Origin: Pelagibacteraceae bacterium
GTDB taxonomy: Bacteria; Pseudomonadota; Alphaproteobacteria; HIMB59
Assembly (NCBI GenBank): GCA_019651435.1
Contig: BOYI01000001.1
Location: 186,001 to 250,000 of the forward strand
Reading direction: 5' to 3'
DNA length: 64,000 bases
Position 1 is the first letter of the stretch. Each line of letters starts with the position of its first letter. This document shows, one piece after another, positions 1 to 64,000 of the stretch. A program made the position numbers and the translations under genes. The notes under the pieces are model-generated. The model saw only the letters and a list, made by a program, of their open reading frames with translations, was not told the DNA's origin and did no database searches.

Positions 1-718
1 CAGACATTTCATATTTTTTGGGATCAATAACACATAATCTTGTACCTAGTCGATGGATATGAATTCTATCAGCTACTTCAAAAACGTGAGGCATATTATG
101 AGAGATCAATATAATAGGTATCCCTCTTGCTCTCACCTCACCAATTAACTCTAAAACTCTTCGACTTTCTTTTACGCCTAAAGCGGCGGTAGGTTCGTCC
201 ATGATTACAACCTTAGTACCAAAGGAAGTGGCGCGTGCTACAGCGACACCCTGACGTTGACCACCTGATAGAGTTTCTACAAGCTGATTTATATTTTGAA
301 TAGTTAGAAGTCCTAATTCTGAAAGTCTTTTTCTAGCTTCTTCAGCCATAGCTTTTTTATCCAGAAATCTTAAAAATTTACCCATAAAACCTTTTTGTCT
401 GATTTCTCGACCCAAAAACATATTATCGGTTATTGATAAAGCAGGAGAGAGAGCTAAGTTTTGATAAACTGTTTCAATTCCAAGTGTTCTGGCCTCTATT
501 GGAGATGTAAAACTAACCTGTTTACCATCCAATAAAATTTCACCGCTGTCCGGAATGACAGCACCACAAAGTACCTTAATAAGCGTTGATTTTCCTGCTC
601 CGTTATCTCCGATTACTCCTAGAACTTCCCCAGGATAGAGCTCTAAGTTAGCATCGTCTAATGCCACAACCTTACCATACTTCTTAGATAAATTTTTAGC
701 TACAAGGATAGGTTCCAT
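1..718 (-). CDS. frcA: Sugar ABC transporter ATP-binding protein, FrcA-like (3' end off the window)
   Basis: Energises uptake of a sugar (fructose/ribose class) together with the FrcB and FrcC genes just upstream. The visible 239 residues form one nucleotide-binding domain: Walker A GDNGAGKST at about 37-45, signature LSGGQRQ at 150-156, Walker B VVIMDEPTAAL near 170-180 and the H-loop histidine near 207. A single domain of this type is usual for FrcA (about 260 residues), unlike the double-domain RbsA/MglA, so only about 20-25 residues should be missing beyond base 1. The ATG overlaps the permease stop codon by one base (TAATG), so translation is coupled. The substrate is inferred from the binding protein. 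Confidence 0.9.
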   Translation of the reverse strand, partial: MEPILVAKNLSKKYGKVVALDDANLELYPGEVLGVIGDNGAGKSTLIKVLCGAVIPDSGEILLDGKQVSFTSPIEARTLGIETVYQNLALSPALSITDNMFLGREIRQKGFMGKFLRFLDKKAMAEEARKRLSELGLLTIQNINQLVETLSGGQRQGVAVARATSFGTKVVIMDEPTAALGVKESRRVLELIGEVRARGIPIILISHNMPHVFEVADRIHIHRLGTRLCVIDPKKYEMS

Positions 719-1812
719 TAGTTTGACACCTTTCTAATCCACTGATCTATACCAACAGCAATAATAATTAGACAACCTAAGGCGAACCTTTGCCATAAAA
801 CATCTAAACCTGCAATTGATAATCCAGAACTAAAAACACCAACAATTAATGCTCCAAAAAGAGATCCAATTATTGTGCCTCTGCCTCCAAAAAGCGAAGT
901 TCCGCCAATCACAACAGCAGTTATTGAGTCCAAATTTCCTTCATAGAAACTAGTTGGCGAGACTGAACCAACTCTGCCAATCGAAACCCAAGCACCTATT
1001 GCAACAACTAAACCTGCTACTGCATATATTGAGACAAGCATTCTATCTGTTCTTATACCTGAGAGTTCTGCGGCTTCTTTATCATCACCTATCGCATAAA
1101 CATGCCTGCCCCATGCAGTTCTATTGAGTAAAAACCAAAGAAAAATAAAAATACCTATCATTAGGAAAGCTCCATAAGTAAATACAAATCCTCCTAGATT
1201 AATTCTCTCCCCCCAAAAATGAAAAAGAGGTGCATTTGCCTCAATATCAGAACTTCTAATAGATTGAGATCCAGTAAAGAAAATTACTAAAGCAAAAAAT
1301 ATATTCCAAGTTCCTAAAGTAACAATAAAGGGAGGAAGTCGAAGTCGTGTAACTAATAATCCATTAAAGGCACCAGTTGCAACCCCTGAAATCATTCCAA
1401 CCAGAATAGCCGGTAATGTAGGAATCCCCATTTCGACAGAAAGTTTTCCCATGAAAACTGATGCAAGCACCATCATTGCTGCAACACTTAAATCAATACC
1501 TGCTGTTAAAATAATTAAAGTTTGAGCTGCAGCTAAAATTCCAACAATTGTCACTTGTTGAACAATTAGAGATAAATTAAATGCAGAGAAAAATTTTCCA
1601 CCTGCTATAAAACCAAAACCTATTACGCTAAGAATTAAAATAATTACTGGAACAATAGTAGGATTTCCATGAAGGAAATGTTGAATTTTTTTTAATGTTG
1701 TTTGTTCACCTAATTCAAAAGAATGGTGATCTTGATCTTTATTTCCAATATCAGTTGTGAATTTAGGTTGGTCTTTAAGATCCTTAGAGATGTCGTCAGA
1801 TATTTTATTCAT
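718..1812 (-). CDS. frcC: Sugar ABC transporter permease, FrcC-like
   Basis: Inner-membrane channel subunit (BPD_transp_2 family) of the FrcBCA importer. A charged cytoplasmic N-terminal tail of about 50 residues precedes roughly eight to ten hydrophobic segments; the family-typical AGIDLSV segment and the C-terminal VIGGTSLFGGRGT loop (EAA-like ATPase contact) are present. I place the start at the ATG at 1812; a TTG two codons upstream would add two residues. It lies 65 bp after the binding-protein gene, with a stem-loop between them, and overlaps the ATPase gene by one base. About 364 residues, slightly long for the family because of the N-terminal tail. Confidence 0.9.
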   Translation of the reverse strand: MNKISDDISKDLKDQPKFTTDIGNKDQDHHSFELGEQTTLKKIQHFLHGNPTIVPVIILILSVIGFGFIAGGKFFSAFNLSLIVQQVTIVGILAAAQTLIILTAGIDLSVAAMMVLASVFMGKLSVEMGIPTLPAILVGMISGVATGAFNGLLVTRLRLPPFIVTLGTWNIFFALVIFFTGSQSIRSSDIEANAPLFHFWGERINLGGFVFTYGAFLMIGIFIFLWFLLNRTAWGRHVYAIGDDKEAAELSGIRTDRMLVSIYAVAGLVVAIGAWVSIGRVGSVSPTSFYEGNLDSITAVVIGGTSLFGGRGTIIGSLFGALIVGVFSSGLSIAGLDVLWQRFALGCLIIIAVGIDQWIRKVSN

Positions 1813-1831
1813 TGGCAAATATACTTAGATA

Positions 1832-1857
1832 TCAGGGCAGAATTTAATCTGCCCTGA
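1832..1857 (-). promoter_or_regulatory. Stem-loop between frcB and frcC
   Basis: Perfect 10-bp inverted repeat (TCAGGGCAGA / TCTGCCCTGA) with a 6-nt loop, in the 65-bp gap between binding protein and permease. On the transcribed (minus) strand no run of U follows it, so it looks more like an mRNA 3'-end protecting or processing hairpin than a full terminator. The same position relative to the binding-protein gene is used in the other three binding-protein operons of this window. Confidence 0.75.
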
Positions 1858-1877
1858 AAAATAAAATTATTATTGGA

Positions 1878-2913
1878 TTAACCCCAACATCTATCCATGC
1901 CTTCTTTGACACTAATAGACTCTACACCCGCTAGCTGCATTATCAGTAACTAGGTTCACACCTGTGTTATAGAAATCAAGACCTGGAGTATTTTCAGGTT
2001 TTGTTCCATCTTCAGCCCAAGCTTTAATAGCCTCAACACCAAGTGAAGCCATTAATAGTGGGTACTGTTGAGATGTTGCTCCAATAATACCTCTTTCAAC
2101 GTCAGCTACACCAGGGCAACCACCGTCAACTGAAGCAATAAGAACACTACCATCATCTTTACCAATCGCCTTAAGCGCTTCATAAGCACCTACAGCAGCT
2201 GGCTCATTGATTGTGTAAACAACATTAATGTCTTGATCTCTTTGTAGACATTTTTCCATTGCGGTTCTTCCACCTTCTTCATTACCATTAGTAACTTCGT
2301 TACAAATGATACGTGGGTCATCTTCATCACCCCATTTTGATACGTCTTTTACGTCAATACCAAAACCAGTTAAGAAACCTTGGTCTCTAAGAACACCAAC
2401 AGATGGCTGACTTTCATTAAGATCTAACATTGCAATTTTAGCATTAGCAGCATCAGCTCCTAATTTTGCAGCTACCCAAGCACCGCCTAATTCACCGGCT
2501 TTAAAGTTATCTGTTGCAAAAGTAGAGTCAGCAGCAGTAATAGGCTCAAGCGGAGTATCTAGTGCAATAACTAGAAGACCGTTATCTTGTGCATTTTTAA
2601 GAACAGGTACGATCGCTTTTGTATCTGAAGCGGCAATTAAAATACCTTTCGCTCCAGAAGCGATACAAGTTTCAACAGCTCTCACTTGAGTTTCGTGGTC
2701 ACCATCAATTTTACCCGCAAAGAATGATAATTTGACACCAAGTTCTTGTGCACGTGCTTCTGCACCTTCTTTCATTTTTACAAAGAACGGGTTGATATCA
2801 GTTTTAGTAATTAAGCAAGCTTCAATAGCATGACTTCCTGCTTTTGCAGGCATAGTTGCAAAAGAAAAAGCAACAGCCAATAATGAAGCTAGTACTAGAG
2901 ATAATTTTCTCAT
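1878..2913 (-). CDS. frcB: Periplasmic fructose-type sugar-binding protein FrcB (one-base frameshift near 1929)
   Basis: Periplasmic ligand-binding subunit of the FrcBCA importer (Peripla_BP_4 fold). It has a signal peptide of about 25 residues ending in AKA, then the family hallmarks [21 protein letters not shown]-like [28 protein letters not shown] and VSVDGG-like ASVDGGCPG. In the printed frame a TAG at 1912-1914 ends the protein after ...AASGCRVY. Removing one G from the GGG near 1929 restores ...[18 protein letters not shown] and a TAA at 1878, which matches the usual CWG ending of FrcB and gives 344 residues. I therefore extend the gene to 1878. The ribosome binding site AAGGAGGA is near-perfect, fitting high expression. 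First transport gene of the operon, following the FGGY kinase gene. Confidence 0.9.
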
Positions 2914-2978
2914 AGCATTCCTCCTTCTATATCAGTTTAAGATTAACTTAAATTTAGGTTTAGTTGTAATAATAATTC

Positions 2979-4460
2979 TTAATTTTTTTCTTGATTTGAT
3001 ATGAAATATATATCAATTATTTTTTTCCAATGTTGAAAAGATCTCTGAATAGCCTGATTTTCTTGGTATTTTATAGCTTTCCGTCTTACCGCAAATTTAT
3101 TTAAATCTCTCAACTCAGAAATATTCTTTTGTTGCTGTATTCCAAAGAGCAGCGCCCCATACAAAGACATCTCTTCTATTTCGGGTACCATAATTTCAAT
3201 CTTTAAAAGATCAGCAATCATTTGAAGGAATAATTTATTTTTAATCATCCCTCCATCCACTATGAGATTTTTTAATTTAAATTTGTTATCTCTCTGAAGA
3301 AATTCTAAATATACGACCATTTGAAATGCAACTGACTCGAGAGCGGCTCTTACAATTTGTTTTTTAGTTGTTGATGCATTGATGCCAATAAAAGCAGCAC
3401 GAGCGTTTGCCTTCCAAAAAGGAGGACCTAATCCCGTAAAAGCTGGTATCAAAGCGACACCCCCAGAGTCCTCAATGTCTAGAGAGAGACTTTCGCTTTC
3501 GCTTACTTTATCAATCAATTTTAAATTATTTTTTAACCAAGAAATTGTAGCGCCAGCAACTGAGCCGAGACACTCAAGAGAGTAATAATTTTTTTTATTA
3601 TGACTAAATGCAAGAGTAGTAAAAGCGTTAGTATCAATTTTAAATGAAGTTCCAATATTTGTTTGTATGTTAAAGCCAGTGCCTGTAGTAATTTTACTGT
3701 CTCCGGGGCTAAAGCATAAATTTGCAAAGAAAGACGCTTGTGCATCGCCAGCAACACCTGATATCGGGATTTCTTTTAAAAAACTATTCTCAAAATTACT
3801 AAGACCAAAATTACTTGAACTAGACTTCACATCAGCAAGTTTAAATTGTTCGATTTCAAAAATTGAAAATAGTTCATTATCCCAACGATTATCAATGCAA
3901 TTAAATAATAAAGTTCGAGAAGCATTCGTTGTGTCTGTCACATACTCTTTACACTTGGTGAGGCGATAAAGAAGGTAAGTATCTATGGTTCCAAATAATA
4001 TATTTCCTTTTAATAGACCTTCTTTGATGTGTGGTTCATTTTCTATTACCCATTTAAGCTTACTAGCTGAGAAAAAGGTATTCGCCTTTAAACCAGTTTT
4101 TTGAGTAATAAGTTCTGAATGGTTTTTGTTATTCAATATTTTTTCACAAATTTCTTCACCACGAGTGCATTGCCATACAACTGCATTTCTTACAGGCTTA
4201 CCTGTAAATTTGTCAAAAAGAGTGAACGTCTCTCTTTGATTAGTGATACTAATTAGCTGAGGGTCGGGCGCTATCTCAGCAGCTGCTTTGATAAGCTCTA
4301 TTAAATTGTTATAAATTTCCTCAAGATCATGTTCAACAAATCCCTCAGAGGTATAAATTTGTTGATGTTCTTTTTGAAATTTTTTTTGAATAGATAAATC
4401 TTCATTAAATACAACAACTGTTGTTGAAGAAGTACTTGAGTCTAAAGAGATATAACTCAC
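2979..4460 (-). CDS. FGGY-family carbohydrate kinase (glycerol-kinase-like)
   Basis: ATP-dependent sugar or polyol kinase of 493 residues in the cytoplasm. The N-terminal domain starts with the phosphate-binding strand SLDSSTSSTTVVVF (GlpK has LDQGTTSSR here), followed by SITNQRET near 87, VVWQC near 118, FGTIDTYLLYRLT near 157 and TNASRTLLF near 178. The C-terminal ATP-binding domain carries GDAQAS, TGTGFN and VDGGMIKN. It resembles glycerol kinase most, but the first loop is divergent, so glycerol is not assured. Its start overlaps the transketolase C-half by 4 bp and it precedes frcB, so the context argues for a ketose kinase acting before transketolase. Exact substrate unknown. Confidence 0.85.
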   Translation of the reverse strand: MSYISLDSSTSSTTVVVFNEDLSIQKKFQKEHQQIYTSEGFVEHDLEEIYNNLIELIKAAAEIAPDPQLISITNQRETFTLFDKFTGKPVRNAVVWQCTRGEEICEKILNNKNHSELITQKTGLKANTFFSASKLKWVIENEPHIKEGLLKGNILFGTIDTYLLYRLTKCKEYVTDTTNASRTLLFNCIDNRWDNELFSIFEIEQFKLADVKSSSSNFGLSNFENSFLKEIPISGVAGDAQASFFANLCFSPGDSKITTGTGFNIQTNIGTSFKIDTNAFTTLAFSHNKKNYYSLECLGSVAGATISWLKNNLKLIDKVSESESLSLDIEDSGGVALIPAFTGLGPPFWKANARAAFIGINASTTKKQIVRAALESVAFQMVVYLEFLQRDNKFKLKNLIVDGGMIKNKLFLQMIADLLKIEIMVPEIEEMSLYGALLFGIQQQKNISELRDLNKFAVRRKAIKYQENQAIQRSFQHWKKIIDIYFISNQEKN

Positions 4461-5407
4461 TTATTTATTAATAAGTCGGAAACAGTTTTTGATATTTTTT
4501 CAGGACTCATATTATAGTGATCTAATACATCAGACTGAGATCCATTAATCATATATTCGTCAGGAATTCCTAAAATTTTAAAACAGGTATTGATTTTATT
4601 TTGAGCTAGTAGGCTTGCACACTGTTCACCTAGCCCTCCATAAATGCTATGCTCTTCTACACTCACAATCACTTTTGCTTTTCTAGCCTCATTTAAAAAA
4701 GTTTCTTCATCAAAGGGTTTGATAGTATGCATGCTAATTACTGTTGCATGAATTTCGTTTTGCTCAAGAATTTGGGCAGCTAGATAAGCTCGTTGTACAG
4801 TTTCTCCTGTAGCAATTAAAAGAACATCTTCACCTTTTTTTGCAATTATCGCCTTTCCTATTTTAAAAGATGTATTCTGGGAGTGGATATCCATCATAGG
4901 CTTTTTTCCAAATCTTATGTAAAGAGGGTTTTGATAATCAACCGCTTGTTTAATAGCTTCTGTCGTTTCAAAATTATCTGAAGGTGCCACAATGGAGAGA
5001 TTGTTAATACAGCGAAGGACAGCAAAATCATGAATAGAGTGATGCGTTGAACCCAATTGCCCATAACTAATTCCAGCGCTAATGCCTACTAAGCAAACAG
5101 GGTGATTAGAGTAAGCAATATCTGCTTTTATTTGCTCAAGAGAGCGAGCAGTCAAAAAACTAGCAGGAGATACCGCAAATACTTTTTTTCTAGAGGCGGC
5201 AAGTCCAGCGCTAATTCCAACTAAGTTTTGTTCTGCTATACCAACTTCGACTATTTGTTCAGGGAGCTCTTTTCCAAAGGGAACGAGTTTCCCAGATCCG
5301 CGAGAGTCGCTAGTGACCACAGTTATAGAAGAGTTTTTTTTAGCTTCTAAAAGAAGTGTTTCTGCAAAAACTTCAAGATTAGGTTTGCCTATTTTTATAT
5401 CAGACAT
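4457..5407 (-). CDS. Transketolase C-terminal subunit (split transketolase)
   Basis: Half-size transketolase (316 residues) made of the pyrimidine-binding domain and the C-terminal domain. The pyrimidine-domain hallmark EVGIAEQNLVGISAGLA lies near 57-73, where the Glu activates thiamine diphosphate; the C-terminal transketolase domain begins around 190 (KGEDVLLIATGETV). It partners with the N-half encoded immediately upstream, which it overlaps by 8 bp. Split transketolases occur in several dedicated sugar pathways, for example the AptA/AptB apulose-4-phosphate transketolase. The kinase overlap on the other side suggests it cleaves the phosphorylated product of that kinase. Confidence 0.9.
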   Translation of the reverse strand: MSDIKIGKPNLEVFAETLLLEAKKNSSITVVTSDSRGSGKLVPFGKELPEQIVEVGIAEQNLVGISAGLAASRKKVFAVSPASFLTARSLEQIKADIAYSNHPVCLVGISAGISYGQLGSTHHSIHDFAVLRCINNLSIVAPSDNFETTEAIKQAVDYQNPLYIRFGKKPMMDIHSQNTSFKIGKAIIAKKGEDVLLIATGETVQRAYLAAQILEQNEIHATVISMHTIKPFDEETFLNEARKAKVIVSVEEHSIYGGLGEQCASLLAQNKINTCFKILGIPDEYMINGSQSDVLDHYNMSPEKISKTVSDLLINK

Positions 5408-6224
5408 TTAACAATGCCTCATCTAGCTCTTTCATGGCCATATTATACTCAGTTTCACTTGGTACTTTATGATGCCAAGCAATTTGATTTTCTATAAAAC
5501 TTACACCCGCACCTTTAACTGTATTAGCAATTATAAGATTAGGTTTATTTTTTTCAGTTGGGGTTTTTTGTAAAATTTCCATTAAGGAGGAGATATCATT
5601 GCCAAGGGTTTCTGAAATACTAAAACCAAAAGAAGAAAACTTATCAGCAAGAGGCTCGATTGGATTAACTTCTTCGGTATTGCCTGTTATTTGTAATTTA
5701 TTTCGGTCTATAATAACGATCAAATTATCTAACTGATATTTTGAAGCTGTAGTTGCTGCTTCCCATATGGATCCCTCTGATAATTCGCCATCACCTAATA
5801 AAGTAAAAACGCGAAATTCTTTTTTATCCATTTTTAATCCTAAAGCCATACCAACAGCAACGGACAAACCATGACCGAGGGCTCCTGTATTATGTTCGAT
5901 ACCAGGAACTTTTCTAGTTGGATGCCCTATAAAATGAGATTGAAATTGATTTAAACTTTTTAGATCTTTTTGACTATAAAAACCACAATCTTGTAAGACT
6001 GTATAGAGGGCTTCAACTGAATGACCTTTGCTTTGAATAAAGTGATCTCGATCAAAAGAAGAAAAATTTTCAGGGGTAATGTTCATGACACCATTGTAGA
6101 GAACATTTAAAATATCAATACAGGACAGACTTCCTCCAGTATGCCCAGCACCTGATTGGTAAATTATTTCTAAAATTGTCTTTCGATACTCAATTGATTT
6201 ACGTTCAAGTTCTTTGTGTTTCAT
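5400..6224 (-). CDS. Transketolase N-terminal subunit (split transketolase)
   Basis: Thiamine-diphosphate-binding half of a two-subunit transketolase, 274 residues from the ATG at 6224. A TTG at 6266 is in frame upstream, but the extra residues are hydrophobic and unlike the family, so I prefer 6224. The proton-shuttle histidine lies in SGAGHTGGSLS near residue 24, the GHGL loop in HNTGALGHGLSVAVG, and the Mg-ThDP motif in GDGELSEGS with the following Asn of IDRNK. First gene of a minus-strand operon (N-half, C-half, kinase, frcB, frcC, frcA), divergent from the isomerase gene that starts 78 bp away. Confidence 0.9.
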   Translation of the reverse strand: MKHKELERKSIEYRKTILEIIYQSGAGHTGGSLSCIDILNVLYNGVMNITPENFSSFDRDHFIQSKGHSVEALYTVLQDCGFYSQKDLKSLNQFQSHFIGHPTRKVPGIEHNTGALGHGLSVAVGMALGLKMDKKEFRVFTLLGDGELSEGSIWEAATTASKYQLDNLIVIIDRNKLQITGNTEEVNPIEPLADKFSSFGFSISETLGNDISSLMEILQKTPTEKNKPNLIIANTVKGAGVSFIENQIAWHHKVPSETEYNMAMKELDEALLNV

Positions 6225-6266
6225 GTTTAAAAAAAATAAGAATATGCCCTTTTTAGGGTAGTTCAA

Positions 6267-6280
6267 TTATTATATAATAA
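6267..6280. promoter_or_regulatory. Divergent promoter with overlapping -10 boxes in a 14-bp palindrome
   Basis: The gap between the transketolase N-half and the isomerase gene contains the perfect palindrome TTATTATATAATAA. It holds a TATAAT on the plus strand (6273-6278, 24 bp before the isomerase ATG) and a TATAAT on the minus strand (6269-6274). No good -35 box is visible on either side, which would fit an activator-dependent or repressed divergent promoter. Small AT palindromes also arise by chance in this AT-rich DNA. Confidence 0.4.
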
Positions 6281-6301
6281 GACACTTGGAGGAGGGCGTA
6301 G

Positions 6302-7705
6302 ATGTCGACAACATTAGGTATAATCATAGGTAATAGAGATTTTTTTCCAGATCATTTAATTACTGAAGCTAGAAATGAGATTTTAAATATTTTTAAAAAT
6401 AAAAAAATTAATCCAATTTTATTAGGAGATAATGATACCAAACTGGGGGGCGTTGAAACATTTCTTGAGGCCCAAAAATGTGCCAATCTTTTTAAAGCCC
6501 ATCAAGAGGAAATAGAGGGAATTTTAGTTATTTTACCAAATTTTGGAGATGAGAAGGGAGTAGCTGATGCTATCCGTTTATCAGGTCTTGATGTTCCAGT
6601 TTTAGTTCAAGCCACCCCAGATGATTTAGATAAAATGCAACCCTCAAATAGAAGAGATGCCTACTGTGGAAAGATCTCAGTTTGTAATAATTTATATCAA
6701 TACGGTATTAAATTCTCACTTACCCAAAGCCATGTTTTAAGCCTATCAAGTAGTGAATTTGATCATGAGTTAAATCGTTTTATTTCTGTTTGTAAGGTTG
6801 TGAAAGGAATGCGGCGAGTTCGAATTGGAGCTGTTGGAGCTAGACCTCAAGCTTTTAACACGGTCCGATACAGTGAAAAAATTTTAGAGCGTCATGGTAT
6901 TAGTGTGACAACAATGGATTTATCAGAAGTATTAGGGAGAGCAAAGGAATTAAAAGATGATAGCAAACCAGTTAAAGAGTCTCTTGCAAAAATTACAGGT
7001 TATGGAGATACAACATCTACCCCTTCTGAAAAATTATTACAGCTTGCGAGGCTTGATGTTGTTTTAAATGATTTTGTTGAAACAAACAAACTCGATGCTA
7101 CTGCTATTCAATGTTGGACAAGTGTTCAAGAAAATTATGGATGTAATGTTTGTACGTCAATGAGTATGATGAGCGAAAATATGCTTCCAAGTGCTTGTGA
7201 AGTAGATGTCACTGGAACTTTAACGATGTATGCTATGCAATTAGCCTCAAACAGTCCTAGTGCTTTAGTTGATTGGAATAATAATTATGACCAAGACGAG
7301 GAAAAGTGTGTTTTATTTCACTGTGGAAATTGGGCTAAAAGTTTCCTCCCTGATTTGAAAATAAGTACAGCACCTATTTTGGGAAGTGTTTTTGGTGAGG
7401 AAAAAACCCATGGTGCACTTGAAGGTAGAACACCAGCCAATCCTCTAACTTATGGAAGGATTTCCACTGATGATAACTTAGGTAAAATAAAATGCTACTT
7501 TGGAGAGGGAGAGCTAACTGATGATCCTTTAAACACTTTTGGTACAAGAGCTGTTGCAAAAGTACCTAAGCTTCAAAAATTAATGCAATATGTTTGTAGA
7601 CACGGTTATGAACACCATGTAGTGATGAATGCTTCAAAAACGGGCGAAATATTAAATGAGGCTTGTGGTAATTATCTTAATTGGGAAACTTATATTCATA
7701 GTTAA
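6302..7705 (+). CDS. L-fucose/L-arabinose isomerase family protein
   Basis: Aldose-ketose isomerase fold of the L-fucose isomerase family, 467 residues, cytoplasmic. The likely metal ligands are the Glu and Asp of ACEVDVTGT near residue 299; CVLFHCGNW near 340 matches the conserved histidine region and RISTDDNLGKIKCYFGEG the C-terminal domain. L-fucose isomerase proper is near 590 residues, so this belongs to the shorter group with unassigned substrates. The ribosome binding site is GGAGGAGGG. It is divergent from the split-transketolase/kinase/frc operon and most simply converts the imported aldose to the ketose that the FGGY kinase phosphorylates. The substrate is inferred only. Confidence 0.85.
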   Translation: MSTTLGIIIGNRDFFPDHLITEARNEILNIFKNKKINPILLGDNDTKLGGVETFLEAQKCANLFKAHQEEIEGILVILPNFGDEKGVADAIRLSGLDVPVLVQATPDDLDKMQPSNRRDAYCGKISVCNNLYQYGIKFSLTQSHVLSLSSSEFDHELNRFISVCKVVKGMRRVRIGAVGARPQAFNTVRYSEKILERHGISVTTMDLSEVLGRAKELKDDSKPVKESLAKITGYGDTTSTPSEKLLQLARLDVVLNDFVETNKLDATAIQCWTSVQENYGCNVCTSMSMMSENMLPSACEVDVTGTLTMYAMQLASNSPSALVDWNNNYDQDEEKCVLFHCGNWAKSFLPDLKISTAPILGSVFGEEKTHGALEGRTPANPLTYGRISTDDNLGKIKCYFGEGELTDDPLNTFGTRAVAKVPKLQKLMQYVCRHGYEHHVVMNASKTGEILNEACGNYLNWETYIHS

Positions 7706-7846
7706 TTTAGCTAATGTGCTTTGATTTATTATAAGTAAAACACCAGAAATACTTATAATTTTTGATTATTGAAACTTTTTGATTTACTCTGATTTTTTTT
7801 GTCGCAAATGATCAAATTGCATGATTTTAAAAAATATCAATATGTT

Positions 7847-7875
7847 TTGGATTTGCTTGAAAAAATTAATATTAT
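7847..7875 (+). promoter_or_regulatory. Candidate sigma-70 promoter for the second binding-protein gene
   Basis: TTGGAT at 7847-7852 and TATTAT at 7870-7875 are 17 bp apart, about 30 bp before the start codon, inside the 199-bp gap that follows the isomerase gene. The spacing is ideal but both boxes are imperfect and the DNA is AT-rich. The rest of the gap shows T-runs and no hairpin that I can support. Confidence 0.3.
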
Positions 7876-7904
7876 GCTCTCGTTATTAACTTAAGGAGGA
7901 ATTT

Positions 7905-8807
7905 ATGAAAAAAATAATTCTTACAATTCTTGTATCATTCCTATCTCTTTCTGCATTTGCTGAAAGATATGTAATGGTAACACACGGTGAGGGTAAAGAC
8001 CCTTTCTGGCCTGTTGTGCAAAAAGGTGGTGAAGATGCTGCTAGACACGTAGGTGCAGATTTTGAATATATCTTCAACCCATCAGGTGATATGGGCGATA
8101 TGGCTAAGTCAATTGCTGCTGCTGCAGCTACTCAGCCTGACGGTATGGTAGTTTCTCTACCTGATCCTGAAGCTCTAGGTCAAGCTATTAAAGATGCTGT
8201 TGCTGCTGGTATTCCAGTTATCACAATGAACTCAGGTCTTGAGTCTTCAGCTTCTTTAGGTGCATTAATGCACGTTGGTCAGCCTGAATTCTTAGCTGGT
8301 CAGTCAGCTGGTGCAAGAGCTAAAGCAGAAGGTGCTACTAAAGCTCTATGTATGATTCAAGAAGCTTACAACACTGCTCTAACTGATAGATGTGGTGGTT
8401 ATGGTGAAGCTATTCCTACTACTTTAGTAGATAGCTCAAATGACCCAGCTACTATCCCAACAAGAGCGGCTGCTGGTTTACAAGCTAACCCAGATGTTGA
8501 CGCTGTATTATCTGTTGGACCACACGTTTGTGTTGGTGTTCAGCAAGCTATTGACGAGTTAGGTATGTCTGTACACCACTCTTGTTTTGACTTAAGCCCA
8601 CCTGTGATGGACTTAATCAATGAGGGTAAAGTTGCTTTCACTATCGACCAACAACAACGTCTACAAGGTTATATGCCTGTTGTAGTATTACACTTATACA
8701 ACAACGGTGCTGGCCTTTTACCTGGTGCAAACATTCCATCAGGTCCAGGATTTGTTGACAAGTCAAATGCTTCATCAGTGGCTGCTTTAGCAGGTATTGA
8801 CAGATAG
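7905..8807 (+). CDS. Periplasmic sugar-binding protein of an ABC importer
   Basis: Ligand-binding protein of the Peripla_BP_4 class, 300 residues, with a signal peptide MKKIILTILVSFLSLSAFA followed by mature ERYVMVTHGEG. The motifs KDPFWPVVQKGGEDAA, LPDPEALGQAIKDAVAAGIPVI, SGLESSASLGA and FTIDQQQRLQGYMPV are typical of the xylose/ribose-type family. The ribosome binding site is AAGGAGGA, 5 bp before the ATG. Codons are less AT-biased than in the neighbours, fitting very high expression. A strong terminator separates it from its permease, so most transcripts should cover this gene alone. Ligand unknown. Confidence 0.9.
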   Translation: MKKIILTILVSFLSLSAFAERYVMVTHGEGKDPFWPVVQKGGEDAARHVGADFEYIFNPSGDMGDMAKSIAAAAATQPDGMVVSLPDPEALGQAIKDAVAAGIPVITMNSGLESSASLGALMHVGQPEFLAGQSAGARAKAEGATKALCMIQEAYNTALTDRCGGYGEAIPTTLVDSSNDPATIPTRAAAGLQANPDVDAVLSVGPHVCVGVQQAIDELGMSVHHSCFDLSPPVMDLINEGKVAFTIDQQQRLQGYMPVVVLHLYNNGAGLLPGANIPSGPGFVDKSNASSVAALAGIDR

Positions 8808-8825
8808 TATTAATCTATAAATTAT

Positions 8826-8860
8826 AAAAAGTGGGTAGTTAAACTACCCACTTTTTTTTT
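8826..8860 (+). terminator. Rho-independent terminator or attenuator after the binding-protein gene
   Basis: A stem of nine base pairs (GTGGGTAGT / ACTACCCAC) with a 3-nt loop is flanked by A5 upstream and T9 downstream. This is a complete intrinsic terminator 18 bp after the binding-protein stop codon and before the permease gene on the same strand. It should let only a fraction of transcripts read into the permease and ATPase genes. Confidence 0.9.
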
Positions 8861-8915
8861 AAAAAAATTAACAACTACTTGAACTTAAATTTAAAAATTA
8901 TTAATTAAAATATAT

Positions 8916-10505
8916 ATGTCCACAACATCTACCCCTCAAAGACAAGAGTCAGATAGACATCAAAAGAAAACTTGGCTAACAGCACTTATTTCTAGACCTG
9001 AAATAGGTCCTATTGGTGTTATGCTTTTACTATTTGGAATGCTTGGTTATTTCTCTATCCCTGCTGGTGAAATGTCTTGGAACCCATTTACAGGTGAGGG
9101 TTTTAATGCACTAGGTATTAGAAACTTTCTTCGAGTTATATCTCAACTTGGAATCATAGCAATTGGTGCTGGTATGTTAATCATTGCTGGAGAGTTTGAC
9201 TTATCTATTGGATCTATGATTGGTTTTGCTGGAGCCTGTATGGCAATGATTTTAAGATGGGGTTTTTCATTTATTATTCCTTATTTATCTTTTGAAGGAG
9301 GTTTCCATATAGAATTTTATACGGTTTTCCACATTGCTGATGTTTCCCCAATACTAGCAATATTTATTACTTTAATTTTCACACTTTTCTTTGGATGGAT
9401 ACAAGGTACGATTGTTGTTAGATCTGGCTTACCTTCTTTCATCGTTACACTTGGTGGATTATTTTTTTTAAGAGGACTTACAGAAGTTTCTCTTCGCTCT
9501 TTTAATCATAGACCAGATCAAGCTAAAGGAGCTACAACAGTTACAGAAATACCTGATATTAAAAATATCGTAGATGTTCCTGGCCATGGCGAGATGGTAA
9601 GAGAAAAAGCAAAAGCTTTGCCAGAAGCAGATCTAGTATCAATGGCACAATCTTTGCCTGCAGATACAATCGCAAAGATTACAGAAAGATTAGAATACAC
9701 TTATCAAAGAGTAGCAGACGCAAAGACTCAAATCTTAATTGATAAAGGAACAAAACCATTACAAGAAGCCCTAGCTAATGCTCAGTCTAGTGGAAATGAA
9801 TACATGGTCGGTATGATACAAGAAAAAATTGCTAATTTTCAAATTGACCCAGTAGTTCCTAAAACTGTCACTGATGTTGATATAGCAAGAGTTTACATTG
9901 ACTCTTTATATTCAGCCCAACCTGTCGCAAACTTTTTTGGTGGAGATATTTTAGAGCCGATGTTTGATTGGTTATACTTTCCAATTGATTGGAATACAAA
10001 TAATTTTGGAAATCAATTTGCGCCAGGTCTTTATTCTTGTGTAATGATTTGGCTAATTATCGCTATTGTTTGTTATATCGTATTAAGTCGTACTCAAGCA
10101 GGTAACTGGATTTACTCAACTGGTGGAAATTTAAGCGCGGCCAAAGCAAATGGCGTGCCTACAGACAAAGTGAAAGTTTCTTTATTTATGTTCTCTGCAT
10201 TTTGTGCGACTGTTTTTGCGACTTGCCAAGTGTTTGAGGTTAATACAGCAGATGCAGCGAAAGGAAATCTAAAAGAATTAGAAGCGATTGCAGCCGCAGT
10301 GATCGGTGGAGTTGTACTGACTGGTGGTTTTGGAACCATACTAGGTATATGTGTTGGGGCATTTATTTTTGGAATTGCTAAAGAAGCATTTTTCTATATC
10401 CCGGGTATTGATGGGTCTTTCTATCGTGTCTTCCTAGGTCTAGTTATTATCGCATCAGCCTTAACTAACGAAAATATTCGAAAACGTATTATAGGTAGCA
10501 TATAA
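8916..10505 (+). CDS. Sugar ABC transporter permease with a large hydrophilic insertion
   Basis: Membrane subunit of the BPD_transp_2 family, 529 residues against the usual 320-350. Typical segments are IIAGEFDLSIGSMIGFAGA near residue 90, SGLPSFIVTLGGLFFLRG near 172 and AAVIGGVVLTGGFGTILG near 455. Between residues about 197 and 355 lies a mostly hydrophilic stretch (charged, helix-forming, including LVSMAQSLPADTIAKITERL) that ordinary family members lack; it sits between membrane segments. A further smaller insertion follows the first helix (about residues 50-65). It lies in an operon with the binding protein and, 2 bp downstream, the ATPase. No clear Shine-Dalgarno sequence precedes the ATG. 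Confidence 0.85.
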   Translation: MSTTSTPQRQESDRHQKKTWLTALISRPEIGPIGVMLLLFGMLGYFSIPAGEMSWNPFTGEGFNALGIRNFLRVISQLGIIAIGAGMLIIAGEFDLSIGSMIGFAGACMAMILRWGFSFIIPYLSFEGGFHIEFYTVFHIADVSPILAIFITLIFTLFFGWIQGTIVVRSGLPSFIVTLGGLFFLRGLTEVSLRSFNHRPDQAKGATTVTEIPDIKNIVDVPGHGEMVREKAKALPEADLVSMAQSLPADTIAKITERLEYTYQRVADAKTQILIDKGTKPLQEALANAQSSGNEYMVGMIQEKIANFQIDPVVPKTVTDVDIARVYIDSLYSAQPVANFFGGDILEPMFDWLYFPIDWNTNNFGNQFAPGLYSCVMIWLIIAIVCYIVLSRTQAGNWIYSTGGNLSAAKANGVPTDKVKVSLFMFSAFCATVFATCQVFEVNTADAAKGNLKELEAIAAAVIGGVVLTGGFGTILGICVGAFIFGIAKEAFFYIPGIDGSFYRVFLGLVIIASALTNENIRKRIIGSI

Positions 10506-10507
10506 CC

Positions 10508-11296
10508 ATGTCAGATAACAAAACACCTTTCATTGAAATCACTGATTTAGTAAAGAAATTTGGTACTTTTACAGCATTAAATGGAGTCTCACTTAATGTT
10601 TTACCTGGAGAAGTTCACGCCTTACTAGGTGATAATGGAGCCGGAAAGTCTACTTTAATTAAAGTTCTATCTGGGGTTCACCAACCTACATCTGGAACTA
10701 TTAAAGTTGCAGGTAATGAAGTGAAGTTTGGATCTCCAAGAGAAGCGACTGCAGCGGGTATTGGTACTGTTTATCAGGATCTAGCGCTAAATGCACTAAC
10801 CTCAGTTACAAGAAATTTCTTTTTGGGAAATGAATTAAAAAAAGGACCTGGTCCTTTAGGTATTTTAGATTTCGATGCCATGAATGAAATAGCTATCGCA
10901 GAGATGGGAAAAATTGGAATTAATATTTCAGATCCCACTCAATTAGTAGGTACAATGTCAGGTGGACAAAGACAAACCTTAGCTATCGCTCGAGCGATCT
11001 ATTTTGGTGCAAAAGTTCTTATTCTGGATGAGCCAACTTCTGCGCTTGGTCAAAAACAGCAAATGGAAGTTTTAAAAACAATCAAAAAAGTTCAACAACT
11101 TGGAAACATTGCAATTATCTTAATTACTCATAATGAGATTCATGCAAGATTAATTGCGGATCGGTTTACCTTCCTAAGTCTTGGAGAGGTTATTGGCGCA
11201 GGTTTATCATCAGAGCTAGGCGGCGATGATGTAAAACGTTTAATGGCAGGTGGTGCGCAGATTGGCGATCTAGCAAAAGAACTCGAAGCAGTTTAA
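10508..11296 (+). CDS. Sugar ABC transporter ATP-binding protein (single domain)
   Basis: Cytoplasmic ATPase of 262 residues that drives the permease encoded 2 bp upstream. One nucleotide-binding domain: Walker A GDNGAGKST near 42-50, signature MSGGQRQ near 152, Walker B VLILDEPTSALG near 175 and H-loop LITHNE near 207. Like FrcA it lacks the second, degenerate domain of RbsA. The gene ends 3 bp before the convergent aldolase gene; no terminator is visible between them. Confidence 0.9.
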   Translation: MSDNKTPFIEITDLVKKFGTFTALNGVSLNVLPGEVHALLGDNGAGKSTLIKVLSGVHQPTSGTIKVAGNEVKFGSPREATAAGIGTVYQDLALNALTSVTRNFFLGNELKKGPGPLGILDFDAMNEIAIAEMGKIGINISDPTQLVGTMSGGQRQTLAIARAIYFGAKVLILDEPTSALGQKQQMEVLKTIKKVQQLGNIAIILITHNEIHARLIADRFTFLSLGEVIGAGLSSELGGDDVKRLMAGGAQIGDLAKELEAV

Positions 11297-11299
11297 TTT

Positions 11300-12121
11300 T
11301 TAGTAAGAGCTAGGATTTCTATCTTTATCAGAGTCATCAAAATCTTGTTTTGTTAACTCTTTAAACTTTTTTACATGAGCACCAGCAGCACCAGCTAGCA
11401 ATCTAACATCATTTGTAATTGTAACTAAATCAAAGCCCCATTCTGAAGCTTGAGCTGCGTACTCTGGAGTACCGCAATGAAGACATGCTACTTTTCCATG
11501 CTTATGAGCAACCTCTAAGATCTTTTTTTTGGCTTCAATCATCTCAGGCTCTTGTCTATCAAATCCTGGAACAAGTTTTCCTTGATTAAGGCCAATGGTT
11601 AGATCTGCAGTACCAATATATAAACCATCTAAATTTGGGGTCGAGGCTATTTCCTCCAAATTATCAAAAGCCTCTTGGGTTTCTATCATTGCTAAGCAAA
11701 AAGTACTTTCATTTGCCTCATAAAAATAATTTGAACTAACCGTAAAATTTGCTCGAGTTGGTCCAAAACTCCTTATTCCAATTGGAGGATATTTGCAATC
11801 TTGAACTAATTGCTCTGCTTGAGCTCGGTTATTGATCATTGGGCATATTACCCCTAAAGCGCCCGCATCCATCACTTTTGATATTACGGAATGGTCTAGT
11901 CCAGAAACTCTACATATTGGAGTAACACCACTACTTCTTATGCTTTGAAGCATGGCCAAAACATCATTGAAGGCAATCATGCCATGTTGATGGTCAATTG
12001 TGAGAGCATCATAGCCCTGTTCAGACATAATTTCTGCTGTAAAAGGGTTAGCAATAGAAAGAAAACTGTTTAGGACAGTTTCTTTTTTTTCCCATTTTGT
12101 TTTAACGTTATTACTGATCAT
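11300..12121 (-). CDS. HpcH/HpaI-family class II aldolase
   Basis: Metal-dependent aldolase of the 2-keto-3-deoxy-acid family, 273 residues, cleaving a 2-keto-3-deoxy sugar acid to pyruvate plus an aldehyde. Family residues seen: the catalytic DHQHG near 43-47, arginine in PICRVSG near 71, the metal ligand Glu in AMIETQEA near 147 and Asp in IGTADLTIGL near 174. Downstream of iolG on the same strand with a 66-bp gap, so possibly the same transcript. Which keto-acid it cleaves cannot be told from sequence; the neighbourhood suggests a product of cyclitol or sugar-acid oxidation. Confidence 0.85.
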   Translation of the reverse strand: MISNNVKTKWEKKETVLNSFLSIANPFTAEIMSEQGYDALTIDHQHGMIAFNDVLAMLQSIRSSGVTPICRVSGLDHSVISKVMDAGALGVICPMINNRAQAEQLVQDCKYPPIGIRSFGPTRANFTVSSNYFYEANESTFCLAMIETQEAFDNLEEIASTPNLDGLYIGTADLTIGLNQGKLVPGFDRQEPEMIEAKKKILEVAHKHGKVACLHCGTPEYAAQASEWGFDLVTITNDVRLLAGAAGAHVKKFKELTKQDFDDSDKDRNPSSY

Positions 12122-12135
12122 GGTTAGTTAAAGTA

Positions 12136-12150
12136 TACTATATTATAGTA
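12136..12150. promoter_or_regulatory. Inverted repeat upstream of the aldolase gene
   Basis: TACTATA and TATAGTA flank one central T, a perfect 15-bp inverted repeat 15 bp upstream of the aldolase start. It could be an operator or part of a promoter. It is pure chance-prone AT-rich sequence, and no second copy was noticed. Confidence 0.25.
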
Positions 12151-12187
12151 ATAATAATTCGTGATAAATAATCTATTTATGCGAAGA

Positions 12188-13193
12188 TTAATCAATAGTT
12201 TCCATTTTCCCACTCGCAATAGATTTAAAAGCAGTCTCGGCTAAAACTAGTGCTTTACGTCCATCTTCAAAATTTACAGTAGGTGGGGTTTTATTAACAA
12301 TTGCTTCAACAAAAGCAGTAATTTCATTCATATAAGCCTCTTGGTATCTCTCAATAAAGAAATTTAAGTAGGGATCCTTTTTGTTCAACAAAATTAGATG
12401 AGAATTTTTTAACTTCATGAGCTTTACGATTATCACTGATTACCATTCCTTTTGACCCAAAGAGTTCTACTCTTTGGTCATAACCATAAGCAGCGGATCG
12501 TGAATTAATGATGTTACATTGTTTGCCAGAAGCAGTCTCCATGATTACCATCAATGTATCGCTATCATTTAATTCTGATTTAATTTTAGGCTCAACTAAA
12601 GCATTGGATATAGCAAAGACTCGAATAGGTTCTTCTCCCAACATAAATCGAGCTAAGTCGAAATCGTGAATTGTCATATCGCGAAATTGACCACCTGAAA
12701 CCTTTAAATAATCCCAGCTTGGAAGACCTGGATCTCTTGAAGTGATAATACATTGATGAAGATTACCGATTTCACCAGCTATTAAAGAATTTTTTGCGGA
12801 AAGATGTCCTGGATCAAATCGACGATTAAAGCCTAATTGAATGGGAACGGAATTACCTTTTAATCTTTCGGCACATTCATTGACTTTATTAATATCGAGA
12901 TCAATTGGTTTTTCACATAAAACAGGTTTATTAGCTGCCACCGATTTTTCAATAAATTCAATATGGGTATCCGTAGGAGAAGCAATTAGTATGGCATCAA
13001 TATTCTCATTAGAAAATACCTCTTGGTCATTCGTTACAGCAGATACGCCCAAATCAAAAGCTACTTTATTGGCAAATTCTTCATTGATATCGTAAACACA
13101 TGCTAAAGAAGTCATTTCGTGCAGGGCTATATTTCTTGCATGCATTTGGCCGATCCTGCCACAACCAAGAACTGCTATATTAATTTTTTTCAT
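12188..13193 (-). CDS. iolG: Inositol 2-dehydrogenase IolG-like oxidoreductase (one-base frameshift near 12380)
   Basis: NAD-dependent Gfo/Idh/MocA oxidoreductase, 334 residues once repaired. The N-terminal Rossmann motif is AVLGCGRIGQMHA, followed by the family CEKPIDLD motif (catalytic Lys) near 95, GFNRRFDPGH near 123 and the catalytic pair DMTIHDFDLARFM near 170. Two open frames meet at a T5 run at 12378-12382 (A5 on the coding strand): with four A the protein continues EQKDPYLNFFIERYQEAY, as in IolG. The likely reaction is myo-inositol (or a related cyclitol) to the 2-inosose, the substrate of the IolE encoded divergently. MocA homologues vary in substrate, so the exact cyclitol is inferred. 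Confidence 0.85.
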
Positions 13194-13202
13194 AAGGAAA
13201 TT

Positions 13203-13219
13203 TTATAAACTAGTTATAA
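13203..13219. promoter_or_regulatory. Inverted repeat in the iolG-iolE divergent promoter region
   Basis: TTATAA-ACTAG-TTATAA, a 6-bp inverted repeat with a 5-bp spacer, in the 98-bp gap between the divergent iolG and iolE genes. Its place fits a shared operator; its composition makes chance a real alternative. The rest of the gap is AT-rich with a weak GGAA-type site before iolE. Confidence 0.25.
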
Positions 13220-13291
13220 GACAAAAAAATAAAAAAGTTTTCACAAAGATTTATTTTAAGTATGATCATCCCTTCATAATGGAATTAAAAT

Positions 13292-14200
13292 ATGAAAGCT
13301 AAACTTGGAATAGCACCTATCGCATGGTCTAACGACGATCTCCCAGAACTTGGAGGGGAGACCACACTAGAAACTTGCTTAAGTGAGTCAAAGCTTGCTG
13401 GATTTTCAGGAGTTGAGACAGGAGGCAAATTTCCTAAAACTTCTGATGAGCTTGGACCTATTCTTAAAAAACATGAACTTTATTTGGCATCTGGATGGTA
13501 TTCGGGAACTATTTTAGACAATGATCTTGAAAAAGAAAAAGAGAAAGCACATGAACAACTTACCTTGTTTAGAGATTTGAATGCACCCTGTTTAGTTTAT
13601 GGAGAGACTGCTGGAACAATTCAAAATGTTCGAAATGCCCCTTTGAACACCAAAAGAAAAATTCATCCAGAGGATTTTAAAGAATATGGCAAAAAATTAA
13701 CTGCTTTTGCTGAATACTGCGCTGATTTTGGAATGCCAATTTCATTTCATCATCACATGGGCACAGCAATTGAAACTGAAGAGGAATTGGACCTTTTAAT
13801 GAGTCATACAGGAGAGGCTGTTTATTTACTTTTTGATACGGGGCACATGACTTTTGCTGGCGGTAATTCTATTAATGTAATTAATAAGTATGCTAAAAGA
13901 ATGAACCATTTCCATGCGAAAGATATTAGATCAGAAGTGGTTAACAGTTTAGACCGCACCAAAGAAAGTTTTCTTGATGCTGTATTAAAGGGTGCCTTTA
14001 CGGTACCTGGGGATGGCAGCATTGATTTTAAAGAGGTTATTAAAACTTTGGCTGAAAATGAATATGAAGGGTGGTTTATTGTGGAAGCTGAACAAGACCC
14101 AGCTAAAGCTAACCCCTTAGAGTATGCAAAAATTGGAAACAGAGAGTTAGTCGAGTGCTTAAATATGCATGGATATGAAATTGAGGGGTACAAGTTATGA
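13292..14200 (+). CDS. iolE: Myo-inosose-2 dehydratase IolE
   Basis: TIM-barrel (AP endonuclease 2-like) enzyme of 302 residues that dehydrates 2-keto-myo-inositol to the diketone 3D-(3,5/4)-trihydroxycyclohexane-1,2-dione. The IolE N-terminus GIAPIAWSNDDLPELGG is unmistakable, with GFSGVETGGKFP near 37, ISFHHHMGT near 150, LLFDTGHMTFAGG near 179 and MNHFHAKDIR near 205 supplying metal ligands. It ends 4 bp inside the following SDR gene, so the two are coupled. The next canonical enzyme, IolD, is not in this window. Confidence 0.93.
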   Translation: MKAKLGIAPIAWSNDDLPELGGETTLETCLSESKLAGFSGVETGGKFPKTSDELGPILKKHELYLASGWYSGTILDNDLEKEKEKAHEQLTLFRDLNAPCLVYGETAGTIQNVRNAPLNTKRKIHPEDFKEYGKKLTAFAEYCADFGMPISFHHHMGTAIETEEELDLLMSHTGEAVYLLFDTGHMTFAGGNSINVINKYAKRMNHFHAKDIRSEVVNSLDRTKESFLDAVLKGAFTVPGDGSIDFKEVIKTLAENEYEGWFIVEAEQDPAKANPLEYAKIGNRELVECLNMHGYEIEGYKL

Positions 14201-15018
14201 ATAGAATTGATGGAAAATTTGCTTTAATCACAGGAGGAACACAAGGTTTGGGAGCTGCTATAGCTCATCGTTTGGCAGAAAATGGTGCAGCTGGAATAAT
14301 TACTGTTGGAAGATCAGAGGAAAAAGGAAAAGAGGTTGCAAAAAAAATTACTGAGGATACAGGATGTAAAGTTTTATTCGTAAAGACAGACCTTCCTGAA
14401 GTAGATCAATGTAGAAATGCAGTTAAAGTTGCTAAACAAGAATTTGGAAAGATAGATGTCCTAGTTAATGCTGCTGGCATTACTGATAGAGGCAATATCG
14501 TTGATACCTCAGAGGAACTTTTCGATAAGATGATTGGTGTCAACTTAAAGGGCCCATATTTTTTGATTCAAGATACTGTCAAAATTATGATCGAACAAAA
14601 TATTCAAGGTTCCATTATTAATATAGGTTCAGTAGCTGCGATGACCGGACAGCCATTTATTTCAACTTATTGTGTTTCAAAAGGGGCATTAGCTACTTTA
14701 ACCAGAAACACTGCCTTTGCTCTGCTTAAAAACAAAATACGCGTCAACCAACTTAATATTGGATGGATGGCTTCAGATGGCGAGCATGAAATTCAAACAA
14801 AATATCACAACGCTCCTGAAAATTGGTTAGAAGATGCTGCAAAAGCTCAGCCATTTGAGAGGTTGCTTGATCCAAAAGAGGTTGCTAAAGCTGTAGCCTT
14901 TCTTGCATCTGATGACTCAGGGATGATGACAGGATCAGTTGTAAACTTTGATCAGTCAGTTTGGGGAGGGTATCCATTTGCACCACCTCAGCCAGCTGAG
15001 AAAATGGAAGTCAAATAG
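14197..15018 (+). CDS. Short-chain dehydrogenase/reductase (SDR), sugar or cyclitol type
   Basis: NAD(P)-dependent SDR of 273 residues. It has the cofactor motif TGGTQGLGAA near 13, LVNAAGI near 90, the catalytic serine in INIGSVAAM near 143 and YCVSK near 158, so it should be active. A rather long C-terminal region (residues 195-273) and the ending FDQSVWGGYP resemble SDRs found next to iolE in alphaproteobacteria. It overlaps iolE by 4 bp, which suggests it oxidises or reduces another hydroxyl of the same cyclitol. It abuts the convergent regulator gene with no gap. Confidence 0.85.
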   Translation: MNRIDGKFALITGGTQGLGAAIAHRLAENGAAGIITVGRSEEKGKEVAKKITEDTGCKVLFVKTDLPEVDQCRNAVKVAKQEFGKIDVLVNAAGITDRGNIVDTSEELFDKMIGVNLKGPYFLIQDTVKIMIEQNIQGSIINIGSVAAMTGQPFISTYCVSKGALATLTRNTAFALLKNKIRVNQLNIGWMASDGEHEIQTKYHNAPENWLEDAAKAQPFERLLDPKEVAKAVAFLASDDSGMMTGSVVNFDQSVWGGYPFAPPQPAEKMEVK

Positions 15019-16704
15019 TTATTTTAAATATTTTTGTGCAGTCGCCTGACAACTTTCTAAAGTTGAACTAAGATCTTCATTTAGAAAAAGGTAATTGAAA
15101 ATTTTATTACCAACTTCTTCAATAATATTTGAATAAGTGGGCAAGGGATATCTTGCCCATTCGACAAATTTTTCATCTTTTTCCATTTTATCGAGCTCAT
15201 TAAAGATTGGACTTAGCGCTCTTACTTCAGGATCGTTCACTACACTAAATAACGGTGAAGATAAACTTCCGTGCTCAATGTAATACTTAATTATTTCTGG
15301 TGACACAAACTTTCTAATATTAGCCATAATAAAAGGTATCTTTTCATAGGAAATATTAGAGGGAATACCCAAAGAAAATCCGCCTATAGGTGAAACTTGA
15401 AATGAGGGATGCCCAGCGGGTCTGGGTAAGTAACTTGTTTGGTTATATGCAGGGGAATTTTTATTTAATTCAAAAAGATGAGCGCGGCTACTCCAATTTA
15501 ATACCATTGCAGATTTACCCTGGCTGTAATATTCAACACACTCATCATTAGAATGAGAAGAAATATTTTTAGGAGAATATGAAGTCAATTCCTTAAGCAT
15601 TTCAGCGGCATGAAATGCTGCATCAGATAGAAAATTTGCTTTTAAAGATATCTTTTCTAAGTCAAGATCATAAATGTTATCTCCAATATATCTTAAGTTG
15701 ATATAGGGTTTACCAAAGTTAGCCATCGCTAAAATAAAACTAGTAGCTAGAGGCTGACCTTTTCTAGCAGGCCAAGAAATGGGACTCTCAATTTCATTAG
15801 CATTTTTAAGAATTTTGCAAGCAGAGAATAGTTCTTCATAATTTACTGGAGGCTTTATTCCATACTTTTGGAATAAATCTTTCCTATAAAACAATAAATC
15901 AGGAATGGCCTCTATCGGAATTCCAAAAAGTTGTTTCTTGAATGAACTTGATCGAATACCTGAGTAATGAAAGTCATTTAAGTTTAAGCCTATTTTCTCA
16001 ACATGTTTATCTAGGGGGGTTAAACAATTTAAATTTACTAGTTGACCTATCCAGGGAATATTAAATGCTACAATATCAAATTTAGATTTTAGATTTGATT
16101 GAGAGTTTGTAATAATTTTATTTAAAAGTTTTTTTAAGTCACTTTCAATCGTGAGTTCAATTTGACAATCAAAAATGTATTCAAAAAAATCTAAATTTTT
16201 ATTTATTACTTTAAAGGTAGGATTGTCATTTGATAAAAATCGAATTCTTTTAAATTTTTTACTTTGATTTGTAATTACAGTTGGTGCAGGAATTATATTT
16301 CCTGGAGACAGAGAAGTTCCAAAATAAAAATTATTATCGATTCCTCCAAATCCAAGTTGGGAGGCAAATTCATTTTTGATGAGTAAAAGGTATTCTGTAA
16401 ATTCTTTAATCAAATCTCCACTCGGATGTATTGAAAAAGATTTTCCAGATTTTGTCTTAGATCTCTTAATTAGTTTTTTTTCTTTAATTAATTTATTAAC
16501 TTTTCTCAGACCTGTTGCAAAAGGCAAACCTGATACTTGAATGATGCTGGTTGTGGTACATAATTTGTTTTCAAGATGATTTGAAATGACATAGGAAAAT
16601 ATTCTCCAATCCGCATCAATAGTTTGATTAGAGACAGTTTTATTGAATAAAATTCTTGTCTTACTTACAAACTTTAAAAGAGTTGAAATTTCGTTTCTAT
16701 TCAT
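15019..16704 (-). CDS. Putative transcriptional regulator: winged-helix domain fused to a family-1 solute-binding domain
   Basis: Cytoplasmic protein of 561 residues with no signal peptide. Residues about 20-90 look like a winged helix-turn-helix (TTTSIIQVSGLPFATGLRK then KLIKEKKLIKRSKTKSGK as helix and basic wing). Residues about 165-550 match the sugar-binding SBP_bac_1 fold: PWIGQLVNLNCLTPLDKHV, LFGIPIEAIPDLLFYRKDLF followed by GIKPPVNYEELF, a GKSAMVLNWSS segment and a SPIGGFSLGIPS segment. It is divergent from the third ABC importer, with a 17-bp inverted repeat between, so I infer a sugar-sensing regulator of that operon. SgrR of enterobacteria is a formal parallel but uses a family-5 binding domain. 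It may be an activator or a repressor. Confidence 0.75.
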   Translation of the reverse strand: MNRNEISTLLKFVSKTRILFNKTVSNQTIDADWRIFSYVISNHLENKLCTTTSIIQVSGLPFATGLRKVNKLIKEKKLIKRSKTKSGKSFSIHPSGDLIKEFTEYLLLIKNEFASQLGFGGIDNNFYFGTSLSPGNIIPAPTVITNQSKKFKRIRFLSNDNPTFKVINKNLDFFEYIFDCQIELTIESDLKKLLNKIITNSQSNLKSKFDIVAFNIPWIGQLVNLNCLTPLDKHVEKIGLNLNDFHYSGIRSSSFKKQLFGIPIEAIPDLLFYRKDLFQKYGIKPPVNYEELFSACKILKNANEIESPISWPARKGQPLATSFILAMANFGKPYINLRYIGDNIYDLDLEKISLKANFLSDAAFHAAEMLKELTSYSPKNISSHSNDECVEYYSQGKSAMVLNWSSRAHLFELNKNSPAYNQTSYLPRPAGHPSFQVSPIGGFSLGIPSNISYEKIPFIMANIRKFVSPEIIKYYIEHGSLSSPLFSVVNDPEVRALSPIFNELDKMEKDEKFVEWARYPLPTYSNIIEEVGNKIFNYLFLNEDLSSTLESCQATAQKYLK

Positions 16705-16737
16705 GGTTTCTATCTAAGTTAATAGTAATTATCTAAA

Positions 16738-16754
16738 ATATTCAAATTGAATAT
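16738..16754. promoter_or_regulatory. Inverted-repeat operator candidate, copy 1
   Basis: ATATTCAA-A-TTGAATAT, a perfect 17-bp inverted repeat, lies in the 115-bp divergent gap, 33 bp before the regulator start and 65 bp before the binding-protein start. A second copy differing at two central bases occurs at 21539-21555 upstream of the SDR gene of the same operon. Two matching sites at the two transcription-control points of one cluster support a binding site for the divergently encoded regulator. Confidence 0.6.
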
Positions 16755-16819
16755 ATTAGTCATTATATCTCTTTTGAAATGATAGATAATTTAATTGTAA
16801 GGATATAAGGAGGATATAG

Positions 16820-17863
16820 ATGAACAAACTAATCAAAGTATTAGCTGTTTTGATGTGCTTTTCTTTCGGTTCTGCTAAGGCAGTGGAAATCGTTTCCTTT
16901 AACGCGGCGTCTTCTGAGGCTTATGTGGGAGCGTTCGTAAAAGGAATTAAAGCAACAGCTGAGCAATATGGTTATGACATTACTGTTTTCGAAAACAACT
17001 ATAACCAAGCTGAGCAAAACCAACAAGTTGAACAATACCTATCAAGTGGTGCACTTCCAGATGTATTTATTTGGTGGCCACCTGATGCAGTAGCGGGCTT
17101 AGGTTCACTTAGAAAATTAGCTAAAACTGGAGTACCAGTTTTAAAGATTAATCAATTACCTAACGAGCAGGATAAAGCATTTATCTTTGGATATGCTGGA
17201 CCAGACGATAGCCTTCGTGCTTATAACGCAGGTGAAATGATGGTTAAAGCTATGAAGATGAAACAAGCTGCAGGCGGTGATGGATTTAACGTAATCGCAC
17301 TATCATACCCACACTCTTATGGTGGATATGGTCTTTCAATTAATGCATTCAAACAAGCTATTGCTGGTACAGATCTAAATTTAATCGGAGATATCGGTGA
17401 AGGTTTTGGTCAAGCTAATGGATATAAGGGTGCAGCAAAACTAATCGCAAAGGTTAAAGATCAGGGTATTCATTTCGTGTACGGAATGGATGATGCGATC
17501 CTAACTGGTGGTATTAAAGCTCTTGAAGAAGCTGGTTATAATGTTGATTGGTATGCAGGTACAGGTAAAAGCGGTAGCGTAGATAGCGATGCTGTTATAA
17601 CTGTAGGTACTGTATGTAATGGTGATAAACAGATGATTACTGATGGTAAGCAATTCGGTACAACTCTTCAATCACCTCTTCATGAAGGTCAGTTAGCTAT
17701 TGCTCTTGTTAAAGAGTACATGGAAAATGGTGAGTTAGCTCAGTACATTAACTTTACTCCAAACCCTTCAGTGACAGGCGCCACTATGGACTTCACTGCT
17801 TTAAGAGGATTTGACGGTAAGTTATACGGTATCAATGAGCTTTGCTCAGGTGCTTGGGATTAA
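16820..17863 (+). CDS. Periplasmic binding protein of the third ABC importer
   Basis: Ligand-binding protein of 347 residues (Peripla_BP_4 class). The signal peptide runs to about residue 21 (FSFGSAKA). Mature features include FVKGIKATAEQYGYDI, an aromatic-rich ALPDVFIWWPPDAV segment and a C-terminal TLQSPLHEGQLAIALVKEYM. The ribosome binding site is AAGGAGGA. Codon use is biased toward well-expressed codons. It heads a plus-strand operon of about 15 kb and is followed by a stem-loop. The downstream iolB, iolC and aldolase genes suggest that the ligand is a cyclitol or derivative; this is inference. Confidence 0.9.
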   Translation: MNKLIKVLAVLMCFSFGSAKAVEIVSFNAASSEAYVGAFVKGIKATAEQYGYDITVFENNYNQAEQNQQVEQYLSSGALPDVFIWWPPDAVAGLGSLRKLAKTGVPVLKINQLPNEQDKAFIFGYAGPDDSLRAYNAGEMMVKAMKMKQAAGGDGFNVIALSYPHSYGGYGLSINAFKQAIAGTDLNLIGDIGEGFGQANGYKGAAKLIAKVKDQGIHFVYGMDDAILTGGIKALEEAGYNVDWYAGTGKSGSVDSDAVITVGTVCNGDKQMITDGKQFGTTLQSPLHEGQLAIALVKEYMENGELAQYINFTPNPSVTGATMDFTALRGFDGKLYGINELCSGAWD

Positions 17864-17893
17864 TTCCTAAAAGCTGACAAATTCATATTTTTT

Positions 17894-17921
17894 ACACACA
17901 GGGAAATTTATCCCTGTGTGT
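17894..17921 (+). promoter_or_regulatory. Stem-loop after the binding-protein gene
   Basis: An 11-bp perfect stem (ACACACAGGGA / TCCCTGTGTGT) with a 6-nt loop, 31 bp after the binding-protein stop and before the ATPase gene. There is a T-rich stretch before it but no U-run after it, so it should protect the upstream mRNA or slow decay rather than terminate fully. Confidence 0.8.
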
Positions 17922-17959
17922 AGTTAAGATCTCAAAAAAGGTATAAAATTAAAAGGAAT

Positions 17960-19468
17960 ATGGCTTCAAATCCAATCCTCAAAATATCAAAAGTTTCCCG
18001 CACCTTTGGTGCTATTCAAGCCCTAAAAGAAGCAAATTTTGAAATCAATGAAGGCGAAATTATGGGTCTTGTTGGGGAGAATGGAGCTGGAAAATCTACT
18101 TTAGTTAAAATTATAAGCGGTTTTGATCCTGGCTTTAAAGGTAGCTATCAAATTAATGGACAAGAAGTAAAATTTGAAACTCCATCACAAGCAGAGGAGT
18201 CTGGTATTGCTATAGCACAACAAGAGTTAAGTTTGATACCTAACATGTCGGTGGCTGAAAATATTTTCCTTACGGGCGCTAAAGTCAAAAAATTTGCTAC
18301 TTTAAATACATTGGCCAAAATGGCTCGTCCTTATCTCAATGAGGTCGGTTTAACCGATGTTGATCCTACTACAAGAATAAATTTACTTTCCGTTGGTGAG
18401 CAGCATTTAGTGGAAGTAGCAAGACTAATTTCAAGAGAAGCAAAAATTTTAATTTTAGATGAACCTACCGCAGCTTTAGGTGAAGCCGAGAGTCGAAGAA
18501 TTTTAGAAATGGTTGAACGCTTAGCTGCAAATGGCAAATCAATCATTTATGTTAGCCATAGACTTGATGAAATTTTTAAAATTACAAAAAGAATTACAAT
18601 TTTAAGAGATGGAGTCAGTCAAGGTGTTCAGCAGACTAAAGATATTGATGTTAATAAATTAGTTGAGATTATGCTTGGTAGAGAATTAGCAAATATGTTT
18701 CCCGCTAAGGCTGATCATATTAGCAATGATCCTAAAATAGAAATTAAAGATTTATGGCCTGATGGAGTTTTAGAACCTGTTAGCTTTTCAGCTTATAAAG
18801 GAGAGATACTAGGACTATCTGGTCAGCTAGGAAGTGGTGCTGGTGAAATCTTAGCTTCAATTGCTGGTGCTCTTAAATCACGCTCTGGTTCGTTAACTTT
18901 AAATGGTGAAACTTTCTTGCCTAAATCTCCAAGTCAGGCTATTAAGAAAAAAATTGCATATTGTTCTTCTGATAGAAAAAAAGATGGCTTATTTTTGGGA
19001 AGGCCCATATTTGAAAATTTAACTTCTCCAGCACTAAACGCTATTTCTAATTATGGTTTTAATTTTGGAGCTACAGAACAGAACTTCTCTAAGAACTTAG
19101 CAAAAGAATTTCTAATTGATGTTAGAAGAATGTTTGATGAATCAGGTCTCTTAAGTGGTGGAAATCAACAAAAAGTAGCTCTAGGTAAATGGCTTTCAAT
19201 TAAACCAGATGTTTTATTGGTAAATGAACCCACTCGAGGGGTAGATGTAGGAGCAAAATCAGAAATTTATCAAAGAATGAGAGACCTTGCAGCAAGAGGA
19301 ATCACGATAATTTTCGCATCTACTGATATACAAGAAATTACTTATTTACCAGACCGAGTAATCACTTTCTACAGAGGTATGATGATTGATGAACATCGTT
19401 TAGAAAATATTCAGACACCGACTATTTTAAAAGAAATTACCGATCCATTTAACGAGACAAATCTATGA
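17960..19468 (+). CDS. Sugar ABC transporter ATP-binding protein with two nucleotide-binding domains (RbsA/MglA-like)
   Basis: Cytoplasmic ATPase of 502 residues. Domain 1 has Walker A GENGAGKST near 39, signature LSVGEQ near 140 and ILDEPTAALGE near 165. Domain 2 has a degenerate Walker A (GQLGSGAGE, no lysine), signature LSGGNQQ near 397 and LVNEPTRGVDVG near 420. This asymmetric pair is normal for the family. It overlaps the first permease gene by 4 bp. Confidence 0.92.
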   Translation: MASNPILKISKVSRTFGAIQALKEANFEINEGEIMGLVGENGAGKSTLVKIISGFDPGFKGSYQINGQEVKFETPSQAEESGIAIAQQELSLIPNMSVAENIFLTGAKVKKFATLNTLAKMARPYLNEVGLTDVDPTTRINLLSVGEQHLVEVARLISREAKILILDEPTAALGEAESRRILEMVERLAANGKSIIYVSHRLDEIFKITKRITILRDGVSQGVQQTKDIDVNKLVEIMLGRELANMFPAKADHISNDPKIEIKDLWPDGVLEPVSFSAYKGEILGLSGQLGSGAGEILASIAGALKSRSGSLTLNGETFLPKSPSQAIKKKIAYCSSDRKKDGLFLGRPIFENLTSPALNAISNYGFNFGATEQNFSKNLAKEFLIDVRRMFDESGLLSGGNQQKVALGKWLSIKPDVLLVNEPTRGVDVGAKSEIYQRMRDLAARGITIIFASTDIQEITYLPDRVITFYRGMMIDEHRLENIQTPTILKEITDPFNETNL

Positions 19469-20505
19469 GCACAGTTATCCAAGAGAGCCAACAACCAATT
19501 TCTGCTAAATTTTTACAATTTTATAAAGATCGAACGCTTTTAGCTATCTTATTATCTCTTTTTGCCGTGATGTTTGTTTATGGAATCTTTTTTACAGATA
19601 ATTACCTAACTATTACTAACTTTAAGGCAATAATAAGAGATGCTGCTTTATATGGCATTATGGCAATTGGCTTAACATTTGTGACTTTATCAGGAAATTT
19701 CTTTTTACTGTCACTCAAAGAAACAGCTTCCATTTGTGGTGTTACCTTTGCAATGGGAATGGCTACTGGATTTGGTTCACCAGACTTAGCAGGAAATTTT
19801 ATGGTCTCACTTCTAGCAGCTCTAGCTGTGGGAGTTGTGAGTGGAGTTATCCAAGGATATTTTGTTGGAATGGGAGGTAATCCTATTGTGGTTACTCTTG
19901 GTGGTGCTGGAATACTATATGGTATAGGCGCATGGTGGAGTGATAATCTTGTTATAAATTTTACAAGACCTCATGATGCTGAGTGGCTAGGGACCGGCTC
20001 ATTCTTGGGTCTGCCAAGTATTACCTGGTCTTTTATTCTTATTGCTATAGCAGCAGAAATTGTATTGCGACACACTAATTTTGGAAGAAAAGTTTATTTA
20101 GTTGGAGCTAATAAAGCAGCAGGAAAAGCTACCGGTCATGAAAATTTCTCAATGGCAATAATTGTATTCACTATTTGTTCTGTTTGCTGTGCATTTGTCG
20201 CTGTCGCATTTGTTGCCCAAATGGATAGCGCACAATCAAACTATTTTTCTGCTGAATTTGGTTCTTCTGGCGATATGACAATTTTGGTTATTGCAACAGT
20301 CATGGTAGGTGGAAACTCAATTATGGGAGGTTATGGATCTACTTTGAGAACAAGCTTGGGCGCCATATTTATCGCTATGGTAGATAATATGATGGTTTTA
20401 CAGGGTTTTAATAGTGGTCCTAGAATTGTAGGAGTAGGTTTAATGATTGTATTTAGTATTATTGTATTTGGATTGTTTGCAAAAGGAAGTAGGGCACAGG
20501 AATAA
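19465..20505 (+). CDS. Sugar ABC transporter permease 1
   Basis: Inner-membrane subunit, BPD_transp_2 family, 346 residues with about nine to ten membrane segments starting near residue 28. The conserved loop appears as TLGGAGILYGIGAW and the late ATPase-contact region as TVMVGGNSIMGGYGST. The early family motif, usually GGIDLS, is replaced by TLSGNFFLLSL. Overlaps the neighbours by 4 bp and 1 bp, so the transporter uses two different permease subunits as a heterodimer. Confidence 0.88.
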   Translation: MSTVIQESQQPISAKFLQFYKDRTLLAILLSLFAVMFVYGIFFTDNYLTITNFKAIIRDAALYGIMAIGLTFVTLSGNFFLLSLKETASICGVTFAMGMATGFGSPDLAGNFMVSLLAALAVGVVSGVIQGYFVGMGGNPIVVTLGGAGILYGIGAWWSDNLVINFTRPHDAEWLGTGSFLGLPSITWSFILIAIAAEIVLRHTNFGRKVYLVGANKAAGKATGHENFSMAIIVFTICSVCCAFVAVAFVAQMDSAQSNYFSAEFGSSGDMTILVIATVMVGGNSIMGGYGSTLRTSLGAIFIAMVDNMMVLQGFNSGPRIVGVGLMIVFSIIVFGLFAKGSRAQE

Positions 20506-21539
20506 TGGACAATTTAATGAAAAGAATTACCAAAGACGTTGACTTATCTTTTGCTATTTTATTATCTTTTTGTGTTTATGTTTTCTTTGCCATGAACATT
20601 GAAGTTTTCTTTAGCCATAACATTTCATTTGCAATTTTAGAGAGATTTGCTGTTTTAGGCCTAGTTGGTTTGGCTTTAACTATTTGCATCATTGCTGGAG
20701 AAATTGATCTATCAATTGGATCCAATGCAGCTCTTTGTGCCGTTATTGTTGTAAAGCTTACTGATCCTTTAGGAGCTCCCTTGGCAATGTTAATTGGATT
20801 ATCTGTATCAACTCTTATTGGTGCAACTCAAGGTTTCGTCATAGCTTTTATAAGAATAAGAGCAATCGTTATTACTGTAGGAACATTAATGCTTTTGAGG
20901 GGTGTCGCTCTTTTGATAGCAGAGGAAAAAACAGTAATGCTTACTGATTTCAGAGTTCCTGACTTTATTACAACAAAAGTTTTAATGTATTTTTCTCCAG
21001 CAAGTCTTACTGTTATTTTCATTTTTATATGTGTGGGTATCTTTATGCGTTATACAAAATATGGTAGAGAGATTTATGCCATTGGCGGAGCCCGTAAAGA
21101 GGCTTTAACAGCTGGTATTCCATTAAGGCGTCCAATGATTATAGCTTTTGCACTTTCTGGCTTCTGTGCAGGTTTTGCTGGTACTGTTATTGGTTTGAAA
21201 TCTGGCACAGCTCAAGGCTTGGGTTTACAGTATTTACTTTTGGCTGGAACTGTGGCAGCTTTTGTAGGTGGTGTTAGTATCTTGGGAGGTAAAGGCGGTG
21301 TTTTAGGAGCTGCAATTGGAGCTTTGACTGTAAACTTTTTAAATACAGGGCTTGTTTTCTATGCACTTCAGGTCCATTTCGTTCAATTATTCACTTCAGT
21401 GCTATTGGTTATTGTCATTGTCTTTCAAACAATGTCTCGAATATTTGACTCACGGCAAGCTAGGAAAAGTCTGCTAGAAACTATTGATGAACGAAAAACA
21501 GCATTGCTTGAAAAGAAGAGAACTGTCTTAGGTAAATAA
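20505..21539 (+). CDS. Sugar ABC transporter permease 2
   Basis: Second inner-membrane subunit, 344 residues. It keeps the family motif IIAGEIDLSIGS near residue 64, IRAIVITVGTLMLLRGVAL near 121 and GGVSILGGKGGVLGA near 250. A charged C-terminal tail of about 30 residues is cytoplasmic. Its start overlaps permease 1 by one base. The stop codon overlaps the first base of the second operator-like repeat, so transcription may restart before the next gene. Confidence 0.88.
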   Translation: MDNLMKRITKDVDLSFAILLSFCVYVFFAMNIEVFFSHNISFAILERFAVLGLVGLALTICIIAGEIDLSIGSNAALCAVIVVKLTDPLGAPLAMLIGLSVSTLIGATQGFVIAFIRIRAIVITVGTLMLLRGVALLIAEEKTVMLTDFRVPDFITTKVLMYFSPASLTVIFIFICVGIFMRYTKYGREIYAIGGARKEALTAGIPLRRPMIIAFALSGFCAGFAGTVIGLKSGTAQGLGLQYLLLAGTVAAFVGGVSILGGKGGVLGAAIGALTVNFLNTGLVFYALQVHFVQLFTSVLLVIVIVFQTMSRIFDSRQARKSLLETIDERKTALLEKKRTVLGK

Positions 21540-21561
21540 TATTCATTTTGAATATATTCAA
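21539..21561. promoter_or_regulatory. Inverted-repeat operator candidate, copy 2 (three half-sites)
   Basis: ATATTCA-TTT-TGAATAT at 21539-21555 matches 15 of 17 positions of the repeat at 16738-16754. A further half-site ATATTCA (21554-21560) overlaps its right arm, giving three alternating half-sites in the 76-bp gap before the SDR gene. Suggests an internal control point of the operon under the same regulator. Confidence 0.55.
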
Positions 21562-21615
21562 TATCTACCTTTTTTAACTATATTATTATAATAAGTATGT
21601 ATTTGGAGGATACTC

Positions 21616-22419
21616 ATGGATAAGGAAAGACTTAAGGGAAAGAACGTTTTAATTACTGGAGCTGCCCAAGGAATGGGAGCAGCAATCGCTGAACATTATT
21701 GTGCCCAAGGTGCAAAAGTTTGTATTACAGACGTTAATTTAGATGGATGCAAAGAGGTAGAGGAAAGAATTCGCTCTGCCGGTGGAGAGGCTATTTCTTG
21801 TAAATTAGACGTTAGAAAAAGAGAAGATCATGTTGCCGCTGTTAATGCTACCGTAGAAGCCTTTGGTAGCTTAAATGTTTCTCTGAATAACGCAGGCGTG
21901 AATAAACCTCTATGGTTTATGGATGTCACTGAAGAAAATTATGATTTTATTTTTGATATTAATGTTCGAGGTGCTTGGCTTGGTATGCAAGAGCAAGCTC
22001 GTCAAATGATTAAACAAGGAAAACAAAAAGAACCTTATAAAATACTCCATGTTGCTTCAATTTTATCTCGTGAAACTTTTGATGATGTTGTCATTTATGG
22101 TGCGAGCAAACATGCGGTAGCTGGATTGATAAAAGGTGGTGCCAAAGGTTTAGCTGAATATGGAATTAATGTAAATGGATATGGTCCAGGAGTTGTTCGA
22201 ACTGAAATGTGGGAACAGTTAGACAAAGAACTGGTTGCTATGGGTAAATTTAAAAATCATGGTGAGTCCATGGACTCGATTGCTGAGAATATGATTTTAA
22301 TGAAAAGATATTCTTATCCAGATGATATAGTTGGTACAGCATCATTTTTGGCCTCTGGCGAGTCTGATTATATGACCGGGCAAATTTTAATGATTGATGG
22401 AGGAATGGTCATTCAATAA
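21616..22419 (+). CDS. Short-chain dehydrogenase/reductase
   Basis: NAD(P)-dependent SDR of 267 residues, cytoplasmic. Cofactor motif TGAAQGMGAA near 14, NNAGV near 91, active-site serine in LHVASILSRE near 147 and YGASK near 160, and the usual C-terminal TGQILMIDGGM. The ribosome binding site is GGAGGA. It sits after the permease genes behind an operator-like repeat and is followed directly by the M24-family gene. Probably oxidises the imported cyclitol or sugar; the substrate cannot be read from sequence. Confidence 0.87.
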   Translation: MDKERLKGKNVLITGAAQGMGAAIAEHYCAQGAKVCITDVNLDGCKEVEERIRSAGGEAISCKLDVRKREDHVAAVNATVEAFGSLNVSLNNAGVNKPLWFMDVTEENYDFIFDINVRGAWLGMQEQARQMIKQGKQKEPYKILHVASILSRETFDDVVIYGASKHAVAGLIKGGAKGLAEYGINVNGYGPGVVRTEMWEQLDKELVAMGKFKNHGESMDSIAENMILMKRYSYPDDIVGTASFLASGESDYMTGQILMIDGGMVIQ

Positions 22420-23709
22420 ATGTCTGAACCTACAATTATAAAACCAGAGGACATTAATCCGAATTATCAATGGCATCGTCGAGTTCCCTCCCATGGAACG
22501 ATGAATGTTGATTATGAGGAAAGAATTAATTTCCAGAGGCTCCATAAATACAGACTGGGTAGAGCCAAACAAGCCTTAAATAATTCTCAAGCAGGTTCCC
22601 TCCTTTGTTTTGATAATAACAACATCCGATATCTCACAAGTACAGTTATTGGTGAGTGGTCTAGAGATAAAATCGCTCGATACTCACTATTACCTCAAGG
22701 TCATGACCCTGTCTTGTGGGATTTTGGATCTGCAGCAAAACATCATCAAATTTTTTCACCTTGGCTACCTGAAGAAAATTGGAAAGCTGGAATGGTAGGT
22801 TTGAGAGGCACAGTCCACCCTGATGCAGGTCTTATGAAGAGAGCAGCTCAAGAAATCAAGTCAATGTTGGAGGAAAAAGGCCTTGCAAATGAACCCGTAG
22901 GAGTGGATTTGGTTGAACCTTCAATGATGTTTGCTCTTCAGGCTGAGGGTTTAAAGATTATTGATGGGCAGCAAATTTTATTAGAAGCTAGAGAAATCAA
23001 ATCTCAAGATGAATTAATGCTTTTAAATCAAGCAGCTTCTATGGTCGATGCTACCTATCACCAAATTTATGAAACAATGAAGCCTGGTGTGAGTGAGGCT
23101 CAAATTGTAGCCAATGCAAATAAACTTCTCTATGAACTTGGATCAGATGATGTGGAAGCTATAAATGCAATTTCAGGTGAGCGATGTAATCCTCATCCAC
23201 ATAATTTCACTGATCGAACTTTCAGACCCGGAGACCAAGCTTTCTTTGATATTTTACAATCTTATATGGGATACCGTACATGTTATTACAGAACATTTAA
23301 TATAGGCCGAGCCTCGGATGTTCAAAATGATGCATACAAACAATGTCGAGAATGGCTAGACAAGGCAATCGAACTTGTGAAGCCAGGTGCATCAACAGAT
23401 AAAATTGCAGCGGTATGGCCCAAAGCAGAGGAGTTTGGTTTTGCTAATGAGATGGATGCATTCGCACTTCAGTTTGGGCACGGTTTGGGTTTAGCAATTC
23501 ATGAAAGACCTATTATAAGTCGATTAGTTTCAATGGACTCCCCAACAGAAATTAAAGAGGGTATGGTTTTTGCTTTAGAGACTTATTGTCCTGCAAAGGA
23601 TGGTTATTCAGCAGCAAGAATTGAAGAAGAGCTAATTGTGACTGATAAGGGATGTCAGGTCATCTCTTTATTCCCCGCTGAAGAACTTCCAATCGCTAAT
23701 AAATATTAA
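22420..23709 (+). CDS. M24/creatinase-fold (pita-bread) hydrolase, non-canonical metal site
   Basis: Protein of 429 residues with an N-terminal creatinase-like domain (to about 185) and a C-terminal pita-bread domain. In metallopeptidases of this family the second Asp ligand lies about 11 residues after the first. Here the segment FDILQSYMGYRTCYYRTF keeps the first Asp and has Cys at the second place, as creatinase (GYYTALERT) also departs. A histidine in PHPHNF aligns with the creatinase catalytic His; FGHGLGL and the two late Glu (FALETY, RIEEEL) remain. A peptidase role is thus doubtful, and C-N or C-S cleavage of a small molecule is possible. It overlaps the E1 alpha start by one base. 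Confidence 0.8.
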   Translation: MSEPTIIKPEDINPNYQWHRRVPSHGTMNVDYEERINFQRLHKYRLGRAKQALNNSQAGSLLCFDNNNIRYLTSTVIGEWSRDKIARYSLLPQGHDPVLWDFGSAAKHHQIFSPWLPEENWKAGMVGLRGTVHPDAGLMKRAAQEIKSMLEEKGLANEPVGVDLVEPSMMFALQAEGLKIIDGQQILLEAREIKSQDELMLLNQAASMVDATYHQIYETMKPGVSEAQIVANANKLLYELGSDDVEAINAISGERCNPHPHNFTDRTFRPGDQAFFDILQSYMGYRTCYYRTFNIGRASDVQNDAYKQCREWLDKAIELVKPGASTDKIAAVWPKAEEFGFANEMDAFALQFGHGLGLAIHERPIISRLVSMDSPTEIKEGMVFALETYCPAKDGYSAARIEEELIVTDKGCQVISLFPAEELPIANKY

Positions 23710-24711
23710 TGGTAGATATTACTAATGATGATATTGGAGAGAGTAATCGGTTAGCACTTTGGGAGATGATGCTCAAATTGAGACTCGTCGAAAAAAAAGC
23801 TTATGATTTATTTCTTCAAAATCTCATTAAAGGAACTAGTCATCTAGCTCTTGGTCAAGAAGCTATTGCTGGAGCTTTTGGAGTGTCTCTTCAAGAGGGT
23901 GATTATACTTTTTGCACTTATCGTGGCCATGCTCACACTTTAGCAAGAGGCTCTTCTATTGAAGGAGTTTTAGGCGAATTAATGGGCAGACAATGTGGCC
24001 TTATGAAGGGTAAGGGTGGTTCAATGCATTTAACTGATGTTGATAAAGGTGTTATGGGCTCTTACGCAATCATTGGAGCACATTTAACTATAGCAAATGG
24101 AACCGCTCTAGCATCGAAATATAATAAGACTAAAGAAGTTAGTGTGTGTTTTTTTGGAGATGGAACCACAAATATAGGCGCTTTTCATGAAGCCTTAAAT
24201 ATGGCTCAAATATGGAAACTACCTATCGTTTTTGTTTGTGAGAATAATCTTTATATGGAGTATACACCTATCGGAGAAGTTACTGCGGTTGAAAACCCTG
24301 CTGCTGACAGAGCCTCTGCCTACAATATGGAGAAAATCATCGTTGATGGAAATGATGCAGATGAGATGTATCGAACTGCTCAAGCGCTATCAAAAAGCAA
24401 GAGACGGTGATGGACCTAGTTTAATAGAGGCTAAAACATATAGACATAGTGGTCACTCACGCGCAGATCCAGGAAAGTACCGACCTGATGAAGAAGTCAA
24501 AGATTGGATGGAGAACAGAGACCCTATTACTAATTATAGAAAAAGACTTTTAGAATTTAATATTGATGAAGAGATTATCTCCAAGATTGAAAATAAAGTT
24601 AAGGAACAAGTGGAAGAAGCTACTGAGATTTCCAAAGCATCGCCTATTCCAGACGTTAAAGAAATTTTTACAGATGTTTGGGCTGATGGAGGCTACAAAT
24701 GGCACAATTAA
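23709..24711 (+). CDS. Ketoacid/acetoin dehydrogenase-type E1 alpha subunit (one-base frameshift near 24394)
   Basis: Thiamine-diphosphate-dependent E1 alpha of 333 residues when repaired. Motifs: RGHAHTLARG near 74, GKGGSMHLTD near 99, the ThDP motif FGDGTTNIGAFHEALN near 150 with VCENNLYMEYTP, and in the second frame EAKTYRHSGHSRADP (phosphorylation-loop region). The two frames join at A5 (24392-24396); four A give QALSKARDGDGPSLIEA, which fits the family. The partner E1 beta overlaps by 13 bp. PdhA, BkdA and AcoA cannot be separated by eye; AcoA-like enzymes share the short length. Confidence 0.87.
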
Positions 24712-25681
24712 CATATCGAGAGAGTGTTTCGCTAGCCATTGCACAAGCTATGAGAAAAGATCCTAAGGTATTTTTCATTGGTGAAGATGTAGGTGCTGCA
24801 GGGGGAGTATTTAAAGCTACAGTGGGACTTCTCGATGAATTTGGAAAAGATCGAGTGATGGATACTCCTATATCTGAACAAGCTATTTTAGGAGCAGCTA
24901 TGGGAGCGGCTATGGCTGGTCTTCGACCTATTGCAGAAATTATGTTTTCAGATTTTTTGGCCGTATGTTGGGATATTGTTGCCAATCAAATTGCTAAAAC
25001 TCGCTACATGTCTGATGGGCAGATAAACATACCTTTGGTTATTCGCACAGCAAATGGTGGCGGTTCGAAGTTCGGCGCTCAACACTCTCAAAGCCTGGAG
25101 AATTGGTCGATGATGATTCCAGGATTAAAAGTTGTTGCTCCAAGTTCACCCGGAGATGTGTTAGGATTAATGAACAGCGCAGTAAATGATCCTGATCCTG
25201 TAATTTTTTATGAGCATAAATCTCTTTATGCATCCAAAGAAGAATTAGAGTCTACAGAATTATCAATCCCATTAGGACAATCTAATATTCTTCATGAAGG
25301 TAGTGATATCACTATAATTGGCCTTGCTTTGATGGCTCAAAGAGCAAAAAAGGCAGCAATAGAATTAAAAGAAAAACACAATATTAACGCTAAAGTTATT
25401 GATTTGAGAACGTTGGTGCCATTAGATCTACAATCAATTAAAAGTGCTATTAATGAGACAGGTCTTGCCATGACTGTAGAGGAAAATCCACGATTATGTG
25501 GATGGGGTGCGGAAATTTCATCTTTAATTACTGAACATTGCTTTTCTAACTTGAAAGGACCAGTTACGAGATTAACTACACCCATGTACCGCTACCAAGC
25601 GCTGATATATTAGAAGACAATACTATTCCATCAGTCGATGTGATAGTTCGAGAAGTTATAAAAAAAGTTAAAGGAGAATAG
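24699..25681 (+). CDS. Ketoacid/acetoin dehydrogenase-type E1 beta subunit (one-base frameshift near 25583)
   Basis: Transketolase-like E1 beta of 327 residues. It contains YRESVSLAIAQAM at the N-terminus, FIGEDVGAAGGVFKAT near 26, the ThDP-activating Glu in DTPISEQAILGAAMG near 58 and MTVEENPRLCGWG near 260. The printed frame stops at 25611-25613. Adding one G in CCC(G)ATG at 25583/25584 restores TTPDVPLPSADILEDN, the conserved ending, and runs to a TAG at 25679-25681. The lipoyl-domain gene follows 1 bp later. It forms an alpha2beta2 E1 with the preceding gene and should decarboxylate a 2-oxo acid or cleave a diketone. Confidence 0.87.
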
Positions 25682-25682
25682 T

Positions 25683-25910
25683 ATGGAAATTATAATGCCA
25701 ACATTAGGAGAAACTGTTGATGAGGGAAAAGTGATTAAATGGTTAAAAAACGTTGGGGACGAAATTAAAGAGGGTGATATCTTATGTGAGGTCGAGACTG
25801 ATAAGACGGCCGCTGAAATACCATCTACTGTAAATGGCACACTCACAGAAATCACAGCGCCTGAGGGTCAGACAGTCCCGGTTGGTGGTAAAATAGCCAC
25901 AGTAGAATAA
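25683..25910 (+). CDS. Free-standing lipoyl (biotinyl-lipoyl) domain protein
   Basis: A 75-residue protein that is only a lipoyl domain: MPTLGETVDEGKVIKWLKNVGD, then EVETDKTAAEIPS with the lipoyl-accepting Lys near 43, then VNGTLTEI. E2 acyltransferases normally carry this domain at the N-terminus of 400 or more residues; here the peripheral and catalytic domains are absent and the next gene is an aldehyde dehydrogenase. It probably accepts the acyl or aldehyde unit from the E1 pair encoded just upstream (1-bp gap). Confidence 0.88.
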   Translation: MEIIMPTLGETVDEGKVIKWLKNVGDEIKEGDILCEVETDKTAAEIPSTVNGTLTEITAPEGQTVPVGGKIATVE

Positions 25911-25938
25911 TATCAAAAAAACTGTTATAAGAAGAATT

Positions 25939-27394
25939 ATGAATATAACTGACTCAAAATTTTATCGTGATAAATGTTTTATAAATGGTGAGTGGGTGGG
26001 CGCAGACTCTGGAGAAACTATCAGCGTAAATAATCCTGCTACTTTAAAAGAGATTGGTACAGTTCCTAAATGTGGAACTAATGAAACGAAGCGTGCAATA
26101 GAAGCAGCAAATGCAGCTTGGCCTGAGTGGAGAGCTAGGTCTGCTCGTCAACGATCCGATATTCTTCGTAAATGGTTTGATCTGATGATTGAAAATAAAG
26201 AAGAATTGGCTCAAATGATGACTATCGAACAAGGTAAGCCCATTAATGAGTCCCGAGGTGAAATTGGATATGGCGCATCATTTGTTGAGTGGTTTTCTGA
26301 AGAGGCAAAAAGAGTTTATGGTGACACAATTCCTGATCCAATGACTGATCGTAGGATTGTAGTTTTAAAACAACCAGTAGGTGTGGTCGCCTCTATCACC
26401 CCTTGGAATTTTCCTAATGCTATGATTACACGTAAATGTGCACCAGCTCTAGCAGTTGGTTGTCCAGTGGTTATTAAACCAGCAAGTCAAACACCTTTTT
26501 CTGCACTCGCTTTAGCTGTATTAGCAGAGGAGGCTGGTTTTCCAAAAGGTATCCTTAATGTAATAACCGGAAAAGCTTCAGAAATAGGAGATGAATTAGC
26601 CACGAACCCTATTGTTAGAAAATTATCGTTTACTGGATCCACTGAAATTGGAAAAATTTTACTAGAAAAATGTTCTGGAACTGTAAAAAGTGTCTATGGA
26701 ACTTGGAGGCCATGCTCCTTTTATTGTATTTGATGATGCAAATATTGATGATGCGGTTGCCGGAGCAATGCAAAGTAAATTCCGTAATACGGGTCAAACC
26801 TGTGTGTGTGCTAATAGAGTTTACGTTCAAGAAAAAGTATATGATGAGTTTTGCCAAAAGTTTGTTGAGGCGGTATCCAAGGTAAAAGTAGGCGATGGAC
26901 TTGACGAAGCTGTAGCTTCTGGTCCATTAATTGATGAGCATTCTTTAAGTAAAGTGGAAGAACATGTTCAAGATGCAGTGCAAATGGGAGCTAAAGTTGC
27001 CATTGGGGGCTCTCGTCATGAACTTGGTATGAATTTCTACCAGCCTACAATCTTAACTGATGTTACACCTCAAGCGAAGATCACCTCTGAGGAAACATTT
27101 GGTCCAGTAGCTCCTGTATATAAGTTTAAAGATGAGCAGGAAGTGATCGAGCTTGCCAACAACTCCCCATACGGATTGGCCTCTTATTTTTATTCGAGAG
27201 ATATTGGAAGAATATGGAGAGTAGCTGAAGCATTAGAATACGGCATGGTAGGGGTTAACACAGGTTTAACCTCGAAAGCCGAAGCACCATTTGGTGGTGT
27301 TAAAGAGTCTGGTCTAGGACGTGAAGGATCAAAATACGGTATTGACGATTTTATAGAGATTAAGTATGTCAATATGTGCGGTTTAGACAAATAA
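25939..27394 (+). CDS. NAD(P)-dependent aldehyde dehydrogenase, GabD-like (one-base frameshift near 26687)
   Basis: Cytoplasmic aldehyde dehydrogenase of 484 residues when repaired, the normal GabD size. It shows [15 protein letters not shown] near 145, the cofactor loop FTGSTEIGK near 231, the general base in SMELGGHAP near 253 and the nucleophile in [12 protein letters not shown] near 287. The two frames join at A5 (26685-26689); four A give [10 protein letters not shown]. Family members act on succinate, malonate or related semialdehydes. In this operon malonate semialdehyde from the IolC/IolB/aldolase route is a plausible substrate, though the sequence is GabD-like rather than the CoA-acylating IolA. 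Confidence 0.87.
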
Positions 27395-27406
27395 CCCCAA
27401 AATTTT

Positions 27407-28536
27407 ATGAATAAAATTTTTAAAGTTGGTTTAATTGGTTGCGGACATATTTCTGAAACCTATTTTCGTGGCCACGATTATTTTAATAATTTTCAAATCA
27501 TTAAGTGTGCAGACATTAATTTAGAAAATGCAAAAAAATGTGCTGAGACTTATGGAATTGAAGCTTGTTCTGTTGATGAATTATTAAAAGATAGTGAAAT
27601 AGAAATTATCTTAAACTTAACTATTCCTAGGGCTCACTATGAGGTAGCCAAAAAATCCCTAGATCATGGAAAACATGTTTACAGTGAAAAACCCATGGCT
27701 GTTAATTTTGTTGAAGGAGAAGAGCTTCTTAATTTAGCAAATTCAAAAGACCTTAGGATAGGTAATGCACCCGATACTTTTCTTGGTGGAGGTATTCAAA
27801 AATCTATTGATTTAATTAATCAAGGCAAAATTGGTAATGTGAGATTGGGAAGCGCAATTTTGCTTATCCCGGCGTTCAATCTTATCATCCCAATCCAGAG
27901 CCATGGTTTGCTAACAATGAAGGTGGGCCTGTTATGGATATGGGACCATATTATTTGACTGCATTGGTTAATTTACTTGGCCCAGCCAAAAGAGTTCATG
28001 GTATTTCTACAAAGGTTTTTGAAAAAAGAATAATTGGCATCGGTCCCAAAAAAGATCAAGAATTTACTGTTGAATGTCCGACAAGTTATCTTGTAAATTT
28101 AGAGTTTCATAACCAAGCATTAATACAGATTACACTTTCTTTTGATGTAGTAGCTCACCAAAGAAATCATATAGAGCTTTACGGAGACAAAGGATCGATG
28201 ATTGTACCTGATCCAAATATGTTTGGCGGATCCGTAATGACATGCACAGATGATAATGGTTTATGGGAAGAGCATAAGACAGATGAGCTTCCTCTTGGTA
28301 AAATAAACATTACCTCTCATAGTGGTAGAGCGAATGAGTCTCCAACAAATGCAAACTACCGAGGTGTGGGTTTAGCTGAAATGGCTTACGGTATTGAACA
28401 TGGATTAAAACATCGCTGCAGTGGTGAACTGTCTCTTCATGTATTAGATATCATTAAATCAACGATGAAAGCTGCTGACACACAAACCCCTCAAGATATA
28501 AATACTACCTGTCAAAAAGCTGATTTTTCACTTTAG
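27407..28536 (+). CDS. Gfo/Idh/MocA-family oxidoreductase (one-base frameshift near 27859)
   Basis: NAD(P)-dependent sugar or cyclitol dehydrogenase of 376 residues when repaired. The N-terminal motif is GLIGCGHISETYF; YSEKPMAVN near 95 supplies the catalytic Lys and MDMGPYYLTALVN the DxxxY/H-type active-site segment. The frames join at T4 (27858-27861); a fifth T restores AIFAYPGVQSYHPNPEPWF. Ends with a C-terminal MocA domain. It lies in the operon between the aldehyde dehydrogenase and iolC and likely works with the SDR on the imported compound. Confidence 0.84.
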
Positions 28537-28597
28537 AAGAAATTCAAAAAATTCTTAAACAGTAGTATTGCCAATTTATATGAGGTAAATTTTTTTG

Positions 28598-29556
28598 ATG
28601 AAATTTGATACATCTAAAAAGTTTTAGTGATCGGCCGAGCTGGGATGGATATCTATCCTGAACCTCCGGGAACCAAAATTGATGATGTTCAAAATTTTTC
28701 AACACATCTTGGTGGGTCGGCTGCCAATACTTCTGTCGCATTATCTAAATTAAATATAGCTTCTGATTTGGTTACATGCGTTTCTGATGATGCTATTGGT
28801 AATTATATTTTCAAAAAGCTTGATGATTTTAATATTGGAAATAAATTCTGTAGAAGGATTGATAAAAAATTTCAAACTCAGATAGCTATGGTAGAAACTA
28901 TCTTAGAGAATAATCAATCTATTCTTTATAGAAACAACTCTTGCGATCTACAATTAGATCGTAGTGATATAGATAAAATTAATTTTCAAGAGTATTCATC
29001 TGTATTTTTATCTGGAGTAGCTTTATCTTCTAACCCTTCAAGAGACGCAGTATTTTCAGCTGTCGAAAAAGCATCAGCTTTGAAGATTCCTTTGATTATT
29101 GATTTAGATTATCGACCTTATAATTGGGAGTCTGATGAAAAAAAATCTGAAGTTTATAAAAAAATAATGAACCAGATGGATATTATTATTGGCAACGACC
29201 TAGAGTTTAATATTGCTGATAATTCCAGCGATGGTTTAAACCTAGCTCAAACTTTAATACAAAAAAAACCCTCTATCATCATCTATAAAATGGGAGAACA
29301 GGGATCAAAAGTTTATACAAAAGAAGGCGAACAAGATTTTGGCATATATAGCGTTCAAGCAATCAAACCTACTGGTGCAGGCGATGCTTTTAATGGGGGA
29401 TTTCTAAGCTCAATGTATCAAGGATTTTCTTTAGAGGACTCTGTCAAACGAGGTTCCGCTAATGCTGCCATTGTAGTTACTAAAGTTGGATGTTCATCTG
29501 CCATGCCAAATTTAGAAGAATTAAATCAATTTATAAAAAATAAGGAGGAAATGTAA
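28598..29556 (+). CDS. iolC: 5-dehydro-2-deoxygluconokinase IolC, PfkB family (one-base frameshift near 28618)
   Basis: Phosphorylates 5-dehydro-2-deoxy-D-gluconate in the inositol pathway; 319 residues when repaired. The ATG at 28598 with GAGGT upstream starts MKFDTSKK, and a sixth A in the A5 run at 28616-28620 joins it to VLVIGRAGMDIYPEPPGTKI, the typical IolC N-terminus. HLGGSAANTSVALSKL near 38 is PfkB signature 1; PTGAGDAFNGGF near 262 is signature 2 with the catalytic Asp. The stop codon directly abuts iolB. Without the repair translation could start only at the degenerate GTG/TTG codons after 28621. Confidence 0.87.
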
Positions 29557-30399
29557 ATGCACATACCGTATTCAGATAATAAAAATCAAGCTTTATTTGA
29601 AGAAAATAATAAGACAGTACCCTTAGTGTATTTTAATATTGTCAGATTAAACAAGGGCGAAAGCTATAGCTATCAACTTCCAAAACATGAGAGTAGCGTT
29701 GTGCCCGCCACTGGTATGATTGAACTTTCTGTAGATGGTAAAATCCTAGGCCAAATTGGAACGAGAAAATCTGACGTATGGGATGGGGAACCAGAGGGGA
29801 GTTATATTCCTACCAACGCTGAGTGCATTATTAAATGCCTTTCAGACAATACAGAGATTTTTATTGCAGGAGGTATTTATGAAAAAAAACTTGAACCTTT
29901 TTTAGTTCATAAAAATGAAATTGATGTTGTGCAGTATGGTTCAGATGATACTAAAACTCATAGAAAAATTAAGCATATCCTCGGTGCAAAACAACATGAG
30001 CAGGTAGGCAGACTACTAGTGAATGAATTGTACACCGTTGGCGCTGGAGGATGGTCAGGCTTTCCGCCACATAAACATGATACAGATAATCTACCAGATG
30101 AGACTCGTCATGATGAAGTTTATAATTATCGTTTTAAACCTGGTCATGGTTTTGGTGTTCAAGTCATGCAATATGAAGATGACAAAGAGGGTTTCGGTTA
30201 TCAATTGTTTGACGGTTCAACCATTGCAATTAATAAAGGATATCATCCTTGCGTAGTTGCTCCTGGATATGAAATGTATTATTTTACGATTTTGGTAGGT
30301 TTAAGCCAAAGATCTTTAGTTCAATATTTTCAAAAAACCCATGCTTATCAAATTGAAACAATACCAGGCATTAAGGATATGATTGCTAAATATAAATAA
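29557..30399 (+). CDS. iolB: 5-deoxy-glucuronate isomerase IolB
   Basis: Cupin-type isomerase of 280 residues that converts 5-deoxy-D-glucuronate to 5-dehydro-2-deoxy-D-gluconate. The IolB signature GGWSGFPPHKHDTDN near 162 supplies metal-binding histidines, followed by DETRHDEVYNYRF and the conserved YHPCVVAPGYEMYY near 231. It follows iolC with no gap, behind a good AAGGAGGA site. A second, N-terminal cupin half is present as usual. Identification is firm; IolD, which makes its substrate, is not in the window. Confidence 0.93.
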   Translation: MHIPYSDNKNQALFEENNKTVPLVYFNIVRLNKGESYSYQLPKHESSVVPATGMIELSVDGKILGQIGTRKSDVWDGEPEGSYIPTNAECIIKCLSDNTEIFIAGGIYEKKLEPFLVHKNEIDVVQYGSDDTKTHRKIKHILGAKQHEQVGRLLVNELYTVGAGGWSGFPPHKHDTDNLPDETRHDEVYNYRFKPGHGFGVQVMQYEDDKEGFGYQLFDGSTIAINKGYHPCVVAPGYEMYYFTILVGLSQRSLVQYFQKTHAYQIETIPGIKDMIAKYK

Positions 30400-31236
30400 A
30401 TGACTGTAGCTACTCTCTCAGAAGTTTTAACTAAAGCAAAAGAAAATAAATATGCAGTTGCCGGTTTAGTTGTTTTAGGTTGGGAGGATGCAAGATGTTA
30501 TGCAGAAACTGCTGATGAACTAAACTTACCAATTATTCTCCAAGCTGGTCCCGGTTGCAGAGCTAATACTCCTGTTTCAATTTTAGGTAATATGTTTAGA
30601 CATTTAGCAGAACAATCATCAAGTCCTGTAGTTTGTCATCTTGATCATGGATACACAAAAGAGGAATGTATTGAAGGCATTGAAAGTGGCTTCACTTCGG
30701 TAATGTTTGATGGATCAAAATTACCTATAAGTGAAAATATTGAAAAAACTAATGAAATTGTTGAAATTGCTCACCAAAGTAATGTTTCTGTTGAAGGTGA
30801 AATAGGTTTTGTTGGTTATAGCGAAGGAGCTTCTTCTGAGACCACTGACCCTAATCAAGCAAAAGAGTTTGCCGATAAATCTAAATGTGATGCAATGGCG
30901 ATAAGCGCAGGTAACGTCCACCTCCAGACAAGTAAGTCTTTAAATATTGATTTTGAAGTAATTAAAAAAATTCAAACATTAACAGACATCCCATTAGTTC
31001 TTCATGGAAGTAGCGGAATAGATTACACAATGCGAAGGGAAATTGCCTCTACAACTAATGTTTGTAAATTTAATATAGGAACTGAGCTAAGAAAAACTTT
31101 TGGGGACGCTTTAAGAAAAGATATGCCAAATAACCCAGATGTTTATGACCGTATACAGCTTATAAATTTAACTTTACCAAAACTCAAAGAGGCAACAAAG
31201 AAAGTTTTAGAAAACATATCTCAATTTGATCATTAA
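30400..31236 (+). CDS. Class II fructose-bisphosphate-type aldolase (IolJ-like)
   Basis: Zinc-dependent aldolase of 278 residues. Zinc and active-site regions: PVVCHLDHGYT near 82, SVEGEIGFVGYSEG near 130, the NVHLQ segment and VLHGSSGI near 207, FNIGTEL near 227. Beside iolB and iolC it most likely cleaves 6-phospho-5-dehydro-2-deoxygluconate to dihydroxyacetone phosphate and malonate semialdehyde, the IolJ reaction; tagatose- or fructose-bisphosphate aldolase are close relatives. Its ends abut iolB and overlap galM by one base. Confidence 0.85.
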   Translation: MTVATLSEVLTKAKENKYAVAGLVVLGWEDARCYAETADELNLPIILQAGPGCRANTPVSILGNMFRHLAEQSSSPVVCHLDHGYTKEECIEGIESGFTSVMFDGSKLPISENIEKTNEIVEIAHQSNVSVEGEIGFVGYSEGASSETTDPNQAKEFADKSKCDAMAISAGNVHLQTSKSLNIDFEVIKKIQTLTDIPLVLHGSSGIDYTMRREIASTTNVCKFNIGTELRKTFGDALRKDMPNNPDVYDRIQLINLTLPKLKEATKKVLENISQFDH

Positions 31237-32186
31237 TGATTAAATCCCATATAATTGAAAATGAATTTTTAAGAATTAAAACTATAAATTTTGGAGCTAC
31301 TTTATTCGAGGTATTTTACAAACCCAAAAAAACAAATCTTATTTTAAATTTAGACAAAATTCAGTCCTATAAAAAAAATAAAAATTACTTAGGCTCTATA
31401 TGTGGTCGTTTTGCCAACAGAATTGAAAATGCAAAGTTTAAAATACATAATAAAAATTACAATTTAGTCAAAAACGAAGGTAAAAATATGCTTCATGGAG
31501 GAAGGCAGGGCTTTGACTCTAAATTTTGGCAGATCAAAAGTTTTTCAAAGGAACACATTACTTACCAGTACATTTCAATTGATGGGGAACAGGGATTTCC
31601 TGGGGAGTTAAAAACTACTTGCAAGTATTCAATTCAGGGTAATAAGTTATTTTTAACAATCAAAGCTAATAGCTCAAAACCAACTCATGTGAATTTGGTA
31701 AATCATGCATATTGGAATCTTGAAAAAAATAAGAAAACTATTTTTGATCACTATTTGATGCTTAATTCTGATTATTATTTAGAAAATAATAAAAATAATA
31801 TCCCGACAGGAAAATTGATAAATGTTGAGGGCACTTATTATGATTTTAGAAAATTCGAGAGAATTGGAGATTTTATTCAAAAAAAAGGCTCTGGTTTTGA
31901 TGAAAATTTTATAATTCGTAGCAAATCAAAATTAGTAGCAAGACTTTTATCTAAAAAAAATAAAATTGAATTATCTTTATTTTCTAATCAACCTGGTGTG
32001 CAATTTTATACAGGTCAACATTTAAAATATCATTCAAAAAATAAAATTATAAAAAAATATCAGGGTTTATGTCTAGAAACACAATTTTATCCTAATTCTC
32101 CCAATAATAAGAAATTTCCTTCAACCTTAATTACACCTAATAATACCTACAATCATAATATGAGATTTATTATTAAAGAGTTTTGA
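31236..32186 (+). CDS. galM: Aldose 1-epimerase (GalM family)
   Basis: Cytoplasmic mutarotase of 316 residues that interconverts sugar anomers. Family motifs include GSICGRFANRIENAKF near 49, NMLHGGRQGFDSKFW near 82 with a catalytic-region His, and NLVNHAYWNL near 153 with the second His; GVQFYTGQH near 257 is the C-terminal signature. It is the last gene of the 15-kb operon and is markedly more Lys/Asn-rich than the genes before it. It ends 1 bp from a convergent gene. Confidence 0.85.
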   Translation: MIKSHIIENEFLRIKTINFGATLFEVFYKPKKTNLILNLDKIQSYKKNKNYLGSICGRFANRIENAKFKIHNKNYNLVKNEGKNMLHGGRQGFDSKFWQIKSFSKEHITYQYISIDGEQGFPGELKTTCKYSIQGNKLFLTIKANSSKPTHVNLVNHAYWNLEKNKKTIFDHYLMLNSDYYLENNKNNIPTGKLINVEGTYYDFRKFERIGDFIQKKGSGFDENFIIRSKSKLVARLLSKKNKIELSLFSNQPGVQFYTGQHLKYHSKNKIIKKYQGLCLETQFYPNSPNNKKFPSTLITPNNTYNHNMRFIIKEF

Positions 32187-32187
32187 A

Positions 32188-33192
32188 TTATTCTGATTTT
32201 TCTCTTAATTTTAAATTATGATTATCAAAAAATAATTGAGGAACTTTATAAGCAAACTGATCTAAAAGAGACAGTGAACTTATTTGTAATTGTGACTCAT
32301 CAAAAATAGGATCTATAAATTTAGATATTTGAATATTCTCATTTAAATAATTCCAGTCAAAAGTTACGTGGATGCCCTCATCTGCGATATCATAAAAATT
32401 AATAAAAAGTATAGTTCCATTCTCTAAAGCGTATCGGGCTTTGAAATTAGGAGAGTTAGGAAGATTAGATCTTAGTACATAACCATTATGTTGAAGATCA
32501 GTTAAAGATCTCTGTAAATCACTAATTTTATCCTCACTAAGATTTGAAAAACCTTGTGGTAAGTTAGTATGTTTTAAATCCCCATTTTCATTTTCAAGAT
32601 TAAACATATTTGCATTATAAATTTGTACTGATTTGATCTGAAGTCTTCCAATATTAATCAAATCAGTTGGGGTCCAATAAAAATTAGATGTGTCAGTACT
32701 AAGGTTAGAATTGACTATATAGGATTGCGAGGATTCTGGATCCTTAACATAGGTTCCTGGAATATTATAATTATATGTGCCTATATCTAATGTATATATT
32801 TCTTCATTATCGATGGATTTTAATATTAAACTCGTTTTGTTTTCATCATCTAGTCCTAGCTTATAGAGGAGATCAGCTCTATTAGTTTTTGCATCAAAAA
32901 TTTCAGCTTCTCTTAACTGAATAAAAAACCTACTCAAAAGCTCAGTATTTGCTGGAAAATTATCAGCAGTAGTGATTAACCATTGATCGTCAATATCCTC
33001 GATAATTGATGTACCCTGGCTATTTGAAAATTCAATATAGGCTATTTTTCCTAGCAATTCATCAAAAGACGGGACAAGACTTTGAACTGAGATTTCTTTT
33101 TTTTGAATGTTACTATCATAGTAAATTCCTGAAGCAATTATCAGAGATCCAAAAGAAATCAAAATTAATTTTTTAAGATTTTTTAAAATCAT
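32188..33192 (-). CDS. DUF4340-type protein of the Gld-like ABC locus
   Basis: A 334-residue protein with one N-terminal membrane anchor (about residues 8-28) and an extracytoplasmic remainder. Segments such as EFSNSQGTSIIEDIDDQWLI, an LGLDDENKTSLILKS-type strand and YTLDIGTYNYNIPGTYV resemble DUF4340 proteins, which commonly follow gldG-like genes. It overlaps that gene by 4 bp and ends 1 bp from the convergent galM. Function unknown; probably an auxiliary subunit outside the membrane. Confidence 0.7.
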   Translation of the reverse strand: MILKNLKKLILISFGSLIIASGIYYDSNIQKKEISVQSLVPSFDELLGKIAYIEFSNSQGTSIIEDIDDQWLITTADNFPANTELLSRFFIQLREAEIFDAKTNRADLLYKLGLDDENKTSLILKSIDNEEIYTLDIGTYNYNIPGTYVKDPESSQSYIVNSNLSTDTSNFYWTPTDLINIGRLQIKSVQIYNANMFNLENENGDLKHTNLPQGFSNLSEDKISDLQRSLTDLQHNGYVLRSNLPNSPNFKARYALENGTILFINFYDIADEGIHVTFDWNYLNENIQISKFIDPIFDESQLQISSLSLLDQFAYKVPQLFFDNHNLKLREKSE

Positions 33193-35026
33193 GATTTATT
33201 TTTTCTCTTTCTAATACCTAATTGTCTTGGAATTATGAACATTAAGATTATCAAAAGGATAGGGATCAAGAATGTATTAAGAATATTTATTTGATTTGCT
33301 AATAGATCAATATCTTTGCTTAAATTTCTTCTGACCTCTCTTAATTGTTTTCTAGTTTGTTCAACCTGCATTTGAAAACTTGATAATTCAATCAATTGTT
33401 TTTCAGAAAGATTTACGTTTTCCCCATTTCTTCCAGCAGATAAATTTTGAATTTTGTCAAGTATTTCATCAAGTTGAGATTGTAATTGTTGTTCTTGTCC
33501 TAGATATTTTTGTTCAGCTTCCGCTTGAAGCTTTTGAACAACAACAAAAGGTCTAAATGGAGTTTCTTTATTTCTTAAATTGATAAATTCATCATAACCA
33601 GTTAACGAGTCTAAAACATTAGTAATTAAGCTACCATTGTCAGAGGTTGTTTCTATAACATTAGTATCAAGGAATTTTTGTATTCTAGCCCAAAAAGCAT
33701 TTCTAATAAAATCAGCATCACTAAATAAAACTACATTGATATCTTTTTCAGATTTGGCGACATGTCCTTCACCACTTAATTCAGAGTCATTAAAACTACT
33801 AGAAGCAATACCCGAAAGCTTTACACCGAAGTCATAAGAAATACCTGTGGGCTGAAAGTTATTAATGAGCTTTATAGGATCATGCACTTCCTTCATAGGA
33901 AGATCCATAGTTACTTCACTTGATGATATTAAAGGTGTATATGATATTTCACTTTCATCATTGAGTTTAGATAACCCCCAGGAGATATTATTCTAATTAG
34001 GGATAATCCATTTCCAATATCAGTGTTTTGATTGATAAATTGACCCCTTACTTCAGGCCAATTTAATTTTAACATTGTTTGAAGTGATGTGTTGTCAGAT
34101 ATGTTTTGTTGAGTTTGAAGTCGTGTTGCCTGAGCGCCATCTAAGATGACATTGTCGTTATAGTTAATATTTAATGTTTTTAAAATATTCTCTAGATTAG
34201 AGCTTTTATTGGAGTGATCATTTTTTTCAAAAAAAGGATCTATGAAGATTACTGTTTCGCCTCCATTAAGGATAAATTGTTCTATACCGTACTCAGTTTC
34301 TTTAGAGATATCAGAAGGATGATAAACTATTAGTAAATCAATATTTTCAAAGCTTTCTACATCTGTATCCAAAAATTCAAAATCATAAAAATAACTAAGT
34401 TCTTCTAAAATTGTGTATTCACCTTGCCCTAACTGATTGTTTGGCATCATTGGAGGTGTGGTATCAACCCAAGAGAGAAAACCAATCATGGGTTTTTTTG
34501 ATCTATTTAACTTATAAATGATATCAGTTAGCTGTTTTTCTAAAGAACCTGCTTTTGAAGGATCAAAAAATGGAACTGTCTCTATGTCATCAGTTGTATT
34601 TGATGCAATTAAGCCAAAATAAACTTTAGAACCCTCTTGGTCTATCGGGAAACCTTGAATGCCATATCGATTTACATAATCTTCATCTTCAGAATAGGGC
34701 TCAGGTTCAATAAAATTAAGCTCAATTTTATTTGAGGACAAATCTGAATATCTATTTAAAAGACCTTGAACTTGATTTGCATAATTTTGAATTATTGGAA
34801 TATTTTTTGATAAGTTTCGACTATAAATAAAACTAATTTTTATAGGCTCTTCTATTTCATTAATGACACGTTTTGTTCCTTCAGATAGAGAAAAAGTCTT
34901 AGTTGAAGTAAAATCTATTCCAAGATTAACATTAATTTTTTGGATAATATAATTTGAAGACAAAAAAAGAATTATCGTACATAAAATAGAAATTATAAAA
35001 AAATGTCTGTTTAAATAATTATTCAT
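33189..35026 (-). CDS. GldG-type auxiliary protein of an ABC-2 transporter (one-base frameshift near 33974)
   Basis: A 612-residue protein when repaired. One membrane segment near the N-terminus (residues about 10-30) and one at the C-terminus (NTFLIPILLIILMFI) anchor a large extracytoplasmic region. The N-terminal half shows the ABC_transp_aux pattern: FSLSEGTKRVINEIEEPIKI, then a GFLSWVD segment and a DLLIVYHPSDIS plus TVIFIDPFF pair. The frames join at ATAA/CCCCC near 33974, where one added base restores SPGGLSKLNDESEISYTPL. It belongs to a GldA-GldF-GldG-DUF4340 unit. In Bacteroidetes GldAFG is linked to gliding; gliding is not implied here. Confidence 0.78.
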
Positions 35027-35744
35027 TAGTCTCTAACCAAAAATTTTAAAATTGTTAAATAATTCCATAAGGCTATGAAAGATATAAAAAAGAACAGCCC
35101 TTTAAGAGAAAAGAAGCCGGTTTGAATACTTGAAAAATGAGTCAAGAAACTAAAGCTAGAAATTAGCTCAACGATTTCTATTGGAAGAACACCAGTTATA
35201 AAGTTAATCATTAGAGGAAATCCGCTGATAGTAAAAAGAAATGACACTAAAATAGAGAGTATGAAAGCTATTATTTGGTTACTGGTAAGGGAAGAGAAAA
35301 AATACCTAAGGAAATATATGCTCCTGCCATCAAGATAGCTCCCAAATATTGACCAACAATTATTAAATTATCTGGATTTCCTAAATAATTTACAGTGATC
35401 CATATAGGAAAAGTAAGAACAATAGAAAATGTTACAAAAGCCCAAGTAGCAATAAATTTACTTAAAACTATTTTCCATAAAGGTATAGGTAGAGTTAATA
35501 ATAACTCAATGGTTCCCAATCTTTTTTCCTCCGACCAACTTTTCATGGTCACTGCAGAAATAAAGAAAATAAAAACCCAAGGAATAAAACTAAAAAAAAT
35601 ACTTAATTCTGCAACGCCTGAGGAAAAAAAAGAACCAAAGTAAAATGTCAATGACATTGAAGTTAAAATAAAGATTGCAGTAAAAATATAAGCAACTGGT
35701 GTTATAAAATATAATTTTAATTCTCTTTTTATTAAAGCAAGCAT
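35026..35744 (-). CDS. ABC-2 type permease, GldF-like (one-base frameshift near 35299)
   Basis: Membrane subunit of 239 residues with six hydrophobic segments. MLALIKRELKLYFITPVAYIF at the start and MKSWSEEKRLGTIELLLTLP near 68 are typical of GldF/NosY-like permeases. The frames join in A6 (35297-35302): a seventh A restores ISLGIFFSSLTSNQIIAFILS. It shares single bases with both flanking genes, so the unit is translationally coupled. Confidence 0.83.
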
Positions 35745-36445
35745 TAACTAACTAACTTTCTGAATTTTTCGTCAAGAGTTTTACCAATTTTCTTTTTTAG
35801 TTGATTGGGCGTTCCTTCAAATATTTTTTGTCCATTATTAATAATAAGACATTTGTTACAAACTTCTGGTACTTCATCCAATATATGAGTTGAAATAATA
35901 ATTGCCTTCGTCTTGGATAATTTTTTAATTAATTTTCTTACTTCAAACTTTTGCAAAGGGTCAAGACCATCAGTTGGTTCATCTAAAATTAAAAGTTTAG
36001 GGTTATGTATTAGTGCTTGAGCTATACCAACTCTTCTTTTGAAACCCTTAGATAGAGTCTCAATTGGAACATCTTTAACATCTTCTAGTTGAAGATCGCT
36101 TATAACTTTTTTAATAGCATTTTTGGAATTTTTGATTTCTCTTACCTGGCAAACATAATCTAGATAAAGGTAAGGGGAGAAATCAAGGTATAACGGAACA
36201 CCTTCTGGTAAATATCCTATGGTTGATTTTGTATAGATTGGATCGACGTTTATATCCTTATTATTAATTTTTATCGATCCATGATCAGAGTTAAGATAGC
36301 CAGTTATGACTCTCATTGAAGTTGTTTTTCCAGCTCCGTTTGGACCTAAAAAACCCATAACATCACCGATTTTGACATTAAATGAAAGCTGATCGATAGC
36401 TTTAAACTCTCCAAAATTTTTTGAAATTTCTTTAACTTCTAACAT
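35744..36445 (-). CDS. ABC-2 type transporter ATP-binding protein, GldA-like
   Basis: Cytoplasmic ATPase of 233 residues that pairs with the following permease. Walker A GPNGAGKTT near 34-42, signature LSKGFKRRVGIAQAL near 128, Walker B LLILDEPTDGLDP near 151 and H-loop ISTHILDE near 185. This is the exporter-type subfamily, unlike the sugar-importer ATPases elsewhere in the window. First gene of the four-gene unit; the 75-bp gap before it shows no clear promoter. Confidence 0.85.
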   Translation of the reverse strand: MLEVKEISKNFGEFKAIDQLSFNVKIGDVMGFLGPNGAGKTTSMRVITGYLNSDHGSIKINNKDINVDPIYTKSTIGYLPEGVPLYLDFSPYLYLDYVCQVREIKNSKNAIKKVISDLQLEDVKDVPIETLSKGFKRRVGIAQALIHNPKLLILDEPTDGLDPLQKFEVRKLIKKLSKTKAIIISTHILDEVPEVCNKCLIINNGQKIFEGTPNQLKKKIGKTLDEKFRKLVS

Positions 36446-36520
36446 TATTAATATTATTTAGTTTACCTTTAATATTATTTCAAGATAGGTGACTATAAAA
36501 ATTAGACAAAAGGAAACACC

Positions 36521-37701
36521 TTACCAAGCTGATTTATAGATATCGTAGGCATCTTTTTCAGTAATTTCTTTAGGGTTGTTTATTAGCAATCTAGTTTGCT
36601 TCATTGCATCTTTAGCCATAGTTTCACAAGCTGACTCAGGAATATTGACATCTCTCAACCTTTGCTCTAAGCCCAAATCCGATGATAATTTAGACAAATT
36701 TTCTATAAATTTTGAAGCGATATCTTGACTACTGGTTGATGTGTCAATATCTGGAAAAACAATATCAGCTATTTCACTATAGAGCTTCGCAGCACTTGGT
36801 TCTTTGATATTAAATCTTAAAACATATGGCAAAACGATTGCGTTAGATAAACCATGGGGCACATGAAATGTACCACCTATAGGATAAGCAAGAGCATGCA
36901 CGCCAGCTACAGGCGAATTTCCAAATGATACTCCAGCTAACATCGAGCCAATAAGCATGTTTGATCTAGCCTCAATGTTCTGCCCATCATTAACGGCAAT
37001 GGATATAGAGCTGCCTATTAAATTTAACGCTTCTTTTGCTAAACTCTTTGAAATCAAATTATTATTTTTACCTTTTGATGCATAAGACTCAATCGCATGG
37101 ACCATTGCATCTATACCAGTGGCAGCAGTTGTGTGTGGAGGCAAACCAAGAGTTAAAAGAGGATCAAGAATAGCTAAGTCTGGAAGAATGATTGGGGAAG
37201 AAACTCCTTTTTTTTCTTGATCATCTTGAGTAATTATGGAGATGGGAGTAACCTCCGACCCGGTACCCGAAGTAGTAGGGTAAAGAACTAAAGGTAATCT
37301 TGGACCTTTGGCATTAGCCACACCCCATGCTTCGTGGATATTTTCATTTGAACCTATTAAAAGAGCTGTAAGTTTAGCAACATCCATTGATGAACCGCCT
37401 CCAAATCCAATTACACCAGTTGCTTTAAAATCAGATCCTATTTCAACACATTTCATTAATGTCTTTAATGAGGGATCAGCTTCAACATTATCAAAAACCA
37501 ACACATCCGAGTTTGATTTTAATGCAGACAATGTATCATCAATCAATCCTAATTTAACTAACCCAGGATCTGTTACAAAAAGTATTTTTTTTCCAAGTTT
37601 TTTAGTGACTTCCTCAGCAGTATTCTTAGATTCTTCCGCGCCAAAACGAATGCCCGGGTAGTATTAAATTGGAAAGATTTCACAGCAGTAATATAAATCA
37701 T
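36521..37701 (-). CDS. Iron-containing alcohol dehydrogenase (one-base frameshift near 37658)
   Basis: NAD-dependent group III alcohol dehydrogenase, 393 residues when repaired. GFGGGSSMDVAKLTALL near 98 binds the cofactor; ATGIDAMVHAIESY and HALAYPIGGTFHVPHGLSN contain the Asp and His iron ligands. The printed frame opens only after 37655. Adding one G to the GGG at 37656-37658 (C on the coding strand) joins it to MIYITAVKSFQFNTTPGIRF, with an ATG at 37701. Substrate unknown; relatives reduce lactaldehyde, succinate semialdehyde or hydroxyacid intermediates. Confidence 0.82.
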
Positions 37702-37802
37702 GCTCAGTTTTTTCCTATTAAAATTAACAAAGATTCAAAACTAACCACAAGATTGATGAATTTGTGCTTTCTTATGAAACATTAATTTTTATACTTAAAT
37801 AA

Positions 37803-38438
37803 GTGTCAAAAGTTATAACCATTGCACAACAAAAAGGTGGATCCGGTAAGACAACTATTGCCGCAAATCTGGCTGCAGTTTTTGCAATTAAAAATAACCT
37901 TTCAACTACTATTCTCGATACTGATCCCCAAGGCAGTTTGGGGAAATGGTTTATTACTAGGCAAGAGAAGCTAAAATCAAAAAACACAATTCAATTTAAA
38001 ACAGCAAGTTTATGGGGCGCTCAATACGAAGCTAAGTCACTAAAAGAAAAATCAGATTTAGTAATTATCGATACCCCTCCAAAAATAGATGCCGATGGAA
38101 GACCTGCAATAGAAGTTGCTGATTTAATATTAATTCCTATTTCTCCATCACAAGTTGATTTTTGGGCAACTGAGTCGATAATTGAATTAGCAAAAAGAAA
38201 AAAAAGAAATTCTTATATTGATAAACAGAGCGAACGCTAAATCAAAACTGATTAAAGAAGCTGTCAAGTTTGTCAACGACATGAAAGTAAAAAAGCCAAA
38301 ACTATTTTGGGTAACAGACAAATATTTGTATCTTCCATGGGTCTTGGATTAACAGTAGTCGAAAAACAGCGAACTGGTAAAGGATGCTTGGAGATGTTAT
38401 CTCTTGCTAAAGAGATACAGTCATTTCTAAAAATATAA
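37803..38438 (+). CDS. ParA/MinD-like ATPase (two compensating frameshifts)
   Basis: A 211-residue deviant Walker ATPase. KGGSGKTTIAANLAAVFA near 11 is the ParA Walker A, followed by LDTDPQGSLGKW near 38 and DLVIIDTPPKIDA near 86. The frame breaks in the A-runs at 38192-38205 and is restored by a second break in A6 at 38289-38294; between them runs ILILINRANAKSKLIKEAV and after them FVSSMGLGLTVVEKQRTGKG, the usual ParA end. It begins with GTG. No ParB partner or partition site is visible, so it is a short orphan ParA of unknown cargo, divergent from the alcohol dehydrogenase. Confidence 0.78.
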
Positions 38439-38450
38439 TTATCTAAATCA

Positions 38451-38899
38451 ATGAATTCAAATTTAGATAATGATCAGCTTTTCAATATTTGTGCAGGTCT
38501 TTTTAAAGGTTTTATTGAATGGATAGATGTTAATAGTCAAAATGAAAAAGCTTTAATTCTAGACAGTGCTTACCATTTTAAAAATCAAATCTTAAATCAA
38601 GAAAATCCTACGCTTCAAAAAAAATATTTTCAGACACCTCAAGATTTATCTAGCCAGGAGACACATAGACTTTTAAATCAATGGAAAGATACTTTTTCAA
38701 ACTTGATAAATTCTGATTTGGATAGAGTATCTAAAGACTCTTTCAAAATTTGGTTTTTAAGTCTTGCCTGTCATTCCATTCCCAATTAGAGGAAGAAGGT
38801 AAAATTTTGTGGACAAAACTGCTTGAGGGAGTCGAATTTTGTAAATATTTCAGGATTAGTGATGTACCTTATCCACTCAATACAATTACAAAAAACTAA
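38451..38899 (+). CDS. Unrecognised protein following the ParA-like gene (probable frameshift near 38779)
   Basis: I do not recognise this family. An open frame of 112 codons starts 12 bp after the ParA-like gene (MNSNLDNDQLFNICAG). If one T is added at 38779-38780 it continues SQLEEEGKILWTKLLEGVEF to a TAA at 38897-38899, giving 149 residues. It is hydrophilic, has no signal peptide or membrane segment, and looks mostly helical. Close spacing suggests co-transcription with the ParA-like gene, perhaps as its cargo adaptor. Confidence 0.5.
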
Positions 38900-38903
38900 T
38901 TCA

Positions 38904-39507
38904 ATGTTACTATTAAATATGAGGAGTTGGGTTTTTTTAATTTTTTTTATTCTTTTAAGTCTGTCAAATTCTCATGCCTTAGAGCTTTTTGGCTATAAAT
39001 TATATGATGGTATTGACCAATATATAAATGATGGTGAAGTCAATTTTAAAAAAACTTATTGAAGAAATAGAAATAGACTCAGATAAAGTATTAATTGCTA
39101 ATCAATATTTGAGTAATTACTATATTAGATCCACAAAAACTGGATACATATTTGAAATTCATGGTTCTAATAATAATTTGAAAATTAATCCCGTAGAATG
39201 TTTAGATATTCAAGATGAATTTATAGCTTCATTTCAAAATAAAATTCCTAGTTTATTTTCAACTCAAATAAAACAATTTCCTAATAAGTTAAAAAGTAAA
39301 ACTACTTGGGAAATTTATATGAATAATGAGTCTGATAATTCTAAGCTTATATTTTCAGTTACATGTGATTATAGTTTCAATAATCGAAGAATGGATATCA
39401 TATTAAGTGATGAGGATTATCGTAAAAGTGAGGATTATATTTTCGAAAATCTTGAGGAAGAGGAAAAAGAAAAATCAAAAAAAGAAATTGATACTACTGG
39501 AATTTAG
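38904..39507 (+). CDS. Unrecognised secreted protein (one-base frameshift near 39051)
   Basis: Two frames join in A7 (39048-39054); six A give ...GEVNFKKLIEEIEIDSD and a 200-residue protein. The ATG at 38904 or 38919 starts a signal peptide (MRSWVFLIFFILLSLSNSHA). The mature part begins LELFGYKLYDGI, is rich in Asn, Lys and Glu, and ends in an acidic/basic tail (NLEEEEKEKSKKE). No family recognised. Its last 14 bp overlap the end of the convergent small gene. Confidence 0.55.
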
Positions 39508-39721
39508 TTACCAATGAGAGCATATTTATAACAATATAAGCTTTAATCTCAGATTTAATTTGTTCATAGGACTCCGGTAAAGTATCTGAAACTTGAAAGG
39601 CAAAATCAACTATTTCATGAGCTTCCTCTTTTCTCATATGAATTTCCTCACACAGATCAAAGGCCAGCTTTTCTCTAACCAGACAATAAGCAGCGAGTCT
39701 TCTTTTTTGTTTTTTATTCAA
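39494..39721 (-). CDS. Small hypothetical protein
   Basis: A 75-residue, charged, helical open frame (MNKKQKRRLAAYCLVREKLA...). It starts with TTG directly before the stop of the upstream gene, with 2 bp between the coding ends, which suggests coupling. No recognised domain and no membrane segment. The rare start codon and small size keep confidence low. Confidence 0.4.
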   Translation of the reverse strand: MNKKQKRRLAAYCLVREKLAFDLCEEIHMRKEEAHEIVDFAFQVSDTLPESYEQIKSEIKAYIVINMLSLVTKFQ

Positions 39722-39723
39722 AA

Positions 39724-40230
39724 TTAATCTTTTTTGGGTTTTTTGAGCTTCATTTTTGTTCCACCCAATTGCATTCCGCCAGAGCCTTTACATAAACTCT
39801 TCTTTTCCTTATCACACTTTTCAATTTCTTTCTTTTCTTCCTTTTTCTCCTCTTTCTTTACTTCTTTCTTTTCTTCCTTTTTTTGACTTGAAGAGTCAGA
39901 TTTTTTTTCAGAAGCCTCAGGTGCTGTAACAACAACATTTTGCCCTGTGTTTACTGAACCTACTTGTATATTTGATAGCATTTCAATAATTTCATCTTGC
40001 TTTGATTGCTTATCTTTTTGTTTAGCTTTCCAAGATTTGGGAAGCTTAAGATCTATACAGCTTTCTGATCCACAAAATAAAACATCACCAGTTTCGTTAT
40101 CAAATAAAAATCCCCCACAATTCTCAACACCTTTTTGAGTACAATTTGGGATATGCATTTCATATTCCGCTTGCAAGTTGAGAGGCAAGATAAATGACAA
40201 AGCAAATAGAAATGTGGTAATGGCTTTCAT
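39724..40230 (-). CDS. Secreted protein with a Lys/Glu-rich low-complexity region
   Basis: From the ATG at 40230 (MKAITTFLFALSFILPLNLQA, a clear signal peptide) the protein has 168 residues. In-frame ATGs up to 40281 would only add a charged stretch before the signal. The mature N-terminal part has four Cys in EMHIPNCTQKGVENCGG and VLFCGSESCIDL, probably disulfide-bonded. Residues about 115-140 are an almost pure KKEEKKEV-type repeat, and the end carries a Cys/Gly-rich KCDKEKKSLCKGSGG. Function unknown. It follows the GST gene on the same strand. Confidence 0.6.
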   Translation of the reverse strand: MKAITTFLFALSFILPLNLQAEYEMHIPNCTQKGVENCGGFLFDNETGDVLFCGSESCIDLKLPKSWKAKQKDKQSKQDEIIEMLSNIQVGSVNTGQNVVVTAPEASEKKSDSSSQKKEEKKEVKKEEKKEEKKEIEKCDKEKKSLCKGSGGMQLGGTKMKLKKPKKD

Positions 40231-40273
40231 ATATTTAAACTTTATCATTTGTTGAAAAATTTTTCTAAAACTT

Positions 40274-40888
40274 TTATTCATATTTAAAACTCACCCCAGG
40301 TAATGTTGATTTCATAATATCAAGTTCGGTAATCCTATCTAACCATTGATTTAAATTGGGGCAATTTATTGACCAATCTTTTGTATATCTGAAAATAGTA
40401 TAATCCAAAGCACAAGCCACAGAAATTTGATCCATTGTTAGTTCGTCACTGGCAAATTCTTCAAACTTATTTTCTATCCATTCTATTGATCTTAATATTT
40501 TTTTTTCATATCTTGAGATGGCCTTAGGTCTTTGTTCATTTTCAGGTATCGCAGACATCTCGATAAAACGATTTACGGCATTTTCCATAATCCCATTCGC
40601 TACACTTATCATTGTCATGCATTCCCAATATCTTTTTTGGGGATAAAGTGAATTCTTATTAGAGATACTGTCAAAATAAAGACATATATTATCACTATCT
40701 GAAATTGTCTTATTATTAACTAAGAGCGTAGGAACTTGTCTTAGAGGATTAAATTCATCTAAAAATCTTGATTTATAAATATTTATTTTTTCTTCTCTGT
40801 GTTCTATTTCTAATAATAGAGCAGTAATTTTACATTTTCTTCCGAATGGAGAGGTGGGACCATTATATAAAATAATGTCTTCACTCAT
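40274..40888 (-). CDS. Glutathione S-transferase family protein
   Basis: A 204-residue GST-fold protein. The N-terminal thioredoxin-like domain includes NGPTSPFGRKCKITALLLEI with the Ser/Cys-type active-site loop near 12, RQVPTLLVNNKTISDSDNI near 50 (the cis-Pro and Ser-Asp glutathione contacts), then a helical C-terminal domain. It is last in the minus-strand Pxp operon, overlapping the biotin-carrier gene by 4 bp. Substrate unknown. Confidence 0.83.
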   Translation of the reverse strand: MSEDIILYNGPTSPFGRKCKITALLLEIEHREEKINIYKSRFLDEFNPLRQVPTLLVNNKTISDSDNICLYFDSISNKNSLYPQKRYWECMTMISVANGIMENAVNRFIEMSAIPENEQRPKAISRYEKKILRSIEWIENKFEEFASDELTMDQISVACALDYTIFRYTKDWSINCPNLNQWLDRITELDIMKSTLPGVSFKYE

Positions 40889-41103
40889 TCTATGACTATT
40901 GCAACAGTACCAGGGCTAACACCTTCTTGATCGTTGCTGATATTTACTTCAGTTACCGTTCCACTAATTGGGGCATTATGGTTTACTTCCGATTTCATTA
41001 CTTCCATAATAAATAAAACATCCCCCTCACTAACTTCATCTCCAACTTCTACAAGAACTTTCCATATATTTCCTGGAACTGATGTTAATACTTCTGTTGA
41101 CAT
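40885..41103 (-). CDS. Biotin carboxyl carrier-type domain protein
   Basis: A 72-residue biotinyl domain from the ATG at 41103; upstream in-frame codons read through the PxpC end and are unlikely. The biotin Lys lies in FIMEVMKSEVNH (EVMKS in place of the common EAMKM) at about residue 37, flanked by VEVGDEVSEGDVLF and SGTVTEV. It starts 1 bp after PxpC and presumably shuttles CO2 from the biotin carboxylase encoded at 47223 to the PxpB/PxpC-type carboxyltransferase. Confidence 0.88.
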   Translation of the reverse strand: MSTEVLTSVPGNIWKVLVEVGDEVSEGDVLFIMEVMKSEVNHNAPISGTVTEVNISNDQEGVSPGTVAIVIE

Positions 41104-41104
41104 A

Positions 41105-42073
41105 TTAAATAATACTCCCCTGTGTACAAATTGCTGTTTGTTCTGATCGCATTTCTTGAGCTTCAGAAACACTGATTTCTATAAATTTAAATTTTTCATT
41201 TGGCTTTGCCTGACCTAACTTCCAAAAAGATGCAGAAGGAACAGTGAAAGGTACAATAAAACCCCCCATACTAGGACCATCATTGACTAATATGATAGGT
41301 GTTTGGCCAGCAAGATTGATACCTCCTATGGGATAGCCTTGATCAATGATATTGGAAGGTTCATAACCATGTTCAGGAGATTTATTTGTAGCTTTTTCAT
41401 TAAAAGTAAGAGTAGGGCCATCAAGTCTAAATCCAGTACGATCACTTCTTGCTTGTAATTTCCATTCCGCATTTAAAAATATTTCATAGCCATTATCATC
41501 CAACCAATCGTCATTAGGTCCTCTGACTACTTCAATTTCCCATACCCCTGAATTATGTATATTGGGTATACAATCCTCTCTCACTTTTCTCCCAGGCCTG
41601 GTAGCCGATTGACCTATTGATATTTTCTGTCCTTTTTTTATCGCATGACCATCAATTCCTCCCACACCAGCTTTATGAAATGTGGATTTAGAACCAAGCC
41701 ATGGGTTAGACTCTATACCGCCAGCAAATGAAATGTAGGATCTTGCTCCATTTAAACTAAACCCTAGTTCTAAAGTTTGATCAGCTTTTATTAATATACT
41801 TTCCCACATAGGAACAGATTTTCCATTTACTTTGGGTTGCATATCAGCTCCACAAATAGCAACAACTTGATCTTTTTCAAACTTCAATGTAGGACCAGTA
41901 TATTGACACTCTAAAGCGCCTTCACTTTCATCATTGTTGACTAATAAATTAGCTAGCCTAAATGACCAACTATCCATTGGACCCGATGGGGGGAACCCTT
42001 GATTAAGATATCCAACTCTACCCGGATAATCTTGAACAGATGTTTCTAATCCTTGGTTAATTACTTCAAGCAT
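41105..42073 (-). CDS. pxpC: PxpC/UAHS2-type carboxyltransferase subunit
   Basis: A 322-residue protein of the 5-oxoprolinase subunit C / allophanate-hydrolase subunit 2 family (biotin-dependent carboxyltransferase domain). Characteristic stretches are TSVQDYPGRVGYLNQGFPPSGPMD at the start, ALECQYTGPTLKF near 57, GGIESNPWLGSKSTF near 117 and PSMGGFIVPFTVP near 265. With PxpB it forms one catalytic unit. It follows PxpB directly, with 0 bp between, and precedes the biotin carrier by 1 bp. Because biotin partners are present, the real substrate may be an amide or lactam that needs carboxylation. Confidence 0.88.
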   Translation of the reverse strand: MLEVINQGLETSVQDYPGRVGYLNQGFPPSGPMDSWSFRLANLLVNNDESEGALECQYTGPTLKFEKDQVVAICGADMQPKVNGKSVPMWESILIKADQTLELGFSLNGARSYISFAGGIESNPWLGSKSTFHKAGVGGIDGHAIKKGQKISIGQSATRPGRKVREDCIPNIHNSGVWEIEVVRGPNDDWLDDNGYEIFLNAEWKLQARSDRTGFRLDGPTLTFNEKATNKSPEHGYEPSNIIDQGYPIGGINLAGQTPIILVNDGPSMGGFIVPFTVPSASFWKLGQAKPNEKFKFIEISVSEAQEMRSEQTAICTQGSII

Positions 42074-43330
42074 TTAAAATTTTTTTTTATAATCTAGACC
42101 CTTAAGCCATTTTTTATATTTGTTAATAGAAAATTTTTGATCCTCAATTAAATCATACTTATAAGATTGATCTTCTATTTTCTTTTCAATCATCTCAAAT
42201 TCTTCATAGCTACATGGATTAAATTTAATTCTATCGCCAGGTCTAAATAGACAGATACTATCTTTAAAGACATCAAACCTTTTTTCAGGATCCCAAATAG
42301 GCACTGGGGTTCTACCAAATATTTGATAACCGCCGGGCAATCTATCTGGATATATGGCGGTCGAAGATCCACCCATTCCAACCGTACCCTTAGGTGTCCA
42401 TGTTCTAGGTGGGTTGTATTTAGGAGCTGTTAATTTACATCTTGGATCTAGAGGCATTGTAAAAGGAAGTCCAGGCCAAAAACCCAACGAAGCAACCCAG
42501 TATTCAGTTCCAGAGTGAACACGAACAAAATGATCAACATTATCAAGATTATTCAATTCAACTATAAACTCAGGATCAGATTGTTTTTGTTTAATCTTAG
42601 TAGAATAATCTTCTATTGCCTCCTTAGTCCACTTATCAAGGTACACAGTTGGAAAATGGAAGAGTCTACTAGTCACAACTACATCATCATTTTCCTTCAT
42701 ATCTTGAAGAATTAGCTTCAATTCTTTCACTAAATCTTGATAGGAAATATCATCAGGATTGTAGTGTACGATCATAGATGCAAAACAAGGCAAAGTTTCA
42801 TAGATACCTTTAATGTTTGCTACCTCGATGAGTTTAGATAAGCCTTGAGCTTTGAAATTTAATTCTAAATTCATCACATTACCAAATTCAATTAATAGAT
42901 ATTTATCACCACCTGGTAGAAATTTGGGCTCAGAATAAATACCTTGAAATATTTCTGTTTTCTCTTTTGAATTTTGATGGATATCTATTGAGGGATAAGA
43001 ACCATCTTCATTTACATGTCTTTTTACTGATAATTTTTTTCTATTTAAATTTGTGTTAATATTATGCGGATACATATTTTTAAAACTAGAATAATCATCA
43101 ATATCTATTTGATTAAAAAAATCTTGAGGTTCTTTTCTTGATTTTGTTTCAGTTAAACTATCTTCTAAATTCTTAAATTTTAGAATTTCTTTTTTTGAAT
43201 AATTAAAGCTCTTATGATTATCAGGCATTAGTTGATTTTTAGATTTATTTTTAAGAAAAACATCCTTTGGATTGGATGTATCAATCTTATCAAATAGATC
43301 TAAATCTGAACTCTTGTATTCCTGGACCAT
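42074..43330 (-). CDS. pxpB: PxpB/UAHS1-type carboxyltransferase subunit with a long N-terminal extension
   Basis: A 418-residue protein; usual PxpB has about 220-240. The family domain spans about residues 135-375: FLPGGDKYLLIEFGN, LPCFASMIVHYNPDDISY, SLGFWPGLPFTMPLD and the RLPGGYQIFGRTPVPIWD signature near 320. The first 130 residues are hydrophilic, Lys/Asn/Asp-rich and probably disordered (SKNQLMPDNHKSFNYS). It starts 3 bp after the ABC ATPase gene and abuts PxpC. Confidence 0.86.
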   Translation of the reverse strand: MVQEYKSSDLDLFDKIDTSNPKDVFLKNKSKNQLMPDNHKSFNYSKKEILKFKNLEDSLTETKSRKEPQDFFNQIDIDDYSSFKNMYPHNINTNLNRKKLSVKRHVNEDGSYPSIDIHQNSKEKTEIFQGIYSEPKFLPGGDKYLLIEFGNVMNLELNFKAQGLSKLIEVANIKGIYETLPCFASMIVHYNPDDISYQDLVKELKLILQDMKENDDVVVTSRLFHFPTVYLDKWTKEAIEDYSTKIKQKQSDPEFIVELNNLDNVDHFVRVHSGTEYWVASLGFWPGLPFTMPLDPRCKLTAPKYNPPRTWTPKGTVGMGGSSTAIYPDRLPGGYQIFGRTPVPIWDPEKRFDVFKDSICLFRPGDRIKFNPCSYEEFEMIEKKIEDQSYKYDLIEDQKFSINKYKKWLKGLDYKKKF

Positions 43331-43333
43331 CTA

Positions 43334-45115
43334 TTAAAAATATTTAATTTTAATCTTATTTTCTTTTTCAGATTTTTTTTGGAAATCTACAACTTTAACA
43401 ATTTTTGGGATAACTGGTTTTTGAATAATATTTTTTTGAATATTTGTATCATTTTTATTTGATTTATAGTTTTCAACTGTTTCTTGAGAAGTATTAGATT
43501 TTTTTTGTGTATGACCAAACATACCTTCAAGAATAACATTAGGGTTGATATCCTCTTTTTCAAATATTTCAAAAATACTTCCATCTCTAAAAACTAAAAC
43601 TCTATGACATAAGCCTATAAATTCTTCTAATTCACTTGATAAAAAAATTACAGTACCGCCTTCATTTACAAAATTTCTTAAATGTTTATAAAGATCTCTT
43701 TTCGCACCAACATCAATTCCTCTTGCAGGATCATTGAGAATTAATATTTTTGGAGTAGTGGTGAAAGCTCGTGCGATCATTACTTTCTGCTGATTTCCCC
43801 CACTTAGAGAAGTAATTAAATTGTTTTTAGGACCAGTTTTAATACTTAATCTATCAACTTCCCAATCAAAGATTCCATTTAGTTCTGTCCATTTGATAAA
43901 TCCAATAAAACCACCAGATGTTTTTGCTTGTTTGCCTTTATAAAGAGGAATGACCATATTCTCATAAATACTCATGTTTGGAAATATACCCTCTTTTTTT
44001 CTATCTCCTGATACATAGGCTATACCACTTTTTTTTGCATCTAATAAACTTTCAACACTTTTGTATTCTTTTTTTGTTAATTCTCTTTCTTCGTCAGATT
44101 GTTTAACAATTACATCTCCACTAATTGGTTGATCGATGCCTGCTAACGCTTTTACAAAATTATCTTGTCCTTGCCCGTCAAGTCCTGTGACTCCTAATAT
44201 TTCACCTTTTGGTAAATTAAAATTTATGACATCCCCATTTTCCCAAACTTTTAAATCTTTAGATCTGAGAACAATTTCATCTAAAACAGAATTAGGAGGT
44301 GTTGATTTTATTTCAGAAGCAGTTGAAATTTTTTTATCGCCTGTCATAAGACCAAGTAAATTCTTTTCAGTGATTTCATCTCCTGCAAGAACTCCCACAT
44401 CAACACCATCTCTCATTACAGTAGCACGATCACTTATTCTAACTAGTTCTGCTATTCTATGAGTTACAATAAAGATTGCTGCACCTTGATCTCTTAAGGT
44501 TCTCATTTTTGCAAACAATCTTTCAGTTGAGTCAAAATCTAATGCAGCAGATGACTCGTCTAATATTAATACTTTAGGATTTCTTAAAAAAGCTCTGCCA
44601 ATCGTAATCCATGCTTTCATTCCAAGAGATAGTTGACTTGCTATAGTGTAAGGATCAACAAACTCACCAGCAAGTTCCAGCATGATTTCTGCTGCCTTTT
44701 CTACTCTATCCCGATGAGCTAATTTTTTTCCGAAAAAGGAGTCATATCCTATAAATAAATTTTCATAAACTGTCGCTTCTTCGGCAATCATCACTTCTTG
44801 AAAAACAGTAGATATGCCTATCCTTTGTGCTTCAATTGGGGAATTAGGGGAATGCCCCATTATTGATACTTTTCCTTTATCTAAGGGTAAAACGCCTGAA
44901 ATTACCTTAGCTAATGTACTTTTACCACAGCCATTACCACCAACAATTGCATGGATTTCACCAAAATTTGCTTTGAAATTAACACCATTAAGAGCTTTTG
45001 TGACGCCGAAAGATTTGGTTGCATCTTGAACGTAAATGTCTCCACCAGCTTTAGTGGAGTTAGACGGCGCCCCGTTTAAATCAGGGGCGCTATCTTGAGT
45101 TTTTTCTTCATTCAT
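43334..45115 (-). CDS. Sugar-type ABC transporter ATP-binding protein (two domains, C-terminal tail)
   Basis: A 593-residue RbsA-like ATPase, about 90 longer than usual. Domain 1: Walker A GGNGCGKST near 58, SLGMKAWITIGRAF near 162, LILDESSAALDFD (Ser in place of Pro-Thr). Domain 2: degenerate GLDGQGQDN, LSGGNQQKVMIARAF near 440 and LILNDPARGIDVG. The last 60-70 residues form a Lys/Asn-rich tail with no recognised fold. The N-terminal 25 residues are an extra stretch whose codons hold a GC-rich hairpin. It serves the two plus-strand permeases encoded at 48732 and 51332 (inference). Confidence 0.88.
   Translation of the reverse strand: MNEEKTQDSAPDLNGAPSNSTKAGGDIYVQDATKSFGVTKALNGVNFKANFGEIHAIVGGNGCGKSTLAKVISGVLPLDKGKVSIMGHSPNSPIEAQRIGISTVFQEVMIAEEATVYENLFIGYDSFFGKKLAHRDRVEKAAEIMLELAGEFVDPYTIASQLSLGMKAWITIGRAFLRNPKVLILDESSAALDFDSTERLFAKMRTLRDQGAAIFIVTHRIAELVRISDRATVMRDGVDVGVLAGDEITEKNLLGLMTGDKKISTASEIKSTPPNSVLDEIVLRSKDLKVWENGDVINFNLPKGEILGVTGLDGQGQDNFVKALAGIDQPISGDVIVKQSDEERELTKKEYKSVESLLDAKKSGIAYVSGDRKKEGIFPNMSIYENMVIPLYKGKQAKTSGGFIGFIKWTELNGIFDWEVDRLSIKTGPKNNLITSLSGGNQQKVMIARAFTTTPKILILNDPARGIDVGAKRDLYKHLRNFVNEGGTVIFLSSELEEFIGLCHRVLVFRDGSIFEIFEKEDINPNVILEGMFGHTQKKSNTSQETVENYKSNKNDTNIQKNIIQKPVIPKIVKVVDFQKKSEKENKIKIKYF
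45067..45090 (-). promoter_or_regulatory. GC-rich hairpin inside the start of the ATPase gene
   Basis: GCGCCCC and GGGGCGC flank a 10-nt loop, a 7-bp all-GC stem in otherwise AT-rich DNA, at codons 8-17 of the ATPase. It lies 25-49 nt after the ATPase ATG and just after the binding-protein gene, so it may block mRNA decay of the upstream message and reduce translation of the ATPase. Confidence 0.6.
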
Positions 45116-45136
45116 TAATTAATTTAAATTAATTAA
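45115..45136 (-). repeat. 22-bp AT palindrome at the binding-protein/ATPase junction
   Basis: TTAATTAATTTAAATTAATTAA is a perfect 22-bp palindrome that spans the binding-protein stop codon, the 17-bp gap and the first base of the ATPase start codon. It has the same location as the hairpins in the other three binding-protein operons but is AT-only, so its stability as RNA is modest. Confidence 0.5.
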
Positions 45137-46290
45137 AGTAGAGCCTCTCCTCTATCAAAGAAGTTGTTAAGATAATCATCACTAGCCCAGTTCTCAATTC
45201 CAACTGTTCTAAACTCACTAGAGTTTCTGTCACAATCTTCAGGAACAAATGATTGAATAGTCTCTACATCTTCCTCATATGGAGGAACAAGAATGGATTG
45301 GATTTTTAATCCTTGACCTTTCATAGTTCTTAAAAGAACGTTCATTGCAAATTCAGCATCGTCTCCTGGAGGCCATGCATAAATAGCTCTGTCGATAAAG
45401 TCAGGGTTATTTCTCCAATAACAGAACGCACCAATCTCTCCACCTAAGGCCATTGGTACCATGTCTCTTCCAGATGACTCGAGTGCATTTAATGCACCTG
45501 ACTCACCAGAAGATTGAACTGCAAAACCATCAACTTGTGTAGTGTTAGCTGATAGCCATTTTTGTAATTCAGCTTGTGCGATTTGTGGTGTCCACATATG
45601 TGCAATTTCTGCAACAACAGTAATATCTGGATACTCTGCAAATCCATCTAACATACCTTGGTGCTGTGAGTCTGAAGCTGAAGTTCCTGGAATACCTTCC
45701 ATGATTACAACGTTACCTTCTCCACCAATAGTTTCAGCTAACCATGAAGCAATGTAGTACCCTGTTAACTTATAATTAACAGAAGTACTAATAGCATACT
45801 CGGAAGTTAAATATCCAGTCATAGAAGCAGTTGGTACTCCTTTGCCGTATGCATATTCAATAGTTGGGTTAAGAGCAACTGGGTTTGAACAACAAACAAT
45901 CAATCCATCGACACCTTGGTCAGTTAATTGTCTCATTTGTTGAATTTGAACTGCGTCTTTTAAGTTAGATTGTGTAACGACAATATCATTAAGAATGCCT
46001 GCTTCCTTCATCTTCGGTAAGTAGTCACCATACAATCTTTCCATAACACCTTTTCTCCACAGATTGCCCGCGTAAGAACTAGCATAACCGATAGTCCAAG
46101 GAAGTGGTCTATCACTTTTCCAGTTTCTGTATACACTTTCACCTAAAGGCTGATTGGGGTCCATAAAGTCAGGATCATAAACGAAGTCTCTGATATCAGC
46201 TGGGATTTCATCGAGAATGTCAGCGTTTACACTCGCTACACCGATAAAACTAACAGCTAACATCGCTATGAGCTTTTTAAGCAATGTCAT
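45133..46290 (-). CDS. Periplasmic binding protein of the fourth ABC importer
   Basis: A 385-residue binding protein, long for the family (usually 310-350). The signal peptide ends near residue 23 (VASVNA). It keeps the type-I pattern: WTIGYASSYAGNLWRKGVMERL near 62, LTDQGVDGLIVCCSNPVALNP near 117, AYGKGVPTASMTGYL, and EGIPGTSASDSQHQGMLDGF near 200. The ribosome binding site is AAGGAGGA and codons are of the highly expressed kind. The divergent promoter gap of 150 bp separates it from PxpA. The neighbouring Pxp and biotin enzymes suggest an amide, lactam or amino-acid-derived ligand rather than a plain sugar. Confidence 0.9.
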   Translation of the reverse strand: MTLLKKLIAMLAVSFIGVASVNADILDEIPADIRDFVYDPDFMDPNQPLGESVYRNWKSDRPLPWTIGYASSYAGNLWRKGVMERLYGDYLPKMKEAGILNDIVVTQSNLKDAVQIQQMRQLTDQGVDGLIVCCSNPVALNPTIEYAYGKGVPTASMTGYLTSEYAISTSVNYKLTGYYIASWLAETIGGEGNVVIMEGIPGTSASDSQHQGMLDGFAEYPDITVVAEIAHMWTPQIAQAELQKWLSANTTQVDGFAVQSSGESGALNALESSGRDMVPMALGGEIGAFCYWRNNPDFIDRAIYAWPPGDDAEFAMNVLLRTMKGQGLKIQSILVPPYEEDVETIQSFVPEDCDRNSSEFRTVGIENWASDDYLNNFFDRGEALL

Positions 46291-46387
46291 AGTTATATCC
46301 TCCTTACTTATATATAAGTTAATTAATAATATACCCCTAGTTTGAAATGTTTAATAAAAATTGTTCCAAAATGTGGAAAAGATTTTC

Positions 46388-46409
46388 ACATAAAAGCCTC
46401 ATTTTATGT
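46388..46409. promoter_or_regulatory. Inverted repeat in the divergent promoter region of the Pxp locus
   Basis: ACATAAAA-GCCTCA-TTTTATGT, perfect 8-bp arms, lies 32 bp before the PxpA start in the 150-bp gap between the divergent binding-protein and PxpA genes. A looser repeat TGTGGAAAA/TTTTCACA precedes it (about 46373-46390). Either could be an operator; no regulator gene is adjacent. Confidence 0.4.
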
Positions 46410-46440
46410 AAATTAATTATGAGTAGGAGATTAGGAATTC

Positions 46441-47226
46441 ATGGTCGACTTAAACTGTGACATGGGCGAAGGTTTTGGTATTTACTCTTTTGCCGATGAT
46501 GAGGAAATAATGCCATTTATTGATGCTGCTAATGTAGCTTGCGGTTTCCACGCATCTGATCCAAATACCATGAGCAAAACTGTTGAATTAGCAAAAAAAT
46601 TTAATGTTAAAGTAGGTTCTCATCCAGCCTATCCTGATTTAGTTGGTTTTGGCAGAAGACCTATGAAAATGAAACGTGAAGATATTAAAAATCTGGTTAT
46701 TTACCAGACAGGTGCCTTAAAAGCTTTTTTAGATGAGTATGATATGCCCTTAAATCACATTAAGCCCCATGGGTCTTTATATGGTGTTTCGGCTATAGAA
46801 GAAGAAGTAGCACACGGTATAGCAGATGCAGCTGAAATATTTAATGTAGGTGTGTTTGGCATGGTGAATACTTGTCATGAAAAAATTTACAAAGAAAGAG
46901 GAATAAAATTTTATGGAGAATTTTATTCAGATCTTGAATACGATGAAACCGGTTATCTAGTAATCGCAAAAGGAAGAAATAAATACTACCCCACTGATCG
47001 AGCTGTAGAGAGGTGCATGAGGGCAATAAAAAGAAAAAAAGTTACTACTATCCAAGGCAACGATGTAGTTGTTGGATGTGAAACAATATGTGTTCACTCT
47101 GATACTCCTAATGCTGTTGAAATCTTAAAAGCTCTAAGAGAAAAAATCTCCCCAAATAAAAGTTCAAAAGAAAAAAAAGATAATTCAAATCATTCTAAGA
47201 TGCCCTACATCGAAGACACTAAATGA
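46441..47226 (+). CDS. pxpA: PxpA/LamB-YcsF family 5-oxoprolinase subunit A
   Basis: A 261-residue TIM-barrel-like protein. DLNCDMGEGFGIYSF at the start, AANVACGFHASDPNTM near 28, KVGSHPAYPDLVGFGRR near 56 and HIKPHGSLYG near 102 are the family hallmarks. With PxpB and PxpC it makes the ATP-dependent 5-oxoprolinase of many bacteria. The C-terminal 20 residues are a Lys/Ser-rich addition. It overlaps the biotin carboxylase gene by 4 bp and is divergent from the transport genes. Confidence 0.9.
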   Translation: MVDLNCDMGEGFGIYSFADDEEIMPFIDAANVACGFHASDPNTMSKTVELAKKFNVKVGSHPAYPDLVGFGRRPMKMKREDIKNLVIYQTGALKAFLDEYDMPLNHIKPHGSLYGVSAIEEEVAHGIADAAEIFNVGVFGMVNTCHEKIYKERGIKFYGEFYSDLEYDETGYLVIAKGRNKYYPTDRAVERCMRAIKRKKVTTIQGNDVVVGCETICVHSDTPNAVEILKALREKISPNKSSKEKKDNSNHSKMPYIEDTK

Positions 47227-48725
47227 AAAAAATTTTAATCGCGAACAGAGGTGAAATCGCTTATCGCATAATAAAAAGTTGTAAAATTTTAGGGTATAAA
47301 TCTGTTGCCGTATATTCAGATGCAGATAAAGATTCAAAGCATGTGAGATCAGCAGATGAGTCTTATTATATCGGACCGAGCAAAGCCCAAGAGAGTTATC
47401 TGTCATATGATAAGATTCTAGATGTAGCCAAGAAGGCAAAAGTCGATGCTGTCCATCCTGGTTTTGGGTTTCTTTCAGAAAATGATCGTTTCGCTCAGGA
47501 AGTTATTAATTCGGGAATTACTTGGATAGGGCCTAAGCCAGCATCAATTAGATCGATGGGCAATAAAGACGTCGCTCGAGATTTAGCAATAAAATCAAAT
47601 ATTCCGATATGTCCGGGTATATCTGACATCAAAAAATTCAATCAAGATCAACTTCAGGATCAGTGTAAAAGCATTGGTTATCCTTTACTTGTAAAATCAA
47701 GTGCTGGTGGAGGGGGTATTGGGATGAGTGTTGTTCAAAACCATAAAGATCTTGAGGGAGCTATAGAAAAAACTAGCACCTTAGCAGAAAAATCTTTTGG
47801 AAATGGAGATATATTTATTGAAAAATTTATCACGAATGCACGCCATATAGAGATTCAAGTATTTGGTTTTGGGGCTAAAGGATCGGTTCATTTATTTGAA
47901 AGAGATTGTTCAATGCAAAGAAGATATCAAAAAATAATCGAAGAGTCGCCAGCTCCTGAAATTGACAGGACAGTAATTGAGTCCATGGCCGCATCAGCAG
48001 TCAAACTTGCTTCAGATGTAAAATACGAAGGAGCAGGAACTGTGGAGTTCATTTATGATGTAGATGAAAAAAAATATTATTTTTTAGAAATGAATACAAG
48101 AATACAAGTAGAACATCCTGTAACTGAATTAATTACCAATAATGATTTAGTCTCAATGCAAATCAAATTTGCATTTGATAGAAAAACAAAATTTTTAAAA
48201 CAGGAAAAAATTTCTTCTTATGGACATGCTATTGAATGTAGGGTTTATGCCGAAGATCCTAGCAAGAATTTTTTACCTTCACCTGGAAAAATAAAAAAAA
48301 TGAAATTTCCTGAAATACCTAATGGAATAAGATTAGATTGGGGTTATGACGAACAAGATGAAATAAGCTTTTATTATGATCCTATGATTGGGAAAATTAT
48401 TTCTCATGCCCTGGTGAGAGAGGATGCTATTGATAAGCTAATAAGTTTTTTGGAAAAAATTTCTATAGATGGAATAAAAACCAATATCCCTTTTTTAATT
48501 TCACTATTAAAAGATAAGAGATTTTTAAATGGTACTCACAATACTAAATATATTGAAAATAATCTTAATGCCTTGATAAGCACAACACCCAAATTTAATC
48601 AAACACCAAAGAACATTGATTTAAATCCAGGAAGAATTAAAATTGTTGAGACTGATAAATTAAAAGTTGCCCATGGCAGCAAAAAAACTAGCGAAGGGGG
48701 TATTAAAGTCGTTTACTTTGACTAA
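47223..48725 (+). CDS. Biotin carboxylase (AccC-like subunit)
   Basis: ATP-grasp enzyme of 500 residues that carboxylates biotin on the carrier protein. ILIANRGEIAYRIIKSCK at the N-terminus, KSSAGGGGIGMSVV near 155 (ATP loop), FERDCSMQRRYQKIIEESPAP near 225 and EMNTRIQVEHPVTE near 285 (catalytic Glu and Arg) are all intact. About 50 residues beyond the usual end are unrecognised. Its location beside PxpA, with a matching carrier gene on the opposite arm, makes a dedicated biotin-dependent complex more likely than fatty-acid AccC. Confidence 0.92.
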   Translation: MKKILIANRGEIAYRIIKSCKILGYKSVAVYSDADKDSKHVRSADESYYIGPSKAQESYLSYDKILDVAKKAKVDAVHPGFGFLSENDRFAQEVINSGITWIGPKPASIRSMGNKDVARDLAIKSNIPICPGISDIKKFNQDQLQDQCKSIGYPLLVKSSAGGGGIGMSVVQNHKDLEGAIEKTSTLAEKSFGNGDIFIEKFITNARHIEIQVFGFGAKGSVHLFERDCSMQRRYQKIIEESPAPEIDRTVIESMAASAVKLASDVKYEGAGTVEFIYDVDEKKYYFLEMNTRIQVEHPVTELITNNDLVSMQIKFAFDRKTKFLKQEKISSYGHAIECRVYAEDPSKNFLPSPGKIKKMKFPEIPNGIRLDWGYDEQDEISFYYDPMIGKIISHALVREDAIDKLISFLEKISIDGIKTNIPFLISLLKDKRFLNGTHNTKYIENNLNALISTTPKFNQTPKNIDLNPGRIKIVETDKLKVAHGSKKTSEGGIKVVYFD

Positions 48726-48731
48726 ATTATA

Positions 48732-51005
48732 ATGTCTAGCCAATTAGTAGCCTCAATTAAACCTTCGCAGATACCGGGTTCTGACCCACAATCAACAAAA
48801 TACTTAATCGTTCCCATCTTTATTTTCTTTGCATTATTAATTTTTGCCATGATTCGAGGTCCTCAAATTATCTCAGGTTCTGGAATAGGCACTGCAATTA
48901 TGGTCTCAACACCATTAATTTTGGCCACTTATGGTCTTACCGCATTGTGTTTAGCTGGAAGAGTAACTGTGGATCTATCAATAGGACCTTTAATTGGTTT
49001 CATCAATGTGACAACCATTCAACTGTACGCGGCAGGGTATATCCAATCACCAGTGTCTTATTTTATATGTGCTTTAGCAATCGGTGTAATATACCAATTT
49101 TTATACGCCTTAATTGTTTTGTTTATAAGAGTGCAGCCAATAATTGTAGCACTTAGTATGTTCCTTGCTTTTTCTGGAATTAATTTAGTAATTCTACCCA
49201 GACCTGGTGGTCGTGCACCTGACTGGATGCTTTCTTGGAGCGCAGGTACAGAAATTATCCAACCAGTTTTAATACTTTTAATTTTTTCAACTTTAATTTG
49301 GTATGCTTTAACCCATACCGCCTATTGGCAACATTTAAAGTTAATGGGCTCAGATGAAAAATCTGCATATACTAGCGGTGTTAGAATTTATTTAGTTAGA
49401 ATTGGTGCTCATATTATTGGTGGTGTTTATGCAGCACTGGCAGCAATAGCATTTACCGGATTGATCGGATCAGGTGATCCAACTCAAGGCACAACTTATA
49501 CTTTAATGGCAGTGACGGCATTAGTTCTTGGAGGTTCGAGCTTAGTTGGAGGAAGAGGAGGGGCGTTTGGAGCTATCTTAGGTTCATTAAATATTTATCT
49601 GATTAACTTCATTCTATCGACTTTTAGATTTGAAAGATTTCAAAGTTTTGTTACTGATCTTTCCTATGGAGCGGTGTTGGTTGCTTCATTACTAATTCTT
49701 ATAGCATTGCCCTATATCCAAAAAGCTTTCAAAAATCTTTCGGTTTTTGTGTTTTTTATAATTGGAACTTTGAGTGCTGCTGCAGTTCAAATTCATATGA
49801 AGTTCGATCAAGTCACTCGAGGTACAGTTGGAGGGTTTGGTGGTAAATCAAAAGATGCAGAAATCTTTGAAAAAGCATTAGAGTCTGGAAGCGATTGTTT
49901 GATCACAGGTAAAGCTTGTGCTGAGGGAGGTAACTCAACTGTTTGGATGTTCATAGCAATTGGAATAGCTTCCCTTATTTACTTAGTATACTTGTTGGTA
50001 AAACATAGAGACGGTCCGACTGTATCTTTTATAATTGCTTCAATAGTCATCTTCTTTGGCTGTGTTTGGAGTGGGACAAGAGAGGCTTATTTTGTAAATG
50101 CTGATTTGGGCACAAATCTTCAATATATACTTAATTATGCCCCCCAATATTTTACATCTGAATACTTAAGAGTAGGAGCAGGATTACCAGATTTTTCAGC
50201 ATCTTCTAGCTTGTTGGTTAGTCTTGCTTACGCAGTATCAACCCTAGCAGGGATAGTTTTTTTTACTTCAGCAATAGTTATTATCGCTATGCCTAAATTT
50301 AGAAAAGAAATTAAAACTCAAACACTTGTATTATTTGCTATTGCTATATCTTTAATTGTTTTTGCTGCAATTTCTTACTATGGAATAGAGTCTAATAGGC
50401 GAAGCTTTTTCGGAGTAGATGGTTATGCTGTAATACTTGTTTTTTTACTTCTCTTTTTACTTACAGCTCCAACTTTCTTTTCTCAGGTAAACTTAAATAA
50501 TATTTTTATAGTTTTTTTAGGTATCCTTGCCATCTTGGCTATCTATTTCTTAGCTTCTCCCTCAGGAGTCATTTTAACTGACGACGGTAGTAAATATTAT
50601 CAGCCAATTATTACTGAACTTGTAGTTGGGGATACATCATCGATTAATTATGCTAGACCAATTCGCGGGGAGTTTATTTTTGATAATGTCACTTGGCTTA
50701 AAGAAGCTGCTTTAATTATTTTTGCTATATTTGTATTTCAGTTTTTCACTTTTTTAACAATGCAGGGGAGAATTACTTTTAGTAGATTTAAACCTTACAT
50801 TGCTATTCTAAGCATTGCTGCTTTAACTTGGTCAGCTTTATTTTTTGCAATAGGATATCCTTATTGGAAAATGATACTAATAGTTGCGATTGGAGTCGCT
50901 ATCTCACCTTTAATTTGGCAGGCTTTTAATATTTATAAAATTAAATTAAAATCACAAGAAGGTTTAGAGAAATGGGGGGGTCTGTCCGAAGATAGAAAAG
51001 TTTAA
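48732..51005 (+). CDS. ABC permease fused to a large unrecognised membrane domain
   Basis: A 757-residue membrane protein. Residues 1-335 are a BPD_transp_2 sugar-type permease: LCLAGRVTVDLSIGPLIG near 75, VQPIIVALSMFLAFSGINL near 138, and VLGGSSLVGGRGGAFGA near 260. Residues about 335-757 add some eight or nine further membrane segments with two extramembrane loops (about 365-405, with two Cys; and about 595-645). I know no family for this half. It lies 6 bp after biotin carboxylase and before a small membrane protein and another permease. Confidence 0.8.
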   Translation: MSSQLVASIKPSQIPGSDPQSTKYLIVPIFIFFALLIFAMIRGPQIISGSGIGTAIMVSTPLILATYGLTALCLAGRVTVDLSIGPLIGFINVTTIQLYAAGYIQSPVSYFICALAIGVIYQFLYALIVLFIRVQPIIVALSMFLAFSGINLVILPRPGGRAPDWMLSWSAGTEIIQPVLILLIFSTLIWYALTHTAYWQHLKLMGSDEKSAYTSGVRIYLVRIGAHIIGGVYAALAAIAFTGLIGSGDPTQGTTYTLMAVTALVLGGSSLVGGRGGAFGAILGSLNIYLINFILSTFRFERFQSFVTDLSYGAVLVASLLILIALPYIQKAFKNLSVFVFFIIGTLSAAAVQIHMKFDQVTRGTVGGFGGKSKDAEIFEKALESGSDCLITGKACAEGGNSTVWMFIAIGIASLIYLVYLLVKHRDGPTVSFIIASIVIFFGCVWSGTREAYFVNADLGTNLQYILNYAPQYFTSEYLRVGAGLPDFSASSSLLVSLAYAVSTLAGIVFFTSAIVIIAMPKFRKEIKTQTLVLFAIAISLIVFAAISYYGIESNRRSFFGVDGYAVILVFLLLFLLTAPTFFSQVNLNNIFIVFLGILAILAIYFLASPSGVILTDDGSKYYQPIITELVVGDTSSINYARPIRGEFIFDNVTWLKEAALIIFAIFVFQFFTFLTMQGRITFSRFKPYIAILSIAALTWSALFFAIGYPYWKMILIVAIGVAISPLIWQAFNIYKIKLKSQEGLEKWGGLSEDRKV

Positions 51006-51011
51006 AGAAAA

Positions 51012-51272
51012 ATGGAAAAAAGAACGCATAATTTTTTAAAAGGACTCGGTATTCTTTTTGCTGTTGCGGCAGGTATAGGTACAGCTGTTCTTGGCTATGT
51101 TGATAGAACAGATTGGATACAAGTTGCTTTTTACTCAGTAGCTGTTGTTGCCATCGTTTTATGGGGTTGGCACTTTTTTCTTGTCAGATGGTCTTATCAA
51201 TCTCAAGCTGGCGATACTAAAGAAACCGAAGATGATGAAAGCTCAAGTAAAAGAGGCCTTTTTGGGATTTAA
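51012..51272 (+). CDS. Small two-helix membrane protein
   Basis: An 86-residue protein with two membrane segments (GLGILFAVAAGIGTAVLG and VAFYSVAVVAIVLWGWHFF) and a charged C-terminal tail rich in Asp, Glu and Ser. It lies between two permease genes of one importer, 6 bp after the first, so it is probably an accessory subunit. No family recognised. Confidence 0.65.
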   Translation: MEKRTHNFLKGLGILFAVAAGIGTAVLGYVDRTDWIQVAFYSVAVVAIVLWGWHFFLVRWSYQSQAGDTKETEDDESSSKRGLFGI

Positions 51273-51331
51273 TTGCTAGAAATTGGATTGCTGTCACTGG
51301 TTTTTATTGTTATTAGGCTCTTTATACTTTT

Positions 51332-52389
51332 ATGTTTCTAGTGCCAGGCTTCTTCTCAGGAAGAACAGTTGTATCAGCTATTATTTTATTAGGTTTTCTA
51401 ATTTTAGCCTTTATTGCCTACAAATTCTTAAATGTAAATAAAAGTGTTATTATAGGAGTCGCTGTATTAGTGGGACTCTTTATTATAGGGTCAGTTTCAA
51501 TTGATGGGTTCCTGTCTTTACAAAACATCAAATCAATGTTGGTGTTTGCATCTTTCTTAGGTCTTGCCACCATTGGTCAGACGTTAGTGGTTATGTTAGG
51601 TGGCTTAGATCTTTCAATACCCTTTCTAATTGGCGCTACAAATCTTGGATTAATGTCATTAATTTCTCTCGGTGTTCCACCTTGGTTAGCATTTATTGTT
51701 ATTTTAGCATTTGGAACTGTCGTAGGGCTGTTTAATGGTTTGATAAGTTTTAACTTACAAGGACAAGCTCTCATTGTAACACTTGGGGTTGGTTTTATGG
51801 TTGTGGGTGGAGTGCAAATTTTAGTTTCTCTTCCTACAGTAACTGGTGGAACGGTTTTTGGAGTTGTGCCTGATTGGCTAAAAATCTTGCATCACTTAAT
51901 GGAAAATTTTTGGGTTACCCATTCCGCCAGTCATACTTATTTGGATTCTGTTTCTATTCTTCTTATTGTTGGTTTACGTCACACAAAATGGGGAAGAAAC
52001 TTATATGCTGTTGGCGGTAAAAGATTGTCAGCTGATCGATTATCAATCTCTGAGAGAGCTTACTGGGTGGGAGTTTTTGTAATAAGTGGATTTACATCTG
52101 CCGCTACGGAGCGATGCTTTTAGGTTGGAGTGGTGGTGGATTTATTGGAGTGGGTGATCAATATTTGTTTTTGACAGTCGCAGCTGTAGCCGTGGGTGGA
52201 ACCTCTTTGCTTGGAGGCTATGGTGGTTATGGTTTCACAGTTATTGGAGTATTAGCTCTGCAGGTGATCAGTACTTTCTTAGCTGGTTTAGGCTTAAGTT
52301 TTGAAGGACAGCAGTTCATATTTGGGCTTTTAATTCTTCCTTTAGTGGCCTTATATTCTAGAGCACCGCACATTAGGGAGCAAATATGA
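51332..52389 (+). CDS. Sugar-type ABC transporter permease (one-base frameshift near 52108)
   Basis: BPD_transp_2 permease of 352 residues when repaired. GQTLVVMLGGLDLSIPFLIG near 85, GQALIVTLGVGFMVVGGV near 145 and, in the second frame, AVGGTSLLGGYGGYG near 290 are the family marks. The frames join at GG (52108-52109); a third G restores SAATGAMLLGWSGGG. It is the partner of the 757-residue permease and the ATPase on the minus arm. The start may lie upstream: the 59-bp gap is partly open, but I see no better start codon. Confidence 0.82.
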
Positions 52390-52507
52390 TCAAAATAATC
52401 AACAGTTTATGCAATTTTTGTAATGAATATTTATTCCAATATGCGAAACAAAAATTATTATTATGGAATAGAGGTTGCTAAGATGAATTGGAGAGGAAAT
52501 AAGTTTT

Positions 52508-53207
52508 ATGAATAAGATGCTTCTTCCCTACGATATCGTGGGAGGCTCTTTTGGTTAATTTCAGTGGCATGATTGGTGCCACCCTCTTTTTCTTTTTTGA
52601 AAGAAGCAAAGTCAGCTCTAGATTTCATACCCCAATGACAATGATAGCTGTTGTTTGCTTAATGTCATCTATTCACTATTTCTTTGTTAAAAACTTATGG
52701 GTTGTAAGCGGAACGGCCCCAACATTATTAAGATACATCGATTGGTTTTTAAACTTCCCAATGCTAGTGCTGATTTTCTACGCAATGTTAATGACTGTAG
52801 TTAAAGTTAAACAAGGAATGTTTTGGAGACTTTTGGTAGGAACATTAGTTTTTGTAGTTGCCGGTTTTTTAGGCGCTGCCGGTTACATGAGTAAAACCCT
52901 TGGTTTCATTGTTTGGTTAGCAGGATGGCTATATGTCTTAGGAGAACTTTATGTTGGTGAAGCAGGAAGAGCCAATGCAAAATGCGGTAATGAAAATATT
53001 CAAATGGTTTTTTTCTCTAATAGATTAATTATTACCATTGGCTGGGCTATTTATCCAATGGGATATTTCATTGAGCATTTAGGTGGAGGCATAGATACTA
53101 ATAGTGTTAATGTGATTTATAATCTAGCAGATTTCTTAAATAAAATAGTTTTTGGACTTATTATATATAAAGCAGCAATACAGGACTTAAAGGTAAATGG
53201 ACAATAA
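52508..53207 (+). CDS. Proteorhodopsin-family protein with a non-canonical helix C (frameshift near 52550)
   Basis: Seven-helix retinal protein, about 232 residues if the ATG at 52508 (GGAGAGG upstream) is joined to the frame starting at 52551. Counted from 52551: retinal Schiff-base lysine at 198 in YNLADFLNK with the counterion Asp at 194; RYIDWFLNFPMLVLIFY holds Arg 61, the proton-acceptor Asp 64, Asn 68 (usually Thr) and Ile 75 at the cytoplasmic donor site (usually Glu). His 42 next to the acceptor and Leu 72 (green-tuned type) are kept. The helix E Glu (GEAG) is Ala here. Lacking the carboxyl donor, it should have a slow photocycle. It lies between a permease and a flotillin-like gene, all plus strand. 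Confidence 0.88.
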
Positions 53208-53234
53208 CATCAAATTAGGAGGTGATTTATAGGT

Positions 53235-55220
53235 ATGAACATTACTAGTGGAGCAGATATTATTGCAGTAATCATTTTAATAGCTTTAGCGATAGCTATT
53301 ATTGTTTACTTACTACATTGGCTTTACAGGCGATCTTCTAAAGAGATAGCATTTGTAAGAACTGGTATGGGTGGCGAAAGAGTTGTCATTAGTGGCGGTG
53401 CATTTGTTTTACCTATTATCCACAACATCACTTCCGTTGGTATGAAAACACTTTGTATCGAAGTGCAAAGGAATGGAAATAAATCGTTTATTACTAAAAA
53501 TAGAATGAGAGCTGAAGTTACTGCAGAATTTTATGTCAGAGTTGCGCCAACAAACGAAGCTGTATCTATAGCAGCTCAAACATTGGGTAATAGAACCCTG
53601 GAACCAGACCACCTAAAAGAATTGGTACAAGGTCGTTTTGTTGATGGTTTAGGTGTAGTTGCTGCAAAGATGAGCCTTGATGAAATTCAAGAAAACCGTT
53701 CTGAATATATCAAAAAGGTAGCCACTCATGTCGAAGAGGCTATTAAACATACGGGTTTAGAGCTAGAGACGGTTTCTCTAACATCTCTTAACCAGGCGCC
53801 AGTTAGTGTCTTTGATCCATCAAATACATTTGATGCCGAAGGTTTGACTCAAATTACTGAATTCACTCAATCTAGAAAAAAGAAGCGAAATGATATTGAA
53901 AAGGATACAGAAGTAAGTATCAGAAATAAAAATCTTCAATCAATTAAGCAAACTCTCGAAATTGAGAAAGAAGAAGAATTTTCTAAGTATCAACAAAAAA
54001 GAGAAATTGAACAACAAAGAGCTATTGAAAATACGGAAACAATTAAAACTAAAGCAGATAAAGAAAAAGAGTCTGAGTTAGCTGAAATTGCTTCAGAAAA
54101 AGATATTGAGATTGCGAGAATTAGTAAAAAAGACTTTGTTGAAATGGAAAAGAGCCTACAAGAAACAAAACTTATTCAAGAAATTGAAAAGAGAAGAAAA
54201 GAACAGAATGAGTTTAGGCAACAGACTTCAATAGAAATTAAACAAAAAGATATTGACACTGAGAAAACTATTCTTGAATTAGAAAGAGATGTTGAATTTA
54301 GTAGATTAGAAAAACAAAGATCAGTTGATATCAAATTAGCTGAAGAAAAAGCTCAAACTGCAAAAGAAGAAGCAAGAAAAAGATATGAGTCTGAAGAAGC
54401 TTATATCATGGCCGAAGAACAAATTAAAAATGCAAAAACAGCTCAACAAAAAAATGTGGACGCATTTAAGATTGCAGCAGAGCAAGAAACTAGAGTGCTA
54501 GATATCGAAAAAGCAAAAAGAATTGAAATTGAAGAAAAACAAAAACAAATGGAAGTTCTTGAAAAATCTAAAGCTGTTTTAAAAACTAAAATGGAAGAAG
54601 AAACTGCAAGGGCCAAAGCAGTCGAAGCCGAAGAAAAGGTCAATACCATTAGAGATGTTGAACAAGCTGAAAAAGATAAAGCTTTGGGTGTTATTGAAGC
54701 TAGTAAAAATGCGGAAAGAGAAAAACTCGCATCGATGGCTGCTAAAATAAGATATGAAATTGAAGCAGCTGGTAAAAAAGCTTTAAATGAAGCTGAAAAT
54801 GCAAGAAGTGATGCAAGTAGAAGAAGCGCTCTAAGACAAAAATTAGCTGAAAAAATTGAGGGAATTATAAGAGAATGGGTAAGACCAATGCAAAATATCG
54901 ACTCCATTAAAGTCGTCGATGTAAATGGACTACCCGGTTTCAGCCAAGGTGGAGGAGCAGAAGGTTCTGATAACCCAGACAATCCATCAGCCACAACAGG
55001 TGGTTACTCAAAAAAAGGTTCACTAGCTGATAATGTTGTAAATTCTGCGCTAAGATACAGAGCTCAACAACCTTTCCTTGATAGCTTGTTGAAAGAGATC
55101 GGCATGTCCCCAGGAGAAGCGAGTAATATAAGAAATATTTTAGGTGACTATGATGATCCTAAAAAAGATAAACATATGAGATTTGATGACGATGTTAAAA
55201 AAAATCCAAAAAAGAAATAA
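53235..55220 (+). CDS. Flotillin/SPFH-domain membrane protein
   Basis: A 661-residue flotillin-like scaffold. One N-terminal membrane segment (about residues 8-28) is followed by an SPFH domain (GERVVISGGAFVLPIIHN to LTSLNQAPV, about 45-195), then a very long Glu/Lys/Ala coiled coil (about 215-560) with heptad-like KEEEFSKYQQ and EEKQKQMEVLEK segments, and a Gly/Asp-rich C-terminus. The ribosome binding site is AGGAGGTGA. Flotillins organise membrane microdomains; next to a rhodopsin and a transporter this one may cluster them, which is inference. Confidence 0.88.
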   Translation: MNITSGADIIAVIILIALAIAIIVYLLHWLYRRSSKEIAFVRTGMGGERVVISGGAFVLPIIHNITSVGMKTLCIEVQRNGNKSFITKNRMRAEVTAEFYVRVAPTNEAVSIAAQTLGNRTLEPDHLKELVQGRFVDGLGVVAAKMSLDEIQENRSEYIKKVATHVEEAIKHTGLELETVSLTSLNQAPVSVFDPSNTFDAEGLTQITEFTQSRKKKRNDIEKDTEVSIRNKNLQSIKQTLEIEKEEEFSKYQQKREIEQQRAIENTETIKTKADKEKESELAEIASEKDIEIARISKKDFVEMEKSLQETKLIQEIEKRRKEQNEFRQQTSIEIKQKDIDTEKTILELERDVEFSRLEKQRSVDIKLAEEKAQTAKEEARKRYESEEAYIMAEEQIKNAKTAQQKNVDAFKIAAEQETRVLDIEKAKRIEIEEKQKQMEVLEKSKAVLKTKMEEETARAKAVEAEEKVNTIRDVEQAEKDKALGVIEASKNAEREKLASMAAKIRYEIEAAGKKALNEAENARSDASRRSALRQKLAEKIEGIIREWVRPMQNIDSIKVVDVNGLPGFSQGGGAEGSDNPDNPSATTGGYSKKGSLADNVVNSALRYRAQQPFLDSLLKEIGMSPGEASNIRNILGDYDDPKKDKHMRFDDDVKKNPKKK

Positions 55221-55229
55221 GGTAAGAGC

Positions 55230-55619
55230 ATGAGTGTAGATATAAAGTCCTGGGCAAAAAAATATAAGGAGCTAACTGAAAAAGATGAAACAATTAAAGC
55301 TATGGCTAAGTATTATACATGTTCATTTCTTTTTGATATGGGAAGTGTAAAGGTAATCATTGAAATGCATGATGGCAAAGTAAAAAATATTAATACTAAT
55401 CCTGGTGGCTTAGATCCATATGATTTTGCTTTGAGAGCATCTGAACAAACTTGGAGAGAGTTTGCTAAACCAGTGCCTAAACCAATGTTTCATGGAATTT
55501 ATGCTGCTTCATTTAGAGAAGATTTAAAGATTGAAGGAAATCATCTTGTTTTGATGCAAAATTTAAGAAATTTTACTGTTCAATTTGAATTGTTAAGACA
55601 ATCAGGAGTCCCTGTATGA
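55230..55619 (+). CDS. SCP2-like small protein
   Basis: A 129-residue soluble protein. FLFDMGSVKVIIEMHDGKVKNI followed by NTNPGGLDPYDFALRASEQTW resembles the beta-sheet and helix order of SCP2 sterol-carrier-like domains, but similarity is weak by eye. It starts 9 bp after the flotillin gene and lies 25 bp before the alpha/beta hydrolase gene, so it belongs to the same operon. It could bind a hydrophobic ligand or form part of an enzyme complex. Confidence 0.5.
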   Translation: MSVDIKSWAKKYKELTEKDETIKAMAKYYTCSFLFDMGSVKVIIEMHDGKVKNINTNPGGLDPYDFALRASEQTWREFAKPVPKPMFHGIYAASFREDLKIEGNHLVLMQNLRNFTVQFELLRQSGVPV

Positions 55620-55644
55620 TCATAAACAAAGAAAGGAAAATTTA

Positions 55645-56508
55645 ATGGCTGTTAAACATCATGATCCTGTTGGTAGATACGTCACAATAGAGGTAGACGG
55701 CCAACAATACAAAGTTTTCTACCTTTCAAATGGAAAGGGCACTCCACTTGTTTGTCAACACACTGCTGGATGTCATAACCATCAATGGAGAGGTCTTTTA
55801 GAGGACGATGAAATTACTCAAAATTACCAAGTTATTGCTTATGATTTACCAAGACACGGTAAGTCTGATCCACCTCATAATACTGAGTGGTGGAAAGAAG
55901 AATATAAACTAACAGCTGAGCACTATTGCAACTTCATAGTTGAGTTATGTAAAGCTCTTGACTTAGAAAATCCTATATTCATGGGGTCCTCTTTTGGTGG
56001 AAATGTCGCTCTACAGCTAGCTTTAAAATACCCTAATAAATTTAAAGCTGTAATACCTGTTGAAGCCGCTCACTATTCACCTGGCTTTTATATTGACTGG
56101 TGGAGGCATCCTCATGCCAACGCCGCACAAGTATGCGGAAGTGGTGTTTGGGATTTAATGGCACCTCAATCTCCTGATATGGACAGATGGCTCACATGGC
56201 ATTATTACACTCAAGGCTCTGAAGCTTTCAAAGGAGATCTACATTTTTACTCTGTTGACCATGATCTAAGAGATGAACTTCAAAATATTGATGGCCACAA
56301 ATGTCCAGTGGTGATGTTAACAGGCACATACGACTATCTTACTCCTCCTGAAGCAACTGAGGATACTGCCAGACAAATTAAAGGAGGTGTATATATTGAA
56401 ATGAGAGATATTGGTCATTTCCCGATGAGTGAAAATCATGAGGTTTTCAGAGTTTACTTATTAGAAGCTCTAAGAATAATTAAGGAAAAGACTGATTATA
56501 ATTCTTAA
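55645..56508 (+). CDS. Alpha/beta hydrolase
   Basis: A 287-residue serine hydrolase-fold protein. Oxyanion-type loop LVCQHTAGCHNHQWRG near 32 (unusual in its His/Cys content), nucleophile Ser in MGSSFGGNVALQLAL near 115, likely acid Asp in LTGTYDYLTPP near 230 and His in MRDIGHFPMSE near 257. No signal peptide. It lies between the SCP2-like gene and the symporter. Substrate unknown; ester or C-C bond hydrolysis are both possible. Confidence 0.82.
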   Translation: MAVKHHDPVGRYVTIEVDGQQYKVFYLSNGKGTPLVCQHTAGCHNHQWRGLLEDDEITQNYQVIAYDLPRHGKSDPPHNTEWWKEEYKLTAEHYCNFIVELCKALDLENPIFMGSSFGGNVALQLALKYPNKFKAVIPVEAAHYSPGFYIDWWRHPHANAAQVCGSGVWDLMAPQSPDMDRWLTWHYYTQGSEAFKGDLHFYSVDHDLRDELQNIDGHKCPVVMLTGTYDYLTPPEATEDTARQIKGGVYIEMRDIGHFPMSENHEVFRVYLLEALRIIKEKTDYNS

Positions 56509-56522
56509 TTCAAATTTGGATT

Positions 56523-58578
56523 ATGGTCGCTAATCTATATTGGTTTTCTTTTTTTCTTATAATTTACATAAGCTTTTGTCTTTTTTGGGGAGCAAGAACT
56601 CTTAGAAAAAATAAAACGCCTGAGGCTTATTATTTAGCTGATCGAAGTGTTTCCCCATGGGTTTTCTTTTTTTCAGCAACTGTTGCAACATTTGCTGGTA
56701 TCACATTAATATCTTTTCCTGCATTAATTTACGCTGACGGATACTCTTTCTTAGCTACTGCCGCAATAGTAATTACAATTCCTCTTGGAAGCATACTTTT
56801 TTTTAAAAGACAATGGATGTTAAGTAGAAAATTTAATTTTATTACTCCTGGAGAGATGTACTTCAAATATTATCAAAGTAATACCCTAAGAGTTGTCGTT
56901 CTAATCATTGGATTATTTTTTGCTGTTCCATTTCTAGGTATAATTATTGGATCAACAGGCAATGTTGTTGAGTTTATAAGCGGTGGAGAAATTAGTCGGG
57001 ACTCAGCTATGTGGGCTCTAACTGCTTTGGTCCTCTTTTATATTGTTTCCGGAGGCTTTAAGCCAATGATTAGTATTGGAGTAGTTCAATCTTGGTTATT
57101 TTTTGTTTTCTTTTTATCTATTGGTATTGGAATTTTTTATTTTCTCGGTGGTTTAAGTTTTTTTGAAGACCTTTCAATGGCAAATAATTTTATTTCTTTT
57201 GGCGCTTGGGGTTCTACAGGAGGTTATGGAGGAGGAGATGTTTCAGGATATTTTAATATTCCTGGCGTTATTCAATGGATAGCGGGAATAGGAAAAAATA
57301 ATCCTTTAGGAGGCCCCCTGGACAGCAGTAATGATCCTATCATTTACTCTCTCTTATATGGGAATAGTTCTATCACCAACATTTTCAATGTGGAGTTACT
57401 CTGTAAAATCACCAAGATCTTTTTACTTTTACCAGGTTTGGGGGTCAGGAGCCATTATTGGAATTTTTTTATTTATAATTGCCCCATTGCTTGGAGTGGG
57501 CGCTCATTTGCTTGGCGCCAATTATTTAGTTAATGAAAATGGTTTTTCTATAAATCAATTATTTCCAGAATTAGATTTAAATAATATTTCCTCTTTGGTT
57601 TTTGTATTTATTGAGAGCTTTAGCTCGATTTCCCCGATCATTGTAGGCTTTCTTGCTATCTGTTTAATTGCTGCTCTTCAATCTACATTATCAGCTTTTT
57701 TAATGACTTCAGGTAGTATGGTTGCACGTGATCTTTATAGACCGTATATAGATAATAATCCTAGTTGGAAAAGAGAATTATTAGTCGCTAGACTTTCCAT
57801 GCTATTATTAAGTTTGGCTGCACTTTATCTCGCTACTTTTTTTGAAACTTCTCTTATCCTTTTAGGAGGGTTAGCAATTGCTTTCGGCTTTCAGTTATTT
57901 CCTGTTTTGCTCGGAATGCTTTGGTTTCCATGGATTACAAGAGGTGGAGCTATATTAGGTTTGATTACAGGTTTAATTTTTGTAACTTTGGCTGAAACCT
58001 TTGGTCATAAACTTACTGGTAATTCTCTTCCTTGGGGAAGATGGCCATTGACAATATATTCTGGTCTATGGGGACTTTTTTTTAACGTGATAGTTTGTTT
58101 TCTTTCTTCCATTTTTTCAAGCAATGATACTGACAAAGATCACAGAAAATCATTTCATGATTTTTTAAATGAACACATGGGTATACACCCTTCAAGAAAA
58201 AAAATTAAATCTTTGGCTTATGTTTTCTTTTTAATTTGGGCATTCTTTTCAATTGGCCCAGGACTAATATTTGGAAATTCAATATTTGGAAATGCTGATC
58301 AAAGTTATGATAAATGGGTCATGGGAGTTCCATCTTTGTGGGCATATCAAATTATCTGGTGGGTTGTAGGAGTGTTTTTAATTTGGTTCTTAGCAAACAA
58401 AATGGATTTATCTACTTTACCAAAAAAACCAATTTTAAATGGCGATGAACACTTGTCTCCTGATGATGTTGAGGAAAGAGGAAACTATATTGACAGAATG
58501 GGAGGAGGGTATGGCTGGCCTTTAATTCTTATCGGAATGGCTGTAGCAACTGTAATCCTCTCAGTCTATGCATTATGA
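56523..58578 (+). CDS. Sodium:solute symporter (SSS family; frameshift near 57350)
   Basis: Membrane symporter of about 684 residues with 13-14 membrane segments. N-terminal ARTLRKNKTPEAYYLADRSV and SATVATFAGITLISFPAL near 57 are SSS-typical, as is LVFVFIESFSSISPIIVGFLA in the later half. The two frames overlap in a TCTCTCT stretch at about 57346-57354 and join as YSLSYMGIVLSPTFSMW. Solute unknown. It is the last gene before a 104-bp gap that shows only AT-rich sequence and precedes the formamidase genes. Confidence 0.82.
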
Positions 58579-58682
58579 AAAAAACACAAAAAAGATGAGT
58601 ATTTTATTGATTTTTTCTTATTCTGTTTCAAAATACGAAATGAAAAAATGCTTGAATGGTGAACAACAAATAAAATAAATAA

Positions 58683-59111
58683 ATGTCTGATTATAGCTAT
58701 AAACACCCTTCCAATGTTCAACTAAACAAAGGCCACAAGCATACTGACGATTTTATTACTAAAAAATACATTTTAAAAATGCTCAGAGATCCTCAAAAAT
58801 TAAAATCTCTTATTGAAGAGCATAGAGCAACACCAGTAGGCAGAGCGGCCACAAGAGATCATGGGGTAATTCAACATAGTCAAGATTTACAAACATTATT
58901 AGACAAACTTAGAAGAGGTAGTAAAGAAAATGGATTTGTTACCGTCTGCCTAAGAAGACATGAAGACTACAGAATTGGTATTACAACTGGTGTCAGAGGT
59001 CAGCCAGTAGAAATTACTGAGGACTCCTATTCTTCAGAGGAGGCATGTGAGCATGCTATCTTTTTAAAAAGAATTAACAGACTTCTAGAGGAGTATAGTG
59101 GAGAAGAATAA
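58683..59111 (+). CDS. dmfA1: N,N-dimethylformamidase small subunit-like protein
   Basis: A 142-residue protein matching the small (alpha, about 132 residues) subunit of dimethylformamidase by size and place. The C-terminal half reads VTVCLRRHEDYRIGITTGVRG, then EDSYSSEEACEHAIFLKRIN. The start ATG has no strong Shine-Dalgarno. Its stop overlaps the large-subunit start by one base, as expected for a fixed-ratio complex. The assignment rests largely on the next gene. Confidence 0.72.
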   Translation: MSDYSYKHPSNVQLNKGHKHTDDFITKKYILKMLRDPQKLKSLIEEHRATPVGRAATRDHGVIQHSQDLQTLLDKLRRGSKENGFVTVCLRRHEDYRIGITTGVRGQPVEITEDSYSSEEACEHAIFLKRINRLLEEYSGEE

Positions 59112-61465
59112 TGTTAAAAATAACTGGATATAGTGATAAGTACTCAGCCCATCCTGGTGAAGAAGTAAAATTTTATGTGAACGCAGAATATAATGACAGC
59201 TATGAAGTACAATTAGTTCGTCTAATACATGGTGACACTAATCCTGAAGGTCCAGGATACAAAGAAGCTGAAATAGATGCTTCTTGTAATGGAAACTATC
59301 AAGGAAAAAATCAAAGAATACATGGTGGTTCTTATATAGTTATTCCTCAACATGATAATTTGAATTTAGAGAGCTTTACAATGCAGGCTTACATTTTTCC
59401 AACAACCCCTGATAAAGGTAGACAAGGCATATTTACCAAATTTAATGAAGAAGATAAAAAAGGTTATGGTTTGTTTGTTGATGAAAATGGATGTTTATCT
59501 GTTGAAATTGGTGATGGATCTCAAGTAACAAAAGTTACATCTGAAAAAAAACTCTTAAGAAAAGTTTGGTACTTAGTTATTGCTACTTTTGATGCTAAGA
59601 CTAGAAGACTTACTCTTCATCAAGAGCCAAGAGTAACATCTACAAACGGTGGTCTGGGTATGGCTATATTAAACCCTATTGAAGAAACATCTGCTATAAT
59701 AGAGACAACCAGTTCAGTTGTTCCCGCTTCTAACGACTCACCTTTACTAATCGCTGCTACGACATTAAATAACAGATCAGGTAGACATATTTCTGGAGGA
59801 CACTTCAAAGAGGTGCCTCACCCAATTGAACTCCCAGAACAAACACTTACATTTAATGGTAAAATTGATAGACCTAGATTATCCAATATTGCCCTATCTA
59901 AAGCAGAAATTGAGTCATTAGCATCTAGTTATGATGAATGTAATACTACTGTAAGATCCACAGTGGTTGGCGCATGGGATTTTCATGCAAATATTGGTAA
60001 AAACATAGCTTCAACAAAAGTTGTTGATACATCTCCCAACAATCACCACGGCTTCATTATTAACATGCCAAATAGAGGTATGACTGGTTACAATTGGACA
60101 GCAGATGAAATGGTTTTTCATCATAAGCCAGAAGAATATGGGGCTATTCATTTTCATGATGACGATATTGATGATGCAAGATGGGATGTTGATTTCACAA
60201 TAAAGATTCCTGAGGGTTTAAAAAGTGGTGTTTATGCTGCTAGATTAAGAGTAGATGGAAGAGAAGAGTCAGAAAATGAGGATTATATTCCATTTTGTGT
60301 GAAGCCCCCTAAAGGAAAAGCTACTTCAAAAATTTTATTTTTACTTCCAACAAACAGTTATATGGCATACTCAAATGACAACTTAGGTACTAACTCTGTT
60401 GTAGCACAATTGTTAGCAGGAAAAGTCCCCGTCTTAGAACCAGCAGATTTATATCTTAATGAACACAGAGAATATGGTTTATCGACTTACTCGTTACACT
60501 CTGATGGTCATGGTGTTTCTATTTCCTCTAGATTAAGACCTATCTTAAATATGAGACCTAAATATCGTCATTGGTTATCTCCATCTTTATGGCAGCTCAA
60601 TGCTGATTTGCATTTAACCGACTGGCTTGAAGAAAAGGGTTTTGAATTTGATGTATTGACTGATGAAGATCTTCAACACGAAGGTGTTAATTTATTAAAC
60701 CGCTACAAAGTAGTAATGACAGGTAGCCACCCTGAATATTCCTCAGAGAAATATATGGATGCTCTTGAATCTTACCAAATGCAAGGCGGTAGATGTTTTT
60801 ATTTAGGCTCTGATGGTTTTTATTGGATAAGTGAATATCACCCAGATAATTCAAACATTACTGAAGTAAGAAAAGGTGAAGCTGGTACTAGGGCTTGGAC
60901 ATCAAACCCTGGTGAGTACAATAATGCTTTTGATGGAAAATATGGTGGCATGTGGAGAGCTAGAGGAAGAATTCCTTCCAAGGTTTGTGGTTTAACTTTT
61001 ACATCTTACGGTTTTGATGTTTCATCTTATTATAAAAGAGAAGAAGATAGCTTTAAGCCTGAATGTTCATGGATATTTGAAGGTATTGGAGCAGATGAAG
61101 TTATTGGAGATTTTGGATTAGTAGGCGGTGGTGCGGCTGGTCTAGAACTAGATAGGTATGATCTTGAGTTCGGAACTCCACATAATGCTTACTATCTTGC
61201 CAGATCTCAAGACCATTCAAACATGATGTTACAGGTGAATGAGGAAATTCATTTTGCTGTCAGGGGATATTATGGTGGTGGCCATGAAAACCCAATGGTT
61301 CGCGCAGACATGATTTACTATAAGACACCAAATGATGGAGCTATGTTTGCTCCTGGATCTCTTGCATGGTGTGGTAGCCTCTCTCACAACAACTATAACA
61401 ACAATGTCTCAAGAATTATGGAAAACACACTAAAAGGTTTTCTAAAAGATGGGCCATTACCTTAA
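59111..61465 (+). CDS. dmfA2: N,N-dimethylformamidase large subunit-like amidohydrolase
   Basis: A 784-residue protein close in length to the dimethylformamidase large subunit (about 760). Residues about 70-290 look like a LamG/concanavalin-like domain (LESFTMQAYIFPTTPDKGRQG; TFNGKIDRPRLSN); the remainder is the hydrolase part with a FLLPTNSYMAYSNDNL strand near 418, SHPEYSSEKYMDALESY near 538 (likely the Glu and His region of the mononuclear iron site) and CGSLSHNNYNNNVSR near the end. DMFase splits N,N-dimethylformamide to dimethylamine and formate. In the ocean the natural substrate may be another N-alkylformamide or amide, which the sequence cannot tell. Confidence 0.82.
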   Translation: MLKITGYSDKYSAHPGEEVKFYVNAEYNDSYEVQLVRLIHGDTNPEGPGYKEAEIDASCNGNYQGKNQRIHGGSYIVIPQHDNLNLESFTMQAYIFPTTPDKGRQGIFTKFNEEDKKGYGLFVDENGCLSVEIGDGSQVTKVTSEKKLLRKVWYLVIATFDAKTRRLTLHQEPRVTSTNGGLGMAILNPIEETSAIIETTSSVVPASNDSPLLIAATTLNNRSGRHISGGHFKEVPHPIELPEQTLTFNGKIDRPRLSNIALSKAEIESLASSYDECNTTVRSTVVGAWDFHANIGKNIASTKVVDTSPNNHHGFIINMPNRGMTGYNWTADEMVFHHKPEEYGAIHFHDDDIDDARWDVDFTIKIPEGLKSGVYAARLRVDGREESENEDYIPFCVKPPKGKATSKILFLLPTNSYMAYSNDNLGTNSVVAQLLAGKVPVLEPADLYLNEHREYGLSTYSLHSDGHGVSISSRLRPILNMRPKYRHWLSPSLWQLNADLHLTDWLEEKGFEFDVLTDEDLQHEGVNLLNRYKVVMTGSHPEYSSEKYMDALESYQMQGGRCFYLGSDGFYWISEYHPDNSNITEVRKGEAGTRAWTSNPGEYNNAFDGKYGGMWRARGRIPSKVCGLTFTSYGFDVSSYYKREEDSFKPECSWIFEGIGADEVIGDFGLVGGGAAGLELDRYDLEFGTPHNAYYLARSQDHSNMMLQVNEEIHFAVRGYYGGGHENPMVRADMIYYKTPNDGAMFAPGSLAWCGSLSHNNYNNNVSRIMENTLKGFLKDGPLP

Positions 61466-61470
61466 AAAAT

Positions 61471-61830
61471 ATGAAAAGACAAAATATGCAGGAAATTCCA
61501 TGGGGCAAAGAAACCCTTGGTGCCCTTGATACACCTTTAAACGATTTAGAAAAAAAAGCCCTTCAAAATTTAGATGTAGACAGACTTAATGATATGGCTG
61601 AGTGCCTATTCGCATTAAATAACAGACATTATGGACCAATTCCTGGAACTTATATGGTTATGGTTATTGAACCTGGCAAAAAATGGTGTGTTGGACAATT
61701 AAGTGCAGACAGAGCTAAGCCTTTTGTTCTTTTTCCAGATATGGTTTTTGACTCTGTTGAAAAAGCAAGAGAAGCTGCGGAAGCCCTAAAAGCTGAAAAA
61801 GCCGAGGGTGTACCCTGTAGAAATATCTAA
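61471..61830 (+). CDS. Unrecognised small protein of the formamidase operon
   Basis: A 119-residue soluble protein starting 5 bp after the large subunit. Segments such as PLNDLEKKALQNLDVDRLNDM, RHYGPIPGTYMVMVIEPGKKW and VFDSVEKAREAAEALKAEKA suggest a compact alpha/beta fold. I do not recognise the family. Tight spacing on both sides implies that it works with the amidohydrolase. Confidence 0.6.
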   Translation: MKRQNMQEIPWGKETLGALDTPLNDLEKKALQNLDVDRLNDMAECLFALNNRHYGPIPGTYMVMVIEPGKKWCVGQLSADRAKPFVLFPDMVFDSVEKAREAAEALKAEKAEGVPCRNI

Positions 61831-61833
61831 GAC

Positions 61834-62109
61834 ATGGCTAAAGCCAATGTCATGATTGATAATCAAAAAACAAGAGTAACAGAGTGGACATTTGAAGTAG
61901 GTGACGAAACAGGTCAGCACATTCATGAGTACGATTATGTTGTTGTCCCTATGTTAGATGGTGAGCTCAAAATTATTAATCATGACGGTGTTGAAACAAT
62001 TTCAAAATTAAAACAAGGTGGCTCTTACTTCAGAGAAAAAGGAGTTAACCATAATGTATTAAATAACAATGATTTTATTTATAAATTTATTGAGATAGAA
62101 TTTAAATAA
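61834..62109 (+). CDS. Small cupin-fold protein
   Basis: A 91-residue single cupin domain: GQHIHEYDYVVVPMLDGELKI near 27 (metal-binding histidines), SYFREKGVNHNVLN near 66. It lies 3 bp after the previous gene and 1 bp before the metallo-hydrolase gene. Such small cupins bind metal or small ligands; the exact role is unknown. Confidence 0.75.
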   Translation: MAKANVMIDNQKTRVTEWTFEVGDETGQHIHEYDYVVVPMLDGELKIINHDGVETISKLKQGGSYFREKGVNHNVLNNNDFIYKFIEIEFK

Positions 62110-62110
62110 G

Positions 62111-63064
62111 ATGGAAAAAAAAATAAGTACGAATTATAAAAAATCCGATCTAGATAAATTTGAGAAAATTATTACTAATAAAAAAACCGATTTATATAAA
62201 GAAGAATACAACATCAAAGAAGCCATTGAGTCATCAAAACAAGAATACAAACATCTGATAAACTCTCAAACAGCAACAGATATTCGTTTATATTTTTTTC
62301 AAACTGGAACTCTGAAAACTAAAATGAAATACATAAAAATGAATCAATCAAATGAAGATTTTGAAATACCAGTTCCATGGTTTCTTATAAGGCATCCCAA
62401 AGGTGATGTTGTAATTGATGGAGGTAACGCTAAAGAAGTTAGCGAAGATAAACATGCACACTGGGGAAATGTTGTTGCCGCATATGATCCTGTTATGGGA
62501 AAGACCGAAAATTGTATAGACCAATTAAATTCTATAGGCATTAATCCCTCTAGTATTAGATATGTTCTCCACTCTCATCTTCATTTAGATCATTCTGGTG
62601 GAGTTGGAAGATTTCCTAATGCAACGCATGTAGTTCAACAAAAAGAATATGACTATGCTTTTAACCCAGATTGGTTCGCAAAACCTGCCTATATTCGTGC
62701 AGACTTTGATAAACCAGGTATAAATTGGAAATTCTTAAGAGATAAAAATGATGATTATTATGATCTTTATGGTGATGGTTCAATAATCATTATTTTTACC
62801 CCAGGACACGCACCGGGACATCAGTCTTTTTTAGTGAGACTATCAAATTCTGGGTATGTTTTATTGACCATCGATGCTGCGTATACGATGGATCATTGGA
62901 ATGATTTGACCTTGCCTGGATTAGTTTGTTCAGCTGTGGATACAGTGAATTCAGTAAAAAAATTAAAAAAACTGGCTAAAGAAAAAAATGCATTAGTTGT
63001 AACAGGTCATGATCCTCATGCTTGGGAGGATTTTAAAAAAGCCCCTATGTTTTATTACGACTAA
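62111..63064 (+). CDS. Metallo-beta-lactamase-fold hydrolase (AHL-lactonase-like family)
   Basis: A 317-residue metallo-hydrolase. The HxHxDH motif SHLHLDHSGG near 155 binds two metals, with later ligands in IIIFTPGHAPGHQSF near 231 and the Asp in LLTIDAAYTMD near 254, and VVTGHDPHAW near 300. The N-terminal 50 residues (KKSDLDKFEKIITNKKTDL) are a charged helical addition. N-acyl-homoserine-lactone hydrolysis is a family possibility, but in this operon it more likely acts on a product of the amidohydrolase. Confidence 0.82.
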   Translation: MEKKISTNYKKSDLDKFEKIITNKKTDLYKEEYNIKEAIESSKQEYKHLINSQTATDIRLYFFQTGTLKTKMKYIKMNQSNEDFEIPVPWFLIRHPKGDVVIDGGNAKEVSEDKHAHWGNVVAAYDPVMGKTENCIDQLNSIGINPSSIRYVLHSHLHLDHSGGVGRFPNATHVVQQKEYDYAFNPDWFAKPAYIRADFDKPGINWKFLRDKNDDYYDLYGDGSIIIIFTPGHAPGHQSFLVRLSNSGYVLLTIDAAYTMDHWNDLTLPGLVCSAVDTVNSVKKLKKLAKEKNALVVTGHDPHAWEDFKKAPMFYYD

Positions 63065-63067
63065 TTG

Positions 63068-64000
63068 ATGTCGGATTACTTTAAAGATATTCCCCAAATT
63101 TCTTTTAAAGGGAAAGACTCCTCTGACCCTTTGTCTTTTAAATACTATGACGCCAATAAAATAATCTTAGGTAAAACAATAGAAGAACATTTAAGAATGG
63201 CCGTATGTTACTGGCATACATTTAATTGGCCAGGTGGTGACCCTTTTGGTGGCCAAACATTTTTAAGACCTTGGATGCAGTCAGGAGACCCTGTAGAACA
63301 AGCAAAAGATAAACTAAATAATGCATTTATCTTTTTTGAGAAATTAGGAATTCCTTATTTTTGTTTTCACGATGTTGACATCGCCCCAGAGGGAGATAGT
63401 TTTTCTCAAACCGAGAAGATCCAAAAAACTATCATTGATGAAATTTCTAAAAAATTAGAGACTTCAAAAGTAAAACTGCTTTGGGGGACGGCTAACTTGT
63501 TTAGTCACAGAAGATATATGGCAGGAGCAGCCACTAATCCTAATCCTGATATTTTTCAATCATGCAGCCGCTCAAGTAAAAATGTGCATCGAAAATACTC
63601 ATCAACTTGGAGGTCAAAATTATGTTTTATGGGGAGGCCGAGAAGGTTATGAAACACTTTTAAATACGAATATGAAGCAAGAGTTTGATCAATTAGGTCG
63701 ATTTTTAAATATGGTGGCTGAACATAAACATAAAATTGGTTTTAAGGGTAATTTGCTTATTGAACCAAAGCCTCACGAGCCAACTAAACATCAATACGAC
63801 TTTGACTCTGCTAATGTTTTTGCTTTTCTTCAAAAATATGGATTAGAAAAAGAGTTCAAACTTAACATCGAAGTAAATCATGCCATTTTAGCAAAACATT
63901 CTTTTGAGCATGAGATCGCATATGCCTTAGCTAATGATATTTTCGGTAGTATTGATATTAACAGAGGTGATTATTTAGTAGGTTGGGATACTGATCAGTT
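63068..64000 (+). CDS. xylA: Xylose isomerase XylA (3' end off the window; one-base frameshift near 63554)
   Basis: The N-terminal two thirds of xylose isomerase, which converts D-xylose to D-xylulose. [23 protein letters not shown] and [16 protein letters not shown] near 50, the catalytic His in [15 protein letters not shown] near 99 and, after the frameshift, [17 protein letters not shown] and [18 protein letters not shown] with metal-binding Glu residues. The break is in T5 (63552-63556); four T give [21 protein letters not shown]. Start ATG at 63068, 3 bp after the hydrolase stop. The window ends before the C-terminus. Confidence 0.9.

Follow-up and report, generated by a model that had tools for sequence, protein, structure and literature searches.

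The rhodopsin gene at positions 52551 to 53207 of a 64,000-nucleotide stretch of Pelagibacteraceae DNA (the whole stretch is called the window below) almost certainly codes for a member of the flotillin-associated rhodopsins (FArhodopsins), from an alphaproteobacterium in the HIMB59 clade. We favor, tentatively and as somewhat short of probable, the reading that this protein pumps no protons and that, with the flotillin encoded by the next gene, it holds or regulates an extended-permease ABC importer that feeds lactone or hydroxy-acid catabolism. Three observations go beyond the portions of PMC10308929 used here, the paper in which FArhodopsins were named: FArhodopsins in family f66, where Blh has no match; operon homologues on plasmids that have lost D97 and the retinal lysine; and the link between the opsin and an N-terminal extension of ABC permease 2.

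The FArhodopsin gene and its neighborhood

Haro-Moreno et al. (2023; PMC10308929), who named the FArhodopsins, drew on single-cell genomes and metagenomes and reported none from cultivated marine microbes; the sections of that paper used here give their helix C motifs as DTT, DTL, or DNI, and assign DNI to HIMB59, where the tuning site holds Gln or Leu. A sequence-only reading of the window had described a rhodopsin with DNI in helix C and had known no characterized group with that motif. The motif does belong to a published group, and the rhodopsin as first described is already known, not a new kind. Possible rhodopsin homologues of the same clade without functional prediction are reported as a group in the part of PMC10308909 used here. 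A search of the open-licence PMC literature for microbial rhodopsin and flotillin returned nothing relevant beyond PMC10308929.

The best PDB matches of the window protein, both titled flotillin-associated rhodopsin, are 9r23 (E = 4.1e-82) and 9r21 (E = 2.6e-81). Their titles identify 9r21 as PsFAR and 9r23 as a double mutant of it, H84V/E120G; no accompanying paper for these 2025 entries was found in the open-licence PMC literature. A model of the relative L033 (mean pLDDT 72.5) matched 9r21 with a TM score of 0.82 by query length; PsFAR is 56% identical to L033 in this structural match, and the residue numbering is alike. PsFAR has H84 and E120 where the window subclade has F84 and G120, Thr and Met at the T101 and E108 positions of green proteorhodopsin, Phe at H75, and Gly where the window subclade has W137.

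The gene cluster expected from the published account (PMC10308929, in the sections used here) surrounds the window rhodopsin. Its features are as follows; the PxpA-like and biotin-carboxylase-like genes were named by sequence reading and from the cluster list of that paper.

32188 to 36445, minus strand: ABC ATPase, ABC permease, and auxiliary-protein-like genes (gliding/auxiliary type by eye)
36521 to 37546, minus strand: iron-containing alcohol dehydrogenase
43334 to 45115, minus strand: sugar-type ABC ATPase of the importer
45133 to 46290, minus strand: periplasmic binding protein of the importer (Peripla_BP_4)
46441 to 47226, plus strand: PxpA-like gene
47223 to 48725, plus strand: biotin-carboxylase-like gene
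48732 to 51005, plus strand: ABC permease 1, 757 aa, with a longer C-terminus than its counterparts of 321 and 324 aa in two Rhizobium operons that lack rhodopsin
51012 to 52389, plus strand: ABC permease 2, in three pieces (51012 to 51272, 51332 to 52123, and 52114 to 52389)
52551 to 53207, plus strand: FArhodopsin frame with the DNI motif, 218 codons, helices B to G complete and helix A cut short
53235 to 55220, plus strand: flotillin, 661 aa, with SPFH/Band 7 (PF01145) and Flot (PF15975) domains, 27 bases past the rhodopsin stop
55230 to 55619, plus strand: 129-aa protein with weak similarity to the SCP-2 sterol carrier (E = 0.043, below the cut-off)
55645 to 56508, plus strand: alpha/beta hydrolase, which gave no match in a PDB search at E = 1e-10
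56523 to 58578, plus strand: sodium:solute symporter-like gene, in two overlapping frames (56523 to 57533 and 57331 to 58578)
59111 to 61465, plus strand: N,N-dimethylformamidase beta-subunit-like protein
62111 to 63064, plus strand: AttM/BlcC-family lactonase (NF045700, 429.5 bits against a cut-off of 390)

Like the HIMB59 FArhodopsin of PMC10308929, as described in the sections used here, the window protein has the DNI motif, the retinal lysine, and an adjacent flotillin on the same strand, and its cluster likewise contains the symporter, PxpA-like, biotin-dependent carboxylase, and dimethylformamidase genes. It differs in the frame change near its start, and the rhodopsin-flotillin spacer is 27 bases against 16 nucleotides in the published Pelagibacterales cluster. 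Each of the 54 FArhodopsin loci examined, many of which are near-copies or come from the same genome twice, has a flotillin on the rhodopsin strand; by tblastn ends it is adjacent in 53 of these and further off in the partial hit L068. Flotillin alone is unspecific, with matches in 302 plasmid records, mostly from Escherichia.

The rhodopsin had at first been started at 52508, but the ATG there is out of frame and its own frame stops after 16 codons; the open frame, which matches Bac_rhodopsin (Pfam PF01036, E = 2.5e-30) over its residues 2 to 210, has its N-terminus broken by a frame change near 52550. N-termini are intact in the 16 other distinct DNI proteins, which are 232 to 239 aa long, against 250 to 255 aa in proteorhodopsins of the same genus. 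With permease 2 (51012 to 52389) and the symporter-like gene (56523 to 58578), the rhodopsin (52508 to 52551) makes three split genes in a span of 8 kb. Relatives are intact where read; permease 2 and the symporter-like gene are single frames there, of 463 and 684 aa. Because relatives are intact and two neighbors are also split, an indel-prone assembly is the likely source of these frame changes. Indel errors may also lower the completeness estimate of the source genome (1.35 Mb in 7 contigs, rated 69% complete). It is highly improbable that the rhodopsin is a decaying pseudogene or an assembly artefact: the frame change and the two split neighbors would fit such a view, but for the family the 16 distinct intact DNI proteins and low dN/dS values (below) contradict it.

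Phylogeny, retinal pocket, and selection

Alignment to proteorhodopsins bore out the residues that had been named from the sequence: D97, H75, D227, K231, and L105 (green-proteorhodopsin numbers) are kept, and T101, E108, and E142 are replaced by Asn, Ile, and Ala. The donor site thus holds Ile and no carboxylate, whereas E108, like E142, is Glu in 31 of 31 proteorhodopsin rows. E142 had been called a helix E residue; the Ala stood, but in the L033 model the site (residue 124) ends helix D (residues 103 to 125). With the green and blue proteorhodopsins 7b03, 4jq6, and 4knf the window protein shares the fold, D97, K231, D227, and H75, and its L105 is that of green forms; it departs from them in lacking E108 and E142 and in the changes T101N, V102F, and G155W.

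An unrooted tree was built from 58 rows, comprising 31 proteorhodopsins and 27 FArhodopsins (26 natural and one engineered PDB mutant), and the two groups separated at 100/99. Such a tree had been proposed in the sequence-only reading; in it the 17 distinct sequences with DN followed by Ile (16) or Val (1) form one clade with support of 97/96, and since 17 distinct sequences share it, the motif is not a chance feature. Within this clade the window subclade (13 rows) has L105, G120, and W137, and the four sister rows have Q105, E120, and G137. In green proteorhodopsin the residue at the W137 position is G155, a pocket Gly that is invariant in the 31 proteorhodopsins; we take this position to be S141 of bacteriorhodopsin, at the retinal ring. 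A search of viral contigs found no relative of the window rhodopsin.

The natural FArhodopsin rows (marine, f66, and Kiloniellaceae) combine a loss with a conservation. The donor Glu is found in 0 of 26 and Ala at E142 in 26 of 26, while K231, D97, W98, Y76, Y200, D227, N230, and R94 are kept in all 26. Of 21 pocket positions, 15 are invariant in the 31 proteorhodopsins; the natural FArhodopsin rows keep 8 of these 15 and vary at 7. The ratio of variation in the pocket to that in the rest of the protein was 0.637 in a panel of six FArhodopsin rows; matched proteorhodopsin panels averaged 0.405, and none of them (0 of 1,432, the panels sharing sequences) was as high. A narrower hypothesis, with remodeling confined to the ring end of the pocket and the Schiff-base end kept, was dropped when a split test did not support it: at the ring end, 205 of 2,188 proteorhodopsin panels reached the FArhodopsin value (554 of 2,303 without L081), and at the Schiff-base end 0 of 2,188 did, the proteorhodopsins being invariant there.

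Because the donor Glu is missing from all 26 natural rows and Trp occupies an invariant pocket Gly, a normal proton pump is unlikely, and the suggestion that this is no normal energy-yielding pump fits both the missing donor and the altered pocket. The other half of that suggestion, an outward pump of slow turnover without an internal donor, fares worse and is very unlikely. It can draw on D97 and H75, kept as in proteorhodopsin, but E108 and E142 are both absent from every natural row, pocket positions have changed, and operon homologues (below) lack D97 and K231. A DTT relative expressed in E. coli, moreover, bound no retinal and left the pH unchanged, and the authors predict an absent or reduced retinal pocket in FArhodopsins (PMC10308929, in the sections used here).

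The same authors propose, in those sections, that FArhodopsins regulate a coexisting proteorhodopsin. The corresponding reading makes the marine FArhodopsins retinal-binding proteins that regulate the importer or a coexisting proteorhodopsin in response to light, the lysine-less forms reflecting later loss; it is a serious possibility although we regard it as rather doubtful. In its favor, Lys, Asp, and the rest of the Schiff-base residues do not vary across the 26 natural rows, and dN/dS values are 0.01 to 0.04 in five DNI pairs, whose dS of 1.0 to 3.1 is at or near saturation; values were 0.05 to 0.16 in three f66/Kiloniellaceae pairs and 0.05 to 0.11 in five proteorhodopsin pairs. The Trp at the G155 position, the variation at 7 of 15 otherwise invariant pocket positions, and the failure of the DTT relative to bind retinal point the other way.

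Retinal supply in the HIMB59 family and in family f66

Genomes of the HIMB59 family lend the retinal-binding reading further support. Classed by score, 38 of 52 encode FArhodopsin, 44 proteorhodopsin, and 31 both (one genome, G007, contains another FArhodopsin of lower score, and a short match in G025 was left unclassed). Blh was found in exactly the 44 genomes with proteorhodopsin. In G018 it lies near the proteorhodopsin gene in a cassette ordered crtE-proteorhodopsin-crtI-crtB-crtY-blh; the names were given by reading, with family support for Blh and lycopene cyclase. By their gene content, HIMB59 genomes appear able to make retinal. Flotillin was found in 38 of 38 FArhodopsin genomes and in 4 of the 14 others.

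We considered whether the 7 of 38 genomes with FArhodopsin only represent life without proteorhodopsin, and rejected this as mostly explained by gaps. IspH is essential, and the IspH gene adjoins the cassette in G018; 6 of the 7 genomes, the window's included, gave no IspH match. In the window's own genome (69% complete) proteorhodopsin, Blh, and IspH all lacked a match, and since Blh and the essential IspH are missing too, the absence of proteorhodopsin there is probably an assembly gap. The G029 contig begins inside a crtE-like gene, which elsewhere precedes proteorhodopsin, and its lack of proteorhodopsin and Blh likewise looks like an assembly gap, again in keeping with retinal binding. 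In the seventh genome, G007 (about 150 contigs), IspH is present in another context. G007 carries two FArhodopsin-flotillin clusters, L081 on C23 and L082 on C125, one of them divergent with W197F and P201H, and no proteorhodopsin-class or Blh match; a mixture of strains is possible.

A search of 385 genomes of the class led to the alphaproteobacterial family f66, whose FArhodopsins are 52 to 54% identical to that of the window. They occur in 6 of 11 genomes, always as the sole rhodopsin, and these six genomes are 4.0 to 4.5 Mb in size and 95 to 97% complete. This differs from the FArhodopsin genomes of PMC10308929, which, in the sections used here, always also encode proteorhodopsin. Blh had no match in any of the 11 f66 genomes; no control genome matched in that search, yet the same model matches 44 of 52 HIMB59-family genomes. 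The best CrtY matches in the six genomes scored 22.6 to 26.3 bits over at most 44 of 380 positions, against 116 to 143 bits in five proteorhodopsin genomes, and in two of the six, stretches some 40 residues long exceeded the cut-off, which is low at 23.4. Sole FArhodopsins in a family without a Blh match count against a retinal-binding regulator. RPE65-type oxygenases are, however, encoded in 9 of 11 f66 genomes, including members without rhodopsin; they are a possible retinal source, and that they might make retinal counts against the reading we favor.

Five of the six f66 loci and the Kiloniellaceae locus L069 share one gene order: binding protein, ATPase, permease 1, permease 2, FArhodopsin, flotillin, 129-aa protein, and hydrolase; the sixth f66 locus starts inside the ATPase gene. 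The HIMB59 arrangement differs in that the binding protein and ATPase genes are on the opposite strand. Between the window and the f66 and Kiloniellaceae loci, the hydrolase (82 to 84% identity) and the 129-aa protein (77 to 80%) are far better conserved than FArhodopsin itself (52 to 54%) or flotillin (47 to 49%).

Plasmid operons, the permease 2 extension, and a proposed role

Eight PLSDB records match the window rhodopsin. Two are from Polymorphobacter (26% identity); the other six are from Pararhizobium gei, Hoeflea sp. IMCC20628, Martelella sp. AD-3, M. lutilitoris, "Dysgonomonadaceae," and Shinella sp. PSBB067. The record CP070278.1 ("Dysgonomonadaceae bacterium zrk40") is nearly equal in size to NZ_CP066788.1 (M. 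lutilitoris), has identical match scores, and bears the same cold seep label; it is probably mislabeled or from a mixed culture. The Shinella record NZ_CP069303.1 (L173), filed as a plasmid with 4.6 Mb and two annotated features, may be a chromosome.

In the four annotated loci the upstream half consists of the 129-aa protein, hydrolase, AttM lactonase, binding protein, ATPase, and permease(s), followed by the rhodopsin and then by flotillin, a small protein, a symporter-like protein, and an iron alcohol dehydrogenase; permease 1 of Hoeflea is unannotated and was detected by tblastn. The opsin thus occupies the same slot as in the window, between an ABC permease and flotillin. Across these four loci, from three genera, identity to the window proteins is 76 to 77% for the hydrolase, 53 to 65% for the lactonase, and 55 to 56% for the alcohol dehydrogenase. 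Succinate-semialdehyde dehydrogenase comes next in both Martelella loci and is absent in Pararhizobium; the Hoeflea stretch ends earlier. By tblastn, the unannotated Shinella locus has the importer, rhodopsin, flotillin, a hydrolase of 47% identity, and a 129-aa protein of 30%, with no AttM or iron alcohol dehydrogenase match at E = 1e-4. The 129-aa protein (54%) and hydrolase (76%) are also paired, beside an aldehyde dehydrogenase, at 11518 to 14381 of the Rhodococcus qingshengii plasmid NZ_CP042915.1 (L175), and the stretch read there gave no importer, opsin, or flotillin match; the enzyme pair also exists alone, in an actinobacterium.

All five plasmid opsins read have D97 replaced by Gly, and K231 is replaced by Arg in four and by Leu in Shinella; the two Martelella opsins among the five differ by one residue. 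Four of the plasmid opsins side with FArhodopsins against the 31 proteorhodopsin rows at 100/99, on long branches, and the Shinella branch measures 3.0 changes per column. Lysine-less rhodopsins are described in PMC10308929, in the sections used here, as Rh-noK and freshwater FArhodopsins from metagenomes. The plasmid homologues resemble these in lacking the lysine beside a flotillin, whereas the window protein keeps it; they differ in their named, mostly cultured hosts and in the lactonase and alcohol-dehydrogenase genes of 4 of 5 loci. The main text of that paper contains none of the words plasmid, lactonase, and Rhizobi, and searches of the open-licence PMC literature for bacteriorhodopsin with flotillin and AttM, and for Martelella and Hoeflea with rhodopsin, returned nothing relevant. 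A light sensor, as suggested early on, is possible, but homologues in the same operon slot have lost the retinal lysine.

Permease 2 of the opsin-bearing operons has an N-terminal extension of about 130 residues, to which the first permease 2 piece of the window belongs. Among 60 PLSDB records that match permease 2, it is covered in full (94 to 100%) in six, exactly those with an opsin; the other 54 cover less than 80% (46 from Rhizobium, 4 from Agrobacterium, 3 from Sinorhizobium, and 1 from another Shinella), and among the matches listed, from 30 of the 60 records, the short ones begin at residue 134, without the extension. Two rhodopsin-less operons that were read contain the binding protein, the ATPase, two permeases of 321 to 339 aa, and a hydrolase of 33 to 40% identity, one of them also succinate-semialdehyde dehydrogenase; neither stretch gave a match to rhodopsin or flotillin, and the permease 2 core is 53 to 61% identical between these and FArhodopsin operons. 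The extension is homologous across HIMB59, f66, Kiloniellaceae, and three plasmid genera, at E values from 1e-26 to 1e-5 (very small database, filters off), with no significant match between HIMB59 and Shinella; its start in f66 and Shinella was set by distance from the end of the frame. By simple hydropathy it has between two and five membrane-like segments. Operons with an opsin also have a longer permease 1 (464 to 801 aa) than those without (321 to 324 aa), but as a second opsin marker its extension was discarded: the sequence is unconserved, and 80% coverage was reached in 1 of 60 records, the query itself.

In the mechanism we favor, the seven-helix opsin and the flotillin of the next gene would hold or regulate the ABC importer, to which permease 2 would contribute its extra N-terminal membrane region. 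The importer would feed a catabolic set of alpha/beta hydrolase, AttM/BlcC-type lactonase, and iron alcohol dehydrogenase, which may point to gamma-lactones or hydroxy acids as substrates; we infer these because the lactonase scores above its family cut-off and the alcohol dehydrogenase resembles that of the plasmid loci. In the blcABC pathway of Agrobacterium, as described in the part of PMC3907764 used here, gamma-butyrolactone is converted to succinate by way of gamma-hydroxybutyrate and succinic semialdehyde, and the lactonase is BlcC (AttM). That pathway also gives some footing to a different role, a seven-helix receptor for a small ligand, such as a lactone-pathway aldehyde held as a Schiff base on the conserved lysine, that signals substrate to the importer. 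The Lys/Asp/Asp cluster, kept while other pocket positions change, would suit such a receptor; the loss of the lysine from the plasmid homologues and a split test that gave no ring-end-only remodeling do not, and we consider it unlikely.

The main counter-evidence to our favored reading, a nonpumping FArhodopsin that serves the importer, is that the Schiff-base residues are kept in all 26 natural rows, which is difficult to account for if retinal never binds. The apparent capacity of HIMB59 genomes to make retinal also weighs against it; the plasmid opsins, on their long branches, may differ in function, and the association with permease 2 may reflect one evolutionary event. A bolder form, in which opsin, flotillin, and enlarged permease make up one assembly and the opsin is a light-independent subunit of an importer that probably takes up gamma-lactones or hydroxy acids, its retinal chemistry vestigial in ocean bacteria and lost in the Hyphomicrobiales plasmid operons, seems to us possible, if on balance less than probable.

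FArhodopsins occur in abundant ocean bacteria, and the plasmid homologues in cultured Martelella, Hoeflea, and Pararhizobium, with the rhodopsin-less sister operons of Rhizobium as natural controls, make their role testable by ordinary genetics. Because the plasmid operon homologues have lost the retinal residues and kept their neighbors, our results suggest that the work of the opsin lies with import and membrane scaffolding, not with light harvesting. If this is true, a rhodopsin fold would have become part of a catabolic importer, as a structural or regulatory subunit that acts independently of light.
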